From NCBI RefSeq assembly GCF_030388665.1, contig NZ_CP128846.1:2232001-2296000 (forward strand): DNA of 64,000 bases. The letters run 5' to 3'. The notes under the pieces are model-generated. The model ran no database searches, had not been told where the DNA came from, and saw only the letters and a list, made by a program, of their open reading frames with translations. Shown here piece by piece: positions 1 to 64,000 of this stretch (the first letter of the stretch is position 1; each line of letters starts with the position of its first letter). This DNA comes from Streptomyces flavofungini. Its GTDB lineage: Bacteria; Actinomycetota; Actinomycetes; Streptomycetales; Streptomycetaceae. Both the position numbers and the translations under genes were made by a program.

Positions 1-280
1 CGGCGCCACGGTGGCCCGCGAAGGCGGAGAGCCGCAGTTCGGTGACGCGTGGCCTGGCGCGGGCCGACGGATCCTGCGCGAGCGCCCCGCGGGAGTGCAC
101 AGTCATGAACGGAAGCTACGGGCCGCTGGACAAGCCGAACCGTTTTGCCCAAGCGACCTTCGCACGATCGGGGGATCGGCGGCCGAAGCCCCACGTGGGG
201 CGGCCAGTTGGGCTAGGTGTTCTGTCCCGGGAGGTTGTGGACGGGTGAGCCAGGTCTCGGCTGAGGGATCTTGAAGTGAG

Positions 281-712
281 ATGATCCTGCTCCGTGCACG
301 TGGAGATCTGACGGATGCGCAGTGGTCCTGCCTGGAGCCGCTGTTGCCCCGAGGCAAGAAGCCGGGCCGTCCACCGATACGGACCGGGCGGCAACTGCTC
401 GACGGCATACGGTTCCGTACTCGCACCGGTGTCCCCGACAAGGCGTACGCCTCCCGCGAGAACCGCGCCTGCCCGCGACGACGAGGAATCCGCTGCACCA
501 TCCCGGACAACGCCGACCAGGCGGCCCACCGAAAGAAGCGCGGCTCCCGCGGCGGCCGGCCATCCAAGTTCGACGCCGAGGACCACAAGGCGCGGCACGC
601 GGTCGAGTGCGGGATCCATCGCCTCAAGAGGCACCGCACGGTGGCGACGCGCTACGACAAGCTCGCTCTCCGCTACGAGGCGACCGTCCTCGTAGCGGCC
701 ATCAACGAGTGG
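281..712 (+). pseudogene. IS5-type transposase remnant, internally deleted
   Basis: The frame starts with a typical IS5/IS427-group N-terminus (LTDAQWSCLEPLLP, then KPGRPP and LLDGIRFRTRTGVP). It then jumps directly to the C-terminal part (DKAYASRENR, RRRGIRCTIP, RGSRGGRPSKFD, VECGIHRLKRHR, ATRYDKLALRYEATVL, INEW). The stretch between GVP and DKAY, which in intact family members carries the first catalytic Asp and about 100 residues, is missing. The reading frame is kept across the deletion. The original stop is also lost, and the frame runs on through the palindrome at 712-749. It is therefore a dead fragment of a mobile element. The 280 bases before it hold no gene I can support. Confidence 0.85.
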
Positions 713-749
713 CCGCGACCAGCACACCCTAGGGTGTGCTGGTCGCGGC
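712..749. terminator. 38-bp perfect palindrome, possible bidirectional terminator
   Basis: Each arm is 19 nt (left arm GCCGCGACCAGCACACCCT), centred between 730 and 731, with no mismatch. It lies between the 3' end of the transposase remnant (plus) and the 3' end of the small secreted-protein gene (minus, ending at 796). A convergent terminator is the simplest role. GACCAGCAC also occurs at the end of the second transposase remnant near 1905, so one arm probably derives from the IS end. Confidence 0.55.
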
Positions 750-795
750 GCTGCCCCGGTGCGGGCCTGTTCGGGCCTGCATCGGGGCAACGGGC

Positions 796-1155
796 TCAGG
801 AATCCTGCATGAGGAAGGAGCGGAACTTCAGGTTCACGCCGCCCTCACCGCCGCCCAGCTTCAGAACGTGGTACGTGCCCTCGCAGTCGATGTCCTCGAA
901 GACGTAGGTCTTGATGTCCGTGTTGTTCCGGGGAGAGTGCGCGGGCTTGGTCCCCTCGGCTTCCGCTTCCTTGACGTTGAGGCAGTTGCGCTCGTCGAAG
1001 TCCGTGTTGCTGAGCTTCTGTCGGTGCTCGGTGCCGTTCGCGTCGGTGTAGGTGTAGTAGAAGTCACCCGCGATGGCCGAGGCGGAGCCAGGGGTGGCGA
1101 GGAGGAACGTCAGGGCGCAGGCGGCGGCGAGAGCGATGGCGCGTGGGCGCAACAA
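796..1155 (-). CDS. small secreted protein of unknown function (119 aa)
   Basis: I do not recognise the family. It has a clear Sec signal peptide: positive start (LRPRA), hydrophobic stretch of about 15 residues, and probable cleavage after GSASA near residue 27. The mature part is about 90 residues, polar, with aromatic-rich FYYTYTD near its start. It contains two Cys (NCLN and DCEG), which could form one disulfide. The start is TTG at 1155; a second TTG follows immediately. An AAGGAC ribosome site lies about 7 nt upstream. It is expected to be extracellular. It is flanked by IS remnants, and its 3' end faces the 38-bp palindrome. Confidence 0.7.
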   Translation of the reverse strand: MLRPRAIALAAACALTFLLATPGSASAIAGDFYYTYTDANGTEHRQKLSNTDFDERNCLNVKEAEAEGTKPAHSPRNNTDIKTYVFEDIDCEGTYHVLKLGGGEGGVNLKFRSFLMQDS

Positions 1156-1273
1156 GGGGGGTCCTTAGGTGGTGGTGGGACTTGCTCAGGTGTTCCCGAG
1201 TTACCCGGCAGAGCCGCTGGTAAGGCCTGTTTCACCTGAACATGTACAGAAGGGGCATGCCGCTTCAATTCGG

Positions 1274-1306
1274 CCCCCGGCGTGTGCGCTGCGCACACGC
1301 CGGGGG
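1274..1306 (-). terminator. hairpin terminator downstream of the 61-aa secreted peptide
   Basis: A 15-bp perfect stem (left arm CCCCCGGCGTGTGCG) with a 3-nt loop begins 13 nt after the stop of the minus-strand gene at 1319-1504. There is no U-tract, as is common for Streptomyces terminators. Confidence 0.7.
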
Positions 1307-1318
1307 TGGGGAGGGCGG

Positions 1319-1504
1319 CTACAGCGCGGCCACGACGTTGTCGACAGTCACCTCGCCACCCGTGACCGCGTTCTTGACCGTGGCGACGAGCGATTCGGCG
1401 GTGGTGCCGACGAGGCCGCCACCGGGGGCGGCGGCGGAGGCGGGGGTGGCGAGGACGCCGAGGAGCGCGGCGGTTCCCAGGATCACGGCAGTGGTGCGAC
1501 GCAT
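1319..1504 (-). CDS. very small secreted peptide (61 aa), unknown function
   Basis: Of 61 residues, the first 24 or so form a signal peptide (MRRTTAVILG, hydrophobic core, cleavage after TPASA). The mature peptide is only about 36 residues: Gly-rich at first, then VATVKNAVTGGEVTVDNVV. It has no Cys and is neither a chaplin nor a lanthipeptide precursor that I recognise. The ATG start has a GAAAGG-type ribosome site 8-9 nt upstream. The 15-bp hairpin right after the stop suggests a monocistronic transcript. I infer an abundant small exported peptide and can assign no function. Confidence 0.65.
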   Translation of the reverse strand: MRRTTAVILGTAALLGVLATPASAAAPGGGLVGTTAESLVATVKNAVTGGEVTVDNVVAAL

Positions 1505-1803
1505 GGCGAAGTGCCTTTCGGAGGAGGGGGACAGACCCGCCCCGAGAAGCGGAGCGAACCGCTCCGCTCAACACCCCAGGCCAGTGAGCGGACACTCACC
1601 TTCACTCGGACGAGCAGATAGTCAGCTCAGGCGACTGTGCGACAGGCGCTGAAGATGCCCCAGCGCAGGCGTCCCGCGCGGGTGGCGTCGACTCAACGAA
1701 TGGGTGAGAACGTCACACCGAAGGTCTCCGGGACCGGGCAGGCGCGATCCCCGGCTCGGGCCAGGCCAGGCCACCCGCGCACCCGGCCGACAAGTTCCGC
1801 GCC

Positions 1804-1902
1804 GACAAGGCGTACGGCTCCCGCGCGGAGGCGACGACGCACGACGAGCTCACCGTCCGCTACGAGGCGACCGTGCTGGTCACGGCCTTCAACGAACGGC
1901 TG
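1804..1902 (+). pseudogene. second IS5-type transposase C-terminal remnant
   Basis: In frame from 1804 the sequence reads DKAYGSRAEATTHDELTVRY, then EATVLVTAFNERL. This is the DKAY...SR motif fused directly to the extreme C-terminus found at the end of the first remnant. The piece between them (RRRGI... to HRTVATR) is deleted. It has no start of its own. The roughly 300 bases before it (1505-1803) show no other gene or structure. Confidence 0.7.
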
Positions 1903-1958
1903 AGACCAGCACTTTCGACACACGCCCCAGATCACCGCCCGTACCGGCCGTGTACCGG

Positions 1959-2342
1959 CTAGATGCCGGTCGCCGCCTCCACCAGGCCCTGCACCTCCGT
2001 GTCCGCGGGGGACAGCAGGAAGACGTTCTTCTCCACGCGGTGCATCCCGCAGCCGAGCCCGAAGACCACGCCACTGCTGAAGTCGAGGACCCGCTTGGCG
2101 ACTTCGGTCTCCGCGCCGGACAGGTCGAGCAGGACCGGGGTCTGCGACATCAGGTTCTCGGCGACCTCGCGGGCGTCCGCGAAGATGTTCACACGTGTCA
2201 CGACGAAGCGTCGGCGCGCCTCCGTCTCGGCGTCGGGCAGCCCGCGGTGCCCCGGCCACGACGGCCATTCGTTGCGGCCGCGCAGCGGTACGACCTGGGC
2301 GAGCCCTTCCCACTGTTCGTCGGTGGCTTCGTGGCTGGTCAC
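1959..2342 (-). CDS. SepF-like cell-division protein (127 aa)
   Basis: The C-terminal two thirds match the SepF/DUF552 fold. The VNIFADAREVAENLM, PVLLDLSG, AKRVLDFSSGVVFGLGCGM and KNVFLLSPADTEV segments follow the family order, including the FLLSPADTEV ending typical of Streptomyces paralogues. SepF binds FtsZ at the division site. Streptomyces carries one canonical sepF plus SepF-like genes (sflA/sflB type) that modulate septation in aerial hyphae. The absence of dcw-cluster neighbours suggests one of the SepF-like paralogues. The N-terminal membrane-binding helix of true SepF is not evident; about 40 unrelated polar residues replace it. The start is GTG at 2342 with a weak ribosome site. 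The gene stands alone, next to an IS scar. Confidence 0.85.
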   Translation of the reverse strand: MTSHEATDEQWEGLAQVVPLRGRNEWPSWPGHRGLPDAETEARRRFVVTRVNIFADAREVAENLMSQTPVLLDLSGAETEVAKRVLDFSSGVVFGLGCGMHRVEKNVFLLSPADTEVQGLVEAATGI

Positions 2343-2537
2343 AGAGCAACCCCGTCCTGACTCGTCCTCAACGTCTGCACCAGGCGATTCTTGCGCAACT
2401 CACCCGTTCGGCCCAACTGCGACACGTCCGCATGGCACGTCTCACACCGCCGGGAACCCACCGGCCGCGGCGCGCGACTACGTGGCCGGTGCCGGGCGTC
2501 CGCTGCCCGCGCCACCGGATCAGCCACGGGAGCGTCG

Positions 2538-2822
2538 ATGGCAGACGAGCGTTCGTCCCTTTCGGGTACGTCGCCGAGTTCGCGTACGTCAAGCAGTGGA
2601 CGTACGCCGGGAGCGTCCGGGGTGTGGCGGCCGCCACCCGTGCTCCTGGGGTTTCTCGTCCTGCTCGTCGTCGTCTTCGCCGTCGCGTATCAAGTCGGCT
2701 CGTCGGTGGGGCCGGTGGCGCCGGGGATGCGGTCCTCGACGCCGGACGGCGGTTCCGGCGACGGCGAGGAGGGCGGTTCGGGCGGGGGCCACGGCGGCGG
2801 GCACGGGGGCCACGGCCGGTGA
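2538..2822 (+). CDS. small membrane protein with Gly/His metal-binding-like tail (94 aa)
   Basis: It has a polar Ser-rich N-terminus (residues 1-35), a single transmembrane segment (about 37-57, VLLGFLVLLVVVFAVAY) and a Gly/Ser/Asp linker. The tail is GGHGGGHGGHGR, a likely copper or other metal ligand cluster. The stop overlaps the GTG start of the copper ATPase (GTGA), so the two are translationally coupled. This supports a role in handing metal to or from the pump. Further upstream in-frame starts exist, but coding character begins at this ATG. No named family is recognised. The topology places the His tail on one face of the membrane, but which face is unclear. Confidence 0.65.
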   Translation: MADERSSLSGTSPSSRTSSSGRTPGASGVWRPPPVLLGFLVLLVVVFAVAYQVGSSVGPVAPGMRSSTPDGGSGDGEEGGSGGGHGGGHGGHGR

Positions 2823-5332
2823 CGCCCGAGCCCACGGCTGCGGCCGCCCCCGAGGCCACCGTCACCACGGACTTGATCGTCGGCGGGATGACCTGTGCCG
2901 CCTGTGTGAACCGCGTCGAGAAGAAGCTCGGCAAGCTGGCGGGCGTCACCGCGACCGTGAACCTCGCCACCGGCCGGGCCCGGGTGCGCCACCCCGTCGG
3001 CACGGGCACGGACGAGCTCGTCGCCGTCGTCGTACGCGCCGGATACACCGCGGAGCAGCCCCCGCCGCCCGCGCCGCCCACTCCCTCGCCGTCGCAGGCA
3101 GCCGAACCCACGGCGGCGGGCGACGACGAGGCGAGGGCCGAGCGGCAGCGGCTGCTGGTCACCGCGCTGCTCTCGCTGCCCGTGCTGGTCCTGTCGATGG
3201 TGCCCGCCTGGCAGTTCCGCAACTGGCAGTGGCTGTGCTTCATGCTGACGGCGCCGGTCGCGGTGTGGGGGGCGTGGCCCTTCCACCTGCGTGCGGTGCG
3301 CGGCCTGCGGCACGGCGCAGCGACCATGGACACGCTGGTGTCGCTCGGGGTCGCCGCCTCCTTCTCCTGGTCTGCGTACGCCCTGTTCCTCGGCGGGGCG
3401 GGCGAGCCGGGGATGCGGATGCCCTTCGAGGTGCTGCCGTCGGCGGGCGGTGGCGCGCACGTGTATCTGGAGGCGGCGGTCGGCGTGCCGCTCTCGGTGC
3501 TCGCGGGGCGCTTCCTGGAGGCGCGGGCGCGGCACGGCACCGGAGCGGCGCTGCGGTCGCTCGCGTCGCTCGCCGTGAAGGACGTCGCCGTGCGGGAGCC
3601 CGGCGGCGGTGAACGGCGGGTGCCCGCGGCGGAGTTGCGGCTGGGACAGGAGTTCGTCGTACGGCCCGGGGAGCGCGTGGCCACCGACGGTGTGGTGGTG
3701 TCCGGGCACTCCGCGCTCGACCTGTCGCTGGTGACCGGTGAGAGTGATCCGGTGGAGGTCGGCCCCGGGCAGGACGTCGTCGGGGCCGCCGTCAACGAGA
3801 GCGGGCTGCTCGTGGTGCGGGCCACGGCCGTGGGCTGCGACACCCGACTGGCGCGGATCACCCGGATGGTGACGGAGGCCCAGGCGGGCAAGGCCCGCGC
3901 CCAGCGCCTCGCGGACGCAGCGGCGGGTGTCTTCGTCCCCGTCGTCCTGACGCTCGCCGTGACCGTCCTCGGGTTCTGGCTCGGCGCGGGGGCCGACCCG
4001 CAGGCTGCCGTCACCGCGTCCGTGGCCGTCCTCGTCGTCGCCTGCCCCTGCGCCCTCGGGCTCGCCACGCCCACCGCGCTGCTCGCCGCCACCGGGCGCG
4101 GCGCCCAGCTCGGCGTCCTCGTCAGCGGGCCGCGCGCTCTGGAGACACTGCGCCACGTCGACACGGTCGTCCTCGACAAGACCGGCACGCTCACGACGGG
4201 ACAGATGACCGTCACCCAGGTCACCGCCGTACCGGACGGCCTGGGCCGGGACGCGGCGCTGCGGCTCGCGGGGGCGGTGGAGCGGGGCTCGGAGCATCCG
4301 CTGGGGCGCGCGATCGCGTCGTACGCCCGCCAGGAGTCGGCCGGGCAGGAGCTGCCCGAGGTCGCGGAGTTCCGGGCGCGGCCCGGGTGGGGCGTTCGCG
4401 GGGTCGTGGAGGGGCGGGTGGTGGAGGTGTGCTCGCCGGGGGCGGACGGGGGCTTGGCGGGGGTGGAGGCGGAGGGCGTGTCCGCGGGTTCTGGCTCTGC
4501 CCGGGGGCCGGCCGGGAGTCACAAGGGGCCCGAGGGCTCCGTCCGGCCTCTCCCGGAGAGCCTCGCCCGTGCTCTCGTCGACGCCGAGGCCGCCGCGCGG
4601 ACCGTGGTCCTGGTGCGCGTCGACGGTGCCGTCGAGGCCGTCGTGGCCGTGGGGGACGTGCTGCGGGCCGGGAGTTACCGCGCGGTGGACCGGCTGCGGC
4701 GGCTCGGCGTGGAACCGGTCCTCGCCACCGGGGACCGAGCGGCGACCGCGCACGCCGTCGCCGCCGAGCTCGGCATCACCGAAGTGCACGCGCGCTGCGC
4801 GCCCGAGGACAAGGCGGAGCTGGTCGGGCGGCTGCGGGCGGCGGGGCGCCGGGTCGCGGTGCTCGGCGACGGCGTGAACGACGCCGCCGCGCTCGCCCGC
4901 GCCGACCTCGGCATCGCCATGGGCTGCGGCAGCGACGCCGCGATCGGCGCGGCCGACGTGACGCTGGCCACCGGTGACATCGGCGCGGCGGCCGTCGCCG
5001 TACGCCTCGCCCGCCGCACCCTGGCCACCATCCGCGCCAACCTGGTCTGGGCGTTCGGCTACAACGCCGTCGCCGTACCGCTCGCCGCCGTCGGCCGCCT
5101 CGGCCCCATGACGGCGGCCCTCGCGATGTCCGCCAGCTCCCTGCTCGTGGTCGCGAACAGCCTGCGGCTGCGCACGTGGGAGCCGGTGCCGCGGAGTGCG
5201 GCGCGGGAACCCGTGGAGCGGGAGTGGGAGCGGGGGTCTCGGGCCAGGCAGGGAACGCGGAGGGCTCGGGGGACGCAGGGGGCTCGGGGAACGCAGGGGG
5301 CTCGGGGGACGTGGGGAAGGGGGCTTCGGTGA
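2819..5332 (+). CDS. copA: copper-translocating P1B-type ATPase (837 aa)
   Basis: It exports monovalent copper across the cytoplasmic membrane using ATP. One N-terminal heavy-metal-associated domain carries GMTCAAC (Cys26 and Cys29). Paired membrane helices follow, then the actuator motif TGES and the transmembrane metal site CPC at 409-411 (in ACPCALGLATPTAL). Next are the phosphorylation motif DKTGTLTTG (Asp453), the P1B-specific SEHPLGRA and the hinge GDGVNDAAAL. CPC together with the single HMA domain favours Cu(I) rather than Zn/Cd. The GTG start overlaps the preceding stop, and the stop overlaps the next GTG, so three genes form a tightly coupled unit. The last 40 residues are Arg/Gly-rich and derive from a short tandem DNA repeat, probably dispensable. 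Confidence 0.93.
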   Translation: MTPEPTAAAAPEATVTTDLIVGGMTCAACVNRVEKKLGKLAGVTATVNLATGRARVRHPVGTGTDELVAVVVRAGYTAEQPPPPAPPTPSPSQAAEPTAAGDDEARAERQRLLVTALLSLPVLVLSMVPAWQFRNWQWLCFMLTAPVAVWGAWPFHLRAVRGLRHGAATMDTLVSLGVAASFSWSAYALFLGGAGEPGMRMPFEVLPSAGGGAHVYLEAAVGVPLSVLAGRFLEARARHGTGAALRSLASLAVKDVAVREPGGGERRVPAAELRLGQEFVVRPGERVATDGVVVSGHSALDLSLVTGESDPVEVGPGQDVVGAAVNESGLLVVRATAVGCDTRLARITRMVTEAQAGKARAQRLADAAAGVFVPVVLTLAVTVLGFWLGAGADPQAAVTASVAVLVVACPCALGLATPTALLAATGRGAQLGVLVSGPRALETLRHVDTVVLDKTGTLTTGQMTVTQVTAVPDGLGRDAALRLAGAVERGSEHPLGRAIASYARQESAGQELPEVAEFRARPGWGVRGVVEGRVVEVCSPGADGGLAGVEAEGVSAGSGSARGPAGSHKGPEGSVRPLPESLARALVDAEAAARTVVLVRVDGAVEAVVAVGDVLRAGSYRAVDRLRRLGVEPVLATGDRAATAHAVAAELGITEVHARCAPEDKAELVGRLRAAGRRVAVLGDGVNDAAALARADLGIAMGCGSDAAIGAADVTLATGDIGAAAVAVRLARRTLATIRANLVWAFGYNAVAVPLAAVGRLGPMTAALAMSASSLLVVANSLRLRTWEPVPRSAAREPVEREWERGSRARQGTRRARGTQGARGTQGARGTWGRGLR

Positions 5333-5883
5333 GGGGTCGTTCGGGCTTGCGGCTGCGGGCCGCCTCCGGTTCCGGTGCTCCCGGCGACGCGTACGCACGC
5401 CTGCGCTCCGTGCTCCCCGGCGTCCTCGCCCCCGTCCTCGCCCCCGTCCTCGCCTGCGCGGTCGCGCTCTGCGGGCTCTCGGCGTGGGTCGCCGCCGGGG
5501 CCGCGGGCAGCCCGGCGCGCGTGGCCGTCGACGACGGGCGGGTGTTCCTGCCGTACGGCGGCAAGGAGGAGACCGCCGCGTTCTTCCGGATCACCAACAC
5601 AGGTGAGTCCGGCGACGAGTTGGTGTCCGTACGCTCGCCAGTCGCCGACGACGTCATGCTCAGCCGGACCGTGGAACGGGCCGGGAACGTGGAGTCGATG
5701 CGCATGGTCGACTCGGCGGCCGTGCCCGCGCGGTCCGTGGTCCGGATGACGCCCGAGGGCCTGGACGTGATGCTGCGGCCCGTCGGGGCGCTGCGGCTCG
5801 GTGACGAAGTGCCCTTCGTGCTGCGCTTCCGGCACAGCGGGGAGGTGACCGTGCGAGCCGTGGTCGTCCGGCCCGGCAGCTGA
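5329..5883 (+). CDS. PCu(A)C-type copper chaperone-like protein (184 aa)
   Basis: An N-terminal hydrophobic segment (about residues 28-60) works as signal or anchor. It is followed by a cupredoxin-like PCu(A)C/DUF461 domain: TAAFFRITNTGE, VRSPVADDVMLSRTVE, VESMRMVDSAAVPA, MTPEGLDVMLRPV, VPFVLRFRHSGEVTVRAVVV. In the family Cu(I) is bound by His and Met residues in an H(M)x10M...HxM pattern. Here the Met residues of SMRMV and the VMLRPV segment remain, but the expected His residues (before the first Met block and in HxM) are replaced (LSRTV, LDVM). Copper binding may thus be weaker or different. It is coupled to copA by a GTGA overlap. It probably acts outside the membrane in copper delivery. 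Confidence 0.75.
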   Translation: MRGRSGLRLRAASGSGAPGDAYARLRSVLPGVLAPVLAPVLACAVALCGLSAWVAAGAAGSPARVAVDDGRVFLPYGGKEETAAFFRITNTGESGDELVSVRSPVADDVMLSRTVERAGNVESMRMVDSAAVPARSVVRMTPEGLDVMLRPVGALRLGDEVPFVLRFRHSGEVTVRAVVVRPGS

Positions 5884-6012
5884 GCCGCGGATCCGCTGCC
5901 CGCGTGCGGGAACTCCTCGCGCAGTCCGTCCGACTACTGCCCCGGGGCCGTGGCCGGGAGTCGCCGGGACCGGCCCGGGAGGACCAGGGCCGGAGAGGGG
6001 CACGGGCAGGCG

Positions 6013-6651
6013 ATGGGTGGTCTCGACCTACGTATGCGGGGTGTGACCTGCGGCCACGGGCGCGTGGTCGCCGTCGACGACGTGCACCTGGAGGTCGCCG
6101 CCGGGGAGCGGGTGGCGCTCACCGGCACGAACGGCTCCGGCAAGTCCACGCTGCTGCGGGCCGTCCTCGGCCTGCACCGGCAGACGGCGGGGAGCATCCT
6201 CGTCGGCGGGCGCGGTACCGCATCCGCGGCGGACCGGGCGTGGCGGCGGCGGGCCTGTGCCTGGGTGCCCCAGAAGCCCACGGCCGGGCGGTTCCCGCTG
6301 CTCGCGGGTGAGTTGCTGGACTCCGGGGGTGCGCCCGAGGACGCCGCGGAGGCGGCTCGTGCGCTCGGCGTGGGCGAGTTGCGGCGCCAGCCCCTGGACA
6401 CCCTGTCCGGGGGCCAGTTGCAGCGGATGTACCTGGCCCGGGCCATCGGGTGCGTCGCCGCGGGGGCGGGGGTGCTGCTCGCCGACGAGCCCACCGCCGC
6501 GCTCGACTTCGCGGGGCAGGAGGAGGCCGCTGCGGCGCTTGTCGCGCTGCCGGTCACGCTGGTCGTCGTCACCCATGACCGGGGGCTTGCCTCGCGGTGC
6601 GATCGGGTCCTGGACATGGCGGCGGGGCGGCTGCGGGAGGTGGGGGTGTGA
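6013..6651 (+). CDS. metal ABC transporter ATP-binding protein (212 aa)
   Basis: This is a compact ABC ATPase of the zinc/manganese uptake family (ZnuC/AztA type). It has Walker A GTNGSGKST, the Q-loop region VPQKPTAGRFP, signature LSGGQLQRMYLARAI, Walker B VLLADEPTAALD and switch His in VVTHDRG. The length suits a minimal ATPase subunit. I chose ATG at 6013 because homology begins there (GLDLRMRGVTCGHGR); an in-frame GTG at 5950 is possible. It is followed after a 259-nt gap by the cognate permease and binding protein, so it energises that importer. The gap carries two copies of a dispersed Streptomyces repeat. Confidence 0.87.
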   Translation: MGGLDLRMRGVTCGHGRVVAVDDVHLEVAAGERVALTGTNGSGKSTLLRAVLGLHRQTAGSILVGGRGTASAADRAWRRRACAWVPQKPTAGRFPLLAGELLDSGGAPEDAAEAARALGVGELRRQPLDTLSGGQLQRMYLARAIGCVAAGAGVLLADEPTAALDFAGQEEAAAALVALPVTLVVVTHDRGLASRCDRVLDMAAGRLREVGV

Positions 6652-6743
6652 GGCCTTGCCGGGGGCTCCCCGATCCCGCCCCCTCCCGAAACCGGAGGCT
6701 CCGCCCCCGGACCCCCGAGACCGGCCTGACCGGCCTGACCGGC

Positions 6744-6866
6744 CTCGTCCTCAAGCGCCGGACGGGCTGGGGGTTCGGAGGGGGTGAGGTGGCCGTCCCG
6801 GGCGGGTGGGACTGTCCCCCGCCGACCCCGGCTCGGCGGCTCGTCCTCGCACGCCGGGCGGGCTGG
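6744..6866. repeat. two copies of a 27-bp dispersed intergenic repeat
   Basis: Copies lie at 6744-6770 and 6840-6866. Both read CTCGTCCTC, then 4 variable bases, then GCCGG, one variable base, CGGGCTGG. The same motif family is scattered through many Streptomyces intergenic regions (established knowledge, from memory). Three direct copies of ACCGGCCTG stand just upstream. Confidence 0.6.
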
Positions 6867-6910
6867 ATTCGTTCGGCCGGTCGTGGCCATGGAGTTCCGG
6901 AGGCGCGGCC

Positions 6911-7795
6911 ATGAACGTTCTCGCCACAGCTGACATCGGGCTGATGCTCGAACTCGTGCCCGTGCAGCGTGCCGGGTTCGCGTTGTTGCTCGCCGCCGTC
7001 GGACTCCCCGTCGTCGGGGTCGTGATCGTCGGGCTCGACATCATGCCGGTGCGGTTCGCGATGATGCATGTCGCGCTGTTGGGCATCGCGGTGGGCCTGC
7101 TGACCGGGCTGGACCCGATGCTGTGCGCCCTGGTGGCGTGCGCGCTCGCGGGCGCCGGGGTCGCGCCGCTGGCCCGGACACCGGCCGGACTCTCCGGGGC
7201 GATGGGGCTCCTGATGAGCATGGCCATCGCCGCCGCGCTGCTCGTCCTCTCCGTGTCCGGGGTCAACGCCTCCGGCGCGTTCGCGCTCCTGTGGGGCTCC
7301 ATCCTGTCCGTGGGCAGCACGGACATCGTCGTGGTCGGCGTGCTCGCCGTCGCGGTCCCCGCGCTGTTCTGGTGGCGGCGCCGCGACCTCGCCCTCCTCC
7401 TGTACGACCGTGAACTCGCGCAGTGCTCCGGCGTTCCCGTCGGCCCGCTCACCGTCGTCCTGCTCGTCCTCGTCGCCGTCGCCGTGGCCGGGGCGATCAA
7501 GCTGACCGGGGCACTGCTCGTGGACGCGCTCACCCTGCTTCCCGCGCTCGCCGCGCGCCGCCTCGGCAAGCGGCTCACCACCATCGCGCTGTGGGCCGTG
7601 GCCATCGGCCTCGCCGTCAACGTCACGGGCTTCCTCATCGCCCTCTGGCTGGACTGGCCGCCAGGGCCCGTCCTCGTCCTGACCGCGGGGGCCGTCGTCC
7701 TCGCCGTCCATCTCATCCCCGAACGGAGCATCACCTCATGGCGCGCAACGGCGTCCGCATCCCCCTCTCCCGCACGTCCGCCCTCCTCGCACTGA
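6911..7795 (+). CDS. metal ABC transporter permease, ABC-3/ZnuB family (294 aa)
   Basis: This is a polytopic membrane protein with about eight hydrophobic segments. It has family features: early GFALLLAAVGLPVVGVVIVGLDIMPVRF, a central LLMSMAIAAALL, GALLWGS-like ALLWGSILSVG, and a late KLTGALLVDALTLLPALAARRL segment matching the conserved VGxLLVxALLxxPAAxAR motif of ZnuB/MntB permeases. It forms the channel for Zn or Mn import with the ATPase and lipoprotein next to it. The ATG at 6911 is preceded by a GGAG ribosome site. Its 3' end overlaps the lipoprotein gene by 58 nt in another frame; the last 20 residues are Ser/Pro-rich and are likely an unselected tail. Confidence 0.87.
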   Translation: MNVLATADIGLMLELVPVQRAGFALLLAAVGLPVVGVVIVGLDIMPVRFAMMHVALLGIAVGLLTGLDPMLCALVACALAGAGVAPLARTPAGLSGAMGLLMSMAIAAALLVLSVSGVNASGAFALLWGSILSVGSTDIVVVGVLAVAVPALFWWRRRDLALLLYDRELAQCSGVPVGPLTVVLLVLVAVAVAGAIKLTGALLVDALTLLPALAARRLGKRLTTIALWAVAIGLAVNVTGFLIALWLDWPPGPVLVLTAGAVVLAVHLIPERSITSWRATASASPSPARPPSSH

Positions 7796-8559
7796 GCGCC
7801 GTCCTCGCGTGCACGGCCGCCGGCTGCGGCGACGACTCGTCCGACGGCGGCTCCGACAGCAAGAAGGACGGGCCCGTCGTGGTCGCCACCACCACCTGGG
7901 AAGGCGCCTTCGCCAAGGCCGCGGGCGCCGAGAACGTCACCGTCCTCGTCCCGCCGTCCACCCAGCACGCCCCCGACTACGACCCGAAGCCCTCCGACCT
8001 CGCCGCCGTCGCGAAGGCCGACTTCGTCCTGTACGCGCCCTTCGAGCCGTACGCCGGGAAGATCAAGGACGCCGCCGGCTCCAAGGCCGAACTGGTCAAG
8101 GTCGACCTCGACAACGACGCCACGAAGGTCCGCGGCGAGGTGAAGCGGCTCGGCGGGCTCTTCGGCACCAAGGCCGCCGCGGCGAGCTGGACCAAGACCT
8201 TCGACCGCGAGTACGCCGCGCTCGCCAAGGACCTCAAGGCGTCCTGGCCCGGCGGCGACAGCCCCGCCGTCGTCAGCCAGGTGTTCACCACCTGGTCGGC
8301 GCGCATGGCGGGCGCGCGGACCGTCGGCACGTACGGCCCCGAGGCGGTCACCGCCGGTCAGCTCGCCCGGCTCTCCGCGAAGAAGCCCGCGTTCGTCCTC
8401 GACAACGCGCACATGTCCACCGGGAAGGTGCTTCCCGACTCCGGCGCCGCCCAGGTGAAGATCGTCAACTACCCGGGCAAGGACCTGGACCTGCTGCCGG
8501 TGTACCGGGACGCCGCAGCGGAGTTGAAGAAGGCCATGAAGGCGAAGAAGGCCGAGTAG
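7738..8559 (+). CDS. metal ABC transporter substrate-binding lipoprotein (273 aa)
   Basis: It is a lipoprotein with signal peptide and lipobox TAAGC (Cys near residue 30) followed by a Ser/Asp/Gly linker. The mature protein is a cluster A-I (ZnuA/AztC-like) binding protein. It has VVVATTTWEGAF at the start of the first lobe, then STQHAPDYDPKPSDL with a metal-ligand His, the long KADFVLYAPFEPYAGK helix region, LDNAHMSTG with another His, and a C-terminal lobe. The extended His-rich loop of many ZnuA proteins is absent. It captures Zn or Mn outside the cell for the adjacent permease and ATPase. The ATG lies inside the permease gene, implying coupled translation. A strong hairpin follows the stop. 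Confidence 0.87.
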   Translation: MARNGVRIPLSRTSALLALSAVLACTAAGCGDDSSDGGSDSKKDGPVVVATTTWEGAFAKAAGAENVTVLVPPSTQHAPDYDPKPSDLAAVAKADFVLYAPFEPYAGKIKDAAGSKAELVKVDLDNDATKVRGEVKRLGGLFGTKAAAASWTKTFDREYAALAKDLKASWPGGDSPAVVSQVFTTWSARMAGARTVGTYGPEAVTAGQLARLSAKKPAFVLDNAHMSTGKVLPDSGAAQVKIVNYPGKDLDLLPVYRDAAAELKKAMKAKKAE

Positions 8560-8594
8560 GCGGAGCAGCAGGTGGAGTGGTTCAAGGAGTAGGA

Positions 8595-8638
8595 GGCGGG
8601 GGCGGTGCCGGGAGAAGATCCCCGGCACCGCCCCCGCC
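8595..8638. terminator. bidirectional hairpin terminator
   Basis: An 18-bp perfect stem (left arm GGCGGGGGCGGTGCCGGG) with an 8-nt loop sits between the end of the metal-transport operon (8559, plus) and the end of the acyl-CoA ligase (8656, minus). It can serve both strands. Confidence 0.85.
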
Positions 8639-8655
8639 TTCGTCTCCGTCCGGCC

Positions 8656-10422
<1,767 letters not shown>

Positions 10423-10432
10423 GAGGGCTCCT

Positions 10433-10511
10433 GGGAGAAGGAGGGAGGAAGAGAGTGAGGGAGGGAAGAGGGAAGAGGGAAGAGGGAAGCTGGGGGGGGA
10501 AGAGTTGGAGG
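10433..10511. repeat. polypurine tract upstream of the acyl-CoA ligase
   Basis: About 75 nt are almost entirely G/A on the plus strand, with GGGAAGA-type units repeated and an eight-G run. Only a few pyrimidines interrupt it. On the transcribed minus strand it gives a pyrimidine-rich leader just before the ligase ribosome site. It lies in the 207-nt gap 10423-10629, which otherwise shows nothing. Confidence 0.6.
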
Positions 10512-10629
10512 TTCGGGGCCTCGCGCACGGGTGCGGGCGCGGGTGCGGCCGGGTGCCGGTGACAGGTTCTGGTGCCGATGGCGGTTGCTGGTGCCGGAGA
10601 CGGGTGCGTGGCCGGGGGCGCGGCAGGTG

Positions 10630-12615
10630 TCAGGAGAAGGCCCACGGGTCCGGGACGACGGGCGCCCCGTGCGTGTCGCGTCCGATGGACCGCGGGAAGC
10701 GCGCGTCGGCGTGCAGGGCCGTGAGGTCGGTGGTGACCGGGGTCGCGGTCAGGCCGTGGGAGCGCAGGAGCGCCAGGGCATCGGGCGTGGGCAGGGCGCC
10801 CAGGTCGTACGCCGACGCGGCCGCCGCGCAGGTGTCGGTCGGGGCGAGCCAGCCGTCCGCCGTGCGCAGGGGGCGGCGGAAGCCCGCGGGCGGGCGGGGT
10901 TCCGTGCCCTGGGCCGCGCGGCGCAGCGCCGGGGCGGTGAGGGTGTCGGCGGCGCCGAGGAGGGAGGAGTCGACGCGTACGCCCCGGCCGCCGTTGCGCT
11001 CGCGCAGGAGCAGCCCGGCGAGGACGGCTTCCGCGCCGAGGAGGCCGCCGAGCACGTCGAGGAGGGTCATCAGGGAGGGCGCGGGCGGCTCGTCGGCCGG
11101 GCGTACCGCCGCGCCGACGCCCGTGCGGGCCTGGACCATGAAGTCGGTGCCCATGGGGGCGTCGTCGAGCCGGTCGCCCCAGCCGCTCGTGTACGCGTAC
11201 ACGAGGCCGGGGTTGACGGTGGTGAGGTCGGCGGCGTCCAGGCCGAGCTGGGCGGCCTTGCCGGGGGCCCAGTTGTGCAGGAACACATCGGCGTCGGCGA
11301 CGAGTTCACGCAGGCGGCGACGTCCGGAGGGGGACTTGATGTCGGCCTCGACGGCGTCCTTGCCCCGGTTCAGGGCCAGCCAGCGGGCCGAGACGCCGCC
11401 GCAGGCGGGCGGCATGCCGCGCAGCGGGTCGCCGCCCGGGGGCTCGATCCGGACGACGTCGGCGCCGAGGAGGCGGAGCAGGTGGGCGGCCAGCGGGGCC
11501 TGGATGCGGCGGCCCGCCTCCAGGACGGTGATGCCGGTCAAGGGCAGCTCCGGGGTGGGCAGTTGCCGGGCCCGCCGCCCCGGCGCGGCGGCTGCCGGGC
11601 CGAGCCGCGCCAGGGACCAGGGCGCGGCGCCGTCGTGCTCGGCCGCCCGCTCCGCGAGGGTGCGCAGGGCGCAGACCTCGGCGCCGGAGGAGGCCGCGGC
11701 CTGCCTGACGCGGGCCCAGTCGTGGGAGCGGGCCGTTTCGTGCAGGGCCTCCGGGAAGGGCGCGCAGGCGGTGGCGTACCGGAACTGGAAGGGCCGCCAG
11801 CCCGCGCGTATCGCGTCGCCCGGCGCGTCCAGGGCCCTCCAGAACGCGGCCCAGGCGCCGGGGTCGAGGGTCTCCAGCTCGAAGAGGGTGCCGTCGGCGG
11901 AGGTGAACGGGGGCCCACCCGGGGCGATGCGGGCCGCCTCGTCCTCGTCGGCGCCGGTGGCGGCGAGGTACTGCGACACGGCGAGCAGGCCCGCGCGGGC
12001 CGCGCTGGTCGTGACCCGCGCCGCCGCGCGGGCGTCGCCGCCCCGGGCCTGGGCGAGGAGTTGGGCCAGGAGCCCCTGGACGGCGAGGACGCCCGCGGCG
12101 GTCGCGGCGTAGTCGGAGCCGAGCCCGCGAGGGCCGTCGTCCCGGCGCCCGTGCACGGACATGATGCCGGTGGCGGCCTGGACGGTGGCTTCGTCGGGGG
12201 TGGGGAGCGCTTCGCGGGGGCGGGGGGCCGCTCCCGGCGAGTCCACGGCGTCGCGCGACGCCGTCGTCCGGGCCTCGGCCCAGTGCACCTGCGCCGTCAC
12301 CGGCCCGAACCCGTCGCCGGTGAGGACGACACGGGCGTGGGCGGGGGGCTCGCCGCCCGCCTCCGGGGCCCCGCCGTGGGCTGCCCCGACTGCCGCGCCC
12401 CCGGTGGCGGCGCCCTCGGCTCCCGTGACCCCGGCGGGCGTCGCGGTCGCGGTGTCCTCCGCCGGACCCGCCGGACCCGTCGACTCCGCGCCGAGCAGGC
12501 GCAGATGCTCGGTGACGACCCGCGTCAACTCGATCGGCCCGTCGATCTCGCAGCGCAGCGACTCCAGGGGCAGGGCGGCGGTGCGCACTGTGGCGAGGGG
12601 TGGTGATGACGTCAT
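10630..12615 (-). CDS. CaiB/BaiF family (class III) CoA transferase, double-domain (661 aa)
   Basis: The C-terminal half (about residues 300-660) is a canonical class III CoA transferase: LTGITVLEAGRRIQAPLAAH, LLGADVVRIEPPGGDPLRG, LNRGKDAVEADIKSP, ADVFLHNWAPGKAAQLGL, TTVNPGLVYAYTSGWG, LMTLLDVLGGLLGAEAVLAGL. The N-terminal half (about 150-290) looks like a degenerate second copy of the family's later part (GLGSDYAATAAGVLAVQGLLAQLL...VSQYLAA...PPFTSADGTLFELE). At 661 aa it is far longer than the usual 390-430 aa and is probably a fused tandem pair. I chose ATG at 12615 because AGGAGA lies 10-13 nt upstream and homology-free sequence precedes it. It would move CoA between acyl groups, in one pathway with the adjacent ligase and dehydrogenase. 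Confidence 0.82.
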   Translation of the reverse strand: MTSSPPLATVRTAALPLESLRCEIDGPIELTRVVTEHLRLLGAESTGPAGPAEDTATATPAGVTGAEGAATGGAAVGAAHGGAPEAGGEPPAHARVVLTGDGFGPVTAQVHWAEARTTASRDAVDSPGAAPRPREALPTPDEATVQAATGIMSVHGRRDDGPRGLGSDYAATAAGVLAVQGLLAQLLAQARGGDARAAARVTTSAARAGLLAVSQYLAATGADEDEAARIAPGGPPFTSADGTLFELETLDPGAWAAFWRALDAPGDAIRAGWRPFQFRYATACAPFPEALHETARSHDWARVRQAAASSGAEVCALRTLAERAAEHDGAAPWSLARLGPAAAAPGRRARQLPTPELPLTGITVLEAGRRIQAPLAAHLLRLLGADVVRIEPPGGDPLRGMPPACGGVSARWLALNRGKDAVEADIKSPSGRRRLRELVADADVFLHNWAPGKAAQLGLDAADLTTVNPGLVYAYTSGWGDRLDDAPMGTDFMVQARTGVGAAVRPADEPPAPSLMTLLDVLGGLLGAEAVLAGLLLRERNGGRGVRVDSSLLGAADTLTAPALRRAAQGTEPRPPAGFRRPLRTADGWLAPTDTCAAAASAYDLGALPTPDALALLRSHGLTATPVTTDLTALHADARFPRSIGRDTHGAPVVPDPWAFS

Positions 12616-12772
12616 GTCAGTCGTGTCTCCTCTTCCGGCGCGGGGGCAGCCCCCGCCGGGGTCGTTCCGAACGCGGGAACCCGAGGCCGTCGGCACCCGA
12701 CCAGTTCCTTGGAAGACAGTCGGGCGCCCGGGCCCGCGGGTTCCCGGTGAACCAGAGGAAGCGAGGGCCGCG
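12616..12772. promoter_or_regulatory. divergent promoter region (inferred from layout)
   Basis: 157 bp between the 5' ends of the CoA transferase (minus) and the acyl-CoA dehydrogenase (plus). Promoters for both must lie here or inside the flanking 5' ends, but I see no convincing -35/-10 pair. Confidence 0.4.
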
Positions 12773-14059
12773 GTGACAGCGGAAGACGTGCGAGACGTGC
12801 GAGACGTGTCAGATATGGCAGATGCGGCAGGTGTGGCAGATGCGATCTCAGGGCCCTGTGCGCGGAGTGGGGCCGAGGCGGGCGCGGTGTCCCCGGACGA
12901 CGGCGCCGCGCCCCTGTCCGAGCGCGTCGCCGCCTTCGTACGCGAACACGTCGTGCCGTGCGAGGACACCCTGGACGCGGGCGGGCCGCCGGCCGACGCC
13001 GTGCTGCGGTCCCTGCGGGAGCGGGCCCGCAGGGCCGGACTGTGGGCGCTGCCGCTGCCCGCCGAACTCGGCGGTCAGGGGCTCGGCCTGGCCCAGTACG
13101 CGGCGTTCGCCGAAGCGGAGGGCGCCAGCGACCACGGGCCCGCCGCGCTCGGCTCCGCGCCGCTCCTCGATGTGGCGATGCTGCGCCGCCACGGCACCGC
13201 GCGGGTCCGCGAGGCGTATCTCACCCGGCTCGTCTCGGGCGAACTCCGCGCCTGTTACGCGATGACGGAGCCCGACGTGCCCGGCACCGACCCCTTCCTC
13301 ACCGGCACCCGCGCCGACCTCCTGCCGGACGGCGGCTGGCGCCTGACCGGCCGCAAGTGGTTCACGTCCGGGGCGGCGGGCGCGGACCTCGTCGCCGTCC
13401 TCGCCCGCACGGACGGCGCGCCGCCGGACCGCGCCGGCCTGTCGCTGTTCCTCGTGCCCACGGCGTCGCCCGGCTTCCGTGTCGTCCGCGAGCTGCCCGT
13501 GCTCGGGGCGGGCGGCCAGTGGGAGATCGAGCTCGACGGCGTACGGGTGCCGGGTGACCACCTCGTCGGGGCGCGCGGCGCCGCTCTCGCCGTCGCGGGC
13601 GAGCGGCTCCAGCTCGGCCGTACGCTGCGGTGTCTGCGCTGGCTCGGGCAGGCGCAGCGGGCGTTCGACCTGATGGCCGCGCGTGCCGTCGCCCGGACGG
13701 GTTCCCGTGGGGCCCTCGCCTCCCACCAGCTCGTCCAGCGCCACGTCTTCGAGTCGCTCCTCGCGCTGCGGACCACGCGGCCGCTGGTGCACGAGGCGGT
13801 GGCGCGGCTCGTCGCCGAGGAGGACGCGCACGTCGAGGTGGGCCTCGCCAAGGTCGCCGCGGCGCGCACGCTGCAGCAGGTCGTGGACGCGGCGGTGCAG
13901 GTGCACGGCGCGGCCGGGCTCGGCCCCGACACCGCGCTGCCCGCGCTCCTGCGCTCGGGCCGCGCGGCGCGGATCCTCGACGGCCCTGACGAGCTGCACA
14001 TCACTTCGGTGGCGCGGCGCGTGCTGAGTGGGTACGGGCCTCTGGCAGGAGGCCGCTGA
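12773..14059 (+). CDS. acyl-CoA dehydrogenase (428 aa)
   Basis: This is an FAD-dependent enzyme of the ACAD fold. It has an N-terminal helical domain (PLPAELGGQGLGLAQYAAFAEAEG), the middle beta-domain with FAD/substrate motif CYAMTEPDVPGTDP, GWRLTGRKWFTSGAAGADLVAV, and the C-terminal helical bundle with VQVHGAAGLGPDT. The end RILDGPDELHITSVARRVL resembles the ACAD10/11-like DGPDE signature, where Asp stands at the position of the usual catalytic Glu. It introduces a 2,3-double bond into an acyl-CoA. GTG at 12773 is the most probable start. The first 20 residues (RDVRDVSDMAD...) come from a short DNA repeat, and an ATG at 12815 is an alternative. It is divergent from the CoA transferase, so probably one catabolic or tailoring route. 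Confidence 0.85.
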   Translation: MTAEDVRDVRDVSDMADAAGVADAISGPCARSGAEAGAVSPDDGAAPLSERVAAFVREHVVPCEDTLDAGGPPADAVLRSLRERARRAGLWALPLPAELGGQGLGLAQYAAFAEAEGASDHGPAALGSAPLLDVAMLRRHGTARVREAYLTRLVSGELRACYAMTEPDVPGTDPFLTGTRADLLPDGGWRLTGRKWFTSGAAGADLVAVLARTDGAPPDRAGLSLFLVPTASPGFRVVRELPVLGAGGQWEIELDGVRVPGDHLVGARGAALAVAGERLQLGRTLRCLRWLGQAQRAFDLMAARAVARTGSRGALASHQLVQRHVFESLLALRTTRPLVHEAVARLVAEEDAHVEVGLAKVAAARTLQQVVDAAVQVHGAAGLGPDTALPALLRSGRAARILDGPDELHITSVARRVLSGYGPLAGGR

Positions 14060-14063
14060 GGAC

Positions 14064-14218
14064 GGCGGGCTCTGGCCGGGGGCCGGTGGAGCACGGCGGG
14101 GTCTGGCCGGGGGCCCGTTGGGCGCGGCGGGCTCTGGCCAGAGGCCCGTGGAGCACGGCGGGCTCTGGCCAGGGGCCCGTGGAGCACGGCGGGCACTGGC
14201 CAGAGGCCCGTGGAGCGT
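14064..14218. repeat. five tandem 31-bp repeats between convergent genes
   Basis: Five head-to-tail units of exactly 31 bp fill most of the 181-bp gap between the acyl-CoA dehydrogenase and the GH88-like gene. Units are about 80-95% alike, and a degenerate extra copy seems to reach back into the dehydrogenase 3' end. The core CTCTGGCCAGAG is itself a 12-bp palindrome in the best-preserved units, so each can fold into a hairpin. It may act as a multi-hairpin terminator. Confidence 0.85.
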
Positions 14219-14240
14219 GGGTGCGCCCCCGGCCCGCGCT

Positions 14241-15554
14241 TCACGCTTCGCGTGGATCCACCAGGCCCGTCAGCGCGGCGAGGCCGAGGGCCAGGAAGAA
14301 GTCGCCCCAGATCAGCTCGTGTTGGACGGCGGTGCCCGTCGCCGCGTCGTGGCAGCCGTGGAGGAGCATTCCGGGTGGGGGGTCGGTGCCGGCGGCGGGG
14401 TCGGGGGCGGTCGCGGAGTCAGTACCGGTGGCCGGGTCGGGGACGGTCGCGGAGTCCGTGCCCGTGGCCGAGTCGGTGGCGGTCGCGGATTCCGTGCCGC
14501 TCAGGTGCGCCGTGACCAGGCGGTGCAGGACCGCCTCCGCTCGGCGGGCGCAGGCCTCTTGGCCGGGCAGGGTGGCGAGTTTGAGGAGGGCGACGGCGGT
14601 GATGGCAGCGGCGGAGGTGTCGGGCGGGCCGTCGGGGTGGGATGTGTCGGCGGGTGGGATCAGAGGGGCCGCCGGGGGTGGTGTGTGCGTGGGGGCGGCG
14701 GGGTGCGCCCCGTCCGCGCGTGCGGCCGGGCGGGCCGTCTCCGCGAGTGGCGCGGCGCCCGCCTCGGCTTCGGCCTCGTCCTCGATCTCCGCCGGTGCGG
14801 GCACCGGTGCCCCCAGCGACCCGGCCGTCGCGTGCAGGTGGTCGGGACACCCCGTCGCTCCGCCGGGCCGCGTCAGCGCGTCCGCTGCGGCGAGCAGCAG
14901 CCAGGCCCGGCCGCGGCTCCAGCCGGGGGCAGGTTCGGGGAGGGGGTGCCAGCCCGTGGCGGGGTCGTGACGCCAGGCGGGGGCGAGGGGGCCGCCGTCC
15001 CCGACGCACAGCTCCAAGTGGCGGCGTAGGTGCGATGCCGCCGCCTCCCTCCCTCGCGGCCCCGCCGAGGCGAGGAGCGGGACGAGCCCCGGCGCCCCGT
15101 CGGCGCGGGCGAGGAGGCGGGGGCCGCCGAAGGCCGCGCCCCAGGGGACCAGGCCGAGTTCGGGGTCGAAGGCGGCGAGGCAGGCGCGGGCCGCGCGGGT
15201 GCGGAGGGCGGCGGCGGGCTCCGACGCGGTGGCGAGGGCGGTGCCGTACCAGAGGATCAGGCCGCGGGTCGCGGTGTCGGCGTCGGCCCAGTCGGCGAGG
15301 CGCGCCGTGCACTCCTCGGCGGCGGCCCGGTCGGCCGGGGCGCCCGTGGACCGCGCCCGCAGCCACAGCAGTCCGGCCCAGAAGCCGCCCGTCCAGGAGC
15401 CCCGCCGGGTCGTGGTCCACGTGCCGGTGTCGGGGTCGGCGGACAGCGGGAAGCGGGGGCCGACCTCGGCGAGGGTCACGGCGACCCGGCCGAGCACGGC
15501 CTGCAGGGCACTCTCGGCCCACCCGTCGGTCACCCCGCCCGACCCGTCATGCAT
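14241..15554 (-). CDS. glycoside hydrolase family 88-like (unsaturated glucuronyl hydrolase-like) protein (437 aa)
   Basis: The protein follows the six-hairpin alpha/alpha-barrel pattern of GH88/GH105 enzymes: SWTGGFWAGLLWLRA, LILWYGTAL, an Asp-containing RHDPATGWHPLPEPAPGWSRGRAW, DTSAAAITAVALLKLA, and the C-terminal LLHGCHD...ELIWGDFFLALGL. GH88 enzymes remove unsaturated uronic acid from polysaccharide-lyase products by hydrating the double bond. No signal peptide is evident, so it is probably cytosolic. Two low-complexity inserts break the barrel: a Pro/Ala/His-rich one around residues 260-310 and a DSATGTDSATVPD-type repeat near 370-400. ATG at 15554 is chosen because similarity starts soon after; longer in-frame extensions are C-poor and look non-coding. 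The specific substrate is unknown. Confidence 0.75.
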   Translation of the reverse strand: MHDGSGGVTDGWAESALQAVLGRVAVTLAEVGPRFPLSADPDTGTWTTTRRGSWTGGFWAGLLWLRARSTGAPADRAAAEECTARLADWADADTATRGLILWYGTALATASEPAAALRTRAARACLAAFDPELGLVPWGAAFGGPRLLARADGAPGLVPLLASAGPRGREAAASHLRRHLELCVGDGGPLAPAWRHDPATGWHPLPEPAPGWSRGRAWLLLAAADALTRPGGATGCPDHLHATAGSLGAPVPAPAEIEDEAEAEAGAAPLAETARPAARADGAHPAAPTHTPPPAAPLIPPADTSHPDGPPDTSAAAITAVALLKLATLPGQEACARRAEAVLHRLVTAHLSGTESATATDSATGTDSATVPDPATGTDSATAPDPAAGTDPPPGMLLHGCHDAATGTAVQHELIWGDFFLALGLAALTGLVDPREA

Positions 15555-15870
15555 CCGCTCCCCCGTCACGCGTCCCACTCCCCCGTCCTCTGCATCCGGC
15601 CCCCACTCCGCTCCACCCATCCCGCACTTCAACCGCTCCTCCGCACACCGCTCCACGGCCGAGCACACCCCCTCACTCGCCCGATCCCGCCGCGTCCGCC
15701 CCACCCACCCTGCACCTCAACCACTCCTCCACACTCCGCTCCACCGCTCGACCGCTTCACCCCCAACGCCCCTCACCCATCCGCACCCCGCCCATCCGCA
15801 CCCCGCCCCCCCAGGAGCACCCCGGCGCAGCTGAGCCCTCCGCCCCGCCACCGACCCCGTTTCCCGGTCC
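15555..15870. other. strand-asymmetric C-rich intergenic region
   Basis: 316 nt between the GH88-like gene and the MFS gene, both on the minus strand. The plus strand is dominated by C with very little G and contains diverged direct repeats (CTCCGCTCCACC-type blocks and two copies of CCATCCGCACCCCGCC). No gene, hairpin or recognisable promoter is visible. Confidence 0.6.
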
Positions 15871-17217
15871 TCACGCATCCCGCCCCTCCCCCGCGCCCAC
15901 GCCGCGCCCCCGTTCCCGTACCGCCCACGCCAGTGCCACCGCGCTCGCCGCCGCGAACTCCGCCGTCACCAGGGTCCAGCCCCAGCCGTAGTGGCCGGCG
16001 GAGGCCAGGAGGCCGAAGAGGGGCGGGCCGAGGGCGAAGCCCGCGAAGAAGCCCGCCGAGACCAGGGCGGAGTCCTGGCCCGCCCGGCCCGCTGCCGCGC
16101 GCTGCATGACCAGGACCATCGACACCGCGTTGGCCGACACCGCGAACGCCCCCACCGCCACCGCGCCCGGCCACACCAGCGCGCCCAGCGCCGCCGCCCC
16201 GGCCAGGAGCAGCGCCGCGCCGACCGCGCCCGCCGCGAGCAGGCCCGGCAGCCACTCCGCGCGGCCGGGCGTCGCCGCCTTGGACCAGGCGATACGGCCC
16301 ACGACCCCGGCCACCCCGAGCACCGCGACCAGCGCCCCGGCAGCGCCGGGCCCCAGGTCGAGGCGGTGCGCCCCGTACAGCGCCAGGTAGGTGTTGACGG
16401 AGGCGATGCCGCAGCCCAGCAGGAGCGAGAAGCCCGCGAGCCAGGCGATGGTGCCGCGCGGCACGAGGGACGCCGGGGGCGCGCCGGTCCTGGCGGGCGC
16501 GTCCTGCGGCAACGTGCGCAGCGCCCACACCGCCGTCACCACCGCCGCGCCCGCCGCCGTCCACACCGCGCCCCGCCAGCCGAGCCACCCCGCGAGGGCC
16601 GCGAGCGGCAGGCCCGCGGCGAACGCGCCCAGTTGGACGCCCGACTGCTTCATGCCGGTCACCGCGCCCCGGCGTGCCGGTTCCACGGTCGCCAGGATCG
16701 CCTTGTTCGTCGCCGGGTTCGCGAGCGCCTGCGGCAGCCCGCCGAGCGCCACCGCAGCGAGCAGGAAACCCGCACCGGGCGCCGCCCCGATCAGCGCGAG
16801 CGCCACCGCCGAGAGCAGGAGCAGCGCCGCGAGGGCGCGGCGCGGGCCCACCCGGTCCACGATCCGGCCGCCCGCGGGGGACAGCACGGCCGCCGTGCCG
16901 AAGCCGATCGTCGTGGTCAGGCCGAGCACCGTGGGCGAGATGTCCAACTCGTCCACCAGGCGCGGGCCGAGCGCTCCCAGGAGGAAGAGCTGGAGCATGG
17001 AGAACGCCATCGCGCAGGTGAGGAGGGCGGTGGGAAGCGGACGCGCCGCGAGCGGGCCTGGCGCCGGGGCCTTGGGGGCAGGGGTGCCCGCCTGCGCTTC
17101 GGCGCCTTCCGGTCGCGCGTACGAGGGAAGCCGCGGCTCGGCCCCGCGCCCCGACGGCCCCGGGTCGCGCCCGCGCCCCTCCTGCTCCCGCCCGTCCCCG
17201 GCCCGCTCCGTCCCCAC
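15871..17217 (-). CDS. major facilitator superfamily transporter (448 aa)
   Basis: Twelve hydrophobic segments begin near residue 63, after a long Gly/Pro/Arg-rich cytosolic N-terminus. The MFS loop 2-3 motif appears as GGRIVDRVGPRRALA. Segment 5-like PATNKAILATVEPARRGAVTGMKQSGVQLG resembles the MFS branch related to CynX/NimT-type and drug-efflux carriers. It would export or import a small molecule across the cytoplasmic membrane; the substrate cannot be inferred. The start is GTG at 17217. The gene is divergent from the Met-rich membrane protein, with 281 nt between their starts, where no clear promoter motif is seen. Confidence 0.85.
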   Translation of the reverse strand: MGTERAGDGREQEGRGRDPGPSGRGAEPRLPSYARPEGAEAQAGTPAPKAPAPGPLAARPLPTALLTCAMAFSMLQLFLLGALGPRLVDELDISPTVLGLTTTIGFGTAAVLSPAGGRIVDRVGPRRALAALLLLSAVALALIGAAPGAGFLLAAVALGGLPQALANPATNKAILATVEPARRGAVTGMKQSGVQLGAFAAGLPLAALAGWLGWRGAVWTAAGAAVVTAVWALRTLPQDAPARTGAPPASLVPRGTIAWLAGFSLLLGCGIASVNTYLALYGAHRLDLGPGAAGALVAVLGVAGVVGRIAWSKAATPGRAEWLPGLLAAGAVGAALLLAGAAALGALVWPGAVAVGAFAVSANAVSMVLVMQRAAAGRAGQDSALVSAGFFAGFALGPPLFGLLASAGHYGWGWTLVTAEFAAASAVALAWAVRERGRGVGAGEGRDA

Positions 17218-17498
17218 TCAGCCGCCCCCAGGAAGTCTCGTACAGCCGGACACATCAACTGAGTTCGCGCCGTGTCCCGCCGCGCGCTCCCGGAGTCCGG
17301 GCGCGTCGTGGCCCGACGCGCCGCCGCAGGAGTCGGATCCGCCCGCAGCCGGGTTCCCCGGCGTCCTCGTGACCCCGGCCACACCCCAGCGCCGCCCTGG
17401 CCGAAATCCGTGCGGCGCCCGGCCTCGGCACGCCTCCCGGCGGAACATTCCGGACCCGCCCGTTGCCGCCGCGAGGCGGATGCAAAGATGAGGCCGCC

Positions 17499-18449
17499 AT
17501 GACTGGGGGCCGAAGCTGTCACGCGGTACGGGCTGCGGTGTTCGCGGCCGCCTGTGTGCTGCTCGCGGCCACGGGCCACGCCCTGATGTCGTCGTCGGCG
17601 CCGCTGCCCTGGTGGGCACTGCCCGGCGCGGGCGGTGCCACGTTCGCGGGCGCCTGGCTCCTCGCCGGGCGCGAACGCGGCGTCCTCGCCGTCACCTCCG
17701 CGTCCGTCGTGGCCCAGGCCGCGCTGCACACCTGGTTCTCGCTGGCACAGGCGATGACCCAGTCCGCGGCGGGCGGCGGCGCCTCGATCGCCCAGCAGTG
17801 GGCGCGCCATCTGCTGTGCGGGGCGGGCGGCACGGGGATGCTGCCGGAGGCGGACGCGGTGCGTGCCGTCACCGACGCGGGCCTCGCCGACCGGCTGCAC
17901 GGGCCGCCGCCGGGGCACACGACCCGGCACTCCATGGGCATGCAGGAGACCGTCGACCCGGGGGCCTCGGGGCTCTCCGGCTCGGGCGGCCCCCACGCCT
18001 CCATGGGGCACGGCGTCTCCGGGACGCACGACCCATCGGCTGCCCTGGCGGGTTCCGGCTCGGGCTCCGGTTCCGGCATGACCGATGTGACCGACACGAC
18101 TGGCATGGCTGACATGACAGGCATGCCGGGGATGTCAGGAATGCCGGGGACGCACTCCGGGCACGACATGGGCGGCATGTCGCCGCTCGGCATGCTCGCC
18201 GCGCACCTCCTGGCCGCGCTCCTGTGCGGCCTGTGGCTCGCGTACGGCGAGCGCGCCGCGTTCCGCGTCGGCCGCGCCGTCGCGGGCTGGCTCGTCGCCC
18301 CGCTGCGGCTCGCCCTGCGCCTGCCGCAACCCCCGCACCGGCCGAGGCTGCGCCCGCGCCGTGACTTCGGCGCCCGGCGCGCGCGGCGCCTCCTTCTCGT
18401 CCACGCCATCACGTCCAGGGGTCCGCCCCTCGGGATCGCTGTCGTCTGA
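17499..18449 (+). CDS. Met/His-rich polytopic membrane protein, probably copper-related (316 aa)
   Basis: Three N-terminal hydrophobic segments (about residues 10-30, 37-55, 65-90) and one later segment (about 230-250) enclose a loop rich in Met and His: HSMGMQ, HASMGHG, GMADMTGMPGMSGMPG, HSGHDMGGM. Such Met-x-x-Met and His-Met clusters are typical of extracytoplasmic copper-binding loops (established for CopA/CopB/CtrA-type proteins). The family is not one I can name. ATG at 17499 is preferred because the signal-like segment follows directly. It lies upstream of, and on the same strand as, a SigC-like sigma factor, which fits a copper-homeostasis locus. The C-terminal 60 residues are Arg/Pro-rich and cytosolic. 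Confidence 0.7.
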   Translation: MTGGRSCHAVRAAVFAAACVLLAATGHALMSSSAPLPWWALPGAGGATFAGAWLLAGRERGVLAVTSASVVAQAALHTWFSLAQAMTQSAAGGGASIAQQWARHLLCGAGGTGMLPEADAVRAVTDAGLADRLHGPPPGHTTRHSMGMQETVDPGASGLSGSGGPHASMGHGVSGTHDPSAALAGSGSGSGSGMTDVTDTTGMADMTGMPGMSGMPGTHSGHDMGGMSPLGMLAAHLLAALLCGLWLAYGERAAFRVGRAVAGWLVAPLRLALRLPQPPHRPRLRPRRDFGARRARRLLLVHAITSRGPPLGIAVV

Positions 18450-18772
18450 CAGCTGGTTTCTCCCGACCCGCCACGGCACCGCACGGCGCTCGCACGGCAT
18501 CCGCTCGGCACAAGTACGGCTTCACTCGCACACCCGGCTCGGCGCCCCACGGCCCCGCGCCCGCGCCGCCGTACCCGCCGTCGGGCCGCGTACCGCCCTC
18601 GCGCGTACCGCCACGTCACGCCGCACCGCGGCACGCGGCGGCACGCACGCCCCGAGCAGGTCGGGCACCGGCCCGCGCCGCTCTCGCGCCGCCGGGTCGA
18701 ACGACACCTCACCGGCCTCGCCCCGCGCGCGGCCGGATCCCGAAATCCCGGACTCCCAAAGGACTTCAGGCG
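18450..18772. other. 323-nt intergenic region before the sigma-factor gene
   Basis: C-rich, no gene and no strong hairpin. It presumably holds the promoter of the ECF sigma factor. The last 15 nt contain its ribosome site AAAGGA (18758-18763). Confidence 0.5.
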
Positions 18773-19486
18773 ATGACTCCTGCCCTGACGGCACCCCCTG
18801 CCCAGACTGCGAAAGCCGCCACCGCGGCGGCACCGGCTCACACACCGGTCCCGGCACCAGGACCAGCGGTACGGGAATCCGCACCCGCGGCCGCCGCCCG
18901 TCCCGGCCCCACCGCGCCCACCCACCCCCGGACCCGCCGCACCGACGCCGCCGACGAACCCGTCACGCGGCTCGCCCTCGCCGCGCGGGACGGCGACCCC
19001 GAGGCCGTCGAGCGTTTCGTGCGGGCGCTGCACCGGGACGTCCTGCGCTACGTCGCCCACCTCAGCGCCGACCCGCAGGCCGCCGACGACCTCGCGCAGG
19101 ACACGTTCCTGCGGGCGCTCGGCAGTCTGCACCGGTTCGAGGGGCGCTCCTCGGCGCGTACCTGGCTGCTCTCGATCGCGCGGCGCACCGTCGTCGACAG
19201 CCTGCGGCACGCGGCCGCCCGGCCCCGGCTCTCGGACCGCGACGACTGGCAGGCCGCGGCGGAGCAGGCGCAGCCGCGCGGGCTTCCCGGTTTCGACGAC
19301 GGCATCGCGCTGGCCGAACTGCTCGACGGCATACCGGCCGAGCGGCGCGAGGCGTTCGTCCTCACCCAGCTCCTCCAGCAGCCGTACGCGGAGGCGGCCG
19401 CCGCCATCGGCTGCCCCGTCGGCACGGTCCGCTCCCGGGTGGCCCGGGCGCGGGCCACCCTCATCGAGGCCCTCGCCGCGGCCTGA
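18773..19486 (+). CDS. ECF-type RNA polymerase sigma factor, SigC-like (237 aa)
   Basis: After a 60-residue Ala/Pro-rich extension comes a standard two-domain ECF sigma factor. Region 2 spans LALAARDGDPEAVERFV to SARTWLLSIARRTVVDSLRH, with the -10 recognition block DDLAQDTFLRAL. Region 4 is IPAERREAFVLTQLL, PYAEAAAAIGCPVGTVRSRVARAR. Wording such as YVAHLSADPQAADDLAQDTFLRALGS, FEGRSSARTWLL and VLTQLLQQPYAEAAAAIGCPVGTVRSRVARAR closely recalls Mycobacterium SigC (compared from memory). No anti-sigma gene follows. SigC in mycobacteria is linked to copper acquisition; here a Met/His-rich membrane protein lies directly upstream, consistent with such a role. AAAGGA stands 9 nt before the ATG. A hairpin follows the stop by 66 nt. 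Confidence 0.88.
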   Translation: MTPALTAPPAQTAKAATAAAPAHTPVPAPGPAVRESAPAAAARPGPTAPTHPRTRRTDAADEPVTRLALAARDGDPEAVERFVRALHRDVLRYVAHLSADPQAADDLAQDTFLRALGSLHRFEGRSSARTWLLSIARRTVVDSLRHAAARPRLSDRDDWQAAAEQAQPRGLPGFDDGIALAELLDGIPAERREAFVLTQLLQQPYAEAAAAIGCPVGTVRSRVARARATLIEALAAA

Positions 19487-19552
19487 CGGAGGAACCCGGC
19501 CGAAGGCCCGACAAGGCCCGACAAGGCCCGACGGAACAGCCGCACCACTGAA

Positions 19553-19586
19553 GGGGGTCGCTGCCGCGCTCGCGGCGGCGGCCCCC
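19553..19586 (+). terminator. hairpin terminator after the sigma-factor gene
   Basis: Two 16-nt arms (left GGGGGTCGCTGCCGCG) pair with two G-U wobbles and a tight loop, 66 nt after the sigma-factor stop. Confidence 0.65.
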
Positions 19587-19769
19587 TCCGTCCTGCCACG
19601 GCCTCGGGTCGGTGCGGCCCGCCTCCCGCAGGCCGCCTCCCGCAGCCCGCCTCCCGCGGCTCGACAAGGAACCGTTAAATGAATATGACGGAGTTCACTG
19701 CCGCACCGGTTCCCGGCTGTGGCACCATGCGCGGAGCCTCGGCAGTCGACTTCCCGGCGAACTCCAGGT

Positions 19770-19806
19770 GTTCTTCGGCGGCGTACCGGAGTACGCAACG
19801 AAGAAC
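19770..19806. promoter_or_regulatory. two-part dyad, possible operator or RNA hairpin
   Basis: GTTCTTCG ... CGAAGAAC (8-bp outer arms) encloses GCGTAC-CGGA-GTACGC (6-bp inner stem). It stands in the lower-GC part of the intergenic region and is not followed by a T-run. Confidence 0.4.
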
Positions 19807-20569
19807 AGCCGAAGCGCGGTCCGTTATGAATGTGTCAAAGATTTCCCGACGGCCGCTCATACGGAATTCGAGATTCGCCGAAGAGCGAGTACGAGCGGGT
19901 CGCGCGTGTCAAGTTCGGCCCGTCAGGGCCCTTGAGCGCGGGCCCGGCGGCCCCGTACCCGAGGGCCGCCGACCCGGTCCGTCCCGTTGACAGGACAGCC
20001 GCGAGGCCACCGGCGGCGGTGGCGTGCGGACCTGTCGTCAACTACCCCCGTAGTCTCCAGTTTCCGGTTCACCGTTTCCCGGCCGGAGGGTATGTTCGAG
20101 CTCGGCCAGAAAGCCGGAAATCCAGGAGTGGGCGCGGCAGCAGCCCTCCTTTCCGAGGAGGGAATGGAGAAGGATTCCCGGGGCCGATCCAGGCTTGTGC
20201 ACAGTGAATTCGAGGTGAAGGGGGGATATGGCCGTGTCCGCGACCGCGCGATCGCTTCATGTCCCGTCTGCCGGCTCCACCGGTTCTTTCGGTTCTCTCG
20301 ACACCGGCCGCACGCCGGGGTGGCACACCACCGCCCCCGTGCCGCGTCACCCGCGACCGCTCGGCCCACCGGCCGTCCGCGGCGGGGGACCGCAAAGCCG
20401 TTGAGCACGCGTCACCGTCCCGCCCCCGCGGCGGGCTCCGTGCGTCCGGGGTTGCCGCGCGGGGCGTCCTGCTGGCGGCCGTGACACCACGACACCGTGA
20501 CACCGCGACAAACGGAGCGCCGAATTCCGGCTGCCTGACAGCCGCCGACCAGGGGGAGGAAAGACACCC

Positions 20570-21742
20570 ATGACGCAGTGCCCCTATCACCAGCTGGGCC
20601 CGCTGCCGGACTTCTTCGAGCCGGGGGAGCCCGGCGCCGACGACGTCACGCAGATGATCACGCCGACCGGCGACAAGATGTGGCTCGTGCGCGACTACGC
20701 GCTCAGCCGTCTCGTCCTCGCGGACAAACGGTTCAGCAGGACCGCCGCCGTGGCGCCGGGCGCTCCGACGTTCAACGACGCCCAGCCCGTGGCCGAGTCG
20801 ATGATGAGCATGGACGGCGCCGAGCACGCCCGTCTGCGCAAGACCGTCATCGGCGCGTTCACCGCCCGCAAGATGGCCGCGATGGCCCCGGGCATCACCG
20901 AGCTGACCGACCGCTACCTGGACGCCCTGGAGGCGGCGGGCCCCGGCGCCGACTTCATGGAAGGCCTCGCCAACCCGCTGCCGCTCGACGTGCTGTGCCA
21001 GCTTCTCGGCATCCCGCTGACGGACAGCGCGAAGTTCCGCGACTGGGTCGAGGTGCTCTTCGACATCTCGGCCAGCTCCCCGCAGGAGAAGGGCCGCAAG
21101 CGCCTCGAACTCAGCGGCTACATGGCCGACCTGCTCGCCGCCAAGCGCCGCGAGCCCGAGAACGACCTGCTCTCCTCGCTGATCCAGGCGCAGGACCGGG
21201 GCGAGCTGACCCCGGGCGAACTGATCACCCTCGGCCTGACCCTGCTGATGGCGGGCTACGAGACGACGGTCGGCCAGATCGCCCTGTCCGCGAACGTGCT
21301 GCTCTCCGACCCGGCCGGCTACCGCGACCTGGTCGAGCACCCCGAGCGCGTGGACGCGGCGGTCGAGGAGCTGATGCGCCTCACCCCCACCACGCCCTTG
21401 AGCTTCTCGCGGGTGGCGACGGAGCCCGTGCGGCTCGGCAGCGTCCAGGTGCAGGCGGGCGACGCCCTGATGGTCTCGCTCCTGAACGGCAACCGCGACG
21501 CCAAGGTCTACCCCGAGCCGGACCTCCTTGAGCCCGAGGGCCGCGACGCGGTCCACCTCACGTTCGGCCACGGTCTGCACCGCTGCCTCGGCGCCCCGCT
21601 CGGCCGGATCCAGCTGCAGATCGTCTTCCGCCGCCTCGTCGAACGCTTCCCCGGACTGCGCTTCGCCGACGTCCCCGAGCCGGTGGTCTGGAAGGACGGC
21701 ATGGGCACCCGCGGCCTCTCCCGACTGCTCGTCGCCTGGTAG
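20570..21742 (+). CDS. cytochrome P450 (390 aa)
   Basis: This is a soluble bacterial class I P450. The I-helix oxygen-binding motif is LLMAGYETT (Gly-x-Glu-Thr variant), the K-helix ExxR is EELMR, and the heme-ligand loop is FGHGLHRCLGAPLGR with the axial Cys. N-terminal MTQCPYHQLGPLPDFF and the BC-loop region resemble P450s that act on polyketide or peptide products. It needs ferredoxin partners, which are not encoded nearby. The ATG at 20570 follows GGAGGAAAG with 7-nt spacing. It is the first gene of the plus-strand biosynthetic unit, 144 nt before the PKS, so it is expected to hydroxylate or epoxidise the acyl chain or the finished product. Confidence 0.92.
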   Translation: MTQCPYHQLGPLPDFFEPGEPGADDVTQMITPTGDKMWLVRDYALSRLVLADKRFSRTAAVAPGAPTFNDAQPVAESMMSMDGAEHARLRKTVIGAFTARKMAAMAPGITELTDRYLDALEAAGPGADFMEGLANPLPLDVLCQLLGIPLTDSAKFRDWVEVLFDISASSPQEKGRKRLELSGYMADLLAAKRREPENDLLSSLIQAQDRGELTPGELITLGLTLLMAGYETTVGQIALSANVLLSDPAGYRDLVEHPERVDAAVEELMRLTPTTPLSFSRVATEPVRLGSVQVQAGDALMVSLLNGNRDAKVYPEPDLLEPEGRDAVHLTFGHGLHRCLGAPLGRIQLQIVFRRLVERFPGLRFADVPEPVVWKDGMGTRGLSRLLVAW

Positions 21743-21886
21743 TACGCCCCCGGTTCCCCTCCGGTCCCGCCCGTCGCCGTCCCCCGTCCCCCGCCCGCCG
21801 AGGCCGCCGATGCCGCCGGTCGCGCGCCGCCCGCCCCTGGTGGCAGCTCTCCCTAGAACACCGCTTGACCTTCAGTGAGGAATGGC

Positions 21887-24800
21887 ATGTCTGTTGACAA
21901 CACCCGCAGCGATGCAGGGCTTGCCGGGGAACCCATAGCCGTCGTCGGGATGTCCTGCCGCTTCCCCGGCGCCCACGACCCCGAGGCGTACTGGCGGCTG
22001 CTCGTGACCGGGCAGGACGCCGTCACCGACACGCCCGCCGAACGCGCGGAGCTCGGCCTCGGCATCGAGCACGGCCCGGCCGGCAAGGGTGCCTTCCTCG
22101 ACGGGATCGACCGCTTCGACCCCGGCTTCTTCAACATCCCGCCGCGCGAGGCGGCGATGATGGACCCGCAGCAGCGGCTCGTGCTCGAACTGGGCTGGGA
22201 GGCCCTGGAGCGGGCCGGCGTCGTCCCCGCCGACCTCCAGGGCGGCGACACCGGCATCTTCCTCGGCGCGACCACCGGCGACTACGCCGACCTCGTGCAC
22301 CGCGCGTCCGACGGCTCGAACGTCACGCACCACTCCTTCACCGGCCTGGACCGCAGCCTCATCGCCAACCGCGTCTCGTACGTGCTCGGCCTGCGCGGCC
22401 CGAGCCTGACCGTCGACGCGGGCCAGGCCTCGTCCCTGGTCGCCGTGCACATGGCCTGCCAGTCGCTGCGCAACGGCGAGTCCGACGTCGCCCTCGCGGG
22501 CGGTGTCGAACTGCACCTGGCGCCCGAGAAGACCGCCTTGGCCCAGAAGTTCGGCGGCCTCTCCCCCGACGGCCGGTGCTACACCTTCGACGCCCGCGCC
22601 AACGGCTACGTACGCGGTGAGGGCGGCGCCGTCGTCGTCCTGAAGACGCTGCGGCGCGCCCTCGCCGACGGCGACCGCGTGCACGCCGTGCTGCGCGGCA
22701 GCGCCGTGAACAACGACGGCGGCGGCGCGGGCCTGACCGTGCCGCACGAGGACGCCCAGCGCGACCTGCTGCGCCGCGCCCACGAGCGGGCCGGGACCGT
22801 GCCCGCCGAGGTCGGCTACGTCGAACTGCACGGCACCGGCACCCCCGTGGGCGACCCGGTCGAGGCCGCCGCCCTCGGCGCCGTCCTCGGTGCCGCCCGC
22901 CCGGCCGGCGACCCGCTGCTCGTCGGCTCGGTGAAGACCAACATCGGGCACCTGGGCGCCGCCGCCGGCATGGCCGGGCTCCTGAAGGTCGTCCTGTCCC
23001 TCACGCACGACCGGCTCCCGCCGAGCCTGAACTACGCCTCGCCCAACCCGCGCATCCCCATGGCCGAGCTGAACCTGCGGGTGCAGGACACGGTGGGCGA
23101 CTGGCCGGGCGAGGGCGAACGGCTCGCCGGTGTCTCGTCGTTCAGCGTCGGCGGGACCAACTGCCATGTGGTGGTGGCGTCGGCGCCGAAGGGCACGGCG
23201 GGCACCGCGGGTGCGGCGGGCGCGGAGGGTGCGGCGGGCGTCGGGGGCACAGAGGCCTCGGAAGCCGCTGAGGGCACTGGGGGCGCTGGGGGCGCTGAGG
23301 GCGCTGAGGGCGCTGAGGGCGCTGAGGGCGCTGAGGGCGCTGAGGGCGCTGAGGGCGCTGAGGGCGCTGAGGGTACGGAAGCCGCGGTGGCCGCCGTGTC
23401 GCCGTCGCTGCGCGGCACCACGCTCCCCTGGCTCGTCTCCGGCCGCAGCGCCGCCGCCGTGCGCGCCCAGGCCGAGCGGCTCCTCGCCCACCTGGAGGGC
23501 GGCGCCGCGAGCGCCGCGGACATCGGGCTCTCGCTCGCCACCACGCGTACCGCCTTCAAGCACCGCGCCGTCGTCCTCGGCTCCGGCCGCGAGGAGCTCA
23601 CCGCCGAGCTGGCCGCGCTCGCCGAGGGTCGCCGCTCGGCCACGCGGATCAGCGGCACGGCCAAGCCGCGCGAGCGCGTCGTGTTCGTCTTCCCCGGCCA
23701 GGGCCCGCAGTGGACCGGCATGGCGGGCGACCTGCTCGACTCCTCCGACGTGTTCCGGGCCCGCATCGACGAGTGCGCCGCCGCGCTCGCGCCGCACATC
23801 GACTGGGACCTTCAGGCGGTGCTCAGGGACGCGCCCGGCGCGGCCTCGCTGGAGCGCGAGGACGTCGCCCAGCCCGCCCTGTTCGCGGTCATGGTGTCCC
23901 TCGCCGCCCTGTGGCAGTCGTTCGGCGTCGAGCCCGACGCCGTCGTCGGGCACAGCAACGGCGAGATCAGCGCGGCCGTGGTGTCGGGCGCCCTGTCCCT
24001 GGAGGACGGCGCGCGGGTCGTGGCGCTGTGGAGCAAGGCGATGCTGGCCGTCGTCGGCCAGGGCACGATGCTCTCGGTGCCGCTGCCGGTCGCCGAGGTC
24101 ACCCCGCGCCTGTCCGCGTGGCAGGACCGCCTCTTCGTCTCCACGGTCAACGGGCCGCGCCTGTTCACGCTGTCCGGTGACGTCGAGGCCATCGAGGCGC
24201 TGCAGGCCGAGCTGGTCGCCGAGGGCGTACAGGCCCGGCGCATCCAGATCGACCTGGCGCCGCACTGCGCCTGGATGGAGGTCCTGCGCGAGGAGATCCT
24301 CGGCCTCCTGGAGCCGATCCGGCCGCGCACGCCGACGCTGCCGATGTACTCGACCATCACCGGCGAGCTGGTGGACGGCCCGGTCCTCGACGGCACGTAC
24401 TGGATGAGCAACCTGACCGGCACCGTGAACTTCGAGCGCACGGTGCGCGAACTCGCCCCCGAGACCGACGCGTTCGTCGAGATCACCCCGCACCCGGTGC
24501 TCGGCATGGCGCTCCAGCAGATCACGGAGGACGTCGGCTCGGACGCGGCGATCGTGGGCACGCTGCGCCGTGGCGAGAACGGGCAGCGCCGCTTCCTCAC
24601 CTCGCTCGCGCAGCTCAACGCCAGTGGCGCGCGCGTGGACTGGCGTCCGGCGTTCCCCGCGGACGCCTCGGTCGTGGAGCTGCCGACGTACGCGTTCCAG
24701 CGGCGCGGCTACTGGCTGGAGGGCCTTGCGGGCACGGCATCGGCCGCGTCCTCCGGCACCACGGCCCGCGTCGAGGCCGTGCCCGCCGCCGAGGACGAGC

Positions 24801-27800
24801 CGCAGGCCGCCCCCGTACCGGCGACCGCCGAGGCCGAGCACGCCACCGCGGCCACCGCCGACGCCTCCGACCTCGACGACCTCGCCGACCTCGCCGACCT
24901 CGCCGACGAGTCGGGGCTGCGCGGCTTGAGTCCGGAGGAGACCCTGGAGCGCGCGCTCGACCTGGTGCGCGCCGAGGCGGCCCTGGTGCTCGGGCACGAC
25001 AGCGGCGCCGACGTCGACCCCGAGGGCGCGTTCATCGACCTCGGCTTCGAGTCGGTGACGGCCGTGGAGATGCGCAACCGCCTGGTCGAGGCGACCGGTC
25101 TGAAGCTGCCGGCCACGCTGCTCTTCAACCACCCGACGCCCCAGGACCTGGCCGCCCGCATCGCCGAGGAGGTCCTCGGCACGAAGGCCGCGCCGAGGAC
25201 GAGCGGACGCAAGGCGGCCGCGAAGAGCGGCGCGGCGGACGACCCGATCGTGATCGTCTCCATGGCCTGCCGCTTCCCCGGCGACGTGGCGTCGCCCGAG
25301 GACCTGTGGCAGCTCGTCCTCGACGGCCGCGACGCCATCTCGCCGTTCCCCGAGAACCGCGGCTGGCCGCTGGACGCCCTGTTCGACGACGACCCCGACC
25401 GCGCGGGCCGCTCCTACGCCCGCGAGGGCGGCTTCCTGCACGACGCGGACCTGTTCGACGCGGAGTTCTTCGGCATCAGCCCGCGCGAGGCCCTCGGCCT
25501 CGACCCGCAGCAGCGGCTGATCCTGGAGACGGTGTGGGAGGCCGTCGAGCGAAGCGGAATTGATCCCTCCGAGCTGCGCGGCAGCGGCACCGGCGTGTAC
25601 GTCGGCGCCATCAAGCAGGACTACGGCCCCCGCCTCGACGCCGCCGACGAGACCGCGAGCGGCTATCTGATCACCGGCAACTTCACCAGCGTGGTCTCCG
25701 GCCGCGCCTCGTACACCTTCGGCCTCCAGGGTCCCGCCGTCACCGTCGACACCGCGTGCTCCTCCTCGCTCGTGGCCGTGCACATGGCCGCGCAGGCGCT
25801 GCGCAACGGCGAGTGCGACCTCGCGTTCGCGGGCGGTGTCACGGTGATGTCGAGCCCCGGCCTGTTCATGGAGTTCAGCCGCCAGCGCGGACTCTCCCCC
25901 GACGGCCGCTGCAAGGCGTTCGCCGACTCCGCCGACGGCACCGGCTGGGCCGAGGGCGCGGGCATGCTGATCCTGGAGCGCCTCTCCGACGCCCGCCGAG
26001 GCGGCCACGAGGTCCTCGCCGTCGTCCGCAGCTCCGCGCTCAACCAGGACGGCGCGAGCAACGGCATCGCCGCCCCCAACGGCCCCGCCCAGGAGCGGGT
26101 CATCCTGGACGCCCTCGCCAGTGGCGGCCTGACCGTCGCCGACGTCGACGCCGTCGAGGCGCACGGCACCGGCACCAAGCTGGGCGACCCGATCGAGGCC
26201 CAGGCGCTGCTCGCCACGTACGGGCAGCGCGAGAGCGCCGTGGAGCCGCTGTACCTGGGCTCGCTGAAGTCCAACGTCGGCCACGCGCAGGCCGCGGCGG
26301 GCGTCGGCGGTCTGATCAAGATGGTGATGGCGATGCGCCACGGCGTACTGCCGCGCACGCTGCACGTCGACGCGCCCAGCGGCCACGTCGACTGGACCGC
26401 GGGGTCCGTCTCGCTCCTCACCGAGGAGCGCCCCTGGCCCGAGACCGGCCGCGCCCGCCGCGCGGGCGTCTCCTCCTTCGGCATCAGCGGTACGAACGCC
26501 CACGTCATCGTGGAGCAGGCGCCCGCCGTCGCACCCGCGCCGCGCGCCGTGGAGCCCGCGCCGGTCCCGGCCACGCCGTGGCTGCTCTCCGGCCGCACCG
26601 AGGACGCGCTGCGCGACCAGGCGGCCCGCCTGCGGGACTTCGTCGCCGCGCACCCCGAGCGTGAACTCACCGGCATCGGCCTGTCGTTGATGTCCGCGCG
26701 CACCCTGTTCGCGCACACCGCGGCCGTCGTCGCCGAGGACCGCGACGGCTTCCTCCGGGGCCTCGCCGCGCTCGCCGCAGGCGAGTCCGCCGCCGAGGTC
26801 CTGCAGGGCCCGCCCGCCGTCCCCACGAAGGCGGTCACCGGCCGCTCCACCAAGGGGAAGACGGCGTTCCTGTTCACCGGCCAGGGCAGCCAGCGCCTCG
26901 GCATGGGGCGTGAACTGTACGAGAACTGCCCGGCGTTCGCCGTCGCCCTCGACACGGTGTGCGCACACCTCGACCCGCACCTGCCGCACGCGGTGAAGGA
27001 CGTGGTGTTCGCCGCCGAGGGCAGCGACGAGGCGGCGCTGCTCGGCCAGACGCTGTACACACAGGCCTCGCTGTTCGCCGTCGAGGTCGCCCTGTTCCGC
27101 CTCATGGAGCACAGCGGCCTCTCCCCCGACTACCTCATCGGCCACTCCGTCGGCGAGCTGGCCGCCGCCCACGTCTCGGGCGTGCTCTCGCTCGCGGACG
27201 CCTGCGCGCTGGTCGCGGCCCGCGGCCGGCTGATGCAGGCCGCGCCGGGCGGGGGCGCGATGGTCGCCGTCGAGGCCACCGAGGACGAGATCCGCGAGGC
27301 CCTGCCCGCGTACGCGGGACGCCTGGACGTCGCCGCGGTCAACGGCCCGCTCGCCGCCGTCGTGACCGGCGACGAGGACGCCGCGCTCGAACTGGCCGCC
27401 GCCTTCAAGGAGCGGGGCCGCCGCACCTCGCGCCTGAAGGTCAGCCACGCCTTCCACTCGCACCACATGGACGGCGTCCTCGACGAGTTCCGCGCGGTCG
27501 CCGCGGGCCTGACGTACGCCGCCCCGCGCATCCCCGTCGTCTCCAACCTCACCGGCGCCCTCGCCACCCCCGAGGAGCTGGCGTCGCCCGACTACTGGAC
27601 GAGCCACCTGCGCGGCACCGTCCGCTTCCAGGACGGCGTGCGCGTCCTGCGCGAGGCGGGCGTCACCGCGTACGTGGAGCTCGGCCCGGACGCGGTGCTC
27701 GCCGCGATGGTGCGGGGCTGCCTGGGCGAGGAGGAGGCCGAGGCCGCCGCGCCCGTCGCGGTGCTGCGCAAGGGCAGGGCCGAGTCCCTGACCGTCGCCG

Positions 27801-30800
27801 CCGCGCTCGGCCACGCCGCGCTGCGCGGCGCCGCGCCCGACACCGCGCGCCTCTTCCCCGGCGCCCTGCGCACCGACCTGCCCACGTACGCCTTCCAGCG
27901 CGAGCGCTACTGGCTGGACGCGCCCGCCGCCGCGGCCGACGCCACCGGCCTCGGCATCTCCCCCGCCGACCACCCGCTGCTCGGCGGCATGACGAGCCTC
28001 GCCGACGGCGACGGCCTGCTGCTCACCGGACGGCTCTCGCTGCGCGGCCACCCGTGGCTCGCCGACCACGTCATCGCCGGTTCCGCGCTGCTCCCGGGCA
28101 CCGCGATGGTCGAGCTGGCCGTGGCCGCGGGCGACCGCCTCGGCTGCGACCGGGTCCACGAGGTCGTCCTGGAGGAGCCGCTGGTCGTGCCCGAGGACGG
28201 GGCGGTCCGCGTCCAGGTGACCGTGGGCGCGGCCGACGGCTCCGGGCAGCGTCCGGTGGCCGTCCACTCCCGCCGGGAGAGCGCGGGCCAGGGCGAGCCG
28301 TGGGACGAGGGCGGCTGGACGCGGCACGCGTCGGGCGTCCTCGCGGTGGACGGCGCCGCGCCGACGGACGCCGGGGCGACCTGGCCGCCGAAGGACGCGA
28401 CACCGATCGACGTCGACGGTGTGTACGACCGCCTGAACGACCTCGGTTACACCTACGGCCCGGCCTTCCAGGGCCTCGTCGCGGCCTGGCAGGCGGGCGA
28501 GGACCGGTACGCGGAGGTGGCGCTGCCCGCCGAACTGCACGCCGAGGCCGCCGGGTACGGCGTGCATCCGGCGCTCCTGGACGCGGCCCTGCACGCGCTG
28601 CTGCTCGCCGGTCCCGAGGGCGGACTGCGCGACGAGCTGCGGCTTCCGTTCTCCTTCGACGGCGTCACCCTGCACGCCGCGGGCGCCACGGCGCTGCGGG
28701 TGCGGCTGACCCCGGCGGGCCGTGACGGCGCCGCCCTGACCGCCGTCACGCCCGGCGGCGAGCCGGTGCTCACCGTCAACTCCGTGGTCCTGCGGGCGCT
28801 GCCCGCCGACCGGCTCGCGCAGCGGGCGGCGGCGCACCACGACGGGCTCTACCGCTTCGGCTGGAAGCCGGTGCGGCAGGCTCCGGCCGCCGTGACGGCC
28901 GACGCCGTCGCCACGGCGGGCCGTTGGGCCGTGCTCGGCGCCGACCCGCTCGGCCTCGCCGCCGCGCTGACCGCCGCCGGGGTGGCCGCCGACACCTTCG
29001 CGGACGCCGCGGCCCTTGCCGCCGCTCTCGGCGCGGGCGCCCCGGACGTGGTCGTCCTGACCCGCCCGGCTCCCGGCGCCGACGGCACCTCCGGGGCCGT
29101 CGCCGACGCCGCGCACACCGCGGCCGCCGACGCCCTGGACGCCGTCCGGCGCTGCCTGACCGACGAGCGCCTGGCCCCGAGCCGCCTGCTGCTGCTCACC
29201 GAGGGCGCGGTGGCCACGGGCGCCGACGCGGAGGTGCGGGACCTGCCCGGCGCCGCCGCGTGGGGGCTCGTGCGCACCGCGCGCAGCGAACACCCCGGGC
29301 GGTTCGCCCTGTTGGACGTGGCGGGCACCGCTGCCGCGACGGACGGCACGGGAGCCGCGGCCTCGACCGGCGCCGCCGGCACCGGGTCCGACGCCGCCTC
29401 CGAGGGCACGCCGCCCGCACAGCTCGTCGCCGCCGCCCTGGCCGTCGTGACCGAGGGAGGTGAACTCGCCCTCCGCGAGGGCGAGTTGCACGAGCCCGCC
29501 CTGGAGCGCACCCCGGCCGACGCGGCAGCCGCGGACCGGGCGGCCCCCGTCCTCGACCCCGAGGGCACCGTCCTCATCACCGGCGGCACCGGTGCCCTCG
29601 GCCGTCTCTTCGCCGAGCACCTGGTCACCCGGCACGGCGTCCGGCGCCTGCTCCTGACGAGCCGCCGCGGCCCGGCCGCCGAGGGCGTCGGTGAACTGAC
29701 CGCGTTCCTGGAGGGTCTGGGCGCCGAGGTCACCGTCGCCGCCTGCGACGTGGCCGACCGCGCCGCGCTCGCGGAGCTGCTGTCCGGCGTACCGGAAGAG
29801 GCCCCGCTGACCGCCGTGATCCACACGGCAGGCGTCCTCGCCGACGCGACCCTGCAGAACCTCACGGACGCCGACCTGGACGCGGTCCTGCGGCCGAAGG
29901 CGGACGCCGCCTGGAACCTGCACGAGCTGACCGCCGACGCGCCGCTCGCGGCCTTCGTGCTGTTCTCCTCGATCGCGGGCCTCATCGGCAACGCGGGCCA
30001 GGCGAACTACGCGGCGGCCAACGTCTTCCTCGACGCCCTGGCCCGCCACCGCCGCGACCTGGGCCTGCCCGCGACCTCGCTGGCCTGGGGCCTGTGGGGC
30101 ACCGACGGCATGGCGGGGACGCTGTCCGACGCCGACCTGGCGCGCTGGCGGCGCAGCGGGCTCGCCCCGATCACGGCCGCGCGCGGCGCGGAGATCTTCG
30201 ACGCGGCCCTCACCACCGCCGACCCGGTGTTCCTCGCGGCCGAACTCGACCTGGCCGCGCTGCGCGACGCGGACGCCGCCCGGTCCGCGCCCGCGCTCCT
30301 GCGCGGCCTGGTGCGCACGGCCCGCCGCCGCACGGTGGCCAAGGCCGTGGCGGCCGGTGCGGACGCGTCCACGTGGGCGCGTACGACGGCGGCGCTGCCC
30401 GAGGGCGAGCGGCGGCGGGCGGTCACGGACCTGGTCCGCTCGACCGTGGCGGCCGTGCTCGGGCTCGCGGGTCCGGCGGCCGTCGCCGACGCCGTGGCCT
30501 TCAAGGACCTCGGCATGGACTCGCTGACGGCCCTCGAACTGCGCGGGCGGCTCGGTGCCGCCTCCGGTGTGGCGCTCTCGACCACGCTGGTCTTCGACCA
30601 CCCCTCGCCGGGCGCGCTCGTCGACTACCTCCTCGCCCAGGTCGCCGAGGTCGCCGGGGTCGCCGGTGACGAGCGGCCCGACGAGGCCTCCGGCGCGGTC
30701 CCGGCGCACGCGACGGCCACGCAGGACGACCCCGTCGTCATCGTCGGCATGGCCTGCCGCTACCCCGGCGACACCCGTTCCCCCGAGGACCTGTGGAACC

Positions 30801-33800
30801 TGGTGGCGTCCGGCACCGACGCGATCGGCCCGTTCCCGGACAACCGCGGCTGGGACGTGGAGGACCTGTACGACCCGGACCCGGACCGGCACGGCAAGTC
30901 CTACACGCGCCACGGCGGATTCCTCTACGACGCCGACCAGTTCGACGCCGAGTTCTTCGGCCTGAGCACCCGCGAGAGCGTCCGTCTGGACCCGCAGCAG
31001 CGGCTGCTCCTCGAGACCAGCTGGGAGGCCGTGGAGAGCGCGGGCATCGCCCCGACGTCCCTGCACGGCACCCGCACCGGCGTGTTCAGCGGCGTGATGT
31101 ACAGCGACTACACCTCGCGTCTGCACACCGCGCCGGACGACGTGGAGGCGAACCGCTTCATCGGCAACTCGCCGAGCGTGGCCTCCGGCCGCGTGTCGTA
31201 CACCTTCGGCCTGCAGGGCCCCGCGGTCACCGTCGACACGGCCTGCTCCTCGTCGCTGGTGTCACTGCACCTGGCGGCGCAGGCGCTGCGCGGCGGCGAG
31301 TGCGACCTGGCGCTCGCGGGCGGTGTCGCGATCATGTCGTCGCCCAGTACGTTCCAGGAGTTCAGCCGCCAGCGCGGGCTCTCCGCGGACGGGCGCTGCA
31401 AGTCGTTCTCCGAGTCCGCGGACGGGCTCGGCTGGAGCGAGGGCGTGGGCGTGCTGCTCCTGGAGCGGCTCTCCGACGCGCGCCGAAACGGCCACGAGGT
31501 CCTCGCGGTCGTCCGCGGCTCGGCGGTCAACCAGGACGGCGCGAGCAACGGCATCACCGCCCCGCACGGCCCCTCGCAGGAGCGGGTCATCCGGGACGCG
31601 CTCGCCTGCGCGGGCCTGGCCGCCGCCGACGTCGACGCCGTCGAGGCGCACGGCACCGGCACCAAGCTGGGCGACCCGATCGAGGCGCGGGCCGTGCTCG
31701 CCACCTACGGCCAGGGCCGCGACGCCGACAAGCCGCTGTACCTGGGCTCGCTGAAGTCCAACATCGGCCACGCGCAGGCGGCCTCCGGTGTCGGCGGCGT
31801 CATCAAGATGGTCATGGCGATGCGGCACGGCGTGCTGCCCCGCACCCTGCACGTCGACCGGCCGACGACCCACGTCGACTGGGCCTCGGGCGCGGTGTCG
31901 CTGCTCACCGAGGAGCGGCCGTGGCCGGAGACCGGCCGCGCCCGCCGCGCCGGCGTGTCCTCGTTCGGCGTCAGCGGTACGAACGCCCACGTCATCCTGG
32001 AGCAGCCGACCCCCGACACCGAGGCCGCCGGGGACGCCGCCCCCGCCGACGCCCCCGCGCCCGCCGTGGTGCCGTGGACGGTGTCGGCGAAGACCCCGGC
32101 CGCGCTGCGCGCGCAGGCCGAGCGGCTGCGGGCGCACGTCGCCGAGCGGCCCGCCCTCGCGCCGCTCGACGTGGCCGCTTCGCTGGTGCGCGGCCGTGCG
32201 GCCCTGGAGCACCGGGCCGTGGTGGTCGGGGGCGACAGGGACGAGCTCCTCGCCGGTCTGGAGGCCGTCGCCCGGGGCGAGCGGTCGCCGCTCGCGGTCG
32301 TGGGCAAGGCCCGGCAGGCCGGTGACGCGGTCTTCGTCTTCCCCGGCGAGGACGCGCACTGGGCGGGCGTGGCCCGTGAGCTGATGGAGTCCGAGCCGGT
32401 CTTCGCGGACCGGATGCGCGCGTGCGGCGACGCGCTCGCCCCGTACGTCGACTGGGACTTCGCCACCGAACTGGCGGGCAGCTCGGACCGCGTCGACATC
32501 ACGCAGCCCCTGTCGTGGGCCGTGATGGTGTCCCTCGCGGAGCTGTGGCGCGCGCACGGCGTCGAGCCGGCCGCGGTCGTCGGTCACGGCCACGGCGAGC
32601 TGGCGGCCGTCGCCGTCACCGGCGGCCTGTCCCTGGCGGACGCCGCCCGGGTCGTCGCGGTCCGCGCCAAGCTGATCGCCGGGCACCTCGCGGGCCGCGG
32701 CGGCGCGGTCGCCGTGGGCCTGCCGCGCGCCGCGGCCGAGGCCCGGATCACCGGCTCCGCGGGCCGGATCGCCGTCGCGGCCGTCAACAGCCCCTCGTCC
32801 ACGGTGCTCGCGGGTGAGTCCGCGGCCCTGGAGATGCTGCTCGCGGCCTGCGCGACGGAGCGGATCACGGCCCGCCGCGTCGACGGCGGACACGCCGCGC
32901 ACACGACGGCGGCGGACGCGGCGGCGGCCGAACTGCCCGGTCTGCTCGACGGGATCACCCCGCGCTCCTCGCAGGTGCCGTTCTACTCGACGGTGGACAG
33001 CGAGGCCGTGGACACCGCGCGCCTCGACGCCGCGTACTGGGCGCGCGGGCTGCGCTCGCCGGTGGAGTTCCACCGCGCGGTCAGCAGCCTGGTGGGCCTC
33101 GGCTACCGCACGTTCGTCGAGGCCGGCGGGCACCCCGTCCTGACGTCGGCGGTCGTGGAGACCGCGCGCCGCGCGGGCGTCCGGGACGCGGCGGCCGTCG
33201 GCACGCTGCACCGCGGCGACGGCGGCCTCGGCCGGTTCGCGCTCGCGCTCGGCGAGGCGCACGCGCAGGGCGTCACCGTGGAGTGGGGCGACCTGCTGCG
33301 CGGCGGGCGTACGGTGCCGCTGCCCACGTACGCGTACCAGCGCGAGAGCTACTGGCTGACGGCCGCGAGCAACGCGCCCGCGCAGAACTCCACCGGGCAC
33401 CCGCTGCTGAGCCAGGCCGTCGAACTGGCCGGTGGCCAGGGCTGGTTGTTCACCGGTGAGATCGACCCGGAGGCGCACCACTGGCTGGCCGACCACACGC
33501 TGATGGGCCAGCCGCTGCTCCCGGGCGCCGCCGTCGCCGAGCTGGCCCTGTACGCGGGGCGCAAGTCCGGTGCGGAGCGCGTCATCGACATCGCCCTGGA
33601 GCGGCCGCTGCTGCTGTCCGAGCCGATGGGCCTGCAGCTGATGGTGGGCCCGGCCGACGCGGACGGCTCGCGGGCGTTCACTCTCTACTCCCGGCCCGAG
33701 GCCGCGGCGAAGGACGACTGGAAGCGGCACGCCGCCGGTGTCCTCGGGGTCGCCGAGCCCACCGCCGACCCGGAGGGTTCGGCCGCCCTGGCCCTGTGGC

Positions 33801-36166
33801 CGCCGGTGAACGCGGTGCCGGTGCCCATCGACGGCCTCTACTCCGAACTCGCCAAGATCGGGTACGCGTACGGGCCCTCCTTCCAGGGGCTGCGGGCGGT
33901 CTGGCGCCGGGGCGCCGACGTCTACGCCGAGGTGGAGCTGCCCGCCGAGACCCACGCACGCGGCTTCCAGCTGCACCCGGCCGCGCTCGACTCCGCGCTG
34001 CAGACCCTGGTCAGCGGCGCGAGCGGCGAGGGCACCCGGCTCGTCGTGCCGTTCGCCTGGAGCGGCCTGACCCTCTACACGCCCGGCGCGACCGCGCTGC
34101 GCGTCCGTATCCGGCAACACGAAAGGGACTCCTGCTCCGTGCACATCGCCGACGAAACCGGCACGCCGGTTCTCGACGCCGAAACCCTCGCGGTGCGCGA
34201 GCTTCCGGCGGAGACGCTCGCATCGGCCGCATCGGCCGCATCGGCCGACGGGGCGGCCCTGTTCGCCCTCGACTGGGCCGAACCGCACACGCCAGGGGCG
34301 ACCCCGGAAGGAACCTGGGCGGTCGTGGGTCACGACCGCTCCCACCTGACGGGCGTGGTCCGGGCCGCGGGGGTGCCGGTGGACGCCTACCCCGACCTGG
34401 CCGGACTGCGCCGGGCGCTCGACGACGGGGCAGCGGTGCCGGCCGTCGTCGTCGCCACCGGACCCGGCGGATCCGCCGCACCCAGCGGATCCCCCATCAG
34501 CGAGCCCGCCACCAACGGGCCCGCCACGGCCGGTGGGTCCACCGAACCCGGTGGACCCACCGAGGGGCCTGCCGCCGCCACCCGCGCGGCCCTCGCCCTG
34601 GCCAAGGACTGGCTCGCCGACTCCCGCCTCGTCGGCTCCCGGCTCGCCGTGGTGACCGAGCGGGCCGTCGCGGTCACCGCCGACGAGAGCGTCGACCTGG
34701 CCGGGGCCCCGGTGTGGGGCCTGCTGCGCTCGGCGCAGACGGAGAACCCGGGCCGCTTCACCCTCATCGACACCGACGGGCGCCCCGAGTCCGCGCCCGG
34801 CGTGGTCCAGGCCGCGGCCGGAGAGGACCCCCAACTGGCGCTGCGCGCCGGGCGGGTGACGGCGCCGCTGCTGCGCAAGCACGAGCCGCGGTCCGGCAAG
34901 GGGCAGGCCGGGCAGGACCAGGCCGCCACCCCGGCCTTCGACGCCACGAGCCACGTCCTGATCACCGGCGGCCTCGGCACCCTGGGCCGCCTGCTCGCCC
35001 GGCACCTCGTCACGGAGCACGGCGTGCGCCGACTCCTCCTGACGGGCCGCCGCGGCATGAGCACCCCGGACGCCGAGGAGTTCGTGGCCTCCCTGCGGGC
35101 CACCGGCGCCGAGGTGCGGGTCGCGGCCTGCGACACGGCCGACCGGGCCGCGCTCGCCGGGGTCCTGGGCGCGGTGCCGGCCGAGCACCCGCTGACCGGT
35201 GTGGTGCACGCGGCCGGGGTCCTCGACGACGCCGTGATCGGCTCCCTCACCCCGGAGCGCCTGGACGCGGTCCTGCGGCCCAAGGTCGCGGGCGCGGCGC
35301 TCCTGGACGAGCTGACGCGTGACCTCGACCTGACCGCGTTCGTGCTGTTCTCGTCGTTCGCGGGCACGCTCGGCACCCCGGGCCAGGCCAACTACGCGGC
35401 GGCCAACGCCTATCTGGACGGCCTCGCGCAGCGGCGCCGCGCCGAGGGGCGGCCCGCGCTGTCCGTGGCGTGGGGCCTGTGGGCGGACGAGTCCACGATG
35501 ACGGGCGGCCTCGGCGAGGCCGACCTGCTGCGGCTGCGGCGCTCCGGCATCGGGGCGCTGTCCGCCGAGGACGGGCTCGCCCTGTTCGACGCGGCGCTCG
35601 GCGACGGCGCACCGGTCCTCGCGGCCTTCGTGCTCGACCCGCGCGGCCTGGACAAGGCCACCGCGCCCGCGCTCCTGAAGGACCTGGCCCCGCACCGCGC
35701 GGCGGCCGTGGCGCCCCCGAAGGACTCGGCGGCGGAGCTGCGCGAGAAGCTGGGCCGTGCGCCCGAGCGCGAGCACCGGCACATCGTGCTTCAGCTCATC
35801 CGCGCCGAGGTCGCCGCCGTCCTCGGCCAGGAGCCGGGGCAGGTCTCGGCCGGGCAGCGCTTCCAGGACCTGGGCTTCACCTCGCTGACCGCGGTGGAGC
35901 TGCGCAACCGGCTGATCGCCGCGACCGGCATCAAGCTGCCGCCGACCCTGGTCTTCGACCACCCGACCCCCGGTTCGCTCGCCCAGTGGCTGCTCGGCGC
36001 GCTCGCTCCCGAGCCCGCCGAGGAGTCCCCCGCGGACGGCGAAGCCGGTCCGCACGACCCGCAGAACGCCTTGATCGGCACTGACTTGTCCGAGAGCGAA
36101 AGCCTCCTGGACGACATGAACACCGACGACTTGATCCGCCTGGCTCTAGGCGACAGCGAGTCCTGA
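21887..36166 (+). CDS. modular type I polyketide synthase: KSQ loading module plus two extension modules (4759 aa)
   Basis: Loading module: KSQ (15-435) with Gln180 in place of the active Cys (VDAGQASSL), AT (about 598-900, Ser690 in GHSNGE, atypical LAPH at 790-793), ACP (Ser1056). Module 1: KS (1118-1545, Cys1291), AT (Ser1754 in GHSVGE, HAFH 1854-1857, malonyl type), DH (His2061, Asp2232), KR (NADPH site near 2562, Tyr2708, LAD motif), ACP (Ser2879). Module 2: KS (2947-3375, Cys3120), AT (about 3482-3800) with catalytic Ser replaced by Gly3568 (GHGHGE), DH (His3870, Asp4035), KR (near 4357, Tyr4503, LDD motif), ACP (Ser4666, GFTSL). A C-terminal docking segment ends in [13 protein letters not shown] at 21887 is preferred (GAGG 6 nt upstream). 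The product, tethered to the ACP, would be a short dienoyl chain if module 2 is supplied with malonyl in trans. Confidence 0.95.
23294..23374. repeat. nine 9-bp tandem repeats encoding Ala-Glu-Gly in the KSQ-AT linker
   Basis: Eight exact GCTGAGGGC units and one variant (GCTGAGGGT) encode nine AEG tripeptides at residues 470-496. The linker between loading KSQ and AT is thereby lengthened without a frameshift. Confidence 0.95.
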
Positions 36167-36201
36167 CACAGCCCCAGCAGGGAACTATGGAGAGAGACAC
36201 G

Positions 36202-42729
<6,528 letters not shown>

Positions 42730-42746
42730 GGAACGGGACCCACATC

Positions 42747-43517
42747 ATGAGTCGCAACAAATGGATTCGTACGTTCCATGCGAAGCCCGACGCCAAGGCC
42801 CGCCTGGTGTGCTTCCCGCACGCCGGCGGTCCCTCGATCGCGTTCACCGCGCTGTCGGCGGCGCTGCCCGCCGACGTCGAGCTGCTCGCCGTGCAGTACC
42901 CGGGGCGGCAGGACCGCAGGGCGGAGCCGTTCGCCGAGGACGTGACGGCGCTCGCCACGGGCATCGTGGACGCCCTCGCCGACTTCGACGACCGGCCGCT
43001 GTTCCTGCTCGGGCACAGCTTCGGCTCGCTCGTGGCCTTCGAGTCGGCCCGTCTCCTGCAGGAGCGGACCGGCCTGGCCCGCCTGTTCGCGTCGGCGGCG
43101 TGGCCGCCCTCGGCGGACTGGCGCGCGCACGCCGACGGAGCGCACTCCGACGAGGAGATCCTCGGCCACATCCGGTGGCTCGGCGGCGTGCCGGACATCA
43201 TCCTCAACGACCCCGAGATGGTCGCCGAGATGATCCGTCTGATGCGCGGCGACCAGGAGGCCCTCGGCCGCTACCGGTCCAAGGACGGTGCCGCGATCAC
43301 GGCGCCCCTCACGGTCCTGCTCGCGCGGGACGACCCGAAGAACACGGCCGAGCAGATGGCCGACTGGGAGCGGCACACCACGGGCGAGTACCGCCTGGAG
43401 GAGATTCCCGGCGGCCACTTCGCCCTCACCGAGCCCGACCCGGCGGTGGTCCCGCTGCTCACCCGCGTCATCCGTGCTGACCTGGCGCGGGCGGCCGGAG
43501 AGGCGGGCGGCGCATGA
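42747..43517 (+). CDS. type II (editing) thioesterase (256 aa)
   Basis: This is an alpha/beta hydrolase of the PKS/NRPS external thioesterase family. It has an N-terminal RLVCFPHAGG, YPGRQDR, the nucleophile elbow FLLGHSFGS (Ser91), and a C-terminal LEEIPGGHFAL with the catalytic His. It removes wrong or stalled acyl groups from carrier proteins. It lies 17 nt after the fully reducing PKS, and its stop overlaps the next ATG (ATGA), so it belongs to the PKS transcript. A role in clearing chains stalled at the module with a defective AT is conceivable, but this is inference. Confidence 0.92.
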   Translation: MSRNKWIRTFHAKPDAKARLVCFPHAGGPSIAFTALSAALPADVELLAVQYPGRQDRRAEPFAEDVTALATGIVDALADFDDRPLFLLGHSFGSLVAFESARLLQERTGLARLFASAAWPPSADWRAHADGAHSDEEILGHIRWLGGVPDIILNDPEMVAEMIRLMRGDQEALGRYRSKDGAAITAPLTVLLARDDPKNTAEQMADWERHTTGEYRLEEIPGGHFALTEPDPAVVPLLTRVIRADLARAAGEAGGA

Positions 43518-44713
43518 GCGAGCAGACCCCGCAGGCGGGGACGCCCCGGCCGCCCCGGGCCGAGATGGTCCGGCAGATCTACCTGGCCGGGATCTCCGGG
43601 CAGAAGCCGAAGCTGTCCACGGACCTGACGACGCTGGAGGATGCGGCGCGCGTGGTCCTGGAGCCGCACGCGCACGCCTACATAGCGGGCGACGCGGGCA
43701 CCGGCACGACCGGCCACGTCAACCGCGAGGCGTTCGAGCGCTGGCGGCTGCTGCCGCGGATGTGGAAGGGCGTCAGCGAGCGGGACATGTCGGTGACCCT
43801 GTTCGGCCGGCGCCTGGACGCGCCGGTGCTGCTCGCGCCGGTGGCCGCGCAGACGGTGGCGCACCCCGAGGGCGAGCTGGCCTCGGTCCGCGCCGCCGCC
43901 GAGGTCGGCCTGCCGTTCGTCCTCTCGTCCTTCTCCTCGCACTCCATGGAGGACGTGGCGAAGGCGGCCGGGAGCGAGCCGCGCTGGTACCAGCTGTACT
44001 GGCCGAACGACCCGGAGGTGGCCGAGTCCCTGGTCCGCCGGGTCGCCCCGGCCGGGTACTCGGCGATCGTGGTCACGGTGGACAACCCCACCTTCGGCTA
44101 CCGGCCCTGCGACATGGACACCGCGTACATCCCGTTCGTGCACGGCCAGGGCATCGCCAACTTCACCAGCGACCCGGCGTTCCAGGCCCAGCTGCCCGCG
44201 GGCGGCGGGGCGATGGCGGCCGTCGGGCACTGGGCGAAGATCTCGGGCAACCCGACGCTCACCTGGGACGACCTGCCGCGGCTGCGGTCGTGGACGGACC
44301 TGCCCATCCTCATCAAGGGCGTCCAGCACCCGGACGACGCCCGCAAGGCGCTCGCGTCCGGCGCCGACGGCGTCGTGGTCTCCAACCACGGCGGCCGGCA
44401 GCTGGACGGCGGTGTGGCCGCGCTCGACGCGCTGCCCGCGGTGCGCGCGGCCCTCGGTCCCGACGTCCCGGTCCTGATGGACTCCGGGGTCCGCACCGGC
44501 ACGGACGTCGTCAAGGCGCTCGCGCTGGGCGCGGACGCGATCCTGTTCGGCAGGCCGTACCTGTACGGTCTCGCCCTCGACGGGCAGGCTGGCGTGGAGC
44601 ACGTCCTGCGGTGTCTGCTCGCCGACCTGGACCTGGCGATGACCCTCACCGGGAGCAGGACCCTCGCGGACATCACGCGGGACCTGGTGGTCCCGTCGGG
44701 CCCGCTCGCGTAG
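43514..44713 (+). CDS. FMN-dependent 2-hydroxy-acid oxidase / lactate 2-monooxygenase-like protein (399 aa)
   Basis: This is a TIM-barrel flavoenzyme: YIAGDAGTGTTGHVN, LLAPVAAQTVAHPEGE, FVLSSFSSHSMEDVA, WYQLYWPND, the catalytic LIKGVQHPDDARKA lysine block, VVSNHGGRQLDGG with the active His-Gly-Gly-Arg, and FMN-phosphate motifs LMDSGVRTGTDV and LFGRPYLYGLAL. The family oxidises L-2-hydroxy acids to 2-oxo acids. GRPYLYGLAL...GV is closest in wording to lactate 2-monooxygenases. Within this unit it may oxidise a 2-hydroxyacyl group or make a building block; no substrate can be fixed. A hydroxymandelate-oxidase role for hydroxyphenylglycine supply is not supported by neighbours or by the A-domain codes. 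It starts inside the thioesterase stop and is the last gene of the plus-strand unit. Confidence 0.85.
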   Translation: MSEQTPQAGTPRPPRAEMVRQIYLAGISGQKPKLSTDLTTLEDAARVVLEPHAHAYIAGDAGTGTTGHVNREAFERWRLLPRMWKGVSERDMSVTLFGRRLDAPVLLAPVAAQTVAHPEGELASVRAAAEVGLPFVLSSFSSHSMEDVAKAAGSEPRWYQLYWPNDPEVAESLVRRVAPAGYSAIVVTVDNPTFGYRPCDMDTAYIPFVHGQGIANFTSDPAFQAQLPAGGGAMAAVGHWAKISGNPTLTWDDLPRLRSWTDLPILIKGVQHPDDARKALASGADGVVVSNHGGRQLDGGVAALDALPAVRAALGPDVPVLMDSGVRTGTDVVKALALGADAILFGRPYLYGLALDGQAGVEHVLRCLLADLDLAMTLTGSRTLADITRDLVVPSGPLA

Positions 44714-44734
44714 CTGCGGCCTGGACGACCCGCT

Positions 44735-44780
44735 GAAGCGGTCCTGAGCGGCGCCGGAAGGCGCGGCTCAGGACCGCTTC
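44735..44780 (+). terminator. extended hairpin terminator of the PKS unit
   Basis: A 15-bp perfect stem (GAAGCGGTCCTGAGC), one G-G mismatch, then a 5-bp stem (GCGCC/GGCGC) closed by a GGAA tetraloop. It lies 21 nt after the oxidase stop. Confidence 0.88.
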
Positions 44781-44831
44781 GCTGTGTGCGCCGCCCTGTA
44801 CGCCGCCTCTGTGCGCACCCGGCACAGGAAA

Positions 44832-44873
44832 CCCCGGAGGGGGCGAGGCCTTCCGGCCCCGCCCCCTCCGGGG
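44832..44873 (-). terminator. hairpin terminator of the NRPS unit
   Basis: A 14-bp stem (CCCCGGAGGGGGCG) plus an inner 4-bp GGCC stem with a TTCC loop, ending 18 nt from the stop of the NRPS (44892, minus strand). Confidence 0.82.
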
Positions 44874-44891
44874 TCACGTACCGCCCGCTCC

Positions 44892-47800
44892 CTACTCGCT
44901 GTCGAGGTGACGGCTGAGGATCCGGCAGATCTCCGCCGCGGGCCGGGGCAGGTACATCCCCATGTGCGTGGAGTGGATGTCGTGCTCCTCCACCGTTCCG
45001 TCGATGTACGCGGCCCACTGCGGGGCGTACGTCTCGTCGGGGTTCAGCGTCGCGTTGAAGAACACGGCGTCGCCGCGGTACTTCGGCTGCGTGTACTCCA
45101 TCATCATGTCGGTGTGCCGGACGGCGATGGCGGACGCGTTCTTCACGAGCGAGTTCCGCTCACCGCCCTCAGCCCCGTCGGCGGCGTCGCTCTCCGGGCC
45201 CGTGTGCGGGATGTACCCGGCGAGCACGTCCTCCACCTCGGCCATCTCCAGGGACGTGTTGTTCCGCGCGAACCACTCCGCGGGCACGCAGTCGAGGAGG
45301 CCGAGGAGCGCCACCTCGTGGCCGCGCGCCTGGAGTTCGCCCGCGAGGGCGTGCGCCAGGGTGCCGCCGATGGACAGGCCGACGAGTCGGAAGGGGCCTT
45401 CCGGCTGTACGGCGAGGATCTGCTCCAGGTAGTCCGCGACCATCTCGTCGATGGAGCCCGGCAGTTCGGAGCCGTCGAAGCCCCGCGCCTGGATGCCGTA
45501 CACGGGCCGGTCGCCGAGCTGCGTGGCGAAGCCGAGGTAGACCCAGGACAGGCCGACGCCGGGGTGGATGAACCACAGGGGTCCGCCGTCGCCGTCGGTC
45601 TTCATCGGGAGCACCACACCGAACGGGTCGGTGAAGCTGAACGACTCCCTGCCCGAGGTCAGGCAGTCGGCCATGTCCGCGACCGTGGAGTACTGGAACA
45701 CGACCCGCATCGGTATCTCGACACCGAGGACCGTGCGGATGCGGCTGACGAGCCGGGTCGCGAGCAGCGAGTGGCCGCCGACGGTGAAGAAGTCGTCGTC
45801 GATGCCGACCCGCTCCAGGCCGAGGACCTCCGCGAACAGGCCGCAGAGGACTTCCTCCTGCGGAGTGCGCGGGGCGCGGTACTCGACCCCCGTGAACTCG
45901 GGCTCGGGCAGCGCCTTGCGGTCCAGCTTGCCGTTCGGGGCCAGCGGAAGGCGCTCCAGGACCACGAACGCCGACGGCACCATGAACTCGGGCAGCTTCC
46001 CGGCGACGAACTCCCGCAGCGCCGTGACGTCGAACGTGTCGACGTCCTGCGCCCCGGCCGGGACGACGTACGCCACCAGGCGCTTGTCGGCCGTGCCGGT
46101 GCCCCGGGCCACGACCACGCCCTGCGCCACGTCCGGGTGCGCGGTGAGCACCGCCTCGACCTCGCCGGGCTCGATGCGGAAGCCCCGCACCTTGACCTGC
46201 GCGTCGTCGCGACCGACGTACTCCAGCTGGCCGTCCGCGTTCCACCGCGCCAGGTCACCGGTGCGGTACATCCGCGCACCCGCAGGGCCGAACGGGTCGG
46301 CCACGAACCGGTCGGCGGTCAGCTCGGCGCGCGCGAAGTAGCCGCGGCTGACGGCTCCCGCCACGTACAGCTCGCCGACGACGCCCTCGGGTGCGGGGGC
46401 GAGGGTCGGGCCGAGGATGTACGCCCGCATGTTGCCGAGCGGGGTGCCGACGGGCGCGCTGCCCGTGCCGTCCCACTCGTCCTCCGCGGGCAGCGCCCAC
46501 GTGGTCGCGTAGAACGACTCGGTCTGGCCGTAGGCGTTCACCACCCGGACACCGGGGATGGCCTCGCGCACCCGCGCCACGAGGGCGGCGGGCAGCGCCT
46601 CACCGGCGAACACCACGGACTCGGCGCCGATGTCGCCGGTGACCTGGTCGAGGAGTTCGGCGAAGACCGACGGGACCGTGGAGATCACGCCGCCCGTCCA
46701 GCCGTTGCGCTCGCCGATGACCAGGACGTCCCTGACCACTTCGAGGGTGCCGCCGGTCGACAGGGTCGTGAAGGTCTCGAAGACCGACACGTCGAAGTTG
46801 ACCGAGGTGCCCGCGAGCATCCGCGAGCCCGCGCCGCCGACCCGCTCGACGAGGCGCGTGATGCCGTTGACCACGTTGGCGTGCGTGACCATGACGCCCT
46901 TCGGCGTGCCGGTCGAACCGGAGGTGTACATCACGTACGCCACGTTGTCCGGCCGCAGGGGCGCCACCCGGTCCTGGTCGCGGACCTCGGTGTCGCCCTG
47001 CTTCGGCTCCAGGTCGAGGTCGCCGACGAACAGCCTCGGCACGTCGTTGTCCGGCAGCACGCCGACGGTGTCCGCGTCGGTGAGCAGCAGCCTCGGCCGC
47101 GCGTCGGACAGGATGTAATCCAGACGCGAACTCGGGTACTTCGGGTCGATCGGCAGATACGCCGCACCCGCCTTCAGCACACCCAGCAGGCCCACGATCA
47201 GGTCCGCCGAGCGCGGCAGCGCCAGGCCCACGACCGTCTCCGGACCCACCTCACGCCGGATCAGCTCCCGCGCCAACAGATCGGCACGCGCGTCCAGTTC
47301 ACGGTACGTCCACGACGTGTCGCCGAAGACCACCGCGACCGCGTCCGGCGTCCGCGCGACCTGCTCCTCGAACAGCCCCGGCACGGTGAGTCCGGGCGTC
47401 TCGGCGGCCGTGTCGTTGTACGTGAGGAGCAGCCGCTCCCGCTCCCCCGGCTCCAGCACGTCGACGTCCTTGACGGGAGTCTCCGGGTCGGCCGCGATCT
47501 GCTGGAGCACCCGGCCGAGGCGGCCCGCGATGCCCTTCACCACGTCCTTGTCGTACATGGTGTCCTGGTACTGCAGGCCCATGCGCAGGTGCGGCGAGGC
47601 GTCGGCGCCCACGATCAGCGGGTAGTGCGTACCGCTGGACGCGCGCAGGCCCGTCACCGCGATGCCCGCCGTGGCGTTGGCGTCGCTCATGCCCGCGTGG
47701 TCGACCGGGAACGACTCGAACACCACGATGGTGTCGAAGAGCGTGCTGAGCCCGGTCGCCTGCTGGATGTCCGACAGGCCGTAGTGGTGGTGGTCCAGGA

Positions 47801-50800
47801 GTGCGGCCTGGCGGTCCTGGAGGCCGGTGAGGAGCTGGGCCAGGGTCTGGCCGGGCTCGGCGGTCACGCGGACGGGCAGGGTGTTGATGAAGAGGCCGAC
47901 CATGGTGTCGACGCCGGTGACCGACGGGGGCCGGCCGGAGACGGTGGCGCCGAACGTGACGTCCTGGCGTCCCGTCAACTGGCCGAGTGCGAGGGCCCAG
48001 GCGCCCTGGACGAGGGTGTTGAGGGTGATCCCGAGCTCCGAGGCGCGGCGCGACAGGGTGCGGGCGTCCTCCGTCGGCAGCGGCACCTCGACCATGTCCA
48101 GGCCGCCCTGCTCCTCCGAGGCACCGGGAGCCAGCATCGTCGGCTCCTCGACCCCGTCCAGCTCGCGCGCCCAGGCGCGGGCGGCCTCGCCCCGGTCCTG
48201 CCGGTCGAGCCAGGCGAGGAACTCGCGGTAGCTGCGGACGCGGGGCAGGTCGGCGGGGTCGCCGTGGGAGCCGTAGAGGCGAAGGAGGTCCTGGATGAGC
48301 ATGGGGAAGGACCAGCCGTCGTACAGCACGTGGTGGGCGCTGAAGACGAGTTCGGAGAGGTTGTCGTCCATCGTGACCAGGCACATCCGCAGCAGGGGCG
48401 CGGTGGCCGGGTCGAAGTGGGTGACCTGGTCCTCGGCGAGCAGCTTCTCGAACGCCTCCTCGCGCTCGGCCTGGGGCAGCGTGCTCAGGTCGGCCTCGCT
48501 CCAGGGGAGTTCGACGTCGTCCACGATGAGCTGGACCAGCTCGCCCGCGGAGTCGTGCACGAAGGCGGCCCGCAGGTTCGCGTACCGGTCGAGCAGCGCC
48601 TGCCCCGCCGCGCGCATGCGGTGCGGGTCGACCTGCCCGGACAGGTGCATCACGAGCTGGATGTGGTACGCGTCGCGGGCTTCGGCCGGGCCCTCGGTGT
48701 CACTGGCGCCGAGCATGCTGTGGAACAGCAGGCCCGACTGCATCGTGGTGAGCGGCCAGATGTCCGAGACGCCCGGGTACTTCTTCTCCCAGGCCTCGAT
48801 GTCGGACTGCTCCACGCCGACCAGCGGCACGTCGGACGGCGTGAGGCCGCCCGCGTCCGGGGTGGCGGCGTGGCGGGTGAGGCCGTCCAGGGCCTCGCAC
48901 CACAGGTCCGCCAGGCGCTGCACCTCGGCGCGGGACAGGACACCGGTCGGGAAGCCGACGCTCGCGGTGAGCTCGGGGCCCTGTGTGCCGTCCGTGACGT
49001 ACGCGGCGAAGTCGACCGTGGCGAGGGCGGGCATCTGCGCGTTGAGGTCGGCGATGAGCGCGTCGGTGTCGGGGGCGATGCTCCAGCCCAGGCCGCGCAG
49101 TTCCTCGGGCATGTCGTCGGCGGAGAACCGGCCCAGGTAGTTGAACGCGATCTGCCCCGTCGAACGCCCCTCAAGGACACGGGAGGTGTCCGGGTTGAGG
49201 TAGCGCAGCAGACCGAAGCCGATGCCCTTGTCCGGCACGGCCAGGAGCTGCTCCTTGACCGCCTTGACCACCGAACCGGCGGCCCGGCCGCCCGCGAACG
49301 CCTCGGCCACGTCGTGCCCCGCCACGTCCAGCCGGACCGGGAACATGCTCGTGAACCAGCCCAGCGTGCGCGACACGTCCGCACCCGGAGCGATGTACTC
49401 CTCACGGCCGTGGCCCTCCAGCCGGATCAGCGTGGAGGACTCCGCCACGCCCCGCTCCTCGCGCCAGCGCGACACCGCCAGGGCGAGCGCGGCGAGCAGG
49501 CCGTCGTTGACACCACCGTGGAACGCGGCCGGAACGGTCGTCAGAAGCGACTCCGTCACCGCCACCGGCAGCTTGACGGACACGGTCTCCACCGTGGCGG
49601 TGACGTCCACCGCCGGGTCGAGCGGACGCGAGCCGAGCACCGGGTCGTCGCCGTCCAGCATGCTTTCCCACAGGGGGAGTTCGGCGGTGCGGGTCTCGCT
49701 GTGCGCCTCGTCCGTCAGGGCGTGCGACCAGCGGCGCAGCGAGGTCGCCACCGGTGCGAGCTCCGGCGTCCGGCCCGCCTCGACGTGCTCCCAGGCCGCG
49801 GCCAGGTCCGGCACCAGGATGCGCCACGACACGCCGTCCACCACCAGGTGGTGCAGCACCACGATCAGCCGACCGGCCGTGTCCGCACCCGCGGTGTCGA
49901 ACCACACGAACTGCGCCATCACCCCCGCCGCCGGATTCAACCGGCCCGTGGCGGCGTCGAGTTCGGCGGCGGCGAGGCGCTGCCAGGCCTGCGCCGACCA
50001 GTCGCCGTCGCACTCCACGCGGTGCACCAGCGACGCCACGTCGACGGTGCCGGGCGCGGTGACCTCAAGGCCGCCCTCGCCCTCGGTGAGGAAGCGCGAA
50101 CGCAGCACGTCGTGGTGGTCGACGACGGCGCTCAGGGTCGCGAAGAGGCCCGCCTCGTCGATGCCCGCAGGCAGGTCCAGGACCGTCGACATGGAGAACC
50201 GGTCGGTGCTCTCGCCGAGTTCGGTCGTCATGTAGCGGGCCACGGGCAGGAGCGGCATCCAGCCGACGCCGCCGCCCTCCAGCTCCGCCAGGACCGCGCC
50301 CGCGCCCGCGAGCCGGTTCTCGACGGCCGCGACGGCGAGTTCGGCGACCGTGCGGCACTCGAAGATCTGCCGCGGGGTGATCTCGACGCCCTGCGCCTTG
50401 GCGCGGGACACCACCTGGATGGAGCGGATGGAGTCGCCGCCGACGGCGAAGAAGTCGTCGTCGACACCGACCCGGCCGAGGCCGAGCACCTCCGCGTACA
50501 CCCCGGCGAGGACCTTCTCCTCGGCGGTGCGGGGCGCCCGGTACTCCCCCGCCGTGAACTCCGGCTCGGGCAGGGCCTTGCGGTCCAGCTTGCCGTTGGG
50601 GGCCAGCGGCAGGCGGTCGAGGACCACGAACACCGCGGGCACCATGAACTCGGGCAGGCGGCCGGAGGCGAACTTGCGCAGTTCCTCCACCGAGACTCCG
50701 GCGGTCAGGTCGAGGTCGGCGTTGACGTCCTCCACCTGCTCACCGGCGGGCACCACATAGCCGACGAGCTGCTTGCTGCCGCGACCGTCCTTGACGACCA

Positions 50801-53800
50801 CGACGGCCTGGGCGACGCCCGGGTGCTCGGTGAGCGCGGCCTCGACCTCGCCGGGCTCGATGCGGATGCCGCGCACCTTGACCTGCGCGTCGTCGCGGCC
50901 GACGTACTCCAGCTGGCCGCCCGCGTTCCACCGCGCCAGGTCGCCCGTGCGGTACATCCGCGCACCCGCAGGGCCGAACGGGTCGGCCACGAACCGGTCG
51001 GCGGTCAGGTCGGCGCGGCCGAAGTAGCCGCGCGCCACATTGCCCGCGACGTACAGCTCACCCACGACACCCACCGGGACGGGCGCGAGGCCCGAACCGA
51101 GGACGTAGGCGCGCATGTTGCCGAGCGGAGCACCGATCGGGGCACTGCTCGCACCGGTCCACTCCTGGTCGGCGGGCAGCGCGAACGTCGTGGCGTAGAA
51201 CGACTCCGTCTGGCCGTAGGCGTTCACCACCCGGACACCCGGGATGGCCTCGCGGACCCGCTCCACGAGCGAGGCGGGCAGCGCCTCACCGGCGAACACC
51301 ACGGAGTCGACTTCGAGTTCGCCGTCGACCTGCTCCAGGAGCTCGGCGAAGACCGACGGGACCGTGGAGACGACACCGCCCGTCCAGCCGCCGCGCTCAC
51401 CGATGACGAGCACGTCGCGGGCCACCTCGACGGTGCCGCCCTGGGTCAGGGTCGTGAAGGTCTCGAAGACCGACACGTCGAAGTTGACCGAGGTCGCGGC
51501 GAGCATCCGCGTGGCGGAGTCGATGCCCACGGACGCGGCGAGGCGGGTGATGCCGTTGACCACGTTGTGGTGGGTGATCGCGACACCCTTCGGGGTGCCG
51601 GTCGAGCCGGAGGTGTACATCACGTACGCCACGTTGTCCGGCTTGAGCGCGGCCCTTCGATCCTGGTCGCGGACCTCGGTGTCGCCCTGCTTCGGCTCCA
51701 GGTCGAGGTCGCCGACGAACAGCCTCGGCACGTCGTTGTCCGGCAGGACCCCGACGGTGTCCGCGTCGGTGAGCAGCAGCCTCGGCCGCGCGTCGGACAG
51801 GATGTAATCCAGACGCGAACTCGGGTACTTCGGGTCGATCGGCAGATAGGCGCCGCCCGCCTTCAGCACACCCAGCAGGCCCACGATCAGGTCCGCCGAG
51901 CGCGGCAGCGCCAGGCCCACGACCGTCTCCGGACCCACCTCACGCCGGATCAGCTCCCGCGCCAACAGATCGGCACGCGCGTCCAGTTCACGGTACGTCC
52001 ACGACGTGTCGCCGAAGACCACCGCGACCGCGTCCGGCGTCCGCGCGACCTGCTCCTCGAACAGCCCGGGGATCGTGAGGTCCGGCGTCGGCTGCGCGGT
52101 GTCGTTGAAGCCGCGCAGGACGAGGTCCCGCTCGGCGGGCTCGACCAGCTCGACGGCGCCGACGCGCTGCGCGGGGTCGGCCGTGAGGAGGCCCACGACG
52201 CGGATGAACCGGTCGGTGATCTCCTGGGCGGTGGCGTGGTCGAACAGGTCGGTGGCGTACTCCAGGTGGCCGACGACGCCGTAGCCGGGGATGTCGGCCA
52301 TGTTGAAGAACAGGTCGAACTTGGCGCTCTCGTTGCGGATCCGCTCGAACCGCACGTCGAGGCCGGGCAGCGCGAAGTCGTTCCGGTTGAAGTTCTGCCA
52401 GGCGAACATCACCTGGAACAGCGGTGAGTACGCCGTGGAGCGCTCCGGGTTCAGGACCTCCACCAGGCGCTCGAACGGCACGTCCTGGTTGTCGTAGGCG
52501 GCCAGGGACTTGTCGCGGGCCTGGTCGAGCAGGTCCTCGAAGGTGGGGTTGCCCGACAGGTCGGCGCGGAGCACCCAGGTGTTGACGAAGAATCCGACCA
52601 GGTCCGCGAGGAGTTCGTCGGTGCGGTTGGCGATCGGCGCGCCGACCGTGATGTCGTCGCCGCCGCCGAGGCCGTGCAGGAGCACCGTCAGGGCGGACTG
52701 GAGCACCATCGAGGCGGTGGCGCCGCGCCTGCGGGCCAGTTCCTCGACGGCGTCCATCACGTCCCGGTCGAGGGAGAACTCGACGGTGGCGCCGCGGTGG
52801 CTCGCGGCCGGGGGGCGGGGCCGGTCGGTGGGCAGGCGGAGCGGCTGGGGCACGCCCGCGAGCTCCTCGCGCCAGTAGTCGACCTGCGCGGACTGCACGC
52901 TGTCGGGGTCGTCCTCGGCGCCGAGCAGCTCGCGCTGCCACAGCGTGTAGTCCACGTACTGCACGGGCAGTTCGGGCCACTCGGGGGCCGCGCCCGCGAG
53001 CCGGGCGGTGTAGGCCGCGGCGAGGTCGCGGGAGAGCGGGCCCATGGACACGCCGTCGCTGACGATGTGGTGGAAGAGCAGAAGCAGGACGAACTCGTCC
53101 TCGCCGCAGCGGAACACGGTGGCCCGCGTCGGGACCTCGCCCGCCAGGTCGAAGCTGTATCCGGCGGCCTCGGCCAGGGCGTCGTCGAGGGCGTCGGGGG
53201 CGACGTCGACGACGGGCACGTCGATGTGCACGTCGGCGGCGGGCAGCACCTTCTGGAAGGGCACGCCCTCGCTGTCGTCGATGATCAGCGTGCGCAGGCT
53301 CTCGTGCCGCGTGACCACGTCGTTGACGGCGGCCTCGAAAGCGGCGGCGTCCAGGGTGCCGGTCAGGCGCAGCGGGAACGGCGTGTTGTACGTCGCCGAG
53401 GGGCCCTCGAAGCGGTCGATGAACCACAGGCGGCGCTGCGCGTACGACAGCGGCACGAACTCGGGGCGGGTCTCGGCCCGGCGCAGCTGCGCGCGGACGC
53501 TGCCGCCGCCGGTCAGATGCTCGACGAGTTCGGCGACGGTCGGCGAGGCGAAGACGACGCGGATCGGGATCTCGACGTCGAGGATGGTGCGGATGCGGCT
53601 GACGAGCCGGGTGGCGAGCAGCGAGTGGCCGCCGACGGTGAAGAAGTTGTCGTCGATGCCGACCCTGTCCAGGCCGAGCACCTCCGCGAACAGGCCGCAC
53701 AGGGCCTCTTCCTGAGGGGTGCGCGGGGCGCGGTACTCCGCGCCGGTGAACTCGGGCTCGGGCAGCGCCCTGCGGTCCAGCTTGCCGTTCGGGGCCAGCG

Positions 53801-56800
53801 GAAGGCGCTCCAGGACCACGAACGCCGACGGCACCATGAACTCGGGCAGCTTCCCGGCGACGAACTCCCGCAGCGCCGTGACGTCGAACGTGTCGACGTC
53901 CTGCGCCCCGGCCGGGACGACGTACGCCACCAGTCGCTTGTCGGCCGTGCCGGTGCCCCGGGCCACGACCACGCCCTGCGCCACCTGCGGGTGCGCGGTG
54001 AGCGCGGCCTCGACCTCGCCGGGCTCGATGCGGAAGCCCCGCACCTTGACCTGCGCGTCGTCGCGACCGACGTACTCCAGCTGGCCGTCCGCGTTCCAGC
54101 GGGCCAGGTCGCCCGTGCGGTACATCCGCGCACCCGCAGGGCCGTAGGGGTCGGCCACGAAGCGGTCCGCGGTCAGGTCGGCGCGGCCGAAGTAACCGCG
54201 TGCCACATTGCCGGCGATGTACAGCTCGCCCACGACACCCACCGGGACGGGCGCGAGGCCCGAACCGAGGACGTAGGCGCGCATGTTGCCGAGCGGAGCG
54301 CCGATGGGGGCGCTGCCCGTGCCGTCCCACTCGTCCTCCGCGGGCAGCGCCCACGTGGTCGCGTAGAACGACTCCGTCTGGCCGTAGGCGTTCACCACCC
54401 GGACACCCGGGATGGCCTCGCGGACCCGCTCCACGAGCGAGGCGGGCAGCGCCTCACCGGCGAACACCACGGAGTCCACGGCGAGTTCGCCGGTGACCTG
54501 CTCCAGGAGCTCGGCGAAGACCGACGGGACCGTGGAGACGACACCGCCCGTCCAGCCGCCGCGCTCACCGATGACCAGGACGTCGCGGGCGACCTCCAGG
54601 GTGCCGCCCTGGGACAGGGTGGTGAAGGCTTCGAAGACCGACACGTCGAAGTTGACCGAGGTGCCCGCGAGGACGCGTGTCGTGGCGTCGATGCCCACGG
54701 ACGCGGCGAGGCGGGTCACGCCGTTCACCACGTTGTGGTGGGTGATCGCCACACCCTTCGGGGTGCCGGTCGAGCCGGAGGTGTACATCACGTACGCGAT
54801 GTGGTCCGGCCTGAGCACGGCCCCGCGGTCGGCGTCCGTCAGCGGGGCGTCGGCGGTCGCGGACGTGAGGTCCACGTCGCCGAGGAACAGGCGCGGGATG
54901 TCCGCCTCGGGGAGGACGCCGACGGTGTCGGCGTCGGTGAGGAGCAGCTTCGGCGCCGCGCTGGACAGGATGTGGTCCAGACGCGAGCTCGGGTACTTCG
55001 GGTCGATCGGCAGATAGGCGCCGCCCGCCTTCAGGACCGCGAGCAGCCCCGTGATCAGGTCGGCGGAGCGCGGCAGGGCCAGGCCCACGACCGTCTCCGG
55101 GCCGACCTCGCGGGCGATGAGCTCCCGTGCGAGGCGGTCGGCGCGGGCGTTCAGCTCGGCGTACGTCAGCGAGGTGTCGCCGTGCACGAGCGCGACCGCG
55201 TCCGGGGTCGCCGCGACCTGCCGCTCGAACAGGCCGGGGATGGTGAGCGCGGGCGTCTCGGCGGCCGTGGCGTTCAGGCCGCGCAGGACGTGCTCGCGCT
55301 CGTCGGCCTCCAGGATGTCGACGTGGCCGGAGGGGATCCGCGGGTCCTCGACGAGCTGGAGCAGGACGCGGTGGAAGCGGGCCGCGACGGCCTCGACGTC
55401 CGCGCGCTCGAAGAGGTGGTGCTGGTACTGCAGGCCGAGGCGCAGGTGCGGCTCGGCGTCGGCGGAGACGATCAGCGGGTAGTGGGTGCCGCTGAGCGGG
55501 CTGATGCCGGTGACCTCGATGCCCGCCGCCGAGTAGGCGTCGGTGATGCCGACGGAGTCGACGGGGTAGGAGTCGAAGACGACGATCGTGTCGAACAGCG
55601 AGGTCAGACCGGCCGCGTTCTGGATGTCGCTGAGACCGAAGTGCTGGTGGTCCAGGAGCGCGCCCTGCCGGTTCTGCAGCGCGGTCAGGACGTCGGCGAG
55701 GGACTCGCGCGGCGCGCACTCCACCCGCACCGGCAGGGTGTTGATGAACAGGCCGACCATGTGGTCCACGCCCGGCACGACCGGCGGACGGCCCGAGACG
55801 GTGGCGCCGAACACGACGTCCCTGCGGCCGGTCAGCTCCGCGAGGAGCAGGCCCCAGGCGCCCTGCACGACGGTGTTCATGGTGATGCCGAGCTCGGCGG
55901 CGCGGCGGGCGAGCTCACGGGCGGACTCGGCGCTCAGCGGCACGTCGACCTGACCGATGCCGCGGGGCTCCGCGCCGGGGCGGGCGCTGGGGGCGAGCAG
56001 GGTGGGCTCGTCGACCCCGGCCAGCTCCTCGGCCCACACGCGGGTGTCCTCGGCGCGGTCCTGCTGGTCGAGCCAGACCAGGAAGTCGCGGTAGCCGCGG
56101 ACCCGGGACAGCTCGGAGGCGTCGCCGTCGGAGCCGTACAGGCGAAGGAGGTCCTGGAGCAGCAGCGGCACGGACCAGCCGTCGAACAGGACGTGGTTGG
56201 CGGTGAACACCAGCTCCGCGCGGTCCTCGCCGAGGGTGACCAGGGTCATCCGCAGCATCGGCGGGGTGACGGGGTCGAAGTGCTTGGCGTGGTCGTCGGC
56301 GAGGAGCTTCTTCAGGGCGGCGTCGCGCTCGGCGTCGCCGAGGGAGCTGTAGTCGAACTCCAGCCACGGCAGCGGGACCTCGTCGAGGACGAGCTGGACC
56401 TGGTTGCCCTCGGTGTCCGTGACGAACGCGGTGCGCAGGCTCGCGTACCGGTCGAGCAGGGCCTGTCCGGCCGCGCGCATGCGGGCGGGCTCGACCTTGC
56501 CGGACAGGTGGAAGACGAGCTGCATCTGGTACGCGTCGAAGGAGGCGTCCGAGAGCATCGTGTGGAACAGCAGGCCCGACTGGGCGGCGGTGAGCGGCCA
56601 GACGTCGGACACGCTCGGGTAGCGGCGCTCCCACAGCTCGATGTCGGCCTGCGTGGTCGTCACCAGCGGGACGTCGGACGGCGTGAGGCCGCCCGCGCCG
56701 GGCTGCGACACGTGCTGGGCGAGGCCTTCGAGGGCCTGGATCCACAGGTCGGCGAGGTCCCGCACGTCGGCGGCGGAGAGCACGCCGACGGGGAAGCCGA

Positions 56801-59800
56801 TGCGGGCGTTGAGCTGCGGGCCCTCCTCGGAGTCCAGGACGAGGGCGTTGACGTCGAACACCGACAGGGCGGGCATGTCCGCGTCCAGGTCGGCGAGGAT
56901 GTCGGCGGTGCCCTCGGCCTGGCTGAAGCCGAGGCCGCGCAGGTGGTCGGGCATGTCCGTGGACGTGGAGAAGCGGCCGAGGTAGTTGAAGGCGATCTGG
57001 CCGGTGGAGTAGCGGCGCAGGATCTCCGCGGTCTCCGGGTTGAGGTAGCGCAGCAGGCCGTAGCCGAGGCCCTTGTCGGGGATGGCGAGTGCCTGCTCCT
57101 TGACGGCCTTGACCGTGGCACCGGCGGCGGCGCCGCCCGCGAACGCCTCGTCGACGTCGATGCCGCCGAGGTCGAGGCGCAGCGGGAACATGCTGGTGAA
57201 CCAGCCCATGGTGCGGGACAGGTCGGCGCCCGGCACCGCGTACTCCTCGCGGCCGTGGCCCTCCAGGCGCAGCAGCACGGTCGACTCGTCGACACCGCGG
57301 GCGCGGCGCCAGCGGGTGACGGCGAGGGCGAGGGCGGCGAGCAGGCCGTCGTTGACGCCGCCGCGGAAGGCGGCGGGCAGCGTGGTCAGGAGCTGCTCGG
57401 TGACGGGCACCGGCACCTGCACGACGACGTGCTCGACGGTGGCGACGGTGTCGGTGGCCGGGTCGAGGTGGCGGCTGCCGAGCACCGGGTCGGGCCCGGC
57501 GACGACGGACTTCCACAGCTCCAGCTCGGCGGTGCGCTCCGGCGTCGCGGCCTCGTCGACCAGGGCGTGCGCCCAGCGGCGCACGGAGGTGGAGACGGGG
57601 TCGAGCGCGGGGGTCCTCCCGGCCTTGATCTGCTCCCAGGCGGCGGCGAGGTCGGGAAGCAGGACGCGCCAGGACACGCCGTCGACGGCGAAGTGGTGCA
57701 GGACGACGTGCAGGCGGCCGGGCTTGTCGGGGCCCGCGTCGAACCACACGAACCGCACCATGCTGCCGGCGGCGGCGTCCAGGCGGGCGGTGGCGGCGTC
57801 GAGTTCGGCGAAGGCGAGGTCGCGCCACGCCTGGTCCCACTGGCCGTCACAGGTGACGCGGTGGACGAGCGAGGCGATGTCCACGGTGCCCGCGGGGGCG
57901 ACCTCCAGGCCGCCGTCGCCGTCGGTGAGCAGGCGCGAGCGCAGGATGTCGTGGTGGTCGACGACGGCGCCGAGGGTGGCGACGAGGCCGGCCTCGTCGA
58001 TGCCGACGGGCAGGTCGAGGACCATCGACATGGAGAAGCGGTCGCTGCCGCCGCCCAGTTCCTTCAGGAAGTGCCCGGCGGGAAGCAGTGGCATCCAGCC
58101 GACGCCGCCGCCCTCCAGCTCCTCCAGGACGGTGGCCTGTCCCCCGGCCGCCGCGACCTCGGCGAGCTCGGCCACGGTGCGGCACTCGAAGATCTGCCGG
58201 GGGCTGACCTCGACGCCCTGGGCGCGGGCCCGCGAGACGACCTGGATGGAGCGGATGGAGTCGCCGCCGACGGCGAAGAAGTCGTCGTCGATGCCGACCC
58301 GGTCCAGGCCGAGGACCTCGGCGTAGACGCCGGTGAGGACCTCCTCGGTGGGGGTGCGCGGGGCGCGGTACTGGCCGCCGGTGAACTCCGGCTCGGGCAG
58401 GGCCTTGCGGTCCAGCTTGCCGTTCGGGGCGAGCGGGAGGCGGTCCAGCATCAGGAAGACGGACGGGACCATGAACTCGGGCAGGCGCGCGGAGACGAAG
58501 CGGCGCAGCTCGCGCGAGGAGACGACCATGGTCAGGTCGACGTCGAGCTCGCCGAGGCTGTCGACGTCGCCGGAGCCCACGCCGTCGTCGGAGCCCACGG
58601 GCACGACGTAGCCGACGAGCTGCTTGCTGCCGCGGCTCTGGTGGACGGTCACGACGGCCTGGGCGACGCCCGGGTGGGCGGTGAGCGCGGCCTCGATCTC
58701 GCCGGGTTCGATGCGGAAGCCGCGGACCTTGACCTGCGCGTCGCCGCGGCCGACGTACTCCAGGCGGCCGTCGGCGTTCCAGCGGGCGAGGTCGCCGGTG
58801 CGGTACATGCGGGACCCGGCCGGGCCGTAGGGGTCGGCGACGAAGCGGTCCGCGGTGAGGTCGGGGCGGCCGTGGTAGCCGCGGCCGACGACGCCCGCGA
58901 CGTAGAGCTCGCCCGCGACGCCGACGGGGGCGGGCTCCAGGCCGGGGCCGAGGACGTAGGTGCGGACGTTGCCGAGGGGGCTGCCGATGGGGGCGCTGCT
59001 GGTGCCGTGCCACTGGTCGGTGTCGGACACGGCGAAGGTGGTGGCGTAGAAGGTCTCGCTCTGGCCGTAGGCGTTGACGACGCGGACGCCGGGGATGACC
59101 TCGCGCACGCGCTGCACGAGGGCCGCGGGCAGCGCCTCGCCGGCGAAGACGACGGCGTCGACGTCGATCTTGCCGTCGACCTGGTCGAGGAGTTCGGCGA
59201 AGACCGAGGGGACGGTGGAGACGACGCCGCCGGTCCAGCCGCCGCGCTCGCCGATGACGAGGACGTCGCGGACCACTTCGAGGGTGCCCCCGGTGGTCAG
59301 CGTGGTGAAGGTCTCGAAGACCGACACGTCGAAGTTGATGGAGGTGCCCGCGAGCACCCGCGAACCGGCCTTGACGCCCACGGCGGACGCGAGGCCCGTG
59401 ACGTCGTTGACGACGTTGCCGTGGGTGACGGCGACGCCCTTGGGCGTGCCGGTGGAGCCGGAGGTGTACATCACGTACGCGACGTGGTCGGGGCCGAGCG
59501 GCGCGGTCCGGTCGGCGTCGGTCAGCTCCGCGTCGGCGGCGGTGACGGCGTCGAGGTCGACGTCGCCGAGGAGGAGCCGGGGCGCGGCGCCGCCCGGGCC
59601 CTCGGGGTTCTCGGGCAGCACGCCGACGGTGTCGGCGTCGGTGAGGATCAGGTGCGGCCTGGCGTCGGAGAGGATGAAGTCGAGGCGGGTGCTCGGGTAC
59701 TTGGGGTCGATCGGCAGGTAGGCGCCGCCCGCCTTGAGGATGCCGAGCATGCCGACGACGAGGTCCGCGGAGCGCGGCAGGCACAGGCCGACCACGCTCT

Positions 59801-61334
59801 CCGGGCCGACGCCGCGGCCGATGAGGTCACGGGCGAGCCGGTTCGCGCGGGCGTTCAGCTCCGCGTACGTCAGCTCCGTGTCCTCGTGCACGACAGCGAC
59901 GGCGTCCGGGGTGGCCGCCGCCTGCTTCTCGAAGGCGCCGGGCACGGTGAGCTCGGGCGTGGCCGTCGCGGTGTCGTTGAACTGGCCGAGGACGAGCTCG
60001 CGTTCGCCGGGCTGGAGGACGTCGACGCGGGTGACCGGGGCGGCGGGGCTCTCGACGAGCTGGCGCACGACGCGGACGTAGCGCTCGGTGATGGCCTCGG
60101 CGGTGCGCCGGTCGAACAGCTCGGTGGCGTACTCCAGGTACACCAGCATCGACTGCTTGGCCGGGTCGTGGAAGTAGTTGAACTCCAGGTCGAACTTGGC
60201 CGTCGTGGTCGACAGCATCTCCAGGCGCGTGGTCAGGCCCGGCAGTTCGAGGGCGGTGCCGACCTCGGTCTCCCAGGTGAACATGACCTGGAAGAGCGGG
60301 TGGTAGGCGGTGGAGCGCTCGGGGTTGAGGATCTCCACCAGGCGCTCGAACGGCGCGTCCTGGTTGTCGTACGCCGCGAGCGCCTTGTCCTGGACCTGGG
60401 CGAGCAGCCGCTCGAACGTCGGGGCGCCGGAGAGGTCGCCGCGCAGCACCCAGGTGTTGACGAAGAAGCCGATGAGGTCGGTGAGGTCGTCGTCGGTGCG
60501 GCCCGCGATGGTGGAGCCGAGCGCGATGTCCTCACCGGCGCCGAGGTGCTGGAGGGTGACCATCAGGGCGGCCTGCATGACCATCGGCACGGTCACGTCG
60601 CGCTCGCGCGCGAGCCGTTCGACCTTCGCGACCAGGTCGGGGTCGACGTGCAGGCTGACGCCGTCGCCCTGGTGGCTGGCGACGGGCGGGCGCGGGCGGT
60701 CGGCGGGCAGTTGCAGCGGCTGCGGGACACCGGCCAGCTCGCCGCGCCAGTACTCGACCTGCGCGGCGAGGACGCTCTCGGGGTCGTTCTCGTCGCCGAG
60801 CAGCTCGCGCTGCCACAGCGTGTAGTCCACGTACTGGACCGGGAGTTCCTCCCAGTCCGGCGCGGCGCCGGCGAGCCGGGCGCGGTAGGCGGTGGCGAGG
60901 TCGCGGGCCAGCGGGCCCATGGACTCGCCGTCGCTCGCGATGTGGTGGATGAGGAGCACGAGGACGTGCTCCCGCTCACCGGACTTGAGCAGGGTCGGGC
61001 GCAGGGGTATCTCGGTGGCGAGGTCGAGGACGTACTCGGCCTCCTTGGCGATGGCGGCTTCGAGTGCCTCGGGGGCCACCTCGACGAGCGGCATCTCCAG
61101 GCGGGCGTCGGCGAGCGCGAGGACCTCCTGCGCCGGGACGCCGTCGGCGTTCTCGACGATGAGGGTGCGCAGGCTCTCGTGCCGCTCCACCACGTCGCGT
61201 ACGGCCGCCTCCAGGGCGGCGGTGTCGAGGTCGCCGCTGAAGCGGAGCAGGAAGGGAAGGTTGTACGTCGCCGAGGGGCCCTCGAAGCGGCTGATGAACC
61301 ACAACCGTCGCTGCGCGAAAGACAACGGGATCAT
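44892..61334 (-). CDS. nonribosomal peptide synthetase, four modules: C-A-T-E, C-A-T, C-A-T-E, C-A-T-TE (5480 aa)
   Basis: Module a: C (1-430, HHIASDG near 130), A (460-960), T (Ser1026, GGDSI), E (1080-1530, HHFAVDG near 1213). Module b: C (1575-2010, NHVLFDG, first His replaced by Asn), A (2035-2510), T (Ser2571, GGHSL). Module c: C (2625-3060, HHIVSDG near 2755), A (3085-3570), T (Ser3635, GGDSI), E (3690-4140, HHLVVDG near 3828). Module d: C (4190-4630, HHVLYDG), A (4650-5130), T (Ser5189), TE (5250-5480, Ser5321 in GLSIGG). T-domain wording agrees with E placement. All four A domains read FDVSVFE, VSTVPS or ISTVPS, VVFAG, NAYGQ(S/T)E, SFYATT or TFYATT, giving DVFTVAAYAK by GrsA alignment. 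ATG at 61334 is chosen with AGGAG about 10 nt upstream; a GTG 12 nt earlier is possible. It releases the finished peptide. No MbtH gene is seen in the window. Confidence 0.95.
45917..46079. repeat. 163-bp block identical to 53771-53933 (A domains of modules d and b)
   Basis: I compared the two stretches base by base and found no difference. They encode the C-terminal A subdomain around NGKLDR ([13 protein letters not shown]) and its upstream helix. Identity continues with few changes on both sides. Confidence 0.85.
46972..47380. repeat. about 408-bp block almost identical to 51661-52068 (A domains of modules d and c)
   Basis: Direct comparison shows only about six differences, clustered at two sites (near 47058 and 47160). 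The block covers the N-terminal A subdomain from [14 protein letters not shown] to the linker before YVMYTSG. Confidence 0.85.
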
Positions 61335-61335
61335 T

Positions 61336-64000
61336 TTACTGTCCACTCCTGTTCATCCTGCGCAGCTTGGGTCGGCGCGACGCCGTGGCGTTCTGCACCG
61401 TGCGCGATAGTTCGGCGATGCTGTGCGATTCGAAGACCGCCCGGATCGGCACACTGACTCCGAGTGCCTTGCCAATGCGGCTGGTGAGCCGCGTGGCCAA
61501 CAGGGAGTTCCCGCCCAGGTCGAAGAAGTCGTCGTCGATCCCGACCCGCTCCACGCCGAGGACCTCGGCGAACAGCGTGCAGAGCGTCTCTTCCTTCTCG
61601 TTGCGCGGCGCGCGGTAGGCCGCGCCCGCGAACTCCGGCTCGGGCAGGGCCCTGCGGTCCAGCTTTCCGTTCGGGGCCAGCGGGAAGCGGTCGAGGACCA
61701 CGACCGCGGCGGGCACCATGAACTCGGGCAGGCGGCCCATGACGAAGTCGCGCAGCTCGGTCATGTCGACCGTGCTCCTCGCGCCGTCCGTCTCGGTGGG
61801 CACGACATAGCCCACGAGCCGCTTGCCGACGCTCTCGCCGCCGTCGTGGACGACGACCGCGGCCTGTGCGATGGCGGGGAAGTCGGTGAGGGCGGCCTCG
61901 ACCTCGCCGGGCTCGATGCGGAAGCCCCGCACCTTGACCTGCGCGTCACCCCGGCCGACGTACTCCAGTTGCCCGTCGGCGTTCCAGCGGGCCAGGTCGC
62001 CGGTGCGGTACATCCGCGCGCCCGCCGGGCCGTAGGGGTCGGCCACGAACCGCTCGGCGGTCAGGACGGCCCTGCCGTAGTAGCCGCGGCCGATGTTCCC
62101 CGCCACGTAGAGCTCGCCGACCACGCCCGCGGGGACCGGGGTGAGGCCGGGGCCGAGGACGTAGGTGCGCATGTTGCCGATGGGCGTGCCGATGGGGGCG
62201 CTGGCCGCGCCGGTCCAGGGCTCGTCGGCGGCGAGGGCGAAGGTGGTGGCGTAGAAGCTCTCGCTCTGGCCGTAGGCGTTGACGACCCTCACGCCGGGCA
62301 TGGCCTCGCGGATGCGGCCCACCAGCGCGGCGGGCAGCGCCTCACCGGCGAACACCAGCGTCTCGACCTTGGTCTTGGGGGCGATCTGGTCGAGCAGTTC
62401 GTTGAAGACGGACGGCACGGTGCTGATGGCGCTGCCCGACCAGCTGTCGCGCTCGGCGAGGACGAGGACGTCCCTGACGACCTCGACGGTGCCGCCGGTG
62501 CAGAGCGTCGTGAAGGTCTCGAAGACCGACACGTCGAAGTTCACGGAGGTGCCCGCGAGCATCCGGGAGCCGGGGCCGCCCGCGACCCGCCCCGCGAGGC
62601 GCGTCACGCCGTTGACGACGTTGGCGTGCGTGATGACGACGCCCTTGGGGGTGCCCGTGGAACCGGACGTGTACATCACGTACGCGATGCCGTCGGGGCG
62701 CAGCGGCGCGGGCCGGTCGGCGTCGGTGACGGGCCCGTCCGGCGCGTCGTCGAGGGCCAGCTCGTCGAGGCGCACGTGCGGCACGTCGGAGGCGGGCAGC
62801 ACCCCGGTCGTCGCCGAGTCGGTGAGCACGAACCGCGGGGCGGCCTCGGTGAGGATCGAACCGAGGCGCGCGCTCGGGTACTTGGGGTCGATCGGCAGGT
62901 ATCCGGCGCCGGACTTGAGGATGCCGAGCATGCCGACGACGAGGTCCGCGGAGCGCGGCAGGGCGAGACCCACGACCGTCTCGGGGCCCGCGCCCCGCTT
63001 GATCAGTTCGCGGGCGAGGCGGTTGGCGCGGGTGTCGAGCTCCGCGTACGTGAGCTGCCGGTCGTCGAAGACGACGGCGACCGCGTCCGGGGTCTTCGCC
63101 GCCTGCTCCTCGAAGAAGCCGGGGATCGTCAGCTCGGGCGTCGGCTCGGCGGTGTCGTTGAGCCCGACGAGCAGCCGCTCGCGCTCGGCGGGGTCGAGGA
63201 CGTCGACGGCGCGGACGGCCTGGTGCGGGTCGGCGGCGACGGTGGCGAGGATCCGGCCGTAGCGCGCGGCGAGGGTGTCCGCCTCGTCCTTGTCGAACAC
63301 GTCCTGCTGGTACTGGACGTTCAGGCGCGGGTACTCCCCGTCCGGGTAGACGAAGACGGTCACCGGGTAGTGGCTCGCGGTGAACGCGCGGATGCCGGTG
63401 ATGGTGATGCCGGCGGCCGCGCTGACCTCGCTGATCGCGCCGCGGTCCAGCGGGAAGGACTCGAACCCGACGAGGGTGTCGAACAGGGTCTTGAGTCCGG
63501 TGGTCTTGTGGATCTCGGTGAGGCCGTAGTGGTGGTGGTCCAGGAGGGCGGCCTGCCGGTCCTGGAGTCCGGTGAGCAGGTCGGCGAGGGTGTCACCGGG
63601 GGCGCACTTGACGCGTACGGGCAGGGTGTTGAGGAACATGCCGACGATGGAGTCGACCCCCGCGAGCGCGGGCGGACGCCCGGCGACCGTGGACGAGAGC
63701 ACCACGTCCTGACGCCCCGTCAACTGGCCGAGGAGCAGGCCCCAGGCGCCCTGCACCAGGGTGTTCAGGGTGACGCCGAGGTCGGCGGCGCGCCGGGTCA
63801 GCTCGGTGGCTTCGGCCGGGGTCAGCGGTACGTCGACCTGCGCGATGCCGGAGCTGTGGCTTCCGGTTTCCGCGCCGGGCGCGAGGAGGGTCGGTTCGTC
63901 GACGCCGTCCAGCTCGTGCCGCCAGGCCTCGGCGGAGACCTCGGGGTCCTGCTGGGCCAGCCAGGCGAGGTAGTCGCGGTACGTCCGCGCGGGCGGCAGG
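61336..64000 (-). CDS. nonribosomal peptide synthetase, partial (C-terminal module C-A-T; 5' end outside window)
   Basis: The frame is open to the window edge, so only the last module or so is visible. It has the later part of a C domain ([41 protein letters not shown]), a full A domain (about 63130-61650, with [60 protein letters not shown]) and a T domain ([11 protein letters not shown], Ser at 61504-61506). The A code reads DVFTVAAYAK, the same as in the next gene. The C domain resembles those that follow E domains in the downstream NRPS, implying that a module ending in E precedes it. The stop TAA is one base from the ATG of the next NRPS, so the two are translationally coupled and the chain passes from this T to the next C. 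Confidence 0.93.

Follow-up and report, generated by a model that had tools for sequence, protein, structure and literature searches.

Five adenylation domains with one piperazate-type signature in a predicted lunaemycin-like peptide synthetase line of Streptomyces flavofungini

Which amino acid would a nonribosomal peptide synthetase (NRPS) load with five adenylation (A) domains of one specificity code, and what peptide would such a line release? The five A domains lie at 44892–64000 of the window (the whole 64,000-nucleotide stretch analyzed), four in gA and one in the part of gB inside the window. A sixth, A1 of gB, with the code DVGVAAGVA, lies just outside it (66802–67848 in extended coordinates). 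The NRPS features are:

61336..64000 in the window (the gene continues past the right edge to about 67941), reverse strand: gB, A1-T-E-C-A-T (modules 1–2), homolog of Lun23
62077..63114, reverse strand: module 2 A domain with the Piz signature; its lunaemycin counterpart is degenerate
44892..61346 (open frame 44892–61352), reverse strand: gA, four-module NRPS, C-A-T-E-C-A-T-C-A-T-E-C-A-T-TE (modules 3–6), homolog of Lun22
58872..59933, reverse strand: A domain of module 3, Piz signature
56700..58070, reverse strand: epimerization (E) domain of module 3
54189..55229, reverse strand: A domain of module 4, Piz signature
51021..52061, reverse strand: A domain of module 5, Piz signature
48858..50231, reverse strand: E domain of module 5
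46335..47372, reverse strand: A domain of module 6, Piz signature
44895..45701, reverse strand: terminal thioesterase (TE) with a GLSIGG motif, presumed cyclase

The condensation (C) domains that follow an E domain (modules 2, 4 and 6) are 55–64% alike and those of modules 3 and 5 are 63% alike, with 26–29% between the two groups. A stand-alone A domain, a PCP and a P450 upstream of gB (68709–72072 in extended coordinates) were considered as members of the line and dismissed, as this neighborhood is not kept in relatives: the PCP and P450 have no match in the 20 kb upstream of gB in S. lasiicapitis or the 10 kb upstream in the NZ_BMVR contigs of S. flavofungini, and in the same regions the A domain finds only 35–37% matches, to other A domains.

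The first-pass annotation read the code DVFTVAAYAK in all five domains. Each carries D-V-F-(S/T)-V-A-A-Y-A at the nine GrsA pocket positions and the K of the code in its 10-letter A10 motif, which bears out a single common code, with T as one of two legitimate readings of position 4. The choice between S and T hangs on a one-residue alignment shift: the letters are always (V/I)-S-T-V-P-S beside a gap relative to GrsA, and in our MAFFT alignment S falls in the column of position 4. For Lun22 domains whose letters read I-S-T-V-P-S, S is given in the lunaemycin paper (PMC9866976), and T is given for one piperazate domain in the diperamycin paper; a true difference from lunaemycin at this position was dismissed, the letters being identical in both. 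Among the five domains 273 of 462 ungapped columns are invariant, giving p ~0.009 (independence assumed) for nine arbitrary columns all being so; the identity of the pocket exceeds shared ancestry alone, though not astronomically. Eight NRPS regions of the same genome yielded 37 A domains; nine of them, including some in two other lines, have a code of this type.

Piperazate (Piz), a rare amino acid proposed in the same annotation, is strongly supported by sequence comparison as the substrate of all five domains, because they share signature and clade with Lun22, their relatives co-occur with KtzT across the genus, and ktzI and ktzT are present in the genome. The signature is that of all four Piz domains of Lun22 (reference Lun23/Lun22, S. 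lunaelactis MM109, pSLUN1, NZ_CP026305.1), whose product, lunaemycin A, has been solved. Clustering with another proven substrate was looked for in a tree of 86 A domains; the five group instead with the Lun22 Piz domains in one clade of 45 rows (support 100/99), in which the order of many Piz domains is not fixed. All five show the DVF(S/T)-type code with final Y-A-K published for Piz domains, and the Piz codes given in PMC3943440, PMC9866976 and PMC10888640 agree with it at 8 to 10 of 10 positions. With four candidates scored per genome, a close match to this A domain was found in 45 of 392 genus genomes, all of them within the 50 that are KtzT-positive (plain counts, kinship ignored); the cut-off of 1e-120 picks up eight of the nine Piz-code domains of the present genome and misses one.

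The NRPS cluster itself holds no Piz biosynthesis gene, and their absence from the window had been noted at the outset. Both ktzI and ktzT do occur in the genome, side by side and 0.86 Mb from the NRPS locus, so a lack of Piz genes, which would have spoken against the assignment, is not what was found. The KtzT protein is 72% identical to Lun17 over 205 residues and contains MFKLSQE, reported as a characteristic motif of piperazate synthases; neighboring genes encode a KtzI-type hydroxylase, MbtH, ArgJ, an AA-kinase and a class III aminotransferase. Since one remote ktzI/ktzT island accompanies three Piz lines, cluster mining restricted to the surroundings of ktzT overlooks such loci.

Domain order, Piz signature, a clade shared with a proven Piz line, ktzI/ktzT, alternating C types and an intact module 2 can all be read from the DNA. 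We propose that gB and gA work together as a single lunaemycin-type line with six modules. KtzI and KtzT would convert ornithine to free L-piperazic acid, one molecule of which would be taken up by each of modules 2 to 6, whereas A1 would load a residue X that the adjoining E domain epimerizes to D. With E domains in modules 3 and 5, the residues would follow one another as D-X, L-Piz, D-Piz, L-Piz, D-Piz, L-Piz; head-to-tail ring closure would fall to the terminal TE, and such a cyclic peptide is our best reading of the product. A homo-oligomer of at least five identical residues, as first suggested, survives in the five Piz-coded modules, but module 1 would add another residue, so that the peptide would not be purely one of Piz. 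Whatever X may be, the line probably yields a hexapeptide with five Piz.

Ring closure by the TE is likely, as the first residue would be D-configured with a free amine ahead of a terminal TE, as in cyclic lunaemycin, the domain order of gA equals that of Lun22, and the two TE domains are 62% identical. Release as a linear acid, or with some Piz hydroxylated or dehydrogenated, is unlikely on these grounds, even though JBIR-39 is described as a linear Piz hexapeptide (in a title cited by PMC7765410), dehydro- and hydroxy-Piz forms are reported among the lunaemycins (PMC9866976), and a P450 is present in the neighboring block.

The count of five depends on module 2. Its counterpart in Lun23 is called inactive by the authors, as a prediction, and a separate protein, Lun20, is described as supplying the second residue of lunaemycin (PMC9866976). 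Because lunaemycin's own module 2 goes unused, we can only infer that the present one works. Were it likewise skipped or filled by another unit, only four Piz would be incorporated; this is rather improbable in view of the domain itself. Module 2 is intact here, in S. lasiicapitis and in the NZ_BMVR contigs of S. flavofungini, and degenerate in lunaemycin and two relatives. Its A domain keeps the 10-letter P-loop, the pocket and later motifs, the C and T motifs are present, and it is 82% identical to the S. lasiicapitis counterpart versus 55% and 51% to degenerate ones. In the alignment the degenerate domains have an altered A3 (3 of 3; TSGYPGGPRG in Lun23 and NBC_00212, for example) and an altered A8, with A5 and A7 still recognizable. 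A whole-genome condensation-domain search found no Lun20-like C-A-T protein near the locus. We therefore prefer a functional module 2 and consider its use likely. The degenerate and the present module 2 domains both fall inside the Piz clade, in a fan without fixed order. The comparison suggests an explanation for the "inactive" module of lunaemycin: it has the look of a former Piz module and would be a concrete case of module loss with replacement in trans.

Beside the NRPS genes lies a convergent polyketide synthase (PKS) block:

20570..21742, forward strand: cytochrome P450 adjoining the PKS (Pfam PF00067); conserved
21950..36166, forward strand: PKS1, a loader with a KSQ-like site (DAGQASS), then two DH-KR modules; the third AT reads GHGHG; conserved
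36202..42729, forward strand: PKS2, docking-KS-AT-DH-ER-KR-ACP; conserved
42747..43517, forward strand: type II thioesterase (Pfam PF00975); conserved
43514..44713, forward strand: FMN-dependent alpha-hydroxy-acid dehydrogenase/oxidase family protein (Pfam PF01070), tail to tail with gA, 179 bases between; beside gA in two relatives

The first-pass annotation pictured a lipidated peptide. A PKS-made acyl chain on the N-terminus would fit a PKS that adjoins the NRPS and is kept with it in two relatives, and azinothricin-type Piz peptides are described with a polyketide acyl chain (PMC3943440). However, gB opens directly with A1, there is no starter C domain, and the whole-genome search found no C domain near the locus besides those of gA and gB, hence none of the azinothricin type to join such a chain to residue 1; N-acylation is not supported, and a lipopeptide is very unlikely. 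The conserved PKS may rather make X. That PKS, P450 and FMN oxidase together build X as a long-chain alpha-amino acid is a tentative proposal, on which we would not insist; no aminotransferase was found in the conserved block, and genes called at 14241–15533 and 17538–18449, like the alternative frames tried, have no Pfam match. More speculative still, and unlikely to hold in every part, is a conserved family comprising this strain, S. lasiicapitis and S. flavofungini, whose cyclic products would combine five consecutive alternating Piz with a polyketide-built alpha-amino acid (made by the PKS, then alpha-hydroxylated by the P450, oxidized to the keto acid by the FMN enzyme, and transaminated). 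Such a family would retain the state from which the lunaemycin line descends; in the latter, the fifth Piz module would have decayed afterwards and been replaced in trans. One remote Piz-supply island would serve the present line and two others of the same genome.

A-domain codes can mislead, but activation of an amino acid other than Piz or a simple derivative by the five domains is highly improbable given the signature shared with Lun22 and its solved product, the nesting of matches within KtzT-positive genomes and the agreement with published Piz codes.

When the 45 positive genomes of the 392 are joined by S. lasiicapitis and the NZ_BMVR S. flavofungini, 47 in all, five A-domain matches in one contiguous locus occur only in this genome and S. 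lasiicapitis, although contig breaks may hide further loci. The NZ_BMVR S. flavofungini has five over two contigs, and the next highest number is four, in genomes G108 and G139. Among the matches listed for the 49 other KtzT-positive genomes, none to A1 was closer than 67%, so these revealed no additional orthologue of the line. A run of five Piz side by side would be denser than any we know of, and no peptide with such a run was found in the literature searched. Five near-identical modules in one line also offer a natural test bed for module choice. Peptides that contain Piz are rigid, and some are potent: lunaemycin A has reported MICs of 0.12–0.25 ug/mL against Gram-positive type strains (PMC9866976).

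Orthologous loci with the same NRPS, an A1 code of DVGVAAGVG and the same convergent PKS block are present in S. lasiicapitis (NZ_BMNG01000003.1) and in S. flavofungini (NZ_BMVR01000015.1 plus two other contigs); the five Piz codes are spread over two contigs in the latter, and the best gB segment identity is 83% and 89%, respectively. The third AT reads GHSQG in S. lasiicapitis versus GHGHG here, and the PKS1 space in the NZ_BMVR contigs is 8.6 kb versus 14.2 kb, reflecting a shorter gene or a collapsed assembly. In G108 and G139 a single protein with the domain order of gA has four Piz signatures, and the protein that precedes it shows a code of Ser type (DVWHFSLVD) without a fifth Piz; in G108, ktzT lies 119 bases downstream of the tetra-Piz line.

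The piperazimycins, compared by composition, are described with 2-amino-8-methyl-4,6-nonadienoic acid beside Piz derivatives (PMC5702503), a residue type fitting the present PKS order; hydroxyacetic acid and alpha-methylserine are also present in them. The incarnatapeptins, cited in the first-pass annotation as piperazate-rich Streptomyces peptides, were compared by description only and dismissed as the closest relative: a review counts incarnatapeptin among polyketide-nonribosomal peptides, and lunaemycin is the nearer characterized system.

Lunaemycin is in fact the nearest such system found. Lun23 and Lun22 show the same two-protein order, A-T-E-C-A-T followed by four modules ending in a TE (C-A-T-E-C-A-T-C-A-T-E-C-A-T-TE), and the Piz signature is identical in all four modules of the second protein, as in gA; gB is 63% identical to Lun23 over its length. 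Lunaemycin A is given as cyclo(D-Phe, L-HO-Ile, D-Piz, L-Piz, D-Piz, L-Piz) (PMC9866976). The systems differ in A1 (Phe-type there, DVGVAAGVA here), in the distance of ktzT (5.3 kb beyond Lun22 versus 0.86 Mb), in the PKS block, which is absent among the genes listed around Lun22/Lun23, and in module 2, which is degenerate in lunaemycin but intact and Piz-coded in the present line. As the present locus lacks the degenerate module 2 with a separate C-A-T protein, its line is a variant and not a lunaemycin synthetase, and its predicted Piz count of five is one more than in lunaemycin, its closest proven relative.

Two adjoining NRPS genes, homologous to lun22 and lun23 of the lunaemycin producer Streptomyces lunaelactis MM109, lie in the 9.36-Mb genome on contig C1 (NZ_CP128846.1), of which the window covers C1:2232001–2296000 and which was read onward to C1:2345000; coordinates above 64000 are those of the extended window.

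44892–61352, minus strand: open frame gA (modules 3–6), C-A-T-E-C-A-T-C-A-T-E-C-A-T-TE
61336 to about 67941 (start codon of our choice), minus strand: gB (modules 1–2), A1-T-E-C-A2-T

Motifs of the C, E, T and TE domains were found in this gene pair; in module 4 the HHxxxDG motif has Asn replacing the first His. The C domains following E (modules 2, 4 and 6) are 55–64% alike and those of modules 3 and 5 63% alike, with 26–29% between the groups. Such likeness within groups and divergence between them is expected of the DCL and LCL types, which the grouping appears to fit.

The first-pass annotation had read one specificity code in five A domains, namely the four of gA and A2 of gB. Alignment to GrsA (a fragment, its pocket letters self-checked) bears this out, giving D-V-F-(S/T)-V-A-A-Y-A in all five, with K in the A10 motif. 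The S/T site reads (V/I)-S-T-V-P-S in each of them and I-S-T-V-P-S in all four Lun22 domains; S versus T is a matter of alignment. Pairwise identity is 68–87%, and all five share their residue in 273 of the 462 ungapped columns; if columns are treated as independent, the chance that nine would all be invariant is 0.009. Common descent explains part of the pocket identity, and the remainder probably comes from selection on the pocket.

Published piperazate (Piz) codes, several of them proposals by their authors, include KtzH-A1 DVFSVGPYAK, HmtL-A1 DVFSVAAYAK, PlyF-A1 DVFSVASYAK and PlyG-A1 DVFSIAAYAK (PMC3943440), ArtF-A1 DVFSVASYAK, ArtG-A2 DVFTVAAYAK and, in four modules, Lun22 DVFSVAAYAK (PMC9866976), and diperamycin M6 DVFSVASY and M9 DVFTVAAY (PMC10888640). 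The strongest tie to Piz is lunaemycin A, for which MS/MS and NMR established the structure cyclo(D-Phe, L-HO-Ile, D-Piz, L-Piz, D-Piz, L-Piz) (PMC9866976). A tree built from 86 A domains, the phylogeny proposed for checking the piperazate assignment, places the five domains with Lun22 in one clade (support 100/99; branching inside partly open). This clade comprises 45 rows, 43 labelled as Piz-code, Lun23 module 2 among them by its last four letters only, and two degenerate domains.

Piperazate genes, absent from the window as the first-pass annotation had noted, are present 0.86 Mb from the NRPS.

C1:1414952–1421811: Piz-supply island (class III aminotransferase, amino-acid kinase, ArgJ, MbtH, KtzI-type, KtzT-type)
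C1:1418963–1419193: MbtH protein, beside KtzT
C1:1419462–1420772: PF13434 N-hydroxylase, KtzI-type, beside KtzT
C1:1421167–1421811: KtzT, with M-x-KLSQE motif

The kinase is ArgB-like and the aminotransferase ArgD-like; the genome has one further ArgJ. Among the genome's three PF04299 proteins, only the island KtzT has the KLSQ motif. In a whole-genome search, the condensation domain closest to the island stood about 150 kb from it. Of the 37 A domains extracted from the genome, 9 carry Piz codes; one of these belongs to a further line at 1.82 Mb and three to another at 8.81 Mb, and we infer that both lines draw Piz from the same island.

C1:1817276–1841137: single 7954-residue six-module protein, A-T-E-C-A(Piz code)-T plus four modules, TE at the end
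C1:8810149–8834358: another two-protein line, ordered like gB and gA, three Piz codes among six A domains, the others DAYFWGGTF, DAYVWAGMA and DAYAWVGAA

Orthologous loci occur in S. lasiicapitis and another S. flavofungini record (the relatives), each with one KtzT match on a contig other than that of gB. Across the genus, 50 of 392 genomes have a KtzT homologue (E <= 1e-30), and the 45 that have an A domain closely related to gB-A2 (E <= 1e-120) all fall among them, against none of the other 342 (hypergeometric p = 7e-54, ignoring shared ancestry). In the five KtzT-positive, A-negative genomes (G016, G168, G204, G212, G262) the KtzT matches are just 47–61% identical; two A-positive genomes are rather weak on one side (G217, KtzT 51%; G339, A domain 54%). 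The M-x-KLSQE motif was present in 30/30 KtzT loci checked, a subset of the 50 that includes the analysed genome.

The product would run D-X, L-Piz, D-Piz, L-Piz, D-Piz, L-Piz. We propose a hexapeptide ring with head-to-tail closure, since lunaemycin is cyclic and the amine of the first residue would be free.

A1, which would select X, has lunaemycin's Phe-type A1 as its sister in a six-member clade (100/99); its code is DVGVAAGVA here versus DVGVAAGVG in both relatives. W239 is replaced by G and the other changed pocket positions are small or aliphatic, which, with work on GrsA W239 as background, suggests a large side chain for X. Here and in S. lasiicapitis, gA and a block of P450, PKS1, PKS2, type II TE and FMN oxidase meet tail to tail; in the S. 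flavofungini relative the block adjoins the gA end on one contig. The PKS order of the block, a loader in which DAGQASS replaces the KS cysteine site, followed by DH-KR, DH-KR and DH-ER-KR, would yield a 4,6-dienoic acid, which alpha-hydroxylation, oxidation and transamination could turn into an amino acid resembling 2-amino-8-methyl-4,6-nonadienoic acid, a piperazimycin constituent (PMC5702503). That the block makes X as such a long-chain amino acid is conceivable but somewhat doubtful. Against it, searches of the block turned up no aminotransferase; the third AT of PKS1 (window 21875–36166, plus strand) reads GHGHG, lacking the serine (S. lasiicapitis GHSQG), perhaps through a recent lesion or with the AT served in trans; the PKS2 dehydratase deviates from HxxxGxxxxP, in the relatives likewise; and the space for PKS1 is 8.6 kb in the S. 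flavofungini relative versus 14.2 kb here.

Left of the block lies an ECF sigma factor (window 18773–19486, plus strand; 98–99% identical in both relatives over 155 residues compared), a candidate regulator or mere neighbour. Beyond gB are a stand-alone A, PCP and P450 (extended 68709–72072) and, on the opposite strand, a methyltransferase, a P450-like gene, an A domain and two thioesterase-like genes (74102–79951). None of these was seen in the relatives' flanks compared, and they are probably another small cluster.

The fifth Piz module, module 2, is intact with a Piz code here and in both relatives. Its counterpart in Lun23, code DVASLAAYAK, was called inactive by the lunaemycin authors (PMC9866976), and two more Lun23 relatives have a degenerate second module, one of them plasmid-borne in Streptomyces sp. 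NBC_00212.

L222:19821–26564: Lun23 relative, degenerate module 2
L151:1–6456: Lun23 relative, degenerate module 2

The module 2 code is EVLNLATGA in NBC_00212 and EPAAVSLPA in NRRL F-2580. The A3 P-loop is changed to TSGYPGGPRG (Lun23, NBC_00212) and ACGSSGGPTG (NRRL F-2580) versus [10 protein letters not shown]; A8 is likewise changed in all three, with A5 and A7 still recognisable in the alignment. All three domains fall within the Piz clade. Module 2 A domains are 55% (Lun23) and 51% (NBC_00212) identical to that of gB, and the remaining five domains of these proteins 66–76% and 65–76% identical to theirs in gB. The simplest history would be a common ancestor with a Piz module 2, lost on the lunaemycin side, with Lun20 replacing it in trans. 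A swap of the module 2 A domain is possible, because the tree leaves the sisterhood of degenerate and intact domains undecided.

There are precedents for Piz modules, for four-Piz lines and for cyclic Piz hexapeptides. A literature search with few subscription journals found no five-Piz peptide among the papers listed, its "five Piz" matches being unrelated by title, which is weak evidence of absence. Panel genomes G108 (C1:6983240–7003213) and G139 (C357) encode four-Piz proteins, each with a preceding protein of Ser-type code; in G108, ktzT lies 119 bases downstream. These lines are possibly related to JBIR-39, whose cluster has been proposed in S. violascens (PMC11761653). As far as our searches go, what is new is a line in which five of the six modules are Piz modules, in three related genomes, together with a suggested origin for lunaemycin's inactive module.
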